From Methylococcales bacterium (lineage in GTDB: Bacteria > Pseudomonadota > Gammaproteobacteria > Methylococcales > Methylomonadaceae): DNA of 39,445 nt. Made by a program: the position numbers and the translations under genes. This document shows positions 1-39,445 of this stretch, in pieces. Each line of letters starts with the position of its first letter. Position 1 is the first letter of the stretch. The notes under the pieces were generated by a model that was not told where the DNA came from, made no database searches, and was given only the letters and a program-made list of their open reading frames with translations. The DNA lies in assembly GCA_026399095.1 (NCBI GenBank), contig JAPLRP010000062.1:1-39445 (forward strand), in the 5' to 3' direction.

Positions 1-87
1 AAAGTCACCCTTGGCTATGGCCCAATAAACGGATGAACGCGGCAAACCTGTCATCGACATGACGTCTTTTAATTTAATAAATCTCAT
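1..87 (-). CDS. AlpA-family transcriptional regulator, N-terminal part (cut by window edge)
   Basis: Reading the minus strand from an ATG at 87 gives about 29 residues starting MRFIKLKDVMSMTGLPRSSV, running off the left edge. The pattern 'LKDV..MTGL.RSSVYW.I..G.F' is the MerR-like winged-helix start of AlpA/CP4-57 regulators. These bind DNA and often control excision or integrase genes in prophages and P4-like islands. A strong Shine-Dalgarno (GGAGG) sits just upstream on the minus strand. The gene diverges from the small CDS at 223. It lies outside the element marked by the tRNA fragment at 510-559, so it may belong to a neighbouring island. Only the N-terminus is seen; the family call rests on this motif. 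Confidence 0.75.
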   Translation of the reverse strand, partial: MRFIKLKDVMSMTGLPRSSVYWAIAKGDF

Positions 88-222
88 AATCCCTCCTGGA
101 TAGTTTTAGAATTCTTTAGATTCACTGGTATTTAGCAAACGGCGAAAAATAGTGGGATTTTTATGAAAAAAAAAGGGAATTGGGACCAAAGAGATAAATA
201 CTTTTGTCATACAGGAGTATTA

Positions 223-387
223 ATGATGAGAAAGACAACCAAACACCTAAGAACAACTAAATCATTTAGATTTACACCATCATTTGCACATAGCATTTAT
301 GCTACGGCTAGACAATTGAATCTCAGTGAATCTGAATTTGTAAGGATAGCACTGATGGAGGTTATTGATCGAATTCAACAGAATTGA
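223..387 (+). CDS. Small ribbon-helix-helix-like protein (54 aa)
   Basis: An ATG at 223 follows AGGAG (213-217) at good spacing. This is why I prefer it to the in-frame ATG at 163, which has no such signal. The protein is basic at the N-terminus, has one strand-like stretch (SFRFTPSF), and then two helices (HSIYATARQLNLSESEFVRIALMEVI). This is the outline of a ribbon-helix-helix DNA-binding fold of the MetJ/Arc/CopG type. No catalytic residues are present. It is divergent from the alpA-like gene, a common arrangement in small islands where such proteins act as accessory regulators or excision factors. Family membership is inferred from secondary-structure pattern only; it could be an unrelated small protein. 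Confidence 0.5.
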   Translation: MMRKTTKHLRTTKSFRFTPSFAHSIYATARQLNLSESEFVRIALMEVIDRIQQN

Positions 388-509
388 AACAAGCTGATTC
401 TTTACCATAATTAAATTACAGTGAATTAATTTGGTATCACGAGTGGTATCACGAAACTGCTATTTACTGATTTTGATAAAAAGTGAGTTTTGTAACCCAT
501 TGATTTAAT

Positions 510-559
510 TGGTCGGGACGATAGGATTTGAACCTACGACCCCTTGTCCCCCAGTCAAG
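510..559 (-). other. Truncated tRNA-Pro(GGG) 3' end, probable att site
   Basis: The minus strand carries the 3' part of a tRNA-Pro. It has an anticodon arm with U33 and anticodon GGG (550-552), then a T arm containing TTCGAAT, then the 3' acceptor strand ending CCCGACCA (CCA complement at 510-512). The anticodon stem pairs at four of five positions. There is no D arm and no 5' acceptor strand upstream, so this is not a working tRNA. Such 3' fragments are the usual footprint of tyrosine-recombinase islands that integrate at the tRNA 3' end. Since the intact gene should lie upstream on the same strand, the element is expected at higher coordinates, i.e. the rest of this window. Confidence 0.8.
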
Positions 560-906
560 ATCAATTTTTAATAATGCTTAAATTTCAATTAGTTACAGAT
601 CTCGCCAAGCTCTGTCATACCACGTTTTTACTACATTCTGCTCCACATTAACTACAATGTAGTGACAAATTTACTACACGCATTAACTTTGATAGATTTA
701 AATAAATGTGGGGAATTATTTTTAATCCACATAAAAAGGCCACAAGTAGAGCTCAACCTAAGTGACAAGAAAATGATCGGAAATTTGTCTCATTAATTCA
801 GAAATAGTATTTGAGATGAACTGATTTTTTGGTATTTCCTTACTTTTTGTGTCTCAGGATATAATATCACGCCATATAATTTGGCGCCCAATGATTTACA
901 TGACCT
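560..906. other. Non-coding stretch between the tRNA fragment and trxC
   Basis: I see no convincing ORF. The stretch is AT-rich. It holds an odd-length palindrome, ACTACAATGTAGT (651-663), with the related words TTACTACA and TTTACTACA on either side. These could be protein-binding (recombinase arm or operator) sites near the element end. A short dyad CGCCA/TGGCG around 872-890 lies after the trxC stop but lacks a T-run, so it is not called as a terminator. Confidence 0.4.
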
Positions 907-1338
907 TTATTGATTATTATTGACCCATCGGACGATCTCCATAGTATTCATGGAACCAGATAGACGAGCTATTTCAATACCAGATTTAAATATTATCAGA
1001 GTAGGAATGCTGCGAATATTAAATTGAGCAGCAATGCTCTGCTCTTGTTCAGTATTAAGTTTGGCTAAACGCACCTGCGGTTCAAGCTTAACAACTGCTT
1101 TAGAATAGAATGGAGCCATCATTTTGCAGGGTCCACACCAAGCCGCCCAGAAATCGACAACAACTGGTATATCATTTCGCCCAATATGCTGACGAAAATT
1201 TTGAGCTGTTAATTCCAATGGATGTCCTGCAAACAAAACATCTTTACATTTACCACAACGAGGATGTTGGCTCAAACGCTCAGATGATATCCGATTTATC
1301 GTATTACAGTGAGGACAAACAATATGCAGTGTATTCAT
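907..1338 (-). CDS. trxC: Thioredoxin 2 (zinc-ribbon thioredoxin TrxC)
   Basis: This is a 143-residue protein with the two-part TrxC layout. An N-terminal zinc ribbon has Cys8/Cys11 and Cys28/Cys31. It is followed by a full thioredoxin domain with the active site WCGPC (Cys68/Cys71) and the cis-proline segment RSIPT. It reduces disulfides in cytoplasmic proteins using thioredoxin reductase, and in the family the zinc ribbon links it to oxidative stress. Length matches the family norm (about 140). It stands alone at the element edge, next to an ISL3 fragment, with no partner gene, so it is best viewed as cargo or a carried-over chromosomal gene. Confidence 0.95.
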   Translation of the reverse strand: MNTLHIVCPHCNTINRISSERLSQHPRCGKCKDVLFAGHPLELTAQNFRQHIGRNDIPVVVDFWAAWCGPCKMMAPFYSKAVVKLEPQVRLAKLNTEQEQSIAAQFNIRSIPTLIIFKSGIEIARLSGSMNTMEIVRWVNNNQ

Positions 1339-1409
1339 GCGATAACCTTATTGTTAAAGATTAAGGATCTATGTGAATCGTAGTGGATAGCACTATATAA
1401 TATAGTGCT

Positions 1410-1601
1410 ATGAATAGTGAACCTTTATTTAGCATGGATCTGTCGCCAGCATTTATAGTCGGTGCTGCCGGATCCTTTCCTGAAGCAGAAATTATTTTTG
1501 ATCGATTTCATGTTGTAAAGATATTAATTGAGGCTATGAATCAGGTGCGTATTGTCGAACGTAAAGAGCATGATGCGCTGAAAGATCAATATTTAATGTG
1601 A
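1410..1601 (+). pseudogene. ISL3-family transposase fragment
   Basis: The 63-codon open frame matches an internal piece of ISL3-type DDE transposases: 'MDLSPAF..G....FPEAEIIFDRFHVVK', with the Asp of MDLS and the Asp of FDRFH in the expected places, followed by the 'A...VR..E' helix and 'LKDQYLM'. Full ISL3 transposases are around 400 residues, so more than 80 percent is missing. No terminal inverted repeats were seen beside it. It is a dead remnant. It lies just downstream of the orphan VapB gene, where the partner toxin would be expected, so this insertion may have removed vapC. Confidence 0.75.
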
Positions 1602-1625
1602 CACATTCAGAGTGTTTCTGCTCCA

Positions 1626-1856
1626 TTAAAATAGTCGATCCAGACGCTGGATTCGACCAGAATAATAATCGAACTTCATTTTATCGAAATCATCTTGCCA
1701 TGTTAATTTTCCTTTAAACGCTTTAATAGCCTCTTGCTGCTTTAACATCAATAAGGTTTTTAAACCCATCTCCACTGCTTCGCGTTTGGTTTTTACCCCT
1801 GTTACTTTTAAGATATTAGCCATTAATAAGTCATCAATGATAATATTGGTTCGCAT
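1626..1856 (-). CDS. VapB-type antitoxin without its toxin
   Basis: The 76-residue protein begins MRTNIIIDDLLMANILKVTG and continues with VKTKREAVEMGLKTLL. This is the ribbon-helix-helix core of type II VapB antitoxins (DUF2191-like). After it comes the typical toxin-wrapping tail with 'AFKGKLTWQDDFDKMKFD'. In vapBC operons the PIN-domain VapC gene follows at once. Here the 3' side holds only an ISL3 transposase fragment on the other strand, so the antitoxin is an orphan. It may be a relic, may still repress its own promoter, or may neutralise a VapC encoded elsewhere. Family assignment is from motif pattern; loss of the toxin is seen directly. Confidence 0.8.
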   Translation of the reverse strand: MRTNIIIDDLLMANILKVTGVKTKREAVEMGLKTLLMLKQQEAIKAFKGKLTWQDDFDKMKFDYYSGRIQRLDRLF

Positions 1857-1940
1857 CGGTTTCTCCGTGTGAAAGAATGACTAAACAATACAACAAAACA
1901 AGTCCGCTGTCCCGATTCAATCTTGAATACTGCTTGTAGA

Positions 1941-2070
1941 TCATGCGCGAACAATGGCCGCAATGATCTGAATATAAGGATGATCTTCGGTGCGCATGGT
2001 TTTTTGTATCCATTGCCGGTATTCTGCAAAGCAACTGCGTATTGCTTGGGTTTCTTCTTTGTAGCCTTTA
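1941..2070 (-). pseudogene. C-terminal remnant of an unidentified larger gene
   Basis: The end of a minus-strand frame reads as ordinary protein (GYKEETQAIRSCFAEYRQWI and on to PYIQIIAAIVRA). Upstream of about 2070 the frame turns into low-quality sequence antisense to another remnant. The sensible part looks like the charged last 40 residues of a large protein. It abuts, tail to head, the plus-strand remnant starting at 2074. I do not recognise the family with confidence. The coordinates of the intact-looking part are approximate. It may be genuine debris of a lost defence or restriction locus. Confidence 0.35.
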
Positions 2071-2073
2071 TCT

Positions 2074-2223
2074 ATGGATGCCGCCAAGTTACTGGAACCC
2101 AAAGTACAACAAGTTAAACTACCCAGCAGAACCTTAAAGACCGAAGCTGATATTAAAGCGTGACTGGAAGAAGTTGAGCAACAAATGTTGAAGGTTATAG
2201 ATAACGACCCACTGGTAGTTTGA
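2074..2223 (+). pseudogene. C-terminal remnant, possibly a BrxC/DUF499-like ATPase
   Basis: A plus-strand frame reads DAAKLLEPKVQQVKLPSRTL, then KTEADIKA, an in-frame TGA (2161-2163), then LEEVEQQML and a second stop at 2221. Replacing the first stop by Trp gives one smooth helix (KAWLEEVE), so this looks like a gene tail killed by a TGG-to-TGA change. The pattern 'A..LEPK.Q.VKLP..TLKTE.D...WL' reminds me of the C-termini of large P-loop ATPases of phage-defence loci (BREX BrxC and DUF499-type). That link is from memory of the pattern and unproven. No start codon region or domain core remains. Confidence 0.35.
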
Positions 2224-2251
2224 TATTTGAACCATCTATTAATGATTAGAT

Positions 2252-2304
2252 TTGACAAGTTGATGTACTTTAATTTATGGTGTCAATATGTCACCACTAA
2301 GGAG
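2252..2304 (+). promoter_or_regulatory. Promoter, operator and ribosome site of tacAT
   Basis: A perfect -35 hexamer TTGACA (2252-2257) is followed at 17 bp by TTATGG (2275-2280) as a weak -10. An imperfect dyad GGTGTCAATATGTCACC (2279-2295; 13 of 17 positions symmetric) overlaps the -10 and start region. This is where the ribbon-helix-helix antitoxin of such operons normally binds to repress its own promoter. AAGGAG (2299-2304) precedes the ATG at 2310. Confidence 0.55.
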
Positions 2305-2309
2305 TCGCT

Positions 2310-2582
2310 ATGATTGTTATAAGCAATGAACGCATTACCGCCAGAGTATCAGAACAAATCAAACAAACCCTGACAGCTGCTGCTGACCTTACAGGGGCAA
2401 CATTGAACCAGTTCTTGGTACAAGCGGCGCTTGAAAAAGCAGAACATATTATTGAAAAAGACAGATTGATACATTTAAGCAAAAATGATGCAAAAGTCTT
2501 TTTTGAGGCGCTGGAAAACCCACCCGAACCCAACGCTAAGCTAATCAACGCGGTTAAAAACTATAGAGCTTATATCAAGTGA
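2310..2582 (+). CDS. TacA-family antitoxin (DUF1778)
   Basis: The 90-residue protein opens with an RHH DNA-binding part ('RITARVSEQIKQTLTAAADLTGATLNQFLVQAALEKAEHII'), as in DUF1778/TacA antitoxins. It ends in a tail ('LSKNDAKVFFEALENPPEPNAKL') that in the family wraps around the acetyltransferase toxin and blocks its active site. A good AAGGAG stands before the ATG. Its last codons overlap the GTG start of the toxin gene by four bases, so the two are translationally coupled. The antitoxin-toxin complex would repress the operon through the dyad at 2279-2295. This pair appears complete, unlike the VapB and HigBA remnants nearby, and could stabilise the element. Confidence 0.9.
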   Translation: MIVISNERITARVSEQIKQTLTAAADLTGATLNQFLVQAALEKAEHIIEKDRLIHLSKNDAKVFFEALENPPEPNAKLINAVKNYRAYIK

Positions 2583-3103
2583 TCTCAACCTTAAGCATTG
2601 AGACACTCTCTAAAGCACATAACCGCAATGCCTTTGATTGTGGCAACAAAGCCTTGAATCACTTTTTACAAAGAATAGCCCGTCAGCATAGCGAGAAAGG
2701 ACTCTCTAAAACCTTTGTCTTAATTGATACAGAATACCCAACCGATATTATCGCTTACATGAGCCTTGTGGTTTGTGAAGTCTTGGCAGAAGACATCCCT
2801 CATCTATGGAAAAATAAATACCCTAAGCGTATTCCTGCTGCCAAGCTTGCAAAATTAGCGGTTGCCCATCATCAACAAAGAAAAGGCTACGGAGAAATAT
2901 TACTAATTGAAGCCATGCAAAAAACCTTAACAGTCTCTTATACAATGAGTATTGCAGGTCTTTTTGTTGATGCCAAACATGAACAGGCAAAAGCTTATTA
3001 CAGTCAATTTGACTTTATCTCGTTACCTGAACAATTGGATAATCTTTTTTTACCTTTATCAACAATAGCTAAAAGCTTTGAAACCCTTAATGAACCCGAA
3101 TAA
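2579..3103 (+). CDS. TacT-family GNAT acetyltransferase toxin
   Basis: The 174-residue protein has the GNAT fold in order: N-terminal 'LSKAHNRNAFDCGNKALNHFL', strand 'TDIIAYMSLVV', the acetyl-CoA motif 'AKLAVAHHQQRKGYGEILL' (the R/Q-x-x-G-x-G/A loop), and the 'LFVDAKHEQAKAYYSQFDF' end with the conserved tyrosine. TacT-like toxins acetylate the amino group of aminoacyl-tRNAs and stop translation. The start is a GTG whose GTGA overlaps the tacA stop. It has the full normal length, with no frameshift. Convergent with the NERD-helicase gene 31 bp away. Confidence 0.9.
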   Translation: MISTLSIETLSKAHNRNAFDCGNKALNHFLQRIARQHSEKGLSKTFVLIDTEYPTDIIAYMSLVVCEVLAEDIPHLWKNKYPKRIPAAKLAKLAVAHHQQRKGYGEILLIEAMQKTLTVSYTMSIAGLFVDAKHEQAKAYYSQFDFISLPEQLDNLFLPLSTIAKSFETLNEPE

Positions 3104-3134
3104 GCACGATTTAAAAGACTTTTCTTTTGGTCTA

Positions 3135-4763
3135 CTAGTGGCTCAACATTAAAGTACTTTCCAAAAACAAGGCATACAACGCGACTTTTGCACGACTAGC
3201 GCCTACATAAAGCCATTCAGGATGGCTTGAGGCCTGGTTATCAAGACCGACCAGAATAATAACATCGGCTTCCAACCCTTTAAATCCCTGTATCGCGCCC
3301 ACCCTAACGCAACCGGCAACGGTTTTATGCATTTGCGTAGAGATCGTAATCTCAGATAAGCCTATTGACCACGTCGATTTTTGATTGGTGTGACGATAAG
3401 GCGACAAGACAACAATACGTTCTGGAGCAATGCGTTCACGATTGATCAAATTACGCAGCAACTGCTTTAGTTGCTCACCCATCAACGTAAAATTAAGACT
3501 GTATTGAACTTCAGGAAGCAAGCCCTCCTCTATTCTAAAAGCATTGGGCAGACTCACTTGCCCCCATTTAGCGGCTTGCTCACCAATAGGTCGCGTATTT
3601 CTGAGATTGGTATCCAATACAAAAGGCGCGGCATTAAAAGGAGGAACCCAGTCATTATCATCTTGATAGATGGCTTGCTGCCTATCAAAAAGACAATACC
3701 AACTAAAATCCTGCCGACCCAAAACCTCTAAAGCAACCCACCAAGTTGACGTAAAGTCTGCACCTTCATCAACAATCAGCGTATCAAAACCCTCGCCCAG
3801 CAACTCAACCGCATTAATCAACAACTCCGGGCAGTCATCACGAAAGAATTTAATACGTTGTTGTAAATCTTCTGGTACTTGAAATGACAAACCGGCCGCT
3901 AAAACACGCGTACGTACCAATTCATGAAAATTCATAACGGTAACAGCCGGCACATCGGCCAAAATATCAGATAAATATTCGGCTAGATTGCGGTTAAAAC
4001 AGGTCAGTAATACCGATTTCCCTAAAGCCGCATGCTCACGCGCCAAACAAATGGCTAAAAGCGTTTTACCGGAACCGGCGCAACCTTCAACCAATAATCG
4101 TGACTGCGTGCGTAACATCCGCAAAATGGTAATTTGTTGCTCGGTGGCCTGCTGTAAATCAGCCAGTGTTTCATCTAATTGCACCACCATAGGCACTAAT
4201 AAATGACAATCCGGGGCCAATATTTCTTTGACTGCCTTTTGCTGAGAAGCACTCCAGGCTAAGGGTGTGGCCGTTACAGCTTTGAATAATTGAAGCAGAT
4301 ATTTTTCCGGCTTGGCCAAGGCCTCTCTATCGAAAAGAAAAGCACGAGTTGCCGCTTCTGTACCCGGCATAGGCCCTGACCAATGAACATCGGGAAACCA
4401 AACTGCATGCGTAAGTGTTAACGCTTCAAAAGCTGATTTCCCCAAACGCTGAATCAATTTATCCGTTAAGGCAAAACGATTCCGGCGTGCTTGCGAAAAA
4501 GGTGATTGCTTCATACTCCGACCAGAGGCATAAAACCATTCGCCCTCACGCACATCAACCGCACCGGCTTTAATCTCAAAAACGACCAAACCGTAGTAGG
4601 GATGAAAAACAACCAAGTCGGCTTCACCAATAACCTCCCCTTCACCGCGCAGCAAGCGCCACTCGACCGTTGGAAAAACCTGCCAGGGAGAAGGTAAGGT
4701 TTTCAATGCCGTGAATACTCGGTTTTCGGCACGCGCACCGATGTCTTCAATAGGAGTTAACAT
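3135..4763 (-). CDS. NERD-domain nuclease fused to superfamily 1 helicase
   Basis: The 542-residue protein starts with a NERD domain (about 10-110: GEADLVVFHPYYGLVVFEIK with the Asp and Glu-x-Lys of the nuclease-like core). A UvrD/RecB-type helicase follows, with Walker A GCAGSGKT (about 230), Walker B LIVDEGADF, motif V 'AIQGFKGLEADVII' and motif VI 'LYVGASRAKVALY'. Such proteins are predicted to process foreign or damaged DNA and are common in defence islands. It is the last gene of the long minus-strand block. A 132-bp AT-rich gap separates it from the 212-residue membrane protein, so a separate transcript is possible. Ribosome site before the ATG is weak. Function in this setting is inferred. 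Confidence 0.88.
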   Translation of the reverse strand: MLTPIEDIGARAENRVFTALKTLPSPWQVFPTVEWRLLRGEGEVIGEADLVVFHPYYGLVVFEIKAGAVDVREGEWFYASGRSMKQSPFSQARRNRFALTDKLIQRLGKSAFEALTLTHAVWFPDVHWSGPMPGTEAATRAFLFDREALAKPEKYLLQLFKAVTATPLAWSASQQKAVKEILAPDCHLLVPMVVQLDETLADLQQATEQQITILRMLRTQSRLLVEGCAGSGKTLLAICLAREHAALGKSVLLTCFNRNLAEYLSDILADVPAVTVMNFHELVRTRVLAAGLSFQVPEDLQQRIKFFRDDCPELLINAVELLGEGFDTLIVDEGADFTSTWWVALEVLGRQDFSWYCLFDRQQAIYQDDNDWVPPFNAAPFVLDTNLRNTRPIGEQAAKWGQVSLPNAFRIEEGLLPEVQYSLNFTLMGEQLKQLLRNLINRERIAPERIVVLSPYRHTNQKSTWSIGLSEITISTQMHKTVAGCVRVGAIQGFKGLEADVIILVGLDNQASSHPEWLYVGASRAKVALYALFLESTLMLSH

Positions 4764-4895
4764 TATTTTTTAGAATTATATTTTATGAATTGCATGAAGA
4801 AAATAAATCGAACATAAATGCATTTCTAATCTTAAAAATAATGCAGTTTACAAAAAATCAAATAAAGACATAAATTAATTGCAACAATTTTTATA

Positions 4896-5534
4896 TCATT
4901 TGAGTAGCAACTTTATTCTTTGAACTGCAATCTCTACTTTTAGTGAACCGTTCTCAATTTGACTAACTATATTTTCAATTTTTAAATCTGAGATCAGGTC
5001 TTTCTCAATAGCAAGCAATAATAATTGGTGTAATTCAGAAAGATGTAACTCATTAAGTCCATTGCTCTTTAAATCTGTAATGCGTGCTTCTAATTGCTTT
5101 ATTACCTCATTGCGTTTTTTAACCTTATTTCCAGATTTAAATAACTTAGAAATACCATATCCAGCTGCTCCTGCTGCTACAGTGGCACCAACAACCCAAC
5201 CAACAGGAGTTGTTGTTACAAAAACACCACCTAAGACACTTGCTAAGGATGTGGAGCCTAATAAAGTTGATGCGCCTGCCGCGCTCGCCAAAGTACCTGC
5301 TGCTGCGACTCCAAAGGCACCGCCGCCAATAGTGGAAAGTGCTTCAGCTGATATTTCTATTTTATCTTTACCTTTTAAGTCATCCATAACTTGATTGTAT
5401 TCATAGACTTTTTCAAACTCAACGTCAATGAATGTCGGCTCATCAATTTCATGAAGCATAGATGATATTTCATGTTGCTCCAGGACTGTGATATCTTTTG
5501 ATGACACAGAAATTTCTTTAAAATCGTCTTTCAT
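4896..5534 (-). CDS. Membrane protein with Gly/Ala-rich hydrophobic hairpin, downstream partner of the dynamin-like gene
   Basis: 212 residues, family not recognised. The first 60 are acidic and soluble. About 62-132 form a long Gly/Ala/Val-rich hydrophobic stretch (GGGAFGVAAAGTLASAAGAS ... PVGWVVGATVAAGAAGYGI), like a membrane-inserting hairpin of bacteriocin or glycine-zipper type. Then comes a Lys-rich turn (SGNKVKKRNE) and a C-terminal helical part with coiled-coil spacing (VIKQLEARITDLKSNGLNEL). It follows the 805-codon GTPase frame by 33 bp on the same strand. Together with the 265-residue single-anchor protein before that GTPase, it may recruit GTPases to the inner membrane. That role is inference. 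Confidence 0.65.
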   Translation of the reverse strand: MKDDFKEISVSSKDITVLEQHEISSMLHEIDEPTFIDVEFEKVYEYNQVMDDLKGKDKIEISAEALSTIGGGAFGVAAAGTLASAAGASTLLGSTSLASVLGGVFVTTTPVGWVVGATVAAGAAGYGISKLFKSGNKVKKRNEVIKQLEARITDLKSNGLNELHLSELHQLLLLAIEKDLISDLKIENIVSQIENGSLKVEIAVQRIKLLLK

Positions 5535-5567
5535 AACTGCACCTAATGATATGTAAATATTATTGAA

Positions 5568-7913
5568 TTAATGCACTGTATCTAAGGCGATTCTTAATTG
5601 TTTAAGTGTGTCACTTACTTCAGTATCAAATTTAAATGCTTGTAAGTTAATTGGTAACTCTTTCAATAATTCCGTATTACCTTCACGCCATTCAACGCCA
5701 ACAACACCGGTCCAATAACCCTCAGTGTCTACATCCAGAAAATTGTCACGCAGATTATCTAATTCTTGCTGACAAAATACGCCAAAGCCTGAAGCCTCAA
5801 AAATACCATAAATTAAATAATGTTCTAATGCTTTAAGATCTGCTTCCACCTCTAAAATCACTGTATTTTGCGGATTAGGGGCTGGTAAAGATTTACCAAC
5901 CTCATTAACAACGCTTTCTGCTGCTTGAATAGCGATATTAGCAAAAATATTTGTACCAATAATTGCTTTTGCTACATTTACAGAACTACCTAATACTTCT
6001 TTACGTTTTTTAGGGTTAGTTATTAAATCAACGCCATGATTAGCATATTGGCATAGGCGTTCTAAAGCGGGTTCACCACCATTATAGTAATTATCGATTA
6101 TTTCAATATCAGGTCCAATTTTTTTACGCGTTTCAGATCGTGTTTCGCTACCAACAGCACCTCTAATCAAAAGCTCCGCCACTGGGCGGGCAAATCTTAA
6201 AAATAGTGTGTTTAGGCTATGCTCTAAAAGCTTTACATATAGTAAATCATCATCAATCAATTTAATTTTTACACGCGGACTATTCCATAATTGTTGATCT
6301 AACTCTTTTACTAACGCTAATACTTCTTGCTGTAATTCTAAAGCTAAGTTGCTGGCAAGCGATTTCAACATCTTACGAACATCACTGTGCAACTTTTCAC
6401 GCCATGTATAGTTAGCTTTAATAGAGTCAAAGACGGGATTGCTAATACTATCAAAAATTTGTTGTCTTGCATCTAATTGACGCGCCGGCAAAGTTGCCAT
6501 TTTATCTTTGACTAAATCTACATAACGCTCTTTAAATAATTGACGGTTTCTTATTGAAGTTTCACTGCCTTCTTTAAATCGATTATTAACATCAGCGCTT
6601 GTTTTTTTCCATCGTTTAGCCCACCACTCACTAAATTCAATTTGTTGTTGGCTTTCTTGGGCGCGCTTAGCTTGCTCTGGATCTTCAGGGTAAACGTCAG
6701 CGACGGTTTTATAGATTTCTTGGGCTGTTTTGAGGATATCGGTAATCATACCGTTACAACGTTTTTTTAATAACTCGGTACGTTCATGATCAAGATAATT
6801 TTGAATACGTTGTTGTAACTCAAGAATCCCTGTGGCATCTTTTAGTTCATTCGGGGAGGTTGTACCTGTTAGTACACACATTTTGTCTTGAATTTGTTCT
6901 AAAGAGCCAACAAATGGCAAATCAAAACCTTGTAATACTAAGTGAGCACCTGCAGAGCCACTGACAATTCTATGTTCTGGAATTTCAAACACTGCCCATT
7001 TACTTAATAATTGCTGCCAATTTTCTTGTAATGCTTCTTTAGATGGCTGTAAGTCGATTTGCCCCCAAAATACAAATAATTTATCAGCTAGTTTTAAATA
7101 AGGATCCCCGTCTGCACCGAATTTTATTAAATCTTGCTCATGGGATTTTAAATCAATATCTCTTCTTTGTACTAAAATAATAGCATCACAATCTGCTAAC
7201 ATTTCTTTTGATTCTTCAATGTGTTTAGCTAGTCCCGAATCTAAACCAGGGACATCATAAAAAACCACACCGTCAACCGCCGCTAATTGTGATGTATAAA
7301 GACGTGCTTCTTGCATGGCGTGTGCATAACGCTCGTCTGCCACATAGCGACTTAAGTTGGATTTAATTTCTTCCAAACGACTAAAGTTATAAGTTTTTTT
7401 ACCTTCATCAATAATTTCTTGTAAGGTGTTGTTATTTGAGTCCATTACATTTAGATCATTTTCTGCTTTCTGTGCCGCACCCTTATCTGCACTTTGTAAC
7501 TGGTCTCGTAAATCTGCTTGATAAGCACGATATTGCTCTGCACTTTTCGGTAAAGTTTCTAAGCGTTGTTCATTTTGAGCTTGTACTGAATAAATTTGTG
7601 TAGTGGTGAAGGTACAGCGAGCAGGTTTTGCTGGTAATAAATCTGAGCCCAACCAAGCGTTAACGAATGTACTTTTACCGGCTTTTTCTAAACCGACCAC
7701 GGCAATGCGAAACTCACCATTTTGTAAGCGGCGCATGAGTTTTTCAGCAGGTTCTCCAGCTTTTTGTAAAATAGTTTTTTGTTCTTGAGTAATATTCAAG
7801 TGATTTACAGAAGCTAAATTCAGCAAATCTAAAGCATGCCGTCGTACATTGAGTGCTGTTTTTAGTTGATTAGCATATAAGGTTGAAGCCGTTTTCCAAT
7901 CCATCGTAGTCAT
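5568..7913 (-). CDS. Dynamin-like large GTPase (LeoA-type)
   Basis: About 781 residues from the ATG at 7913. The longer in-frame start at 7985 would overlap the upstream gene by 50 bp and adds an unlikely leader, though no strong Shine-Dalgarno marks either. The GTPase domain has G1 GLEKAGKST (about 74-82), the T of G2 after it, G3 DVPGLDSG (about 220) and G4 GQID in place of N/TKxD. Long helical segments follow to the C-terminus, as in bacterial dynamins. In this family GTP hydrolysis drives membrane binding and remodelling; LeoA and the Eleos defence system are known relatives. It sits between two membrane-anchor proteins and near a second large GTPase, and bacterial dynamins often work in such pairs. 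Confidence 0.85.
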   Translation of the reverse strand: MTTMDWKTASTLYANQLKTALNVRRHALDLLNLASVNHLNITQEQKTILQKAGEPAEKLMRRLQNGEFRIAVVGLEKAGKSTFVNAWLGSDLLPAKPARCTFTTTQIYSVQAQNEQRLETLPKSAEQYRAYQADLRDQLQSADKGAAQKAENDLNVMDSNNNTLQEIIDEGKKTYNFSRLEEIKSNLSRYVADERYAHAMQEARLYTSQLAAVDGVVFYDVPGLDSGLAKHIEESKEMLADCDAIILVQRRDIDLKSHEQDLIKFGADGDPYLKLADKLFVFWGQIDLQPSKEALQENWQQLLSKWAVFEIPEHRIVSGSAGAHLVLQGFDLPFVGSLEQIQDKMCVLTGTTSPNELKDATGILELQQRIQNYLDHERTELLKKRCNGMITDILKTAQEIYKTVADVYPEDPEQAKRAQESQQQIEFSEWWAKRWKKTSADVNNRFKEGSETSIRNRQLFKERYVDLVKDKMATLPARQLDARQQIFDSISNPVFDSIKANYTWREKLHSDVRKMLKSLASNLALELQQEVLALVKELDQQLWNSPRVKIKLIDDDLLYVKLLEHSLNTLFLRFARPVAELLIRGAVGSETRSETRKKIGPDIEIIDNYYNGGEPALERLCQYANHGVDLITNPKKRKEVLGSSVNVAKAIIGTNIFANIAIQAAESVVNEVGKSLPAPNPQNTVILEVEADLKALEHYLIYGIFEASGFGVFCQQELDNLRDNFLDVDTEGYWTGVVGVEWREGNTELLKELPINLQAFKFDTEVSDTLKQLRIALDTVH

Positions 7914-7935
7914 AAATTTTAATAAATAATAGAGG

Positions 7936-8733
7936 TTAAATATCGTAAAAATCTTTAGTAGATAAAGCTGATTGTAGTTTGGCAATTTTTTTAATTTTAA
8001 TTTCTGAGTTGTTACTTATTTGATCACTGATGTTTGATCTAATACGTTGGGTAACAATGTCTTTATCGCTTGATGATAAAACAAGATAGACTAATACAGA
8101 ATTCTCTGTTTTATAATCAATAGGTTCATCAGAGCATTTTACGTTATCGGCAATTTTTTGACCTGCTGAATCATGCTCCTTAAAACAATACGCGCGTTTT
8201 GCATAGTTAATTAATTTACTTGCGTCATCTTTATTAAGTGTTTGTCCGTTCTTTAGGCTCATTGCTTGATTGGATGGGATTATCAATAACAAACAATATC
8301 TAATTGCATCAACTTTTTTTGTTGAATTTTTCGTTTTTGTATAAATTTGACCTACTGCAATTCCGATTAAGATTCCCATTGCAATTCCAATTCCGATTAA
8401 AACTGATTGGCTCGGAGTTACTAGGACGTCTTGATTTGCGACAAGTGCTTCACCAATTGTTTTGGAATTTATAACTGAATCTTCTTTAAGCATGCTTTTA
8501 TCTCTGATCTTAAGATTAACTTCATTTTGCACTTCGCTTAGGAAGTTAATAAAATCGAAGTTGTCGTACCATTCATCATCATTTTCAACTTCTTTTATGT
8601 ATTCATTTAACCCTTTGATAAATTCTTTAAAGGATTGACTATTACCCAACTGCACTATTATCTCATCGGGTTTTAATTTTATGGCCTCATCAATTAGCTC
8701 TACTCGCTGAAGAAGAGCACCAATGTTACTCAT
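7936..8733 (-). CDS. Single-pass membrane protein between two large GTPases
   Basis: 265 residues, unknown family. About 100 soluble, mostly helical N-terminal residues precede one strong transmembrane helix (SVLIGIGIAMGILIGIAVGQ) followed by TKTKNSTKK, a basic stop-transfer. A soluble C-terminal part of about 115 residues follows with two Cys and many Lys (YAKRAYCFKEHDSAGQKIAD). By the positive-inside rule the C-terminal part would be cytoplasmic. Its ATG overlaps the stop of the 779-residue GTPase by four bases (ATGA), so the two are translationally coupled and probably equimolar partners. No signal peptide. Role as a membrane anchor or sensor for the GTPases is an inference from order and coupling. 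Confidence 0.7.
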   Translation of the reverse strand: MSNIGALLQRVELIDEAIKLKPDEIIVQLGNSQSFKEFIKGLNEYIKEVENDDEWYDNFDFINFLSEVQNEVNLKIRDKSMLKEDSVINSKTIGEALVANQDVLVTPSQSVLIGIGIAMGILIGIAVGQIYTKTKNSTKKVDAIRYCLLLIIPSNQAMSLKNGQTLNKDDASKLINYAKRAYCFKEHDSAGQKIADNVKCSDEPIDYKTENSVLVYLVLSSSDKDIVTQRIRSNISDQISNNSEIKIKKIAKLQSALSTKDFYDI

Positions 8734-11066
8734 AAAGAGTCCCAGTTATAGATTAACTTGTTTGTGAGTTTATCTAATTGTTGAGTTCTTTCAAGTAAAG
8801 GCTCCCAAAGGATTTTTACTTTTTCATAATCATCAATATTTTGTTGATACGCTTGATTAAGTTTGTTGTTAAAATCTTCTAATACGCTTTCTTGTTCTTT
8901 AACGACATTGGCATTTAAATCAACAAAATATTGATATAACATTTCTTGAAAAGGCATTAATAAGGAATCTAATTGACCAATTAATTCAAAAGCAATGTCA
9001 TTGTGTAGCGTTTGATGGCTAGGGAATTTTTTATAAGAAATGATTTTTGTAAAAAGCCATAAAAAACCATAGTGCACTTCTCTGGTGGAGTTTTGCGCAT
9101 GGGTTTTTAAGTCAAAAAAATAAATTTCTGGGGTGTGTAAATTATTTAATATTGAATTATTGATAGAGAGATTCCATTCAGGTGCAATAGTCTTTATATT
9201 ATTCCGTAAATAATCTAAATAATGTTTCATCAATAAATCTATCGTGTCATGGATACGTTTATTTTCTAGACTGCTATAGATGGTAATTACATTATGGACA
9301 ACTTTATTAATAGATTCTAAAAAATGATTTAATGTTTGGGTAACATTAAGATCAGAGTTTCCATTTAATAACTGTTGCTCTTCTTTCAGTTTTATTTTTG
9401 TATAAAAATGCAGATACTCATGACATTCGTTAGCTAACTCCAGTTGTAAATGATTAGGTAAATTTTCGACTGTTGTATTTTTAAAATCACGATGCCCCGC
9501 AATAAGTGATTGCTTTACCGCAGTAAGTACACCCAGAGCTTGAGTTTTTATGTTGGCATTCCACGAAAATAAGGGAGTTAATTTTTCTTCAGTGAGCGTG
9601 CCTTGATAAATTTTTGTTTCAAATAAAGCTTCAGAAAAAATTTCTAAGGCATTGCTAATGGATCCAGGATTTTTTTTTAACTCTTCTTTTAGGTATTCAA
9701 TGGGCTCAATTAAACTAGAGTTGGCTTGTGCTATAAACTCACGTAGCTCACTATTTTGTCTAATTAATAACTCTCGCGCTTTAGCATATGTTTCTTCTGA
9801 ACTGTTCAACTCACTGTAACAAGTTCTTGATAATTCACCAATAGCATAGCCAACTTCTTTCTCAAAGTTTTGAACGATAGTCGGAATGACTAAGGTAGGA
9901 AAATGTATTTGAATATGATTATCTAATTGTTTAAAAAACTCGGCGCCGTAACTATTGTTCCAAACGACTTCATTGATGCGTTGAAAATCGTGGTCTTTCC
10001 ATGAACTAATTCTACGTGGTAAGTCATCTAGTAATTCTTCAGGAATTAAACTATTAAAATGTTTATCTAATTCGTCAGCAGAATGTATACGGTCATTTAC
10101 TGATTTAATAAGTTGAGCATGTAAAGCGGGTAAAGAACTTAACGGACTAAAAGTTAAATTTTCTAATGTATCTCGATGCTCTGGGAGTTCTTTATATAGA
10201 ATGTCGGTGATTTCGGTTTTAACTTTGTCTATGTGCTCATCTCTTCGACGATCGGCTTCGTGATCAGATAAAAACGCATCAATACGATTTAAGATAAACA
10301 TCATACGAGCGGGTGAACCGCCCATGTGTTTTATTTGCTGTAATACTTGTTGTACTAATTCTATTCGGCGATTTTCATCCGTTTCTTCCATATTGTAAGC
10401 AACTAAACACAATGCATCACGACAGCTTTTAATGACCTGGGCATTAGTATTGTCTTGATGATTTCGCAAGCCTGGCAAATCCATTAATTTGAATTGAGTG
10501 CTTTTAGGAAGGTTCGAGAGTGCTAATAATTCAGGATTGTTAAAACATGCTAGGGGATAAGTCAGCTCAATATGTGGAGACGCTAATTGACCAATATGCT
10601 TATTTGTATTAAAGCTATCCATAACTGTAGTTAATTTATTACGGATTTCACTATCAGATAGATCGTGCCATTCATCGCATTCCCAAAGCGCCCCATCAGT
10701 TTTATGGATATTTAATATTCGTTTATTGTCAGGACTATTATGGATATAAACTACGCCCGCACTCATTTCTTGGGTCATTCGTGGCATTAAATCTGCACCA
10801 CATAATAAATTAACAATTGTACTTTTACCGCTACTGGTTGTACCGGTAGTGGCTAAAATAAGTGTAGGGCTTTGAAGATCCTTATGCAGCCGTTCAATGG
10901 CAAACCTAAATTTATCATTTAACTGATTAAAATGCGCTATATCAAGATGTGGATGTTCTTTAGCCGTATTACAAATATTTTCGATAATGGTTGACCAATG
11001 TGCCTCTATTAATTTTGAGTGATCAAAAAGATGGTTAAAAATATTGGTCTTAGTTGGAAGCGTCAT
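8730..11066 (-). CDS. Second dynamin-like large GTPase
   Basis: 778 residues from the ATG at 11066 (a TTG one codon upstream is also possible; AAGGAT lies 8 bp before). G1 is GTTSSGKST (about 75-83), followed by ADLMPRMTQEMSAG as switch I. G3 is MDLPGLRNHQD (about 197) and G4 LNRID (about 262), so the GTP site is complete. The remaining 500 residues are helical, as in dynamin stalks, with no transmembrane segment. It is not a close duplicate of the 781-residue GTPase: motifs differ and no long identities are seen. Translationally coupled to the single-pass membrane protein after it. The likely role is membrane-linked defence or vesicle work, inferred from family. Confidence 0.83.
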   Translation of the reverse strand: MTLPTKTNIFNHLFDHSKLIEAHWSTIIENICNTAKEHPHLDIAHFNQLNDKFRFAIERLHKDLQSPTLILATTGTTSSGKSTIVNLLCGADLMPRMTQEMSAGVVYIHNSPDNKRILNIHKTDGALWECDEWHDLSDSEIRNKLTTVMDSFNTNKHIGQLASPHIELTYPLACFNNPELLALSNLPKSTQFKLMDLPGLRNHQDNTNAQVIKSCRDALCLVAYNMEETDENRRIELVQQVLQQIKHMGGSPARMMFILNRIDAFLSDHEADRRRDEHIDKVKTEITDILYKELPEHRDTLENLTFSPLSSLPALHAQLIKSVNDRIHSADELDKHFNSLIPEELLDDLPRRISSWKDHDFQRINEVVWNNSYGAEFFKQLDNHIQIHFPTLVIPTIVQNFEKEVGYAIGELSRTCYSELNSSEETYAKARELLIRQNSELREFIAQANSSLIEPIEYLKEELKKNPGSISNALEIFSEALFETKIYQGTLTEEKLTPLFSWNANIKTQALGVLTAVKQSLIAGHRDFKNTTVENLPNHLQLELANECHEYLHFYTKIKLKEEQQLLNGNSDLNVTQTLNHFLESINKVVHNVITIYSSLENKRIHDTIDLLMKHYLDYLRNNIKTIAPEWNLSINNSILNNLHTPEIYFFDLKTHAQNSTREVHYGFLWLFTKIISYKKFPSHQTLHNDIAFELIGQLDSLLMPFQEMLYQYFVDLNANVVKEQESVLEDFNNKLNQAYQQNIDDYEKVKILWEPLLERTQQLDKLTNKLIYNWDSL

Positions 11067-11136
11067 CAATGAATCCTTTTAAATTTTTTATTGCTCTGTT
11101 TAATAAGCGAGTATGAATATGTTGGTAGATAAATTT

Positions 11137-12696
11137 TTAATATGTTGTTTTAATAAATTCAGCAATCTTATCGCTATTATCAATAATAAATTGTCCTGTA
11201 TTACTAATTTGCTTCCGCCATTCACGCCAATAGCTTTTGTCTTTTTGATTATTCAAACATCTTAAATACCGGGCCCGTTGAGCATCATCCAGTAGTTCAT
11301 GAATTAATGGCATTAAACCATCATCAATATTGTAAGTTGGTTTTTCAGGTGCAAGGCAAACTGGCACAATGTGCCCTAAGGGTATACTTAAATCTTGTGA
11401 AATTGCTTCGCAGACATCTCGTATACTCTGTGCTTTTATAGATTGGGGATCTTGAATGTTATACGGAGGCAACCATTCTCTGAAGGGTCTTAATCGATCA
11501 ATTTGCGTAGCAACGGCAATAATTACCGGCAGGGTTCTATTCTTTCTATGTAATTGAAACTCCTGACGTAATTTTTGAAGTTGTTTTGCATCTTCTTCTC
11601 TCGCTGCGTGTGAGGCATTGCATACAATCAAGACAATATCGATTTCTTCCCATGCCTTTTTTAATTGTGAGGGTGCTGCTTCATGCTCTAAACCACCGTA
11701 ACCCGCACTATCAAGAATAGTCGCAACTTCTAATCCGTCTCGTTCCAATTTAAAAGGTGTTATTTGCGAGGTAGTCGGTAATACACCTTCGGCTGTTTTA
11801 ATTTCACCAAATAATTTATTAATTAAAGTAGATTTACCACTACTAACTTGCCCTAAGACCAGTATTCGTAAAGGTTCGATGGATTGTTCATAAGCTTTTA
11901 TATTTTTTATGTCTTTTTTGGATGCATCACTTAATGTTTCAGTGGGTGCAATATCATCTAAAGTAATTTGACCGCTATATAGCTGAATAGCGTAATAGCC
12001 AAGTTTACTGATGTAAGCACTGAATAGGCGTTGCAATACTTCTTCTCGAATTAAATTAAATCCTTTTTCGATTAATAAGCTACGTGCACCACCTAGTGCA
12101 GCACCTGGCCAATTAAAAAAACCATTTACTACAGAAACTAAAGACTTTACTTTATTGGCTTTATTAACATAGTCTCTAGTTAAAAGCAGATCACCAACTT
12201 GTACAGCATGGCTACCGGGGATTTTATCTAAAACATCTCGTTGTAAGTCCGCACAAACTAAACTAATTAATTTTAGTAAATAAGGAATCGGGAATTCTAA
12301 AATAGGATATTTTGACTTAGCGTTAAAATGACTTGCGACCAATAGCAATACTTCGTTAGTTAACTTGAAGGCTTTATCAGGATTGGTTAATAAATCCATT
12401 TTTGCAGGGTAGTTTTTAGCGAATTTCTCTAATTCTGCCCAAGCATCTAGCGCATCATCTGACCAATTAGGATTTGGGTTAATATCAATGGATTTAACGA
12501 TTAATGGTATTTTTTGATGACCGCGCCATGTCGTTAAGGCATAAATAAGAGCCGTATTTGCAGAGAGAACCCCTGCACCTTGATAAAGCCAATCTTGTAG
12601 CCATAAAAAGTACAGGCCGAAACCAACCAATGCAATTAAGGGTATTAAAAATAATGATCCTAAAATAATGCCATGGAAATTAAATAGTGATCGCAT
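11137..12696 (-). CDS. Membrane-anchored GTPase with N-terminal helices
   Basis: About 519 residues from the ATG at 12696. The N-terminus has two hydrophobic helices (GIILGSLFLIPLIALVGFGL, then LYQGAGVLSANTALIYALTT). Around 80-250 lies a helical region of unknown family, with a second weak hydrophobic part near SVVNGFFNWPGAALGGARSL. The GTPase domain starts near 275 with G1 GQVSSGKST, G2 TT, G3 DSAGYGG and G4 TQID (TQIDRL). This resembles the YfjP/50S-ribosome-binding-type GTPase fold (TRAFAC class) rather than dynamins. It sits 11 bp after the 391-residue GTPase and before the large dynamin-like gene. A membrane-tethered switch working with the soluble GTPases is the simplest reading. Confidence 0.75.
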   Translation of the reverse strand: MRSLFNFHGIILGSLFLIPLIALVGFGLYFLWLQDWLYQGAGVLSANTALIYALTTWRGHQKIPLIVKSIDINPNPNWSDDALDAWAELEKFAKNYPAKMDLLTNPDKAFKLTNEVLLLVASHFNAKSKYPILEFPIPYLLKLISLVCADLQRDVLDKIPGSHAVQVGDLLLTRDYVNKANKVKSLVSVVNGFFNWPGAALGGARSLLIEKGFNLIREEVLQRLFSAYISKLGYYAIQLYSGQITLDDIAPTETLSDASKKDIKNIKAYEQSIEPLRILVLGQVSSGKSTLINKLFGEIKTAEGVLPTTSQITPFKLERDGLEVATILDSAGYGGLEHEAAPSQLKKAWEEIDIVLIVCNASHAAREEDAKQLQKLRQEFQLHRKNRTLPVIIAVATQIDRLRPFREWLPPYNIQDPQSIKAQSIRDVCEAISQDLSIPLGHIVPVCLAPEKPTYNIDDGLMPLIHELLDDAQRARYLRCLNNQKDKSYWREWRKQISNTGQFIIDNSDKIAEFIKTTY

Positions 12697-12707
12697 CAAA
12701 TTGTGCC

Positions 12708-13883
12708 CTATTTCTTGAGTAGTTGACGGGCGTCAGAAAATGCAGTTGCATAAGTTTCCTTTATCATTTTTCTGTCAGGTAAAGCACCCCGTTTGACACT
12801 GTACAGATAGACACAAAAGGCTTTGCCCAAAGCATAAGTCATCGCACCTGAATAGGCCCCCGATACTGCCCAGCCATAAACAGGCACAAGCCCTAGTAAT
12901 TCTCTCCCTAGTAAGCCCAATCCGATACTCGTGCCGAAAAGTGTAATAAATTCTGTATAAAGCTGACGTGTTAATGTAAGTTCATAAATTGACGCAATAC
13001 TATGAAATAACTTTGCTTGAGTGGCACAAACCAAGGGAATACCAACCACAGGAACAGCCCCCACACCCATGTTTAAAAGAGAATAGCCTGTAATGTGTGG
13101 GTGAGCTTGCTCAGCGTGATAATCTAGTAGTTCTTTATGTTTTTTTGATCCTCTTAATAAATTAATTAGGCCTTTGGGTAATACTTCTTCAATCGTGTTC
13201 CATAATTCTTCTAGCCCGTAACTAGAGGGAGTGTAACCATCTTCTGGCAAAGTAAAATCAACCGGCACGAAGTGAACATTCTCGCCTAATGGCTTAAACC
13301 AATCCCGCTGATGTAATAAAACTCGAGTTAAATCATGGGGTATTTCTGGTGGTAATGGAGACTGTTGATAGGGATAGGGCTGAATATGCTCGAATTCTGT
13401 ATTTGGATAGCACTCGTGTAATGAGGTTTGAATAACGACAATAGGCCATTTTGGATGTTGTTCATGTATTTTAAAAACAGCTTTAACCACTTCGGATTGA
13501 TTCATATCAGAAGCTCGTAGCACTACGATTAATAAATGAGCATTATTGGCGCACCATTTAAGGTCTTCGGTAGGATCATAATTGGCCTCACCTAGACCTC
13601 TTGTATCTAAAAATCGTATTATTGGGTGAGAGGACGAGGGGAAATCATAAAGTTGTGATGTCTTTGTGCAGGGGATAAAACCATTACCTATTTGCGCGTT
13701 ATCGTTACCCGTAATTTGACGAATTAAAGATGTTTTTCCCGATTGAGTTTTACCAAGCAACCAGAAAACAGGTGTTGGCAATTGCTTTTTAATATCTTCA
13801 ATTTTAGATTCTAGACCCTCCGCTTTTGGCGTAAAAATAGCATCGCCTAATCCCTGCCAAGTCCAGTTGTTGAAAATCGCCAT
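12708..13883 (-). CDS. GTPase with DUF697-like hydrophobic C-terminal domain
   Basis: 391 residues. The N-terminal G domain has G1 GKTQSGKTS (about 44-52), G2 TKT, G3 DTRGLGE (about 92) and, at the place of G4, QTSLHE, in which the canonical Asp is replaced by Glu and the Asn/Lys is absent. From about 265 onward there is a Gly-rich hydrophobic domain (LLNMGVGAVPVVGIPLVCAT ... GLLGRELLGLVPVYGWAVSG), which matches the layout of YcjX/DUF697-type GTPases and suggests membrane association. It is the first of the four GTPase genes. The altered G4 may mean loose nucleotide preference. Family naming beyond 'DUF697-like' is not secure. Confidence 0.75.
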   Translation of the reverse strand: MAIFNNWTWQGLGDAIFTPKAEGLESKIEDIKKQLPTPVFWLLGKTQSGKTSLIRQITGNDNAQIGNGFIPCTKTSQLYDFPSSSHPIIRFLDTRGLGEANYDPTEDLKWCANNAHLLIVVLRASDMNQSEVVKAVFKIHEQHPKWPIVVIQTSLHECYPNTEFEHIQPYPYQQSPLPPEIPHDLTRVLLHQRDWFKPLGENVHFVPVDFTLPEDGYTPSSYGLEELWNTIEEVLPKGLINLLRGSKKHKELLDYHAEQAHPHITGYSLLNMGVGAVPVVGIPLVCATQAKLFHSIASIYELTLTRQLYTEFITLFGTSIGLGLLGRELLGLVPVYGWAVSGAYSGAMTYALGKAFCVYLYSVKRGALPDRKMIKETYATAFSDARQLLKK

Positions 13884-13976
13884 ATTTATCCATTAAAAAA
13901 ATTAAATCAAAAAGTATTGAATCTTTAACCCAGATTTGTTTATTAATACCGTTGGTGTGTCTATTAAGAACTCTAT

Positions 13977-14222
13977 CTAATCAGTCTTTTTGATAAACAA
14001 CTGATACCAAATATGTAAAGAAATACCGACTAAGGGAACCAAAGCAACTGAGAGTTCTGCCGGTGAGCAATTACCACTACAAGCATCTTGAACTTTAAAA
14101 AAGACAACCAGTGAGATGATTAAAGAAATAAGTACCCAACCTAACTTCAATAGTCTTTTGAAAGCGCGAGGATTAAGCGCACCTATAAGCAAGATAACAA
14201 CAATAGCGACAATATAAATCAT
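13977..14222 (-). CDS. Small membrane protein (81 aa)
   Basis: Three hydrophobic helices are visible: MIYIVAIVVILLIGAL at the very N-terminus, LGWVLISLIISLVVFF in the middle and LSVALVPLVGISLHIW near the end. A short loop with two Cys (DACSGNC) lies between the second and third. The two Cys could form a disulfide if the loop is periplasmic. Unknown family. It precedes the first GTPase gene by 93 bp on the same strand, so it may be the first gene of that operon. A promoter is not obvious in the 14223-14400 stretch upstream. Confidence 0.55.
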   Translation of the reverse strand: MIYIVAIVVILLIGALNPRAFKRLLKLGWVLISLIISLVVFFKVQDACSGNCSPAELSVALVPLVGISLHIWYQLFIKKTD

Positions 14223-14409
14223 GGCCGACCCTATCCTTATTGAAAGTTATTACCCGCCTCGGTAAACAGATAGGCAGACTCATTTTTTAAATTAACGTAT
14301 CATGACTTATTGCTTTGCATATAGCCAGAAGAATTGGTTTGATATTTGCAATTATTATTTGATTAAAATTGAAGCTTTATAACTGTCAATAAGCGACAAC
14401 AAAGTTAAC

Positions 14410-14520
14410 CTACTCGCCCCTACCCAAATATTCATTTAAGCCTTTATCAATATCTACCTGCAACTCTTCCGAACTGATGATCCGATTATGCGGAATCCAA
14501 TAGCGCACAATCGGCAGTAT
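14410..14520 (-). pseudogene. Duplicated 3' end of the WYL regulator gene
   Basis: These 111 bp match the 3' end of the intact WYL gene (15510-15620) at about 91 percent by eye, including the stop codon. They encode the same last 36 residues with a few changes (ILPIVRYWIPHNRIISSEEL ... LNEYLGRGE). Beyond 14520 the similarity stops sharply. This is therefore a truncated second copy, in the same orientation, and it forms a direct repeat around the 267-residue membrane-protein gene. Up to 14657 I see only short disrupted frames. Confidence 0.85.
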
Positions 14521-14657
14521 TAATCGTCCCATAAGTTTTCGCAACCAACCGCCTAAGTATATTTTTCCGCATACCAGGTATCGGGCAATCTAAAAAAGCT
14601 TTTCACCAGTTCTATTTTTTGCTGGAACTAATTTAGTTTTTAGAGTATTTAACCGTT

Positions 14658-15461
14658 TTATTTAAATTTAGAAAACATAGAGGTCTTGTCTTTTTTATCT
14701 AAAATACTATAAGCCATAGATACACAAAGACTCATTACTTCTTTTTCTTTAAATATACTAGAAAATGCATTAGCTCCAGCAATTAACGAGGCCCCTAGAA
14801 TAATACAACCAGCTATTGGTAATATTGGAATGCCAACAGTAAAAAACACTAAATTGGTCCATATACCTAGACCAAAACCTGATATTAATAAAAAAGCTTT
14901 GCCAAACAATAACAGTCCCATTAAAGGCCCCATGACTTTAAATACAATACTAAAAACTTGTATAGGAGTTTTTTTATTACCGTCCAATAACCCATCTATA
15001 GCATCTAATACTTTTTGCTCTTTTTTAGTGACACCTAATATAGAAATAAAACGACTTTTCCAAACTTTAAAAACGCCTTTAAAATAATTCAAAGTTTCCG
15101 CTTTATCTTCAGAAACAACACCACTACGAATTATACGTTCAAGATTAGTATTTAACTCCATTCTAAGAAGTTGAATATGATTTTCGCCATCAATAGTTAT
15201 TGGAATATAATCACTTGTGCCGGCCTCAAAGGTAAAAGAACCAGAACCAAAATTCATTGCATTATTAACTAAATCGAAGTACTCCTTACCGAATGCTTTC
15301 TGTAACGCTACAAGTGCAGTAGCGCCTTTTTGTATGCTTTCAGTGGCTTTAGAAAGCTGTCCTGTTCGCTCTGAACCAGATATAACACCCCAAATTCTTT
15401 GAGCAACGGGTTGTCCAACTTCCTTAACGAGTAATGCAAGCAATGGTGTTACCATAAGCAT
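14658..15461 (-). CDS. Two-helix membrane protein within a repeat-flanked cassette
   Basis: 267 residues, family not recognised. The first 160 are mostly helical and soluble, with KATESIQKGATALVALQKAF and a central FGSGSFTFEAGTSDYIPITI strand region. Two long hydrophobic helices follow (VMGPLMGLLLFGKAFLLISG and LVFFTVGIPILPIAGCIILG). A short tail follows, rich in Lys and Met. The gene is more AT-rich than its WYL neighbour. It lies 48 bp after the WYL stop on the same strand and is bordered on both sides by copies of the WYL 3' end, which suggests insertion or exchange as a unit. The start at 15461 lacks a clear ribosome site; one of the nearby Met codons could serve. It may be an effector or membrane partner in the block (inference). 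Confidence 0.6.
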   Translation of the reverse strand: MLMVTPLLALLVKEVGQPVAQRIWGVISGSERTGQLSKATESIQKGATALVALQKAFGKEYFDLVNNAMNFGSGSFTFEAGTSDYIPITIDGENHIQLLRMELNTNLERIIRSGVVSEDKAETLNYFKGVFKVWKSRFISILGVTKKEQKVLDAIDGLLDGNKKTPIQVFSIVFKVMGPLMGLLLFGKAFLLISGFGLGIWTNLVFFTVGIPILPIAGCIILGASLIAGANAFSSIFKEKEVMSLCVSMAYSILDKKDKTSMFSKFK

Positions 15462-15509
15462 TAATAACAGACTTAAATACTAAGTCTACGTCAAATATAT
15501 TACAATCAC

Positions 15510-16412
15510 CTATTCGCCCCTACCCAAGTATTCATTTAAACCTTTATCAATTTCTACCTGTAATTCTTCAGGACTGATGATCCGAATATGCGGAATCCAA
15601 TAGCGCACAATCGGCAGTATCTGATTGGGATGGCCAATTTTTGCCGAGATGATCAAACCACCATCTTCCAGTTCTTTTTCTATCACTTGATTGGCGATTA
15701 ATTTACGACGTTTAAAATAACCGGCAACTTCGGCGCGTACTTTTAAAACGACTTCTTGTTTGGCATCCGATAACCATATACCGTCATCTTCGGCTAATTG
15801 ATTATCAATGTTGGCATCCCAGACAAAGAAGCTATCCAAGGTTTCTAAGTTAGATAATTTAGTGATGCTGAATGACTTTAGCTTTTCACCATCTTGAGCG
15901 ACCAAATACCAGATGCCTTTATGGTTAACCAATTTATAGGGGGAAAGTGATTGATACGTCTTTAAGCCCTCGGCTTTCAGGTAACTAAATGACACCTGAC
16001 GATGCGCGATAATGGCTTTTTCTAGGTCTTTGAACAAGCCTCCCTTGTCGCCTATGTTTTCATAATGGTGGCCTTTAACCAATAAAGCGGATTGCACGCG
16101 TGAATCGAAAATATCCCGTAAAAAATCATTGGCCAAAGAAGGAAACAAACCCTTCACACCGGCCAAACCCGCAAAACGGTGTATATCTTTTATGCTGATT
16201 TTGCCTAGAAAAGTTGGGTCAAGTTGGTATCGGCCCTCAATTTTTTCCAAAGGAAGATAGGCAAAGCGCTCATTAAGATCGCGTTGGATGGTTCTAAGGT
16301 TTACCCCAAACTCCTCGGCCAAGGCATTAGGTTCAAGCTTTTCACCTTGGTTTAGTTTGACCAGCATCTGTGCGAGACGATAAACCAGTGTGTCATGATG
16401 ATTGTTGGCCAT
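15510..16412 (-). CDS. WYL-domain transcriptional regulator
   Basis: 300 residues. The N-terminal helix-turn-helix (about 5-60: 'LAQMLVKLNQGEKLEPNALAEEFGVNLRTIQRDLNERF') is followed by a WYL domain (about 135-205: 'AIIAHRQVSFSYLKAEGLKTY ... SPYKLVNHKGIWYLVAQD') and a C-terminal WCX-type extension. This is the build of BrxR/CapW-type regulators, which sense a ligand and control phage-defence operons. AAGGAA is well placed before the ATG. Upstream lies a dyad-containing promoter element (16443-16477) also found before two other genes in the window, so the protein probably controls itself and those. It heads the co-directional block that includes the GTPases. Confidence 0.92.
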   Translation of the reverse strand: MANNHHDTLVYRLAQMLVKLNQGEKLEPNALAEEFGVNLRTIQRDLNERFAYLPLEKIEGRYQLDPTFLGKISIKDIHRFAGLAGVKGLFPSLANDFLRDIFDSRVQSALLVKGHHYENIGDKGGLFKDLEKAIIAHRQVSFSYLKAEGLKTYQSLSPYKLVNHKGIWYLVAQDGEKLKSFSITKLSNLETLDSFFVWDANIDNQLAEDDGIWLSDAKQEVVLKVRAEVAGYFKRRKLIANQVIEKELEDGGLIISAKIGHPNQILPIVRYWIPHIRIISPEELQVEIDKGLNEYLGRGE

Positions 16413-16442
16413 TCGTTATTCCTTATAAATACGTTTACCAGC

Positions 16443-16477
16443 ATTATGCTTTTACCGGATGACAGGTGATGTCGTTT
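16443..16477 (-). promoter_or_regulatory. WYL gene promoter with shared 18-bp operator
   Basis: On the minus strand the 18-mer AAACGACATCACCTGTCA (16460-16477) contains the dyad GACA-N5-TGTC. Exactly 11 bp further comes CATAAT (16443-16448), a good -10, about 30 bp before the WYL start codon. No -35 consensus is present at 16-18 bp; the dyad covers that place, so an activator or repressor should act here. The same element with the same spacing recurs at 18465-18499 and 18556-18590. Confidence 0.6.
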
Positions 16478-16568
16478 AAATTGACCTAATTACCATTTGG
16501 AGAACAATTATGCCTTCAGCGTTAATGCACCAATTTATAGGTGAACCAATATTTTTGAATGGAAAAAA

Positions 16569-16844
16569 TTAGGTGCCGATAAGAAGAAATATCATAAACC
16601 CATACACAGGTAATAAAACAAAAGCGCCCCAAGAATCCTTATACGCAGTTGCCACCAGTAACACACCACCGACTAACAAACTTAAAGATAAGAAACTAAA
16701 AAAACCATCCATTGTTTTTGCAGTTAAATGCTTCAAGTAATTAGGGTAACGCGGATTATCAAATGACCTTTTTCTTCTCCACAAGGCAATCAAAACACTC
16801 GCCGCAATAAGGTACCAGCCAATCAATTGATTATTAAATTCCAT
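16569..16844 (-). CDS. Small membrane protein (91 aa)
   Basis: Three hydrophobic helices: LIGWYLIAASVLIALW near the start, then a basic cytoplasmic loop (RRKRSFDNPRYPNYLKHLTAK), then FFSFLSLSLLVGGVLLVATA and GAFVLLPVYGFMIFLLIGT at the end. Unknown family. It follows the 231-residue gene by 36 bp on the same strand and may be cotranscribed with it and the DUF4236 gene. No ribosome-binding site stands out. Nothing indicates a function beyond membrane location. Confidence 0.55.
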   Translation of the reverse strand: MEFNNQLIGWYLIAASVLIALWRRKRSFDNPRYPNYLKHLTAKTMDGFFSFLSLSLLVGGVLLVATAYKDSWGAFVLLPVYGFMIFLLIGT

Positions 16845-16880
16845 ACTTGGTTGGCTTTAGATAAAAACGATAACTGAAAA

Positions 16881-17576
16881 CTATTGTGTTTTCAGAAAAC
16901 CATCATTGCCAATGGGCGCTTCAAGTGAGCAAGGTTCTTTGCCGCAATCATTTTTGTTAAAGATAAATATGTGCCTAGGTTGACCGGGTTCGTTAGCAAA
17001 AACGACGGCAATGTTGTTGTAAGCTACCTCATTACTTTGTCTGGCAATACTATCGAAGCTCTTCGCTAAGGCTTTAGCTGATGTTTCATACACAAGACCC
17101 ATATAAGAGTTACCTTTTTCTTCCAGCTTACCAGAAACCTCTTTATTTAAGTTTTTGAGAGTGCCTTTACAAGAACCTAATAAATCGGCATCACATGATG
17201 GATCTAATGTTGATGAGTCAAAAGCTACTGGTGTTGACAAATAAAGACTAGGCACATTAAAGACCAACGTTTCATCTTCATTAGCATATTTTAATTCACC
17301 CAATTTGATGTAATATTTATAACTGGCAACTAATGTTATCTCAGCATCAGCGCTGGCATAAGGAATCCCTGTCCCAGGTATTTTCCTAGCCCAATGGTCT
17401 TTAAATTTTTCGCCATTTTTTAACACAGAAATCACATATTCATCAGCACCATTTAAAGAAATAAATTGGCTGAAAGATGAGCTATAATTATCTGTATTGG
17501 ACTTGTTTTGCCAGATGAAATAAATAATAATTGAAGCAAAAATAAGAGCCGTAACTACTTTAAGTGTTGATAACAT
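16881..17576 (-). CDS. Membrane-anchored exported protein of unknown function
   Basis: 231 residues. An N-terminal helix (LKVVTALIFASIIIYFIW) serves as signal anchor, leaving about 205 residues outside, presumably in the periplasm. The soluble part is strand-rich (AEITLVASYKYYIKLGELKY, LVFNVPSLYLSTPVAF) and has four Cys, of which two (CDADLLGSC) and two (CGKEPC) are close together and could form disulfides. AAGG precedes the start. Unknown family. It lies between the DUF4236 gene and the 91-residue membrane protein, all on the minus strand, so they may form a small operon of envelope proteins. Confidence 0.6.
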   Translation of the reverse strand: MLSTLKVVTALIFASIIIYFIWQNKSNTDNYSSSFSQFISLNGADEYVISVLKNGEKFKDHWARKIPGTGIPYASADAEITLVASYKYYIKLGELKYANEDETLVFNVPSLYLSTPVAFDSSTLDPSCDADLLGSCKGTLKNLNKEVSGKLEEKGNSYMGLVYETSAKALAKSFDSIARQSNEVAYNNIAVVFANEPGQPRHIFIFNKNDCGKEPCSLEAPIGNDGFLKTQ

Positions 17577-17645
17577 ATGGTGCCTTTTAGGTTGAGTGGA
17601 AATTCAAAGAATTTTAAAGTTTGAGGCTTATCTAGCTGTGACAGA

Positions 17646-17849
17646 CTATTGCGACCGCTTTCTCACATCATTTATATTTGTCGTGTAATACAGCCCTGTC
17701 CCCGGAATGCCGGCACTAAAATATAAACGGCCTTGGGCATTTAAACCCAGACGAAAAAGGCCTAGGTTAATAGACCAACCGACCCCACTGTTTGAAACAT
17801 TTGCCCGAATAGGGCCCATACTCATCGATTTTCGCCATTTTAATCCCAC
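17646..17849 (-). CDS. DUF4236-domain small protein
   Basis: 67 residues. The pattern 'WRKSMSMGPIRANVSNSGVGWSINLGLFRLGLNAQGRLYFSAGIPGTGLYYT' is the typical DUF4236 signature: a short beta-rich domain with a first 'KS...GP.R.N.S.SG.G' repeat and a closing 'GIPGTG..Y'. The function of this domain is unknown, and it often occurs at the N-terminus of larger membrane proteins. Here the domain stands alone. The start is GTG, supported by AAGGAG seven bases upstream. The following 231-residue gene shares the phrase KIPGTGIPYASA, which may be coincidence or a trace of a shared fold. Confidence 0.75.
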   Translation of the reverse strand: MGLKWRKSMSMGPIRANVSNSGVGWSINLGLFRLGLNAQGRLYFSAGIPGTGLYYTTNINDVRKRSQ

Positions 17850-18020
17850 GCTAAACTCCTTAAATCAGGCCTGTATAAACCACACAAACGAAAGTCAATA
17901 TATAAAACTTCTGCATTATAGGCAGGCCTTGAAGAAACCAACAAACTTATTCCCTTTTAAAAGTAAAACTATGTCGACCACTGACAGAACTTAACTGGCT
18001 ATTTGCGTCATTTATCAAAC

Positions 18021-18431
18021 TTATTTTTTTATCGTGTACTGCTCTTGTTTCCATAATCGATTTCCGTAGGAGTCGGTAGGAATCATCTTATTACCTTCTA
18101 CCCGATAATTAGGTTGATTCCATTTTCGATTACCAAAAGAATCTGTGGGTATAATTTTATCACCCTCTGTTTGGTAATGGGTTTGTTGCCTTTTCTCATT
18201 GCCAAAGGCATCGGTCGGTATTGTTTTATTACCTTCAGTGCGATAGTGCGTTTGATCCCAGTTCTGATTACCGGATGCATCTGTAGGGATGGATTTATTT
18301 CCTTCAACTTGATAGTGGGTTTCATTCCATTTGCGATTACCGAAGGCATCCGTGGGGATTATCTGTTCAGCCGCCAAGCATGAACCCGACAAAAATAGTG
18401 TAATCAACAGCAAGAGTGATTTTGTTTTCAT
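18021..18431 (-). CDS. Secreted protein made of five 23-residue repeats
   Basis: 136 residues. A signal peptide (MKTKSLLLLITLFLSGSCLA, cut before AEQ) is followed by five tandem units of the form 'IPTDxxGNxxWxxxxYxxEGNK', 23 residues each (69 bp). The last unit ends in a short basic tail. Conserved positions are Ile-Pro-Thr-Asp, Gly-Asn, Trp/Arg, Tyr and Glu-Gly-Asn/Asp-Lys. No enzyme motif is present. The repeat resembles short surface or cell-wall repeat proteins, where each unit forms a beta hairpin. GGAGG lies before the ATG. Its promoter carries the shared 18-bp operator (18482-18499). Function unknown. Confidence 0.75.
   Translation of the reverse strand: MKTKSLLLLITLFLSGSCLAAEQIIPTDAFGNRKWNETHYQVEGNKSIPTDASGNQNWDQTHYRTEGNKTIPTDAFGNEKRQQTHYQTEGDKIIPTDSFGNRKWNQPNYRVEGNKMIPTDSYGNRLWKQEQYTIKK
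18070..18366 (-). repeat. 69-bp tandem coding repeat (about 4-5 units)
   Basis: Within the secreted-protein gene, a 69-bp unit recurs with drift of roughly a quarter of positions. The best kept word encodes Ile-Pro-Thr-Asp, followed by Gly-Asn. Number of units in the family or between strains could change by slippage or recombination. The limits given are approximate. Confidence 0.75.
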
Positions 18432-18464
18432 TCGCTTAAACCTCCAAAAAAGATACTGACAAGG

Positions 18465-18499
18465 ATTATGTATCAGCGCTGTGACAGGTGATGTCGTTT
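18465..18499 (-). promoter_or_regulatory. Shared operator and -10 upstream of the repeat-protein gene
   Basis: On the minus strand AAACGACATCACCTGTCA (18482-18499) is identical over 18 bp to the element before the WYL gene. It is followed, again after exactly 11 bp, by CATAAT (18465-18470). The start codon at 18431 is about 34 bp further. Confidence 0.6.
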
Positions 18500-18555
18500 C
18501 GCTTTATAGAATAACGAATTGGCGAACCTAAAAATAATAAATTACCTCCTCAGAA

Positions 18556-18590
18556 AAACGACATGACCTGTCATTCCCATTAGGCATCAT
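18556..18590 (+). promoter_or_regulatory. Shared operator and -10 upstream of the 18631 gene
   Basis: On the plus strand AAACGACATGACCTGTCA (18556-18573) differs from the other two copies by one base, and 11 bp later comes CATCAT (18585-18590). With the copy at 18482-18499 it forms a divergent pair in the 200-bp gap between the genes at 18431 and 18631. Confidence 0.55.
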
Positions 18591-18630
18591 ATCAACCATC
18601 TTAAATTGTTTAACAAGTTGGAGAGTCATT

Positions 18631-18792
18631 ATGTTCTGGGGATTTATTTTATTGGTGGGACTGGGCGTCGTTTTTACAAAACTGGGGGCGTATTCGGTGA
18701 TGGTGGCCATGCTTTCCAGTGCTTTAAAGCTGGTCGCAGTTGTTGCTTTCTGCGCGTTTGTTTGGTTTTTTGTTAGAAAAAAACTGTCTTAA
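18631..18792 (+). CDS. Small two-helix membrane protein (53 aa)
   Basis: The ORF begins with ATG at 18631 after GGAGAG (18620-18625). It encodes 53 residues with two hydrophobic helices, FWGFILLVGLGVVFTKLGAY and LVAVVAFCAFVWFF, and a basic C-terminal tail (VRKKLS). It is too short for standard gene callers. The start signal, hydrophobic pattern and the operator-bearing promoter in front support it. The outer-membrane protein gene follows eight bases after its stop (start at 18800) or 25 bases (start at 18818), so the two probably share one transcript. Unknown family. Confidence 0.6.
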   Translation: MFWGFILLVGLGVVFTKLGAYSVMVAMLSSALKLVAVVAFCAFVWFFVRKKLS

Positions 18793-18799
18793 TCACTTA

Positions 18800-19975
18800 A
18801 TGAATAAAAACAACTTTATGAAAATTGATAACAGAATAACCGCTTTGACTTCATTATTATTTGTAAATACGGTCAGCTATGCAGCACCCTCAAATGAACA
18901 GCTCTATGAAATGCTATTAGGCCTTAAAAAAGAAATAGCTGATTCCAAAGCCAGGGAAACTGATCTACATACAAATCTTGACAAAGCAAATGCTGAATTG
19001 AAAGTGGCCAAAAAACAGCTAGGTGCATTACCGAAAACCGAGCTGCTAGTCACGGCGGTCAAGCAACTAGATAAGACCACAAAGAATCAGCCACCAACGA
19101 TAGCCAACGCTAAGGAGGGTTATATTATGTCTGCCGGCGCTCTTTATGTAACGCCTGTTGTTGATTCTGGCAATCGCGTAATGGATGACAACAAGATTAA
19201 TTATAGTGCTGGCTTTCAAGTTTCAACGGCTTATCAGGAAAAAAATAATTGGGACTATGCCTTAAACTATAAACATTTCAATTCTGATAATGATGTGTCA
19301 AATGGTATTCCTTATTATCAACAAGGTACCCCTATTACCAACTATAAAACAAATTACAATATGTTGGATCTGGAAATAGGAAAATTATTTAGCTTATCTG
19401 ACACGGTGTCGTTAAGAGTGTCAGGGGGTATTCGATCCACCATTATGAATGAGAACCTATCCTCTTCGTCAGCGTTTAATTCCATCACTAGTGGCTCTTC
19501 CTCCAGTTACCCGGATTACATAGAGCAAGCTTATACAGTAACGACCAATAGTTATAACTATAGAAGTACTAAACATAATTTCTGGGGCTTAGGCCCAAGG
19601 ATTACCGCCACGCCAACGTGGAAACCCTTTGAAAATAATTTTCAAATTTTCGGTAATGTAGGCACCAGTTTTATAATGGGTCAACAAAATGACACTTATT
19701 CAGATTCTTATAGTACCAACTGCACCAGCACCTCAAGTGATGTAAGTTGTGGCGCCTCCTATAGTGACAATAACACTGACCACTATAAAAAGAACAGTTA
19801 CGTGACTATGATTGAAGCGGGAAGCGGCATTGGTTACACCATAAAAGCCAATTTAGTGGATATTGATTTGAAAACCGGCTATCAATTCGAACATTGGATA
19901 GTCACTGATCAAACTGATAATCTTATATTCAGAGGTTTTCATGGGGCTTATGGAACCGTTGGCATTAAGTTTTAA
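18800..19975 (+). CDS. Outer-membrane beta-barrel of Lpg1974-like family
   Basis: The likely start is the ATG at 18800 or 18818. The latter gives an ideal signal peptide (MKIDNRITALTSLLFVNTVS ending in YA, cut before APS). A longer frame from 18740 overlaps the small membrane-protein gene and is not needed. After cleavage a coiled-coil (about 35-85: LYEMLLGLKKEIADSKARET ...) precedes a barrel with alternating strands such as 'NWDYALNYKHFNSDN', 'LDLEIGKLFSLSDTVSLRVSGGIR' and a closing 'GFHGAYGTVGIKF' with terminal Phe. This is the build of Legionella Lpg1974-type pore-forming proteins. Found in the outer membrane; substrate unknown. Confidence 0.8.
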   Translation: MNKNNFMKIDNRITALTSLLFVNTVSYAAPSNEQLYEMLLGLKKEIADSKARETDLHTNLDKANAELKVAKKQLGALPKTELLVTAVKQLDKTTKNQPPTIANAKEGYIMSAGALYVTPVVDSGNRVMDDNKINYSAGFQVSTAYQEKNNWDYALNYKHFNSDNDVSNGIPYYQQGTPITNYKTNYNMLDLEIGKLFSLSDTVSLRVSGGIRSTIMNENLSSSSAFNSITSGSSSSYPDYIEQAYTVTTNSYNYRSTKHNFWGLGPRITATPTWKPFENNFQIFGNVGTSFIMGQQNDTYSDSYSTNCTSTSSDVSCGASYSDNNTDHYKKNSYVTMIEAGSGIGYTIKANLVDIDLKTGYQFEHWIVTDQTDNLIFRGFHGAYGTVGIKF

Positions 19976-20057
19976 ATGAATACGCAATATTAAATAAGTG
20001 ACTGATTATTCAATTTTCTAACTTCATTCTTCATGGTTAAACTCTCTATACATCAGG

Positions 20058-20402
20058 TTAATTACCAAGCCATACAGAAATACGCAGTGCCATTCCTACC
20101 GTTAGTCCAGACTTACTGCTCAGAACTTTAGAAAGTTTAACTTGAGAAACCTACAATTCTTCGGCTAACTTTGATATTGCCAGACCTTCCGGCAATTATT
20201 CCCGTAATACTTCGCCGGGGATCTTGGGTTTGTGAATTATGCTTATATCAAATACGCCTAATGATAGTCGGAATAAATAACCAGTACCCTCTCCAATCTT
20301 GATGAAACGATCGACTATTGCGTTACCAACTTTCGTTTCCAAGTCAACAAAGGCAAAACGAGAGAGTGTCGTTAAAATAAGGTTACCGGCACTCAGCCAC
20401 AA
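20058..20402 (-). pseudogene. Decayed higBA toxin-antitoxin pair
   Basis: The minus strand between about 20245 and the TAA at 20058 reads HKPKIPGEVLRE*LPEGLAI then SKLAEEL*VSQVKLSKVLSS then KSGLTVGMALRISVWLGN. This is the HigA/XRE addiction antitoxin pattern ('HPGE.L.E...GLS...LA..L.V......++...+.+...ALR+...+G') with two in-frame stops. Upstream, 'VGNAIVDRFIKIGEGTGYLF' followed in another frame by 'YSDYH*' resembles the end of a HigB toxin ('GNWRI.F.F..G.ay.V...DYH'), so this part is frameshifted. Both genes look dead. The HigA reading is the better supported. Confidence 0.6.
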
Positions 20403-20443
20403 CCGCGACTGTATTTATAGCCATGTAATAATCAGTTCAGACC

Positions 20444-20578
20444 TCAAGCGACTGAAGCTTGCTTGATAAACTGTTTTATGAAATACACCAGTTGGTCCAC
20501 TGGTTTTCTTTTGTAATGCTTCATGATGTCATCAACTTTGTTACAAACTTGATCGTGCATATGGATTCTATGTGCCAT
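20444..20578 (-). CDS. Small ORF of 44 residues, unknown
   Basis: ATG at 20578 with a near-perfect GAGGAGA eight bases before it, stop at 20444. The product MAHRIHMHDQVCNKVDDIMK and a further 24 residues is basic and helical, without a membrane segment. It directly follows the remains of an S24-peptidase gene on the same strand. It may be an accessory gene that once belonged to that operon. The strong ribosome site is the main support; function unknown. Confidence 0.4.
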   Translation of the reverse strand: MAHRIHMHDQVCNKVDDIMKHYKRKPVDQLVYFIKQFIKQASVA

Positions 20579-20607
20579 GATCGTTCTCCTCAGTAATTTA
20601 GCTATGT

Positions 20608-20720
20608 TAAATAATATGTTCGGTAACTACGCATTGTCCCACTAACACACCTTGAATTTCGACTTGTTCCGGACGGTAACACCGCGGCTTCATATTGGTA
20701 TTGCCCGGTAGCAGTATGAC
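20608..20720 (-). pseudogene. C-terminal remnant of an S24/LexA-like peptidase
   Basis: The minus-strand frame ending at TAA 20608 reads VILLPGNTNMKPRCYRPEQV then EIQGVLVGQCVVTEHII. It matches the last strands of LexA/UmuD-type S24 peptidases ('vIL.P.N....P......VEI.G+V.g.+'). The catalytic Lys and Ser parts and the DNA-binding domain are missing upstream. It might be a leftover of an older SOS regulator displaced when umuDC next to it arrived. Confidence 0.5.
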
Positions 20721-20764
20721 CTGTCTTTTATTCTAGGTATTCCAACAACATTATTAGAAAAATA

Positions 20765-20793
20765 ATTAAAGATTTAAAGATTTAAAGATTTAA
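20765..20793. repeat. Short tandem repeat TTAAAGAT
   Basis: The 8-bp unit TTAAAGAT occurs three times in a row with a partial fourth, inside an AT-rich gap before umuD. It may simply be slippage; no function is visible. Confidence 0.5.
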
Positions 20794-20976
20794 CTTTAAA
20801 GTCGGGTAAATACGTCCACGAAGAACTGACTTTAAAAGTAATCTTATTTTTTCTTAGCTTATCAGGAATTGATTAGAATGCAAGCAAAAAGAGAACAAAA
20901 AGAAAACAATTGAAAATATAGAAAAATATCGCTACTGTATTCACACCTGCTGTCCATCCCCTAAAATTTAGCTATT

Positions 20977-21411
20977 ATGCTGATACCGCGCTTTAATTTT
21001 TTGTTACCAACCCCCTACCCTCGGATATTAGCGCTGCCCTTGTTTATCGGTAAGGTTGCCGCTGGCTTCCCTTCGCCTGCCGATGATTACGTCGAAAAGA
21101 ATCTGGATTTAAACGAACTGTTGGTGCAAAAACCAGCCGCTACTTTTTTTGTGCGCGCACAAGGTGAATCCATGTTGGGTGCCGGTATTCATCCCAATGA
21201 TATTTTGGTAGTAGATCGGTCCATGGAAGCGGTGCCCGGCAAAATTGTCATTTGTGCCTTGAATGGCGAATTAACCGTTAAACGTCTGGAACGAACGGAT
21301 CAAAAATGGCAACTGAAAGCCGAAAATCCGGCCTATGCTGATATTGTTATACATGATGACTTGGAAATGGTGATCTGGGGCGTAGTCACCAACGTAATTC
21401 ATGCGCTGTAA
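20977..21411 (+). CDS. umuD: UmuD-like autoproteolytic subunit of DNA polymerase V
   Basis: 144 residues, normal length. The self-cleavage site is Ala29-Gly30 (VAAGFPSPADDY), followed by the S24 peptidase catalytic Ser65 (GESM) and Lys102 (TVKRL). After RecA-stimulated cleavage the shortened dimer joins UmuC to make the error-prone polymerase. The stop TAA overlaps the ATG of umuC by one base (TAATG), so the genes are coupled. Carrying umuDC homologues (rumAB) is known from SXT/R391 elements, which fits this window. A half LexA-like word TACTGTAT lies 37 bases before the start, but its partner half is missing. Confidence 0.95.
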   Translation: MLIPRFNFLLPTPYPRILALPLFIGKVAAGFPSPADDYVEKNLDLNELLVQKPAATFFVRAQGESMLGAGIHPNDILVVDRSMEAVPGKIVICALNGELTVKRLERTDQKWQLKAENPAYADIVIHDDLEMVIWGVVTNVIHAL

Positions 21412-22688
21412 TGCCAACATTACTTGGTTTAGTAGACTGCAACAATTTTTACGTGTCTTGTGAACGGGTTTTTCGTCCGGATTTGATTGGCAAACCGGTG
21501 ATGGTACTGAGTAATAATGACGGTTGTGTGGTGGCCCGCAGTAAGGAAGTCAAAGACTTGGGCGTAAAAATGGGCGTCCCGGTTTTTCAAGTTCAGCAAC
21601 TTATCAATCAACACCAGATCCAGTTATTTTCATCCAACTACACGCTTTATGCCGATATGTCTTCGCGCGTCATGGCGACGCTGGAAGCCTTTGCACCGTC
21701 GATGGAAGTTTATTCTATTGATGAAGCTTTTTTGGACTTAACCGGTGTTTGTCAGCAGGATCCTGTCACTTATGCTCACTGTATCAGAAAAGCCGTTATT
21801 CGCAATACGGGTATTCCTGTGTGTGTAGGCATGGGGCCCACAAAAACCCTTGCTAAACTGGCCAATTTTGCTGCTAAAAAATGGTCAAAAACCGAAGGTG
21901 TACTTGATCTATCTAATCCGCAACGTCGAGAAAAATTAATGAAGCTCGTGCCGGTCGGTGAAGTCTGGGGGATTGGCTCTAAGACAACGGCAAAACTGAA
22001 TAAGCTGGGCATTTACACGGCATGGGATTTGGCCAGTCAATCACCACAGAAAATACAAAAAGCATTTAATGTTGTCGTTGCCCGAACGGTGATGGAACTG
22101 AACGGTTCACCTTGCCTGGAACTGGAAGAAATCTCCCCGAACAAACAGCAAATCGTGTGTTCGAGAAGTTTTAGTCGTCGTTTAACTCAGTATCAAGAAC
22201 TCTCCCAAGCGTTATCCGACTTTTGTAGCCGCGCCGCTGAAAAACTTAGACGACAACAGTCAGTGACTAGTTGTGTCACCGTGTTTATCAGAACCAGTCC
22301 GTTTAACCCCCATGAGCCTCAATATCAGCGCTCTGCCAGTATCAAACTGGATGCCGCCACCCAAGATACCCGTATTTTAATCACGACTGCCAACCGTTTA
22401 TTGTCAGAGATATTTAAAATGGGTTATCACTATCAAAAATGCGGTGTACAACTCAGTGATATCCAATCAGAATCAGCGCCCGGCCAATTTGAATTGTTTG
22501 CTTTTCAAGACAGCAATTTACCGACAGAAAATAGCCCGTTAATGATTGCGATGGATCAGATCAATCGACGCTTCCCGAAGAAATTGTCAGTAGCAGCGAC
22601 CGGCTTTGACAAATCCTGGAAGCCAAAAGCGGAACGAATTTCCCGGCGTTATACGACAGACTGGCGAGAACTGGCAGTTGTGAAATAA
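21411..22688 (+). CDS. umuC: UmuC-like catalytic subunit of DNA polymerase V
   Basis: 425 residues. The Y-family polymerase core is complete: 'LVDCNNFYVSCERVFRPDL' (Asp of the metal site and steric-gate Tyr), 'NNDGCVVARSKEVKDLGV', 'YSIDEAFLDL' (the second metal-binding Asp-Glu), helix-hairpin-helix 'VGEVWGIGSKTTAKLNKLGIYTAWDL', then the little finger and a UmuC C-terminal domain ending '...WRELAVVK'. It copies past DNA lesions with UmuD' dimer. A beta-clamp motif-like QFELF (about 358-362) is present. Transcribed with umuD. No terminator is obvious right after it. Confidence 0.97.
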   Translation: MPTLLGLVDCNNFYVSCERVFRPDLIGKPVMVLSNNDGCVVARSKEVKDLGVKMGVPVFQVQQLINQHQIQLFSSNYTLYADMSSRVMATLEAFAPSMEVYSIDEAFLDLTGVCQQDPVTYAHCIRKAVIRNTGIPVCVGMGPTKTLAKLANFAAKKWSKTEGVLDLSNPQRREKLMKLVPVGEVWGIGSKTTAKLNKLGIYTAWDLASQSPQKIQKAFNVVVARTVMELNGSPCLELEEISPNKQQIVCSRSFSRRLTQYQELSQALSDFCSRAAEKLRRQQSVTSCVTVFIRTSPFNPHEPQYQRSASIKLDAATQDTRILITTANRLLSEIFKMGYHYQKCGVQLSDIQSESAPGQFELFAFQDSNLPTENSPLMIAMDQINRRFPKKLSVAATGFDKSWKPKAERISRRYTTDWRELAVVK

Positions 22689-22888
22689 TCAGTATTAGCC
22701 ATGCTTAAAACTAACACTTTTAATAAGTCGCAAAATTTATTATTTTAGCGTATTCAGATTAAAGTTCAATTAATTTAATAGTCACAAAAAAAAACAATCC
22801 ATAAATATTTAGGCCTATTATCAACAATAACCATCTTCGCTATAGTTGACTTGCAGTAAAAACCTATCAACTTAATAAGGATTAATTT

Positions 22889-23062
22889 ATGAGTCAATTA
22901 ACTAAAGATATTCTGATCGGAATATTGTTTATAACGGGCCTGGTTGGTTATATTTCAGGCGAATTTATTATTTCATCCACTCTGTTTTTTGCCTCTGCTA
23001 TTGCCAGCAACGTGAACGTCAATCGTAAACGCACTAAAGCTGGTCAATTTAGATGGAATTAA
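22889..23062 (+). CDS. Small membrane protein (57 aa)
   Basis: ATG at 22889 after AAGGAT (22877-22882), stop at 23062. The 57-residue product has a hydrophobic N-terminal two-thirds (ILIGILFITGLVGYISGEFI then STLFFASAIAS) and a polar basic tail (NVNVNRKRTKAGQFRWN). Two short helices are likely. It is followed within 15 bases by a strong terminator, which supports it as a real single gene. Unknown family. Confidence 0.6.
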   Translation: MSQLTKDILIGILFITGLVGYISGEFIISSTLFFASAIASNVNVNRKRTKAGQFRWN

Positions 23063-23075
23063 TGACACAAGCATT

Positions 23076-23112
23076 AAAGTCTTCCAACACTCGCAGGTCT
23101 TGGAAGACTTTT
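23076..23112 (+). terminator. Rho-independent terminator
   Basis: A perfect 11-bp stem AAGTCTTCCAA / TTGGAAGACTT (23077-23087 and 23100-23110), with an A-T pair extending it, encloses a 12-base loop and ends in TTTTG. It ends the transcript of the small gene at 22889 and perhaps umuDC. Confidence 0.75.
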
Positions 23113-23284
23113 GCATAAAAACCAGCCTACTGCTTGTATGATGCTCGCAATGTCTTTTGGTTTTGTATGAAGCTCAACTGAAAGTACCCCCAAAAGATCT
23201 TCTTCATTCAAACAACTGCAACCTAATCTTGAATCCGATTAATTTATTAGCAACCCATAAACAAGCATTTTGCATTCCTTTTAG

Positions 23285-23307
23285 TTATCCCCAATCCTTG
23301 TGGATAA
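23285..23307. promoter_or_regulatory. Facing DnaA-box-like pair
   Basis: TTATCCCCA (23285-23293, one mismatch) and TGTGGATAA (23299-23307, perfect DnaA box on the minus strand) face each other with a five-base gap. They lie in a 550-bp stretch without a convincing gene (23113-23716). DnaA binding could affect transcription of the slt-flhDC operon or be chance. Confidence 0.4.
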
Positions 23308-23438
23308 ACCTGTCCATAATTCCATATTCCTGCCTTTGAACACCCTGCTCTTCAACCATGACGTTAAGTTGCTTAAAAATTAGTCAATCGTTAATTGATT
23401 AATAGTGTCTGAATTTAAACATGCTCAATTACCAGCAT

Positions 23439-23520
23439 TTATGAGCGTTACAAGCCTTAATGCATATTAAGGACTCAAACCCATATGAAGTTTGCAACGC
23501 TTATTTACCTGTGCTCATAA
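23439..23520. repeat. Nested inverted repeats before the slt gene
   Basis: An outer pair TTATGAGC (23439-23446) and GCTCATAA (23513-23520), a second pair AGCGTT (23444-23449) and AACGCT (23496-23501), and an inner perfect hairpin CCTTAATGCATATTAAGG (23455-23472) fold together. This could be a cruciform or a structured leader RNA for the transglycosylase-activator operon. No gene is seen in the rest of 23340-23716. Confidence 0.5.
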
Positions 23521-23716
23521 ATAATACCTTCGCAGCTAGTCGATAAAAAAGACTTAGTTCAATTTATGCAAAAAAAACACATTTTTTCCTTTATTACAAT
23601 AACCCCCTGCTTCTAAGAAAGCACTAATCAGGCGTTTTTTGGACGCATAAAAATAGTAATAATTAAGTAGACTTTGATTACCCCTAATGAGAAAGGTCTA
23701 TCTGGATTATTAGCTT

Positions 23717-24397
23717 ATGCACAAAAGTTCTCAACCTTCAGCTTCGCAGCTCAAATTTACACAATACCAGCAGGGTAAATTACCACCTACCCAAACGATG
23801 GGTGCCCTTTTACTGTGTATTTACCTCATTAGCTCGGCAAATTACTGCTTAGCGTCTGAGAAAAACCACACCAAAAAGGCTATATCAGCAGTAGCGATTA
23901 ATCAGAAAAACAACACACTAACCGGCGGACTGCGCCACACCCTTTGGTGGCAAGTCGCCCAAGATAACCAACTGGACCCTTATGTTTTATATGCAGTCGC
24001 TTTAGTTGAATCGGCGACAGGCATACACACTCATCAGGTTACTCCATGGCCATGGGCACTCAATACATCCGGCAAATCTATCATTCCAAAGTCTCAACAG
24101 GAAGCCAGTGTTTATTTGCATAAATCACTTGCAGAAGGTAGACGACAAATTGATGTGGGATTGATGCAAATTAATGTTCACTGGCATGGCCATCGAGTCG
24201 AAAAGGCTGAACAATTACTCAATCCGGTAACCAATATACAAATCGGTGCGGCTTTATTGGCAGAAGCGATCCAATCTGCACCTAATGATCTGGTTTTGGG
24301 GATAGGTCATTATCATAGTTGGCAAAACACCCGTGGGGCCCTTGCATATGGCCAAAAGGTGTTGGCTATTGCCAGTCACATCAGGGAGCTATTGTAA
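23717..24397 (+). CDS. Lytic transglycosylase (SLT domain) of the conjugation system
   Basis: 226 residues. The SLT-type lysozyme fold shows the catalytic Glu in 'YAVALVESATG' (about 98), then 'VGLMQINVHWHG', 'NPVTNIQIGAALLAEAI' and 'GIGHYHSW'. It cuts peptidoglycan to let the transfer channel pass. A signal-like helix (MGALLLCIYLISSANYCLA) starts only at residue 28, so the true start may be the ATG at 23798, which gives a standard signal peptide; neither has a clear ribosome site. It is joined without gap to the FlhD-like gene. The same order (slt, then the activator pair) is known from IncC plasmids. Confidence 0.88.
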   Translation: MHKSSQPSASQLKFTQYQQGKLPPTQTMGALLLCIYLISSANYCLASEKNHTKKAISAVAINQKNNTLTGGLRHTLWWQVAQDNQLDPYVLYAVALVESATGIHTHQVTPWPWALNTSGKSIIPKSQQEASVYLHKSLAEGRRQIDVGLMQINVHWHGHRVEKAEQLLNPVTNIQIGAALLAEAIQSAPNDLVLGIGHYHSWQNTRGALAYGQKVLAIASHIRELL

Positions 24398-24709
24398 ATG
24401 AATACTATTGATAAAAATATCTATGCGCTGAATCTGGATTATCTGGTATTGGCCCATGAATTAATCTTCGCGGGTCAGCCACAACAAGCCATGACTAGAC
24501 TGGGTTTATCACCTGACGCAGTCAGCTTGTTAGCAAATATGCGTATCGATCAATTAACCCTTATCGCAGAAAGTGACATACTCACTTTTGCGCCACGATT
24601 TCATGCTAGTTATTGGTCCAATTTTTTAAATAATGATTTTTTAGGGTCGGATATGAATGAACAACGAGCTCGCCGCTTACACTCGATTATCTGCAATGCG
24701 GGGAGATAA
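24398..24709 (+). CDS. FlhD-family transcriptional activator subunit (SetD/AcaD-type)
   Basis: 103 residues. The pattern 'IYALNLDYLVLAHELIFAGQPQQAMTRLGLSPDAVSLLANMRIDQLTLIAESDILTFAPRF' follows flagellar FlhD closely ('IY..NL.YL.LA..LI......AM.RLG.......LA......+..LAE.......FRF'). With FlhC it forms a heteromer that binds promoter boxes and recruits RNA polymerase. In SXT/R391 and IncC elements homologous pairs (SetCD, AcaCD) are the master activators of transfer genes. The ATG directly follows the slt stop. It precedes the FlhC-like gene by five bases, in the flagellar order D then C. No flagellar genes are near, so a transfer role is much more likely. Confidence 0.85.
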   Translation: MNTIDKNIYALNLDYLVLAHELIFAGQPQQAMTRLGLSPDAVSLLANMRIDQLTLIAESDILTFAPRFHASYWSNFLNNDFLGSDMNEQRARRLHSIICNAGR

Positions 24710-24714
24710 AGGTT

Positions 24715-25245
24715 ATGGTGCCATATGATGCCCAACTTAAAAGTCACTATCTAGCGTATGAATTACTCAAAAGAAAACTACGTATTTCCTATGTCCATCA
24801 AGTCACAAAAAGCATCAAAGTAGAAGATCTTCGAAATATCTATAAAAATATTCATCGCGGTCTAAAACCCAGTTCCGGTATGTTGCCAGGCATTGAAAGA
24901 ATTCCGCACAACAAAGAATCACTCCTTTACGCGTCTTTGTTTGCGTCTCTTTATCGCAATGCCAGTCAACTCGAGATTTGCGCTGAAATTGATATTCCAG
25001 CGATGCTGTTTGCTTGGGATTTCTTTTGTGACATGTTTCCGAATCATAGCCGTGAGCGCAGACCTTACACTAAAGTTCGTCCTGCCAATTTCACTGAAGC
25101 GTGGGTTATCGCGCAAGCACTCAAAATTGGTTTGGCAGAGCTACCCTATTGCGAAAAATGTCATGGCAACACCCTTGTCATTTATAACAGCAAGTTTCCG
25201 CTAGGCTGCCAAATTTGCGCATTAAATAAAACACGTAAGCCATGA
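24715..25245 (+). CDS. FlhC-family transcriptional activator subunit (SetC/AcaC-type)
   Basis: 176 residues. FlhC features in order: N-terminal helices with 'AYELLKRKLRISYVHQVTKSIKVEDLRNIYKNIHRG', the loop 'PSSGMLPG', a middle 'SLLYASLFASLYRN', and a C-terminal zinc site with four Cys (PYCEKCHGN about 155-162 and GCQICAL about 194-equivalent at the end of the protein). This matches flagellar FlhC and the SetC/AcaC activators. GGGGAG precedes the ATG. It pairs with the FlhD-like protein to switch on traI, traF and other operons. How the pair itself is controlled is not visible, since the CI/Cro-like repressor of SXT is outside the window or absent. Confidence 0.85.
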   Translation: MVPYDAQLKSHYLAYELLKRKLRISYVHQVTKSIKVEDLRNIYKNIHRGLKPSSGMLPGIERIPHNKESLLYASLFASLYRNASQLEICAEIDIPAMLFAWDFFCDMFPNHSRERRPYTKVRPANFTEAWVIAQALKIGLAELPYCEKCHGNTLVIYNSKFPLGCQICALNKTRKP

Positions 25246-25479
25246 GTTACCTTAAGACCGAGGATTACGAGCTGTTTCTCATCAGATTTAGCATTATTTT
25301 ACAGCGGTTGCTAAAGATAATCATAAGATTTCAGAAAACCTTTGAACAGACTGGGGTATTTAACTTCGACTACTCAATTGACCAGACTAAAAACAACTGA
25401 ACTTTTCAGTTATTCAATAATTGGCAACTAAACCAATTAGCAGTATTATTATGGTGTTGTGTTTTATCAGAGACTCACC
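25246..25479. other. Intergenic gap after the activator genes
   Basis: No convincing gene. The sequence is AT-rich with no clear terminator. Two short frames end early. The stretch before 25480 must hold the promoter of the zinc-ribbon membrane protein, but I cannot point to a clear -35/-10. Confidence 0.4.
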
Positions 25480-26085
25480 ATGACCACCTTCACTTCACAT
25501 TCCAATCGTTTTAAATTAACCACCAGACCCTATAAGGTGACACCCAGCATAGATCCTTGCCATTATCAATTGGACACGGTCAATTGTGAAACTTGCCACC
25601 GCTTCATGGTGCCGCGTATGATCAATTATTATGGCCAACCTTACCGATCTATTTGCCCTTTCTGTGCGACTACCTACAGGCGATTTCCCAGCGGCTTTCA
25701 ACGTTTCATCGAACGTTTTCAGACCCCTAGCCTCTCATTTAACGTCTTTATAAGACTGTCACTGATGGCTTTATGTTTCGGTTTTCTCTGGCTTATAAAC
25801 AGTTGGGTATACCTCCCTGAAGAGTTAACGCTGATAACTGCGCTTGCGACTAGCTTATTGACGGCGTTGGCCTTGGCAGAACTCATTGCACAAAGTATTG
25901 AACACATCGCGGCCAAGTTTTATCACCAAAGCGTCTATTACTGGGGATTATTGATAACTTTAGCCTTATACTTGGCCAACGCGCATACGCAACTTACCCG
26001 TTATATCGTCATATTTTTCATTATCATGGGTGTACGCTGGTTGTTTGCGGGCCTGGCACAAGGTTTTAATAATTCCATCAACTAA
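25480..26085 (+). CDS. Zinc-ribbon membrane protein facing traG
   Basis: 201 residues from the ATG at 25480; a start at 25459 adds seven residues and is less likely. A cytoplasmic N-terminus carries a zinc-ribbon-like CxxC pair (NCETCHRF ... ICPFCATTY). Four hydrophobic helices follow: FNVFIRLSLMALCFGFLWLI, LTLITALATSLLTALALAEL, YYWGLLITLALYLANAHT and YIVIFFIIMGVRWLFAGL. It ends seven bases from the end of traG, on the opposite strand. In SXT/IncC elements the entry-exclusion gene eex lies next to traG, so this may have that job. The family is not the known Eex by sequence, so this is inference from place and membrane nature. Confidence 0.65.
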   Translation: MTTFTSHSNRFKLTTRPYKVTPSIDPCHYQLDTVNCETCHRFMVPRMINYYGQPYRSICPFCATTYRRFPSGFQRFIERFQTPSLSFNVFIRLSLMALCFGFLWLINSWVYLPEELTLITALATSLLTALALAELIAQSIEHIAAKFYHQSVYYWGLLITLALYLANAHTQLTRYIVIFFIIMGVRWLFAGLAQGFNNSIN

Positions 26086-26092
26086 TAACCAA

Positions 26093-29000
26093 CTAATAGT
26101 TAACCCGACCGCGGGATCGATTAAAATTCCCAATTTGATTGATCAAATCGGGTCTGTTTTGACCTGCCGCATTTCTTAATAATTTGGCGATCGCTTCACC
26201 CTCTAAATCACCTTCTTCATCAAGTAATTGTTGCCTGGCTGTTCCCATACTGCCAGTATAATTGCCACCAACAGCGATACCGGCAAACGCTTCAAACATG
26301 GCGGCACGATAATAGGCCTGTTGGTTTGGTGTCAAGCGATCCGCCACTTCATCAACGCGTTGATCAGCCCAGGCCTGCGTTGCCTGTATAAAACCCGGAT
26401 AGGATTGGGATGCGGCATACTTGACGGCCTCCCATTTATCCAAGCCTTTAGCCATGGCTTCTTGATATCCCCCCGTAAAATTCTTAACATATTCGGTACC
26501 GGCAGAGCCCACCGCCTCAATATTTTTTGCCGTATTATATAAGCTGCCACCGAGCATATTGTAGGATAACTCCGCTGCAGAAGGGGTATCATTAGCGGCG
26601 GACGTTAGCGCTGCCCTGAAATGCTCGGTTTTAATGTGTGCCAATTCGGCAAAGCCCTCTATGGAATGCTGCCCTGCTCCCTGAATATTTTGCTGATGAT
26701 GCTGCTCAATGGCTTCCTTACCACTTTCCAAACGACCATGTGTTGTTGTCATTTTGCTTTGTACCTGTTGCATAATACCGTTAACTGCTTGACGAGGGTC
26801 ATTCAGGTTTGCTTCCTTAACAGTTGATTGAACGCTACCCAGGATGGGCACTTGTGAACTAAGCATTTCGTTTTTCTGAGGGGGAAATGCCGGATCAGCA
26901 TTAGGCGCATGAAAAGCATCACCCAAAAGCTGGTAACCGGCCATTTCTGCACTGCGGGCTTGCTGGTTATCCAGATATCGATAATACGGCACAGAAAAGC
27001 CGGTAAGCAATGACATACCCGCGCCCGCATAAGCCTGATCACTATCGGCTATCCAACCTGCTGCTTGCCATTGTGATGCCAAGCGCTGAGTATCACCACG
27101 CAGACCATACTGATCCAATGTTTGATCCAGCCGTTCAATTAAGTTAGGGTCACTGGCTACTTTTAAACCGGTTTCTGCTGCGCCAAAACTCGCTTGCGTG
27201 CCAAAGCGCTGTTGTGCGGAAACAGTCTGCTGATAGGTTTCTGATGCTGAAACGGCCTCGGTCGCACTGCGCTGTAATGTCGATAAGGCTTGTTGTTGTA
27301 AACCCATGGACGCTATATTCCGGGTACCGGTCTGCGCATCCAATGCCAAACTCTTAGCCAGTCCGGCCTGGTAGCCCTCCGTATCTTGTACGGTTTGGGT
27401 TATATCTGCGGCAATAGTGTCAGCTTTATCTTGGCCGACTTTAAAATCATTCTGCAAGCGCCCGGAAATAGCCGCACCCAAACGTTCATCAGACAATTTA
27501 GGTGCAGCACTGGCACTGCCTGCAACCAACGCCGAGAAGTGATCCGCCGAGATACCGCTATCACTGTGTTTCTTGGCAAAGGCTTCTCCAAACTGCCGGT
27601 TATAAGCATCAGTTTGGCTGGTACTGCTGGCCATTTGTTGTCCCAATGCTCGACTGTCAAAAGCGTCACTGCTTATACTGCTCGATTTGGAAGCCGTTGC
27701 CGATAAACTATCCATAAAACTAGTGTTCGCTTGTAAAGCAGCAGTATGTGCGCTGGCAACTGCGGCACTCATGTCCCGACCCGCTGAAAACGTTGGCAAC
27801 ACTTTGTCACTGCCCGTCAGGGTAACCGCAGCGAGTGGACTGTATTGATGCTGGGACTGAGCATTCAACAACGGTGCTGGACTGATGACATCCGGAGTGG
27901 CTATCTTCTCATTGATATAATCGCCTCCATCCATGCGTCCCAGAAAATGTGTGGCCGTAACAGCGCCCCGGTAAATCAACATCAACGTGATAGCCGGAGT
28001 AGATGCAGCCAACATGCCGCCAACCGCCAACCACTGCTGCAACTCCATGTCCATTTGGTAGATACCCAGCATTGACGGCAAATTGTAATTGGCTGTCGTT
28101 AAGGCGGTCATTTTCCCGGCCGCCGACATGTTAATGAATAGATTAATCACAGCCAATATCGGCATCCACAGTTGTATCCATAACAACATGGAAAAGTAGC
28201 CGATATTCATGCGTAAACCAACACTCCCAAATAATACGACAAATGCCATCATGGGCGCTATTGCATAACTCAAGCCTTCAATGAAGGCCATCATGGGTCG
28301 AACAATTTTGGTAAACAAGGTCTGTTCAGCGGCCCATTGGGTGTTACGTTGCTGAATCGCTTGTTCAATCATCGACGCTTTCGTCCAATGCATGGCATCC
28401 TCGTGGCGCCCTATTATGCCTTTTTCAAACATGGGCATTAGGGCAGACATGAGCATATAATCAGCCGCATTAACTACGCCGGGGCCTGCCAGCGCATCAA
28501 ACGCTTCCTGAATTTTCGGTACGGTATCAGTCGCCACTTGAACGCCCAGCATGGGTTGTAACAAACTTTCCAACGCCGAGCTAAATGGACCATTGGCAAT
28601 TACACCTAAATCGATCCAGGCATCCGTACAAGTTTTCGTTTGTGGCAGTCCCCCGCTATAAATTTCGGTCATGTAAATATCGGAGTCAAAACGTAAGGCA
28701 TTCAAAGGATCGGCATCACGTAAAATGGCATCAACAGTTTTCAGGTGTAAATCCACGCCTGTCAAGGTACATTCCCTGACATAATTACTAAAAGAAGTTT
28801 CCATATCACTGTCGGTATTGGGACTATTGGCCGCTCCCAAACCGATCCGTGATAACAAGTTCTTACGGACGGCAGTGAGTGTTTGCAAACTGTCGGCAAA
28901 ACCGTTGCTGGTCATGGTTGGCATGGCAAAAGCCTGCTCAAACAAACGGGTAGTCCGATACCCCATAGTCGACATGACACTCCCTACGACGGCAGGCCCT

Positions 29001-29290
29001 AAGGGCACGTTATCAACGACAACAACACTGCCCGTATAAGCATCTTCAATGGAAACCCGGACCGACGGCGCATAGAGTATCAGCCACAACACATACGCCA
29101 ACAACAGATCCTGATAACGAATACCGCGACCATCCCATTGCATTAAAGCTCTCAACATGATGATAATGACGCCAATTAACCCACCCACGGCAGCGGCTGT
29201 TCGATAATCTCCGGTACCTGCGAGCATTGCTATCGCATTCAATACCGTTTGTAAAAAAGCCGAATCTCCTACCGAATAAATTTCAAACAT
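26093..29290 (-). CDS. traG: Conjugal transfer protein TraG (mating-pair stabilisation, pilus assembly)
   Basis: 1065 residues. The N-terminal TraG_N part has hydrophobic helices (FLQTVLNAIAMLAGTGDYRT ... AAVGGLIGVIIIMLRALMQW, then LLLAYVLWLILYAPSVRV). A group of helices near 340-470 follows (FIEGLSYAIAPMMAFVVLFG, LLWIQLWMPILAVINLFI, GMLAASTPAITLMLIYRG). The remainder is a long soluble part rich in Ser/Ala/Gln, predicted periplasmic. In F-like systems TraG joins pilus formation and mating aggregates, and its C-terminal part meets the entry-exclusion protein of the recipient. It follows traH by 68 bp on the same strand, the order F, H, G as in SXT. Length is slightly below the SXT norm of about 1190. 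Confidence 0.93.
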   Translation of the reverse strand: MFEIYSVGDSAFLQTVLNAIAMLAGTGDYRTAAAVGGLIGVIIIMLRALMQWDGRGIRYQDLLLAYVLWLILYAPSVRVSIEDAYTGSVVVVDNVPLGPAVVGSVMSTMGYRTTRLFEQAFAMPTMTSNGFADSLQTLTAVRKNLLSRIGLGAANSPNTDSDMETSFSNYVRECTLTGVDLHLKTVDAILRDADPLNALRFDSDIYMTEIYSGGLPQTKTCTDAWIDLGVIANGPFSSALESLLQPMLGVQVATDTVPKIQEAFDALAGPGVVNAADYMLMSALMPMFEKGIIGRHEDAMHWTKASMIEQAIQQRNTQWAAEQTLFTKIVRPMMAFIEGLSYAIAPMMAFVVLFGSVGLRMNIGYFSMLLWIQLWMPILAVINLFINMSAAGKMTALTTANYNLPSMLGIYQMDMELQQWLAVGGMLAASTPAITLMLIYRGAVTATHFLGRMDGGDYINEKIATPDVISPAPLLNAQSQHQYSPLAAVTLTGSDKVLPTFSAGRDMSAAVASAHTAALQANTSFMDSLSATASKSSSISSDAFDSRALGQQMASSTSQTDAYNRQFGEAFAKKHSDSGISADHFSALVAGSASAAPKLSDERLGAAISGRLQNDFKVGQDKADTIAADITQTVQDTEGYQAGLAKSLALDAQTGTRNIASMGLQQQALSTLQRSATEAVSASETYQQTVSAQQRFGTQASFGAAETGLKVASDPNLIERLDQTLDQYGLRGDTQRLASQWQAAGWIADSDQAYAGAGMSLLTGFSVPYYRYLDNQQARSAEMAGYQLLGDAFHAPNADPAFPPQKNEMLSSQVPILGSVQSTVKEANLNDPRQAVNGIMQQVQSKMTTTHGRLESGKEAIEQHHQQNIQGAGQHSIEGFAELAHIKTEHFRAALTSAANDTPSAAELSYNMLGGSLYNTAKNIEAVGSAGTEYVKNFTGGYQEAMAKGLDKWEAVKYAASQSYPGFIQATQAWADQRVDEVADRLTPNQQAYYRAAMFEAFAGIAVGGNYTGSMGTARQQLLDEEGDLEGEAIAKLLRNAAGQNRPDLINQIGNFNRSRGRVNY

Positions 29291-29358
29291 GCTGCACCTA
29301 AATTGAAACGTTTACTAGTGCTGACCTATTGACCCTAATTCGGTCTATTAATGGTCAA

Positions 29359-30723
29359 TTAAGGACTGGGCCAGGCCATACCGCTTGCGGGTAATTGGGT
29401 AACACTGCCATAGTGCCGGGGTTTTACGGTATTCATCAATTGTTGATAAAATGCCATCAGGGTTTGAGGATTACCATAACGCCCGGCAATGGTGACATAC
29501 TCATCCTGTAATTGGCTGCGAGCATCTTTCAGTGCATCCATTAATAATCTCGCGTAGGCATGATCATTAATTTGTGCTGCGGTCTGTACGGCACTGAGTA
29601 AATCATTCACAATCAATTGGGCCAATTCCAGTGCGATGACCGGCGCCGCTTCTTCTGCCCATAACTTGGCTATGCCCACATCCTCTCGGGCCAGATTATG
29701 AATCATGCCGCCTATCGCATCCGGCACAGTTTGCATAAAAGCTTGCTCGGTAGCCGAAATTTGTCCTTGGTTGGTGGAAAACTTGACCAACAGACCGTTC
29801 CCGCTAGCAGCAGAACCCAATAAAATTTCCAACACGCGTTGCTTAAGGCCGATCAGATTAACCGACACTACAACCGGCTTAAGACACTGATCTGCTCCGT
29901 GACCATCTGAACAGCTATAAAGTCTGACGGTCTGATAACTGTTACCGGCGTCATTGCCGTAGAGCAAATCCTTGATACGCAAAATACTCATGGCGGCTTC
30001 CAACAAACTATTGCCGCCGAAACGAAACCAGGCCCCGGCATTTTGATTAATTAACGCTCGCCAGACCAGATTACCTTGGATTTTTTGGATCATCTCGTTG
30101 GGTGCATTTTGTTTGACTTGCTGAACAGGATCACCGAGGGTACTGGTGTTGGTCCAACTTGAAAACACATCACTGATGCCTTGGGTAAACGAAGCATTGG
30201 ATAAATTGGTCTTACTTTGCAAATCAAAAGCCTTGACGGTATCGTTCACCGTACCTTGAGCAAGGCGACAGGAATTGCTAAATAACTGATTAAGTTCTTG
30301 TACTTTCTTTTGTAGATCAGTCATCACTGATGCACACCAGGGGCACATTGCCCCAACTGCCAATTGAAACGCATAACCAGAAGCATTCCCGGCCACATTA
30401 CGTAATAACTGTACAAATTGATTAAAGTTGATAAAACTGAAACTGCCTGCAAAGAGATCGATACCACCACAACCGGCACTAAAAGATGGTGGTACAAAAG
30501 ACACCAAATTGGTATTGGTAATACCGGTGCGGGCCACCAGACTACCGCCAGTTATGACACCTCGGCGTTGCCCCATGTGCGCAGTGGGTGCAGTGACGTT
30601 GGTCATGGTGCCAAACATGCCGTCCATTTCCTGTTGTAAGTCGGCATAGACCGGGGAAGTAAAATAAACCAGACATAATAACAAACCAAGATTAGTGCTA
30701 CGCTGGCATGCATACTGACTCAT
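29359..30723 (-). CDS. traH: Conjugal transfer protein TraH (pilus assembly)
   Basis: About 454 residues from the ATG at 30723, which overlaps the traF stop by four bases (ATGA). A longer frame up to 30876 runs through traF and has no ribosome support. A signal peptide (STNLGLLLCLVYFTSPVYA) leads to the periplasm. Family phrases are 'QQEMDGMFGTMTNVTAPTA', 'RRGVITGGSLVART', 'FVPPSFSAGCGGIDLFAGSF' and 'AMCPWCASVMTDLQKKVQEL', all typical of TraH. Four Cys in the first half suit a disulfide-bonded outer-face protein. With TraF and TraU-like proteins it forms the channel for pilus assembly. Coupled to traF. Confidence 0.95.
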   Translation of the reverse strand: MSQYACQRSTNLGLLLCLVYFTSPVYADLQQEMDGMFGTMTNVTAPTAHMGQRRGVITGGSLVARTGITNTNLVSFVPPSFSAGCGGIDLFAGSFSFINFNQFVQLLRNVAGNASGYAFQLAVGAMCPWCASVMTDLQKKVQELNQLFSNSCRLAQGTVNDTVKAFDLQSKTNLSNASFTQGISDVFSSWTNTSTLGDPVQQVKQNAPNEMIQKIQGNLVWRALINQNAGAWFRFGGNSLLEAAMSILRIKDLLYGNDAGNSYQTVRLYSCSDGHGADQCLKPVVVSVNLIGLKQRVLEILLGSAASGNGLLVKFSTNQGQISATEQAFMQTVPDAIGGMIHNLAREDVGIAKLWAEEAAPVIALELAQLIVNDLLSAVQTAAQINDHAYARLLMDALKDARSQLQDEYVTIAGRYGNPQTLMAFYQQLMNTVKPRHYGSVTQLPASGMAWPSP

Positions 30724-31733
30724 GGTATCGTCCCGAATTTGGCACCGTCCTGCAATGCCTGAATCAATGCCAAGGGATTTTGAGCCGTTGCCGGCGTAAT
30801 ACTTCCTGCAACCGGCAATAACTGAGGGGCGCCACGAAGACCTTGGATCGTTTGGTACTGGGCAGCATCCAACCACCCTGCCTCTTTGGCAGCCAATAGA
30901 ATTCGGCCGGTCAACTCTTCCAACGATAAAGCGCCTTGCGTCAAAGGCACTATCTGCCGGGGTGGTTTCATCAAAAACAATGCCGGTGTTTGTTCTACAC
31001 CCAACAGACCGGCTTGACCCTGATCAACTTTGAACTCAGAAAACAACCCATTCGGCATGGCTAGTCCGTCCAGAGAGACCGGATAAATTTTAAATCCATA
31101 GGTCTTTTCCAGCATATTCAAGATAGGGGCTTGAACATGGCAATAAGGACAATCGGAACGAAAAAAAAACAATAATCCCGCCTGCCCTGCAATCGTTTTC
31201 AAAGCTTTGTCAGCGGCCAGGCTCGCTTGGTGATTGGCTGCATTAGCGGCATATGTCGCCACCGGACGCCGGACGGTTTCATCCAAATGCGGATCCGACA
31301 TAACCACATAACGAGCGGCATTGGTAAACCGCTCGGCTTTATCCATTAACACCCGTTGCAGATAATAAAACGCAGCCACGTTTTCGTGACTCGGCTCATC
31401 AATAGCCTTGTTGAGATATATTTCCATATTGCTTCGCAGCCATGCCGAGGTAAGCGGTTCTGGTTCTGCGGGTGCTTGCGGAATCGTTGTTGCTGATGTT
31501 GCAATACGCACTGGTGATTTAATTTCAGGCTTGCGTTCGTTTTTGGGTTTTTCTAACGGTTCTGGCTGGACTTCATACCAGAACCAACCGCGCTGACTGT
31601 CCGAGAAAAACGAAACACCGGGCTCAACAATGTCCAGACCCCAGGCAGCCACTGCCTGAAGCAACAAGACCAACAATATCGGCAAGGACGCATATTTTTT
31701 TTTCATAGCCAAATTCTGCGGTAAAAAGCGCAT
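30720..31733 (-). CDS. traF: Conjugal transfer protein TraF (thioredoxin-fold)
   Basis: 337 residues; the ATG at 31706 gives a neat signal peptide (MKKKYASLPILLVLLLQAVA ending in AWG), and 31733 is nine codons earlier. After 'FFSDSQRGWFWYEVQPEP', a TraF hallmark, comes a Pro-rich linker and a thioredoxin-like domain. That domain has 'LLFFFRSDCPYCHVQAP' with CPYC, so a working dithiol pair is likely (F-plasmid TraF lacks it). It would help fold the Cys-rich TraH, TraU and TraN in the periplasm. First gene of the F-H-G operon. A TGCCACTTTTTGCCC word lies 31750-31764 upstream and may be an activator site (unproven). Confidence 0.93.
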   Translation of the reverse strand: MRFLPQNLAMKKKYASLPILLVLLLQAVAAWGLDIVEPGVSFFSDSQRGWFWYEVQPEPLEKPKNERKPEIKSPVRIATSATTIPQAPAEPEPLTSAWLRSNMEIYLNKAIDEPSHENVAAFYYLQRVLMDKAERFTNAARYVVMSDPHLDETVRRPVATYAANAANHQASLAADKALKTIAGQAGLLFFFRSDCPYCHVQAPILNMLEKTYGFKIYPVSLDGLAMPNGLFSEFKVDQGQAGLLGVEQTPALFLMKPPRQIVPLTQGALSLEELTGRILLAAKEAGWLDAAQYQTIQGLRGAPQLLPVAGSITPATAQNPLALIQALQDGAKFGTIP

Positions 31734-31930
31734 ACGAATTGTACAAAAAATGCCACTTTTTGCCCTGTTTTGCGTGTCAAAAAAAATGCTTTCTGGTAAT
31801 TTTCCTAAGATTGTCGACCGCGTACTTACCTTGTCTTTTTATGCACAATAATGCTCGCCAGGCTTGGTTTGGATGCTCGATGTATGCATTCAGGCAAGCC
31901 GATCAAGTTGCACAGGGATCACTAAGTGAT

Positions 31931-32199
31931 ATCCCTATTGATTAGGGATTTTGTGGTCAAAAAAGCGTCAAAAACGACAACGACATCGCTATTCAGGATA
32001 GTTAACGCTGACTACGTTTAGGGATTACCGGGTCGGGTAATGATTTTTACAGCCTGAAGCCTTAGTAAAATTTAAATTCAGGCTTGAAAAACCGCTACAG
32101 GCATGATGACAATTTGAACGTTCAGTTGCCATTTATAACACTCAGTTAGCCTAGGGATTTATTGCCTAAATCCCTACAGTTAAGTATTAGGGATTGACC
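31931..32199. other. Probable origin of transfer (oriT) with TAGGGAT repeats
   Basis: In SXT/R391 and IncC elements oriT is in the gap just upstream of mobI. Here the gap holds the word TAGGGAT in both orientations: a hairpin ATCCCTA/TAGGGAT (31931-31937, 31943-31949), a single copy (32019-32025), a perfect 10-bp hairpin TAGGGATTTA/TAAATCCCTA (32152-32161, 32167-32176) and a last copy (32188-32194) touching the mobI ribosome site. This is a likely binding field for MobI or relaxase. The nick site cannot be placed. Confidence 0.6.
32152..32176. repeat. Perfect 10-bp inverted repeat
   Basis: TAGGGATTTA, then TTGCC, then TAAATCCCTA. It forms a strong hairpin just before mobI. No T-run follows, so it is not a terminator. 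It is the largest of the TAGGGAT dyads in this gap. Confidence 0.85.
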
Positions 32200-32670
32200 A
32201 TGCACAATGAACATAAATACAACAAGGGATCCATAGTGACGGAAAAAGATGTACTGACCTGGATTGAAGCACAAGTGGAACATCTGCATGCACAAGCCCA
32301 AGTATTGGTTGACGATTATTGGCTACGGGTAAAGAAGGTTCAGAAAACCCAACCAAATTCGGGTAAAGCACGGATTGGGGTACGAATACGAAGGCGAGAG
32401 ACTTGTCTCTCATTCAGCATCGAGTGGTTTCGGATGGCGATGATACGCGAAAACGGACGAATGAAACCGATCGCCCAATACCTCAAAAAAGGCCTTGGCT
32501 CTCGCTACCCATTAGAGCGGTTCCTAAAAAGCGAACCTGACTGGGAAACGGAATTGGTTGAAGAACTGGAAACTGAATTTGCCGACATGCGAAAGCAAAT
32601 TAATTTACTGGGAAAAATTCGTGATGCTGTGCAGAACTATCGCAAGGCATTACTCCCAGATAATAAATAA
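32200..32670 (+). CDS. mobI: MobI-like oriT auxiliary protein
   Basis: 156 residues from the ATG at 32200, which has AGGGA at six bases. The TTG two codons before is less likely. A GTG at 32236 after AAGGGA is a second option. The protein is basic and helical: 'DVLTWIEAQVEHLHAQAQVL', then 'ARIGVRIRRRETCLSFSIEWFRM', then a C-terminal coiled-coil ('LVEELETEFADMRKQINLLG'). The strand pattern with '..R..SFSIEW' and the position before trfA/traI fit MobI of SXT/IncC elements, which is required with TraI for oriT processing. I have no alignment; the call is from place and pattern. Confidence 0.7.
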   Translation: MHNEHKYNKGSIVTEKDVLTWIEAQVEHLHAQAQVLVDDYWLRVKKVQKTQPNSGKARIGVRIRRRETCLSFSIEWFRMAMIRENGRMKPIAQYLKKGLGSRYPLERFLKSEPDWETELVEELETEFADMRKQINLLGKIRDAVQNYRKALLPDNK

Positions 32671-32830
32671 GTAATCTATGGTTCCAACTGATAAATCAGT
32701 GCAACAAATAATTCGCTCGGCAAAGGTGCTGGTTTTAATCGCGGTGTGCCAATATTACTTCCCACCTGGTGACCATCATTCCTTCAACAACCTTTATCAA
32801 ACAGGCTGACGTTTCAGTTAGTGAACACAG
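32671..32830. other. Gap between mobI and the iteron origin
   Basis: No gene or clear signal is seen. No typical terminator follows mobI. Confidence 0.4.
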
Positions 32831-33164
32831 TTATCCACAAACTTGTCTGCCTTTCTTTAAGATTAAAAATAGATTATAAATAGATTAGCATGCCGTTTTC
32901 TGATCTTTTGAAAGTTGCCACAGGCCACTGTTTACCTGACTTTCAGCGATTCTATCATGATGATTTTGCGTCGGTCGTATGCCGTGCCAAACGTCGGTCA
33001 TATGCCGTGCTTTTTGTCGGTCTAATGCCGTGGGTGTCAGTCGAATGCCGTTATCCGGTCGGCTTAATGCCGTGCCTCTGTCGGTTGAATGCCGTATCCG
33101 CGTCGGTCTAACGCCGTGTCACCGTTTAATTTACAAGCTGAAAAAGTGTCGGTCGAATGCCGTG
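32831..33164. other. Iteron replication origin (oriV) of TrfA type
   Basis: Three parts in classical order: a perfect DnaA box TTATCCACA (32831-32839), an AT-rich unwinding segment with AAATAGATTA repeated at 32867-32876 and 32878-32887, and eight direct 17-bp iterons from 32970 to 33164. The trfA gene follows on the opposite strand, ending at 33181. Iteron-binding TrfA and DnaA would open the AT-rich region and load helicase. This gives the element plasmid-like replication ability. Confidence 0.88.
32970..33164 (+). repeat. Eight 17-bp iterons
   Basis: Consensus GTCGGTCNAATGCCGTG. Start positions are 32970, 32993, 33016, 33036, 33058, 33080, 33102 and 33148. Spacing is 20-23 bp (about two helix turns), except the last gap of 46, exactly twice 23. 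All copies face the same way. ATGCCGT is kept in seven copies; the seventh has ACGCCGT. Confidence 0.95.
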
Positions 33165-33180
33165 CTTTTTTACACGCCGG

Positions 33181-34083
33181 TTATTTGCTATCAAGATGGC
33201 GTTGCTGACTGGGTGTAGGAATCTTTTTGATTTTGACCGAATCTTCGTTGATGACATAACTTTCAATAGCGCCAATAGAAATCAACGCCTCCAAAGCTTT
33301 ACGCATTCGGTATTTGAAATCGCGAAGTGTCTGGGCTCCACTTCCACTGAGTCGATGAATGGTAGTAACCTTTAGCGGATAAGGTGCCGCATGTGATGAC
33401 AAGAACCCATGCAACCAAAGTGCCAAAGGTTGTTTTCGCAGTTTTTGCCGTTGCTCAAATTCGATATGCGTATAACCGTCCTCAAACAGTCGCAACATGG
33501 ATTCCGTGAGTTCGATGACATAACGCTGACTACATTCATCACGGTAATAACGCAGAAAGCCTTTTTCACCAAAACTATCACGACCATGAAAAGTCATTTC
33601 CACAAAAGCACCGCCCAATCGTGCCATTGATTCCTTCAACCACTCATGCTGACTTTTGCCGGTACCTTTACCCAGCGCGGTCAATATGGCATGGGCACTG
33701 AAAGTAACATTGTAACCCGGCAATTGCTGCCTAGACAGATGCAGGATTTGCATCCACACATCCAGATCCGACTGGTTAAGCTGTACACCCAAAAAGCGGA
33801 CTTCAATACCATCCACCGACGCCAGTAATGTACGTTTTTTATAGGCAATACGATCATTGCCCTGGATACCGGCAAATAAGGCACTACGCAAACAGGCATT
33901 CGGCGTGCCTCGCATCGAGGCCGGCCAGTTGGGTGTGACGGTCATGGGCTCGACCAATCGAGGTTGAACCTGCTTTCGCCTGACCAAATCTTGAAAGCGT
34001 TCGGCTAGACCCTCCAGTTTGTCAGTGGCCTCCCGTTGACCACCATGAGCTCTGGTTTTTTCTGACACAACGGTATCGTTCAT
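33181..34083 (-). CDS. trfA: TrfA-family plasmid replication initiator
   Basis: 300 residues. RK2-TrfA features are clear: 'GTPNACLRSALFAG', 'TLLASVDGIEVRFLGVQLNQSDLDVW', 'TGKSQHEWLKESMARLGGAFVEMTF', 'YRDECSQRYVIELTESMLRLF', 'EQRQKLRKQPLALWLHGFLSSHAAPYPLKVTTIHRLSG', 'RKALEALISIGAIESY'. This is a two winged-helix Rep fold. It binds iterons next to its own 3' end, and in the family monomers start replication while dimers limit copy number. An N-terminal extension of about 60 residues is less conserved. It follows a lipoprotein gene by seven bases and is probably cotranscribed with it. Confidence 0.95.
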   Translation of the reverse strand: MNDTVVSEKTRAHGGQREATDKLEGLAERFQDLVRRKQVQPRLVEPMTVTPNWPASMRGTPNACLRSALFAGIQGNDRIAYKKRTLLASVDGIEVRFLGVQLNQSDLDVWMQILHLSRQQLPGYNVTFSAHAILTALGKGTGKSQHEWLKESMARLGGAFVEMTFHGRDSFGEKGFLRYYRDECSQRYVIELTESMLRLFEDGYTHIEFEQRQKLRKQPLALWLHGFLSSHAAPYPLKVTTIHRLSGSGAQTLRDFKYRMRKALEALISIGAIESYVINEDSVKIKKIPTPSQQRHLDSK

Positions 34084-34090
34084 AACGACC

Positions 34091-34420
34091 TCACTTCAGC
34101 AAGCGATCAGGTTTGCAGCCGAATTTATCCGGAGTGACGAACACCGGCAGGCGCTTCTTGAAAGCTGCAACGTTGATAGCGACTGGTTTCTGGACGTCTT
34201 GTCGGAGTACCGGTTCAATTGAAGAACCCCGCAGCGCTGATCCGCCAAGATGACCGCCCTGCCAGGCATTGCTAAGTCGCCAGGGACGTTCTGTAGCTAC
34301 TGTCGGCAAGATGGTTTCAATAACCGCTTCACTGACCGGGTTCGTTGGTGCAGGCAAAGTACATCCGGTGCTTAACAGGGCGCTCATCAGTAGTAAGCAG
34401 TTCGATGCAGATGTATTCAT
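34091..34420 (-). CDS. Small lipoprotein upstream of trfA
   Basis: 109 residues from the ATG at 34420, which has AGGAGT in front; the frame from 34450 lacks such a site. A lipoprotein signal peptide ends in the lipobox LLSTGC (MNTSASNCLLLMSALLSTGC), so the Cys is lipidated. The rest has 'VATERPWRLSNAWQGGHLGG' and a C-terminal 'FVTPDKFGCKPDRLLK'. Unknown family; similar small lipoproteins occur in conjugation loci as envelope parts. Cotranscription with a replication initiator is unusual. Divergent from traI with 154 bp between the start codons. Confidence 0.65.
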   Translation of the reverse strand: MNTSASNCLLLMSALLSTGCTLPAPTNPVSEAVIETILPTVATERPWRLSNAWQGGHLGGSALRGSSIEPVLRQDVQKPVAINVAAFKKRLPVFVTPDKFGCKPDRLLK

Positions 34421-34574
34421 GGGTGACTCCTGGTGTTGACGACAAATCACTACACTAGAAGTAACAAAGACGTAAATGATTGCAAAAAAATCGAATTTCC
34501 GTGGTTTTTTGTACGTAGTCGCCCTTATCTATGTGCCACGATTGTTTTTTATTGGCAAAAGTACGTTGGCTGTT

Positions 34575-36803
34575 ATGAATTTGTTTGAAAAATACCGGTT
34601 TTCTCGCCCCGCCACACCGACAATGATTCAAATGGCCACAGCCGAGGTAGAAATTCCACGTTACCCTCCGTTCATGAAAGGACTGCCGGCAGCGCCTGTC
34701 GAGCGCATATTGGCCACCCAAAGTGAATTGATCCAAGCCATTAAGCACGCACTGTCACTGCCGGATACGCTGTACCACAGTATTGCCGCACCGGTGATTA
34801 CTCGTTATGCGGCGTTCAGCCATCTGTTACCCGCTTCGGAGTCACATCATCATCGCGGTGCGGGTGGTTTGTTTCGGCATGGACTAGAAGTCGCTCATTG
34901 GGCAACACAGGCGGCGCAGGGATGTTTATTTGCTTCGCAATTGACCCCTCGTGAACGCAAGGAACAGGAATTACGGTGGCGACTGGCCGTTTGCTTTGCC
35001 GGCTTATTGCATGACATCGGCAAACCGGTTTCGGATATGGCCGTCGTGGATAGAGACGGGCAAACGACCTGGAACCCCTGCGATGAAAACCTCACCGACT
35101 GGGCACTGCAAAACGGCATTGAGCATTATTTTTTACGCTGGCGTGACAATCGTCATAAACGCCATGAACAGTTTTCCGCCTTGGTCATTGAGCGCGTTCT
35201 TACTCGGGCCGCAAGAACCTACCTGCTGGCACCCGGTCCAGATATTATGCAGGCACTGCTGGAAACCATCCATGGCCTGGATCGGGGCGCTAAATTGTAT
35301 GAATTGGTGATGTCGGCGGATCGGCACAGCGTAGAGCGTGACTTGAAAGCGCATTATCACACCCTCGATTCGGCAATGGGAATGCCGGTTGAAAAATACC
35401 TGTGCGATGCCATGCGCCGCTTGATTAAATCGGGTCAGTGGCTGGCCAATGTAAAGGGGGCAAGGCTCTGGCGGTTCAAGGAAGGCCTTCATATTGTCTG
35501 GCGTAGCGGTGCTCAAGACATTGTAGAGACCTTGACCAAAGATAAAGTCCCGGGGATTCCTCGTGATGAAGATACCTTGGCCGATATTTTGATTGAGCGT
35601 GGCCTGGCTGTCCCCAAAACCTTGTCTGATGGCAGATGCTATCGTTATTGGCGCATGCAACCCGCCGGCATGGACGTCACCTTGTATATGCTGCGCCTGT
35701 CTTCAACCGAGTTAATTTTCAGCAACGAACCACCCGTAATCGTTGCCGGGCGTGAAATTAACGATGAACCAGCAGATGATAGGCACAATGACATTCTTGA
35801 TCACTGCCCGGAAGAAATAATACCTGCGCTGATTCAGGACAGACAAGCGTGTGAGGCGCCGTTCGTTCCGTTAGCACCTGCTCAGCCAGAAAGCTGCGCT
35901 ACTGAAATAATGCTGTCAGAACAACGACCCAAAATACCGGACGACTCAACAAAAAAATCCACAAGGGTATACAAACTTACCAATCTTGTGACAACTAATA
36001 ACGTCCAGATGACTCAGGAAACTAGCAATAATATTGACACGGCTAAACACTGGCTACATAACCAGGGTTTGGCGGGCGCTTGGTTGCTTCAACTTGCCAC
36101 GGATAGTAACACAGGACTTTTACATGGCGATATTAACTTGTTGGCTGACGACGGTAACTACTTGTTGCCCTTTCCGGAAACAGCACAAAAACTGGCCATT
36201 GAACCCATGCTCTTTATCAAAACCCTTGAAGAAAAAGGCTGGTTGGTTACTGATGTACGGTTCCCCATGCGTAAGGTTCAGGTCATCAATCAAGTGCGAG
36301 GAATATTATTGGCCAGTGAACCCAGTCAGTTTATGAAACAACTGATGACGGTCACCTATTCACCGCTGACAAAGACCATCATAAATAACGAAAAGCCTCC
36401 CAAGTCTAATAATCAAATACCGATCAAGACTGTAACAGCTATTACACGGCAAATCCCGACAAATACTAAATCGATGACCGAAGGAGCCGATCCACTAAAG
36501 CCTGTGCCAGAAAAAGCAAATGAAACGACTGCTAAGACAATACGCTACACACCGGATTTAAATTGCATTAGTCGACGGGATACTCCAGTTGCCAGGGACT
36601 TGATTGAGCAACTGCGCACAACCAAGCCGATTTCAGGTCACACCAAAGCGGACACTGTTTGGCATAATTTAGAGGAATTCGAGATAGAACAGTGTTTACA
36701 AGCGCATCCGGGACTCAAACGAAGCGTCTTGTTACGTGAATTATGTAATCACCCCGATTTCCAATTATCTGAAGGCTGCATCAAAGTCAGGCTACTGCCA
36801 TGA
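34575..36803 (+). CDS. traI: MobH-family relaxase TraI
   Basis: About 742 residues from the ATG at 34575; a longer frame from 34476 begins with an unlikely hydrophobic leader and no ribosome site. The N-terminal TraI_2 domain holds the MobH histidine pattern 'HHHRGAGGLFRHGLEVA' and the HD-type 'GLLHDIGKPV', metal-binding parts of this relaxase class. A middle part follows ('AKLYELVMSADRHSVERDL'), then linkers, and a C-terminal TraI_2_C domain ('AKHWLHNQGLAGAWLLQLAT ... RKVQVINQVRGILL'). It nicks oriT and pilots the strand. An extra C-terminal winged-helix-like piece ('FEIEQCLQAHPGLKRSVLL') is present. Overlaps traD by four bases. Confidence 0.95.
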   Translation: MNLFEKYRFSRPATPTMIQMATAEVEIPRYPPFMKGLPAAPVERILATQSELIQAIKHALSLPDTLYHSIAAPVITRYAAFSHLLPASESHHHRGAGGLFRHGLEVAHWATQAAQGCLFASQLTPRERKEQELRWRLAVCFAGLLHDIGKPVSDMAVVDRDGQTTWNPCDENLTDWALQNGIEHYFLRWRDNRHKRHEQFSALVIERVLTRAARTYLLAPGPDIMQALLETIHGLDRGAKLYELVMSADRHSVERDLKAHYHTLDSAMGMPVEKYLCDAMRRLIKSGQWLANVKGARLWRFKEGLHIVWRSGAQDIVETLTKDKVPGIPRDEDTLADILIERGLAVPKTLSDGRCYRYWRMQPAGMDVTLYMLRLSSTELIFSNEPPVIVAGREINDEPADDRHNDILDHCPEEIIPALIQDRQACEAPFVPLAPAQPESCATEIMLSEQRPKIPDDSTKKSTRVYKLTNLVTTNNVQMTQETSNNIDTAKHWLHNQGLAGAWLLQLATDSNTGLLHGDINLLADDGNYLLPFPETAQKLAIEPMLFIKTLEEKGWLVTDVRFPMRKVQVINQVRGILLASEPSQFMKQLMTVTYSPLTKTIINNEKPPKSNNQIPIKTVTAITRQIPTNTKSMTEGADPLKPVPEKANETTAKTIRYTPDLNCISRRDTPVARDLIEQLRTTKPISGHTKADTVWHNLEEFEIEQCLQAHPGLKRSVLLRELCNHPDFQLSEGCIKVRLLP

Positions 36804-38626
36804 GCACCGATTATGACTATCAATTCCCTTGGCGCCCCCTGTATGAAATCATTGCTATCTTGGGCTGGCTCGGTGGTGCTGCCCTCGCCTATTTGACCAG
36901 TCAATACTCGGGATTGCCTGAAGTACCATTCGACTGGTTGCTACTTATCTGCAGCCTTATGGTGTTGTGGCGATTGCCCACTGCATTTGGCCTCTGGTAT
37001 CGCAAACGCCAATTAAGACAATTCAAATTTCAGTATATGAATGCAGAAAAGCTGACGCAATGGATAAAAAAACAGCCTGAGGAATTATGGTTTGGCTGGG
37101 GCTTTGACTGGGTACAAAAACATGCCCAACTGGCTTACGAGATTCTCAAACGCGATGTCTCCACGCTAATTCCAACCAATCATCAACGCATGGGTTCCGC
37201 CTGGATACATGGCCTGGAAGTTTCAGAACATCCGGTCCGTCAACCCCTAACCCATACGGCAGGCCACACACTGATTGTGGGTACTACCGGTGCCGGCAAA
37301 ACCCGAGCTTTTGATGTACTGGTCACTCAGGCGGTGCTCCGCGGTGAAGCCGTCATCATTATCGACCCCAAAGGTGACAAGGATCTGATGGCTTCAGCCA
37401 AACGTGCCTGCCAATTGGCACAACGCCCTGATCGCTTTGTGTATTTCCATCCCGCTTTTCCGGAAGACAGTGTCCGCCTGGATCCCTTACATAATTTTAA
37501 CCGGCCTTCGGAGATTGCCAGTCGGATTACCGCCATTTCGCCCGGCGAAACTACCACGGATCCTTTCAAAGCCTTTGGCCAAAAATCGCTGGATAACGTG
37601 ATTCAGGGGCTTATGGTTATTGAAGAACGACCCACCTTAGCTAAACTGCGCCGGTATCTGGAAGGCGGCCCCTCAAGTTTGGTGATTCAAGCATTGGAGC
37701 GTTATTACGACTCCTGTCTGAACGATTGGCGACGTGAAGCACGTCCCTATTTGAAAGCCACCAAGGATATTGATATCAAAGCGGCAGGATTGGTGCGTTT
37801 TTATCGGGATGTAATTCAGCAACAATCCCCCAATTTAGATCTGGAAGGCTTATTATCATTGTTTGAACACGACCGTACTCATTTCAGCAAGATGGTCGCC
37901 TCCTTGCTGCCCATCATGAACATGCTTACCTCTGGGCCCTTGGGACCATTACTGTCACCGAATCCGAATGATATCGATGATGTTCGTCCTATCACTAATA
38001 CCGGCCATATTATCGAACAAGCCCAGGTGGCTTATATCGGTCTGGATTCGTTATCGGATGGGTTGGTGGGCAGTGCCATTGGTTCAATACTGCTGGCCGA
38101 TCTGGCTGCTGTTGCCGGGGATCGTTATAATTACGGTGTTTCAGACAGACCGGTTAATGTCTTCGTCGATGAAGCCGCTGAAGTAATCAATGATCCCTTT
38201 ATTCAGGTTTTGAACAAAGGCCGCGGAGCCAAGATACGCTTGTTCATTGCGACCCAGACTTTTGCTGACTTTGCGGCACGCACCGGTTCCCAAGATAAAG
38301 CCCGACAAGTGTTGGGCAACGTGAACAACCTGATAGCCATGCGCATCATGGACAGCGAAACGCAACAATATATTACCGACAATCTACCCAAAACCCGTTT
38401 GAAATACATTATGCGCACACAAGGCGTTGCTACCAGTGCGACCAATCCGGGGGTATTTACAGGTAATATTGGTGAACGTCTGATGGAAGAAGAAGGTGAT
38501 TTGTTTCCACCCCAGTTACTGGGACAACTACCCGACTTGCATTATATCGCCAAGTTATCAGGCGGACGTATCGTTAAAGGACGTTTGCCGATCTTGCGTT
38601 CTGCGTTCGATGATCAGCTAACCTGA
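36800..38626 (+). CDS. traD: Coupling protein TraD (type IV, VirD4 class)
   Basis: 608 residues, the usual SXT length. Two N-terminal transmembrane helices (YEIIAILGWLGGAALAYLTS and WLLLICSLMVLWRLPTAFGL) anchor it. Walker A is VGTTGAGKTRAFD (about 160), with 'AVIIIDPKGDKDLMASAKRA' after it, Walker B is NVFVDEAAEVIND (about 453), and the arginine/helix part 'RGAKIRLFIATQTFADFAAR' follows. It forms a hexameric ATPase at the inner membrane which brings the TraI-DNA complex to the channel. The ATG overlaps the traI stop (ATGA). Confidence 0.97.
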   Translation: MSTDYDYQFPWRPLYEIIAILGWLGGAALAYLTSQYSGLPEVPFDWLLLICSLMVLWRLPTAFGLWYRKRQLRQFKFQYMNAEKLTQWIKKQPEELWFGWGFDWVQKHAQLAYEILKRDVSTLIPTNHQRMGSAWIHGLEVSEHPVRQPLTHTAGHTLIVGTTGAGKTRAFDVLVTQAVLRGEAVIIIDPKGDKDLMASAKRACQLAQRPDRFVYFHPAFPEDSVRLDPLHNFNRPSEIASRITAISPGETTTDPFKAFGQKSLDNVIQGLMVIEERPTLAKLRRYLEGGPSSLVIQALERYYDSCLNDWRREARPYLKATKDIDIKAAGLVRFYRDVIQQQSPNLDLEGLLSLFEHDRTHFSKMVASLLPIMNMLTSGPLGPLLSPNPNDIDDVRPITNTGHIIEQAQVAYIGLDSLSDGLVGSAIGSILLADLAAVAGDRYNYGVSDRPVNVFVDEAAEVINDPFIQVLNKGRGAKIRLFIATQTFADFAARTGSQDKARQVLGNVNNLIAMRIMDSETQQYITDNLPKTRLKYIMRTQGVATSATNPGVFTGNIGERLMEEEGDLFPPQLLGQLPDLHYIAKLSGGRIVKGRLPILRSAFDDQLT

Positions 38627-38628
38627 CG

Positions 38629-39261
38629 ATGCAGCGTAACTTATTGCTCAGTCTACTCATCTGGTTATTGGAACTTATTCTGGTAGCCGGTTTTGTTTCA
38701 GATCACTGGACTCGAGAAATACAAACTGCCGAAGACCAGATGATGACGAGTTATTTTGGTGTAGAAAAAGAGGCGGAAATACGGCTGAACACTCAGAAAT
38801 GGTTTGACCGACTGTTTGTAAAAACCGGCATCAGGTCCAGTATCTATCACTACTTTATTCCAACCGAACACGAACGCCAATTGTCAATTGGCTTTGAAGA
38901 AGTCGGACGCCATGATTTATTTCCCTTTATCCAAAGTCGACTGGATGTACTGATGGATACACTGTATCAAATGATCAAGCGTTTTGTTATGGCAGGGGTG
39001 TGGCTGCCGTTTTTAGTCATCACCGTGCCCCCCTTTATAATTGACGGGCTGATTCAACGAAAAATCAGCCAGACCAATTTCGACTATCCAAGTCCACTAA
39101 TTCATCGATATTGTCTTTACAGCATCATGGGTGCGGTTTACCTACTTTTTATGGGATTAACCCTGCCCTTTCCAGTGCCGCCTCAAGCCATTCCGGCAGG
39201 AATTTTTATGGTTGCTTTTGCGTTGAAAATTCTTTTGGCCAACACCCAGAAACGGGTTTGA
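38629..39261 (+). CDS. DUF4400 integrating-element membrane protein
   Basis: 210 residues, starting two bases after the traD stop. Transmembrane helices: an N-terminal one (LLLSLLIWLLELILVAGFVS), then a central one (FVMAGVWLPFLVITVPPFII) and two at the end (YCLYSIMGAVYLLFMGLTLP and AIPAGIFMVAFALKILLANT). A periplasmic part of about 90 residues with 'YFGVEKEAEI..NTQKWFDRLF' lies between the first and second. This pattern and the place after traD match the DUF4400/TIGR03747 proteins of SXT/R391 and related ICEs. The precise task is not known; it may help TraD. Confidence 0.9.
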   Translation: MQRNLLLSLLIWLLELILVAGFVSDHWTREIQTAEDQMMTSYFGVEKEAEIRLNTQKWFDRLFVKTGIRSSIYHYFIPTEHERQLSIGFEEVGRHDLFPFIQSRLDVLMDTLYQMIKRFVMAGVWLPFLVITVPPFIIDGLIQRKISQTNFDYPSPLIHRYCLYSIMGAVYLLFMGLTLPFPVPPQAIPAGIFMVAFALKILLANTQKRV

Positions 39262-39302
39262 TCTAGCCATGACAGCTCAGCCAAGTTAAATGAACTAGTT
39301 GT

Positions 39303-39445
39303 CTAAATTTTTCCATCCAGTCCCATCTGAAAATACTTATGGATCACTTTTTCCTGATTTTCCAGCAACCAATCAATATCAGGTTGGTTATTCATCGCTT
39401 TATGAATAGCGGTTGACATGGCTTTTCTATGAATATCAAACAAGA
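39303..39445 (-). CDS. C-terminal end of an unidentified gene (cut by window edge)
   Basis: The minus strand from the right edge reads LFDIHRKAMSTAIHKAMNNQ and then PDIDWLLENQEKVIHKYFQM up to GLDGKI and a TAG at 39303-39305. The 46 or so residues are helical and polar, without known motif. In SXT-type elements a variable-cargo gap follows the DUF4400 gene, so it could be cargo. It converges on the DUF4400 gene with 41 bp between the stops. Confidence 0.5.
   Translation of the reverse strand, partial: LFDIHRKAMSTAIHKAMNNQPDIDWLLENQEKVIHKYFQMGLDGKI

Follow-up and report, generated by a model that had tools for sequence, protein, structure and literature searches.

Eleos, which consists of LeoBC and LeoA, has a defence role, and in vertebrates IRG and GBP proteins act together in immunity. 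Internal membranes are built by methanotrophs and by Nitrosomonas. LeoABC are paired dynamins encoded on an island, and their deletion is reported to leave about half the normal vesicle content (PMC4159319); B. subtilis DynA is reported to delay phage lysis (PMC8844932).

Layout of the multi-GTPase block

The window, that is, the whole analyzed stretch of 39,445 nucleotides, belongs to contig JAPLRP010000062.1 of a Methylococcales bacterium. An ORF check placed ten ORFs, all on the minus strand, at 3135–16412. As the original prediction had stated, ORFs and Pfam data show ten genes running in one direction; four of these encode P-loop GTPases, and the run opens with a WYL regulator and closes with a NERD-helicase. 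With a probability of roughly 55%, we read this block as one version of a modular defence regulon that acts at the membrane under WYL control and occurs in Methylobacter and its relatives. Pfam assigned Dynamin_N to 5568–7985 (4.5e-17) and 8730–11069 (4.6e-11), MMR_HSR1 and Dynamin_N to 11137–12699, MMR_HSR1 with a DUF697 below threshold to 12708–13883, WYL and WCX with a DeoR-type HTH to 15510–16412, and NERD and UvrD_C_2 to 3135–4763. Preferred start positions are 7913 for DynB, 11066 for DynA and 12696 for GTP520, and the ATGA coupling noted earlier is a real overlap of DynA and TM265 at 8730–8733. The operator-marked island is larger than the block first described, reaching ~18431, or 19975 when the divergent outer-membrane protein gene is included. 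Its features are as follows.

18740–19975, plus strand: Legionella_OMP-type outer-membrane protein (PF05150), divergent
18557–18575, plus strand: perfectly matching operator palindrome in the gap that separates orf136 from the outer-membrane protein gene
18480–18498, minus strand: operator palindrome, 2 mismatches, ~50 bp upstream of orf136
18021–18431, minus strand: orf136, repeat protein with a signal-like N-terminus
16881–17576, minus strand: orf231, corresponding to the C-terminal region of relatives' 1004–1069-aa Sel1-repeat proteins
16569–16844, minus strand: orf91, small hydrophobic protein
16458–16476, minus strand: operator palindrome, ~60 bp ahead of the WYL start codon
15510–16412, minus strand: WYL regulator, HTH-WYL-WCX, BrxR/CapW-type architecture
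14658–15461, minus strand: TM267, hydrophobic, without a Pfam match
13977–14222, minus strand: TM81, small hydrophobic protein with a 60% homologue in L010/L045
12708–13883, minus strand: GTP391, GTPase with a DUF697-like (sub-threshold) C-terminal helical region
11137–12696, minus strand: GTP520, hydrophobic N-terminus (read from sequence), middle region and C-terminal GTPase domain
8730–11066, minus strand: DynA, dynamin-like GTPase, C-terminal half hypervariable relative to L043
7936–8733, minus strand: TM265, helical N-part, one hydrophobic helix and C-terminal alpha/beta part (weak model), 4-bp overlap with the DynA stop
5568–7913, minus strand: DynB, dynamin-like GTPase, conserved
4896–5534, minus strand: GA212, Gly/Ala hairpin protein
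3135–4763, minus strand: NERD-UvrD helicase, optional

A promoter and terminator scan gave 29 promoter-like sites versus 54.3 in shuffled sequences and 13 terminator-like sites versus 12.1, and was uninformative. The same contig carries TraG_N, TraH and TraI_2 conjugation genes, which we counted in favour of a defence regulon. GA212 and the NERD-helicase are optional members; GA212 resembles the C-terminal region of LeoBC (PADLOC 5.6e-9), and longer relatives of it follow the WYL gene in other loci. DRT with an RTasNERD-helicase, defined by a reverse transcriptase beside a NERD-helicase, is not indicated: no reverse transcriptase matched among 20 of the 30 listed window ORFs, scanned with Pfam, or among the ten block ORFs, scanned with PADLOC.

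A WYL clade with a shared palindrome

At the WYL gene we found a 19-bp palindrome, AACGACAnnACCTGTCRTT, which is a new result. A survey of the WYL clade listed 31 places, with 29 loci examined for the palindrome; its core, GACA-N5-TGTC, stands at the gene start in 27 of them, while one of the other two has 3 bp of upstream sequence and the second carries the site after the gene. HTH, WYL and WCX lie in a single protein of ~300 aa (Pfam), and the palindrome at the regulator's own gene (27/29 loci) likewise follows the BrxR/CapW type at the sequence level. In phmmer searches of solved structures, the regulator matched only PafBC 6sj9, weakly (0.0045).

With up to 3 mismatches, the full pattern gave four matches in the window versus 0.07 expected, one of these being the same palindrome on the other strand. 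Across the organism's own genome, three of four sites with ≤2 mismatches fall inside the island; at ≤3 mismatches, 8+15 operator-like matches compare with 13+16 for a backwards control, so that only close matches are meaningful. In a family-wide scan at ≤1 mismatch, the backwards control matched in many genomes, and only perfect sites were therefore weighed. Fifteen of these 17 sites were inspected, with 13 located at island genes and two elsewhere (L213, L214); a part of the one-mismatch sites was also inspected.

The cargo behind this WYL clade differs from locus to locus. In L221, this clade and its site precede a type I-F CRISPR-Cas system (Cas1, Cas2/3, Cas8f and Cas5f; Cas3f E=0); elsewhere they stand at the head of the PADLOC candidate PDC-M09A (L216 and L235, 3.5e-113), of three Dynamin_N proteins (L229) and of hairpin-protein operons; annotation yielded no name for the cargo of L225, L230 and L233. 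This agrees with the link between WYL regulators and defence islands stated in the original prediction. Because the WYL site also precedes a relative's CRISPR system, the data suggest a little-known, infection-triggered membrane defence of interchangeable parts. As read from the DNA, the palindrome recurs before other island genes. It also precedes a stand-alone dynamin cassette in L161, ~50 bp before DynA and with no adjacent WYL gene, the only case of a site within 300 bp before DynA among ten dynamin cassettes inspected. Of the 14 genomes with cassette-type DynB, 11 carry the WYL clade, versus 17 of 223 others (p=2.4e-9, phylogeny ignored).

Flanking genes recur at operators as well. Outer-membrane protein homologues (39% and 44%) adjoin operators in L044 and L237, and a further eight genomes have an orf136 homologue next to the operator (L200, L201, L205, L206, L207, L209, L211 and L212). 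Relatives of orf91 lie close to the WYL gene or an operator in L201, L202, L204, L205, L208 and L209, with none in L044, L045 or L237. Among the same-genus genomes compared, TM81 matched only in G034. TM267 had no match in G034 or G027; in G008, neither TM267 nor an adjacent WYL gene can be judged because the contig ends ~1.2 kb before GTP391.

Two GTPase pairs as separable modules

Three further genomes of the genus have GTP391, GTP520, a DynA, a partner gene and a DynB in the same order, and the gene set, for which a co-occurrence check had been proposed, stays together above chance. Among 237 genomes of the host family, GTP391 was detected in 76 and cassette-type DynB in 14. GTP391 accompanies cassette-type DynB in 11 of these 14 versus 65 of the 223 others (Fisher p=3e-4), although such tests ignore phylogeny and the loci of G571 and G573 are near-identical. 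The two are adjacent in eight of the 14 genomes in three arrangements, with the GTPase pair upstream of the dynamin cassette in four, downstream in three and convergent in one. DynB was seen alone in two of the 14: in G606, the ORF is preceded by an in-frame stop and has no adjacent DynA, and in G570 it is a contig-end fragment. Conversely, 65 family genomes have GTP391 without cassette-type DynB.

The four GTPases had been proposed to form a single system. This part did not hold, as the two pairs occur apart more often than together (a DynA or DynB relative is nearby in 7 of 80 GTP391 loci, the best 80 of at least 542), and one four-GTPase machine is rejected in that form since the modules separate across loci. 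Judged by gene content, the block is a set of separable modules: an IRG-like GTP391–GTP520 pair, a DynA-TM-DynB cassette with a hypervariable partner, and optional genes. The two pairs are read as co-regulated modules, not necessarily parts of one machine. A looser arrangement is quite possible, if short of even odds, in which two or three independent defence systems (GTP391–GTP520, DynA-TM-DynB and the NERD-helicase) share a regulator and an island without a common target. Each GTPase module also occurs alone and loci of this WYL clade exchange their cargo, as such independence would predict, but the adjacency in 8/14 cassette-type genomes in three arrangements and the order of GTP391, GTP520, DynA and DynB kept in three close relatives argue for a closer connection.

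At E≤1e-10, 33 PADLOC models were matched by 80 neighbours of dynamin cassettes (of 100, with 20 window genes omitted) and 32 by 96 neighbours of lone GTPase pairs (of 120, with L049 and L056 omitted), versus seven by all 73 core-dynamin control neighbours. This signal is modest because one protein can match many models and the leading models in the cassette set correspond to the WYL and NERD types of the block itself.

The GTP391–GTP520 pair

Sequence searches returned at least 542 relatives of GTP391. In the best 80, a set biased to near relatives, GTP520 was labelled in the locus in 72, and the hosts are mostly methanotrophs and Nitrosomonas. In Nitrosomonas the pair lies among recurring flanking genes, a hint of vertical inheritance. 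Relatives of GTP391 also occur on Vibrio megaplasmids; a plasmid search matched five Vibrio records, with GTP520 adjoining in one of three inspected. The nearest solved structures to its G domain are IRGs (8e-6 for profile A8; Foldseek 4.9e-7). The IRG rows in Foldseek show TM-scores of 0.31–0.37 and an rmsd >16, so that the likeness is confined to the G domain. Membership in the IRG family was accordingly rejected: Pfam IIGP reached 12.7 and 13 bits versus a gathering score of 24, and the full-length fold is unmatched.

The dynamin cassette and its fast-evolving partner

DynA and DynB are large Dynamin_N proteins whose P-loop and DxPG motifs are intact, and their genes lie near each other as in bacterial dynamin-like pairs. 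The best PDB matches of DynB were Slr0869 (4.9e-10), which we take to be SynDLP, and 5owv (8.5e-8), presumably the C. jejuni DLP. The predicted structure of TM265 is weak (pLDDT 67.9) and had no PDB match (best Foldseek E 0.12). Partner genes of a second cassette type (L044, L066, L162 and L165), included in the alignment used to fold TM265, align with it at 14–17% identity only, and homology is hence not demonstrated.

Overall pN/pS values of 0.10–0.37 for GTP391, GTP520, DynA and DynB indicate purifying selection. Relative to L043 they are 0.10 for DynB, 0.13 for GTP391 and 0.21 for GTP520 versus 0.70 for TM265 and 0.62–0.64 for DynA residues 421–780, with pS at 0.52–0.63, near saturation; TM265 and the DynA C-terminal half show 3–7x faster protein change than GTP391, GTP520 and DynB in this comparison. 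Relative to L045, the DynA C-half is not fast (0.10–0.22), and rapid change in TM265 is confined to the N-half and the TM region. In G027, the dynamins share only 26–33% identity, and BLAST gave no match between the partner gene and TM265.

Within the genus, 31 of 35 genomes have a DynB match, as do 87 of 237 in the family, and the seven non-cassette loci opened contain solitary DynB genes. This solitary relative, near-universal in the genus, makes a housekeeping origin of the dynamins plausible. The block could accordingly be an accessory copy of GTPases that shape methanotroph intracytoplasmic membranes or handle envelope stress, an idea that suits the membrane-building hosts of most of the best GTP391 relatives. 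We nevertheless regard this role as unlikely. Cassette-type DynB is limited to 14/237 genomes and separates from the core type in a 20-sequence tree (94/90, just short of the tool's threshold), the WYL gene and palindrome are common to CRISPR-Cas I-F and PDC-M09A, TM265 and (relative to L043) the DynA C-terminus are hypervariable, and GTP391 relatives extend to Vibrio megaplasmids. Mobile-element matches to the dynamins comprised one partial plasmid match for DynA (Nostoc, 45% of query, 5e-23), one for DynB (Photobacterium, 34%, 2e-7), and no DynB relative in 62 candidate viral stretches.

The LeoABC precedent raises a further option, in which the dynamins promote outer-membrane vesicle release or secretion and the divergent outer-membrane protein is a co-regulated client. 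LeoABC are likewise island-borne paired dynamins whose loss affects vesicles, GA212 has the likeness to LeoBC noted above, and operator sites precede an outer-membrane protein gene in three places (the window, L044 and L237). Such a role appears very unlikely: the shared regulator ties the block to antiviral genes, DynA and DynB match neither the PADLOC LeoA nor LeoBC model at E up to 0.1, and LeoA is absent from their PDB profile matches at E up to 0.01. Eleos/LeoABC membership of DynA and DynB was rejected on the silence of these models, which match only the G domains of GTP391 and GTP520 and, C-terminally, GA212.

A proposed membrane-acting defence regulon

By analogy with CapW and BrxR, the WYL protein of the defence regulon would bind the palindrome and repress, and a nucleic-acid signal (for example, ssDNA from infection or DNA damage) would meet it and release the set. 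From family knowledge, DynA and DynB may act together as a heterotypic dynamin pair that TM265 anchors or guides, GTP391–GTP520 could assemble on the inner membrane in an IRG-type manner, GA212 would put its hairpin into the membrane, and the NERD-helicase, where present, would attack DNA. This might seal the membrane locally, delay lysis or sacrifice the infected cell. A specificity contest is probably sited at TM265 and the DynA C-half, which evolve fast. Membrane remodelling, the mode originally envisaged, is consistent with the presence of two dynamins alongside two GTPases that appear to have membrane parts. A bolder and rather doubtful extension is a bacterial equivalent of interferon-inducible GTPase immunity, in which an infection-responsive WYL regulator would deploy an IRG-like pair and a dynamin pair with a conflict-evolving membrane partner on the infected membrane, the same regulator driving CRISPR-Cas I-F in sister genomes. 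On this view, the co-regulated outer-membrane protein might also alter the surface that serves as phage receptor.

If the regulon reading is true, dynamin-type defence gains a regulated, modular, membrane-acting branch, and the WYL clade with its 19-bp palindrome provides a sequence handle for finding further members, CRISPR-Cas included. Whether bacterial IRG-like GTPases act with dynamins in immunity becomes a testable question, and the GTP391–GTP520 pair is widespread, given the number of GTP391 relatives.

Comparison with known systems

PADLOC-DB and NCBIfam, as of the library dates, contain no model covering the whole set, in line with the earlier statement that no multi-GTPase system of this kind was described. 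A literature search spanning few subscription papers and no bioRxiv preprints likewise returned no description of the gene set or the GTP391–GTP520 pair. Vertebrate IRGs are the nearest solved relatives of the GTP391 G domain, but only this domain is comparable and Pfam IIGP stays below its cut-off. With BrxR and CapW, the regulator shares the HTH-WYL-WCX order, its place at the head of defence operons and an own-gene palindrome with a 5-bp spacer, whereas it forms a separate clade, seen here in methanotrophs, with half-sites of ~7 bp as read here versus 10–11 bp for BrxR. LeoABC of ETEC and Eleos resemble the block in that an island encodes dynamin-like GTPases as a pair, of which one has a membrane anchor, and in the similarity of GA212 to the LeoBC C-terminal region; here, in contrast, a hypervariable partner separates the dynamins, there is a further GTPase pair, and the set is headed by a WYL gene with a palindrome. 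Campylobacter Cj-DLP1/2, Nostoc BDLP, SynDLP and B. subtilis DynA are likewise Dynamin_N proteins encoded close together, but the pair described here is split by a partner gene, sporadic and WYL-headed.

Gene organization and nature of the GTPases

The ten co-directional genes of the original prediction all lie on the minus strand between 3135 and 16412 of a contig belonging to a 2.77-Mb genome. Pfam assigned Dynamin_N to two proteins (DynA and DynB) and recognized two more P-loop GTPases (DUF697-like GTP391 and membrane-type GTP520), an HTH-containing WYL+WCX regulator and a helicase of the NERD-UvrD type. With revised starts for DynB (7913), DynA (11066) and GTP520 (12696), core intergenic gaps measure 11 bp (GTP391-GTP520), 70 bp (GTP520-DynA), 22 bp (TM265, the partner gene between the dynamins, to DynB) and 33 bp (DynB to the Gly/Ala hairpin gene GA212), and the DynA and TM265 genes share 4 bp. 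Wider gaps separate the hydrophobic-protein genes TM267 and TM81 (435 bp) and GA212 and the helicase (132 bp). Among the matches listed, the nearest relatives came from Methylobacter and other Methylococcaceae.

The closest solved structures to DynB were Slr0869 (4.9e-10) and 5owv (8.5e-8), which we take to be SynDLP and the Campylobacter DLP, respectively; those to DynA were weak (1e-4 and up) and mixed, including an IRG and DNM1L. GTP391 was closest to IRGs (8e-6), and a Foldseek search with its moderate-quality model (pLDDT 76.9, pTM 0.58) also ranked them top. Because TM-scores were low (0.31-0.37), we claim this predicted resemblance for the G domain only. GTP520 matched many GTPases, with Der on top.

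TraG_N, TraH and TraI_2 proteins are encoded on the same contig, which makes the block a probable passenger of an integrative conjugative element. At 20977-39261, an umuDC-like pair, recognized by reading the sequence, is followed by SLT, TraG_N, TraH, TraI_2 and a coupling-protein-like ORF. The tra genes had no tblastn match (E<=1e-8) in the comparison loci, none of which covers more than ~20 kb around its block, so the block is not bound to this element.

Two separable modules

Three further genomes of the genus retain the order GTP391, GTP520, DynA, partner, DynB. G034 additionally contains GA212 and lacks the helicase; G008 additionally contains the helicase and lacks GA212, its contig ending ~1.2 kb before GTP391. 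In G027, WYL, GTP391, GTP520 and helicase are 79-86% identical to those of the window, the dynamin cassette (DynA-partner-DynB) is a different one (26-33%) and the partner gene gave no BLAST match to TM265. TM267 had no match in G034 or G027; TM81 was matched in G034, not in G027.

A scan of genome contigs confirmed at least 542 GTP391 relatives. In the best 80 of these, on which the locus comparison was built, GTP520 accompanied GTP391 in 72, the remaining eight being partly cut by contig ends or singly labelled, and a DynA or DynB relative was present in only seven. The four GTPases had been proposed to form a single system; the GTP391-GTP520 and DynA-DynB pairs are instead best described as co-regulated modules. 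GTP391 was detected at E<=1e-10 in 10 of 369 sampled class genomes, the window's own counted, and its profile matched at E<=1e-20 in 84 of 237 family genomes (76 strong matches retained, 8 weak partial ones dropped). In Nitrosomonas (L100, L113-L116, L118, L119), the pair lies amid flanking genes that recur from genome to genome, a hint that it is inherited vertically in this group.

Cassette-type DynB occurred in 14 of 237 family genomes and was adjoined by DynA in 12 (G592 copy cut by a contig end); in G606, an in-frame stop precedes the DynB ORF and no DynA lies alongside, and G570 retains part of DynB at the end of a contig. GTP391 was found in 11 of these 14 genomes versus 65 of the remaining 223 (Fisher p=3e-4, kinship ignored and two loci, of G571 and G573, near-identical). 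Both modules are adjacent in eight of the 14, near-identical loci included, in three arrangements: GTPase pair upstream of the cassette (the window's genome, G034, G008, G027), downstream (G571, G573, G570) or convergent (G606). Loci L159, L160, L161 and L162 carry the cassette without an adjoining pair. Contig ends cut the cassette flanks in L163 and L165, the latter keeping a 71-aa GTP520-like piece; L166, a locus from beyond the family, carries DynB and DynA in divergent orientation.

DynB also has solitary relatives. Of 237 family genomes, 87 had a match, as did 31 of 35 genomes of the genus, mostly at ~900 bits; DynA and partner genes were absent from the seven solitary loci opened. A tree built from 20 DynB sequences placed core and cassette copies apart with support of 94/90, just below the tool's threshold, and cassette copies formed two lineages, one closer to the core copies. 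Housekeeping work at the membrane is a possible role of the core copy, and this is the chief argument for the rival explanation that the block's dynamins derive from, or serve, such work. Defence is the reading of the block that sequence comparison supports best.

A shared WYL regulator and palindrome

An AACGACA-TCACC-TGTCATT element is common to four of five aligned WYL upstream regions; in the fifth (L159), counted from the first possible start, it lies 5 bases into the gene. The pattern AACGACANNACCTGTCRTT gave four window matches at <=3 mismatches versus 0.07 expected in shuffles; one of the four is the perfect palindrome counted again on its reverse strand.

Palindromes located by pattern scan
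16458-16476, before the WYL gene
18480-18498, in the interval that separates orf136 from a divergent outer-membrane protein gene
18557-18575, in the same interval

The window's own genome contains four sites at <=2 mismatches, three of them these island sites; at 3 mismatches, hits (8+15) were no more numerous than in a backwards control (13+16). The adjoining outer-membrane protein gene (18740-19975) is of the Legionella_OMP type, with homologues in L044 and L237; a surface-protein switch together with defence genes is conceivable.

A WYL-clade profile detected 31 places in 28 of 237 family genomes. The GACA-N5-TGTC core was present at 27 of the 29 places examined, up to 250 bp upstream of the first ORF start or within the first 90 bases after it; the density of this core across comparison loci, WYL sites counted in, was 0.049 per kb. 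Of the other two places, L234 offered 3 bp of sequence upstream, and in L236 the site stands 3' of the gene. A family-wide scan yielded 17 perfect sites, and of 15 inspected, 13 lay at island genes and two elsewhere. The WYL clade occurred in 11 of 14 cassette-type genomes versus 17 of 223 others (p=2.4e-9, kinship ignored). Only one of ten cassettes checked, L161, has a site <=300 bp before DynA (L163 upstream not readable): it lies ~50 bp before the gene with no WYL alongside, and the WYL gene of that genome (G617) stands elsewhere, heading a GTP391-GTP520 operon (L215). In L159 and L044, the palindrome is at the WYL gene, not before DynA. Sel1-repeat proteins of 1004-1069 aa adjoin the palindrome in L209 (1423-4614; Pfam match), L204 and L207; window orf231 is equivalent to just the C-terminal region of these proteins.

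Downstream genes were readable in 24 of 29 WYL loci, L225, L230 and L233 falling outside the named cargo classes. GTPases are the cargo in six (window, L045, L044, L215, L159, L229), members of a 165-aa family or hairpin proteins resembling GA212 in nine, L215 included, and a 514-536-aa family with a sub-threshold Gly-zipper in five (L226, L236, L223, L227 and L231, the last truncated). The same WYL switch fronts PDC-M09A (3.5e-113), with a UDG-superfamily-like protein (sub-threshold), in L235 (same place as L216), and type I-F CRISPR-Cas in another methanotroph, where Cas1, Cas2/3, Cas8f and Cas5f stand directly behind WYL and palindrome (L221, 8956-17010); the latter merits its own study. 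In L229 (8962-16923), WYL and palindrome head three different Dynamin_N proteins (564, 511 and 719 aa) together with a 492-aa protein that matched no family. L226 encodes an IetA-like AAA ATPase (PADLOC, 5.3e-29) further along, past the Gly-zipper-like gene.

Uneven evolution

Between the window and comparison locus L043, pN/pS was 0.13 for GTP391, 0.21 for GTP520, 0.10 for DynB and 0.19 for the helicase, versus 0.70 for TM265; DynA residues 421-780 reached 0.62-0.64 and residues 1-300 gave 0.18. All genes compared had pS of 0.52-0.71. Third-position identity at identical residues was similar for DynA, TM265, DynB, GTP391 and GTP520 (61-66%; helicase 51%), which argues for accelerated replacement in TM265 and the DynA C-half over older import, within the limits set by pS near saturation. 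Against L045, TM265 residues 1-100 were fast (0.64) and its C-part 0.10, the DynA C-half was not fast (0.10-0.22) and GA212 gave 0.45. Such joint conservation or joint divergence is compatible with the TM265 C-part contacting the DynA C-half.

Proposed mechanism and comparison with known systems

WYL would repress the set until an infection or DNA-damage signal releases it. DynA and DynB might then act heterotypically, guided by TM265, and the IRG-like GTP391-GTP520 pair would work on the membrane, so that the membrane would be sealed, lysis delayed or the cell sacrificed.

Both dynamin-type defence and control by WYL regulators are already known, each on its own; our comparison reveals modular conservation, a shared palindrome and uneven evolution. 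The block differs from Eleos/LeoABC in that neither DynA nor DynB matched the PADLOC LeoA and LeoBC models. CapW/BrxR regulators are described as keeping immune operons repressed until ssDNA is bound (PMC13373217), and CapW as binding palindromes (PMC9122588). The accounts of BrxR sites in PMC9122601 and PMC9122589 give a 5-bp spacer, a feature shared by the palindrome of the window's WYL clade.
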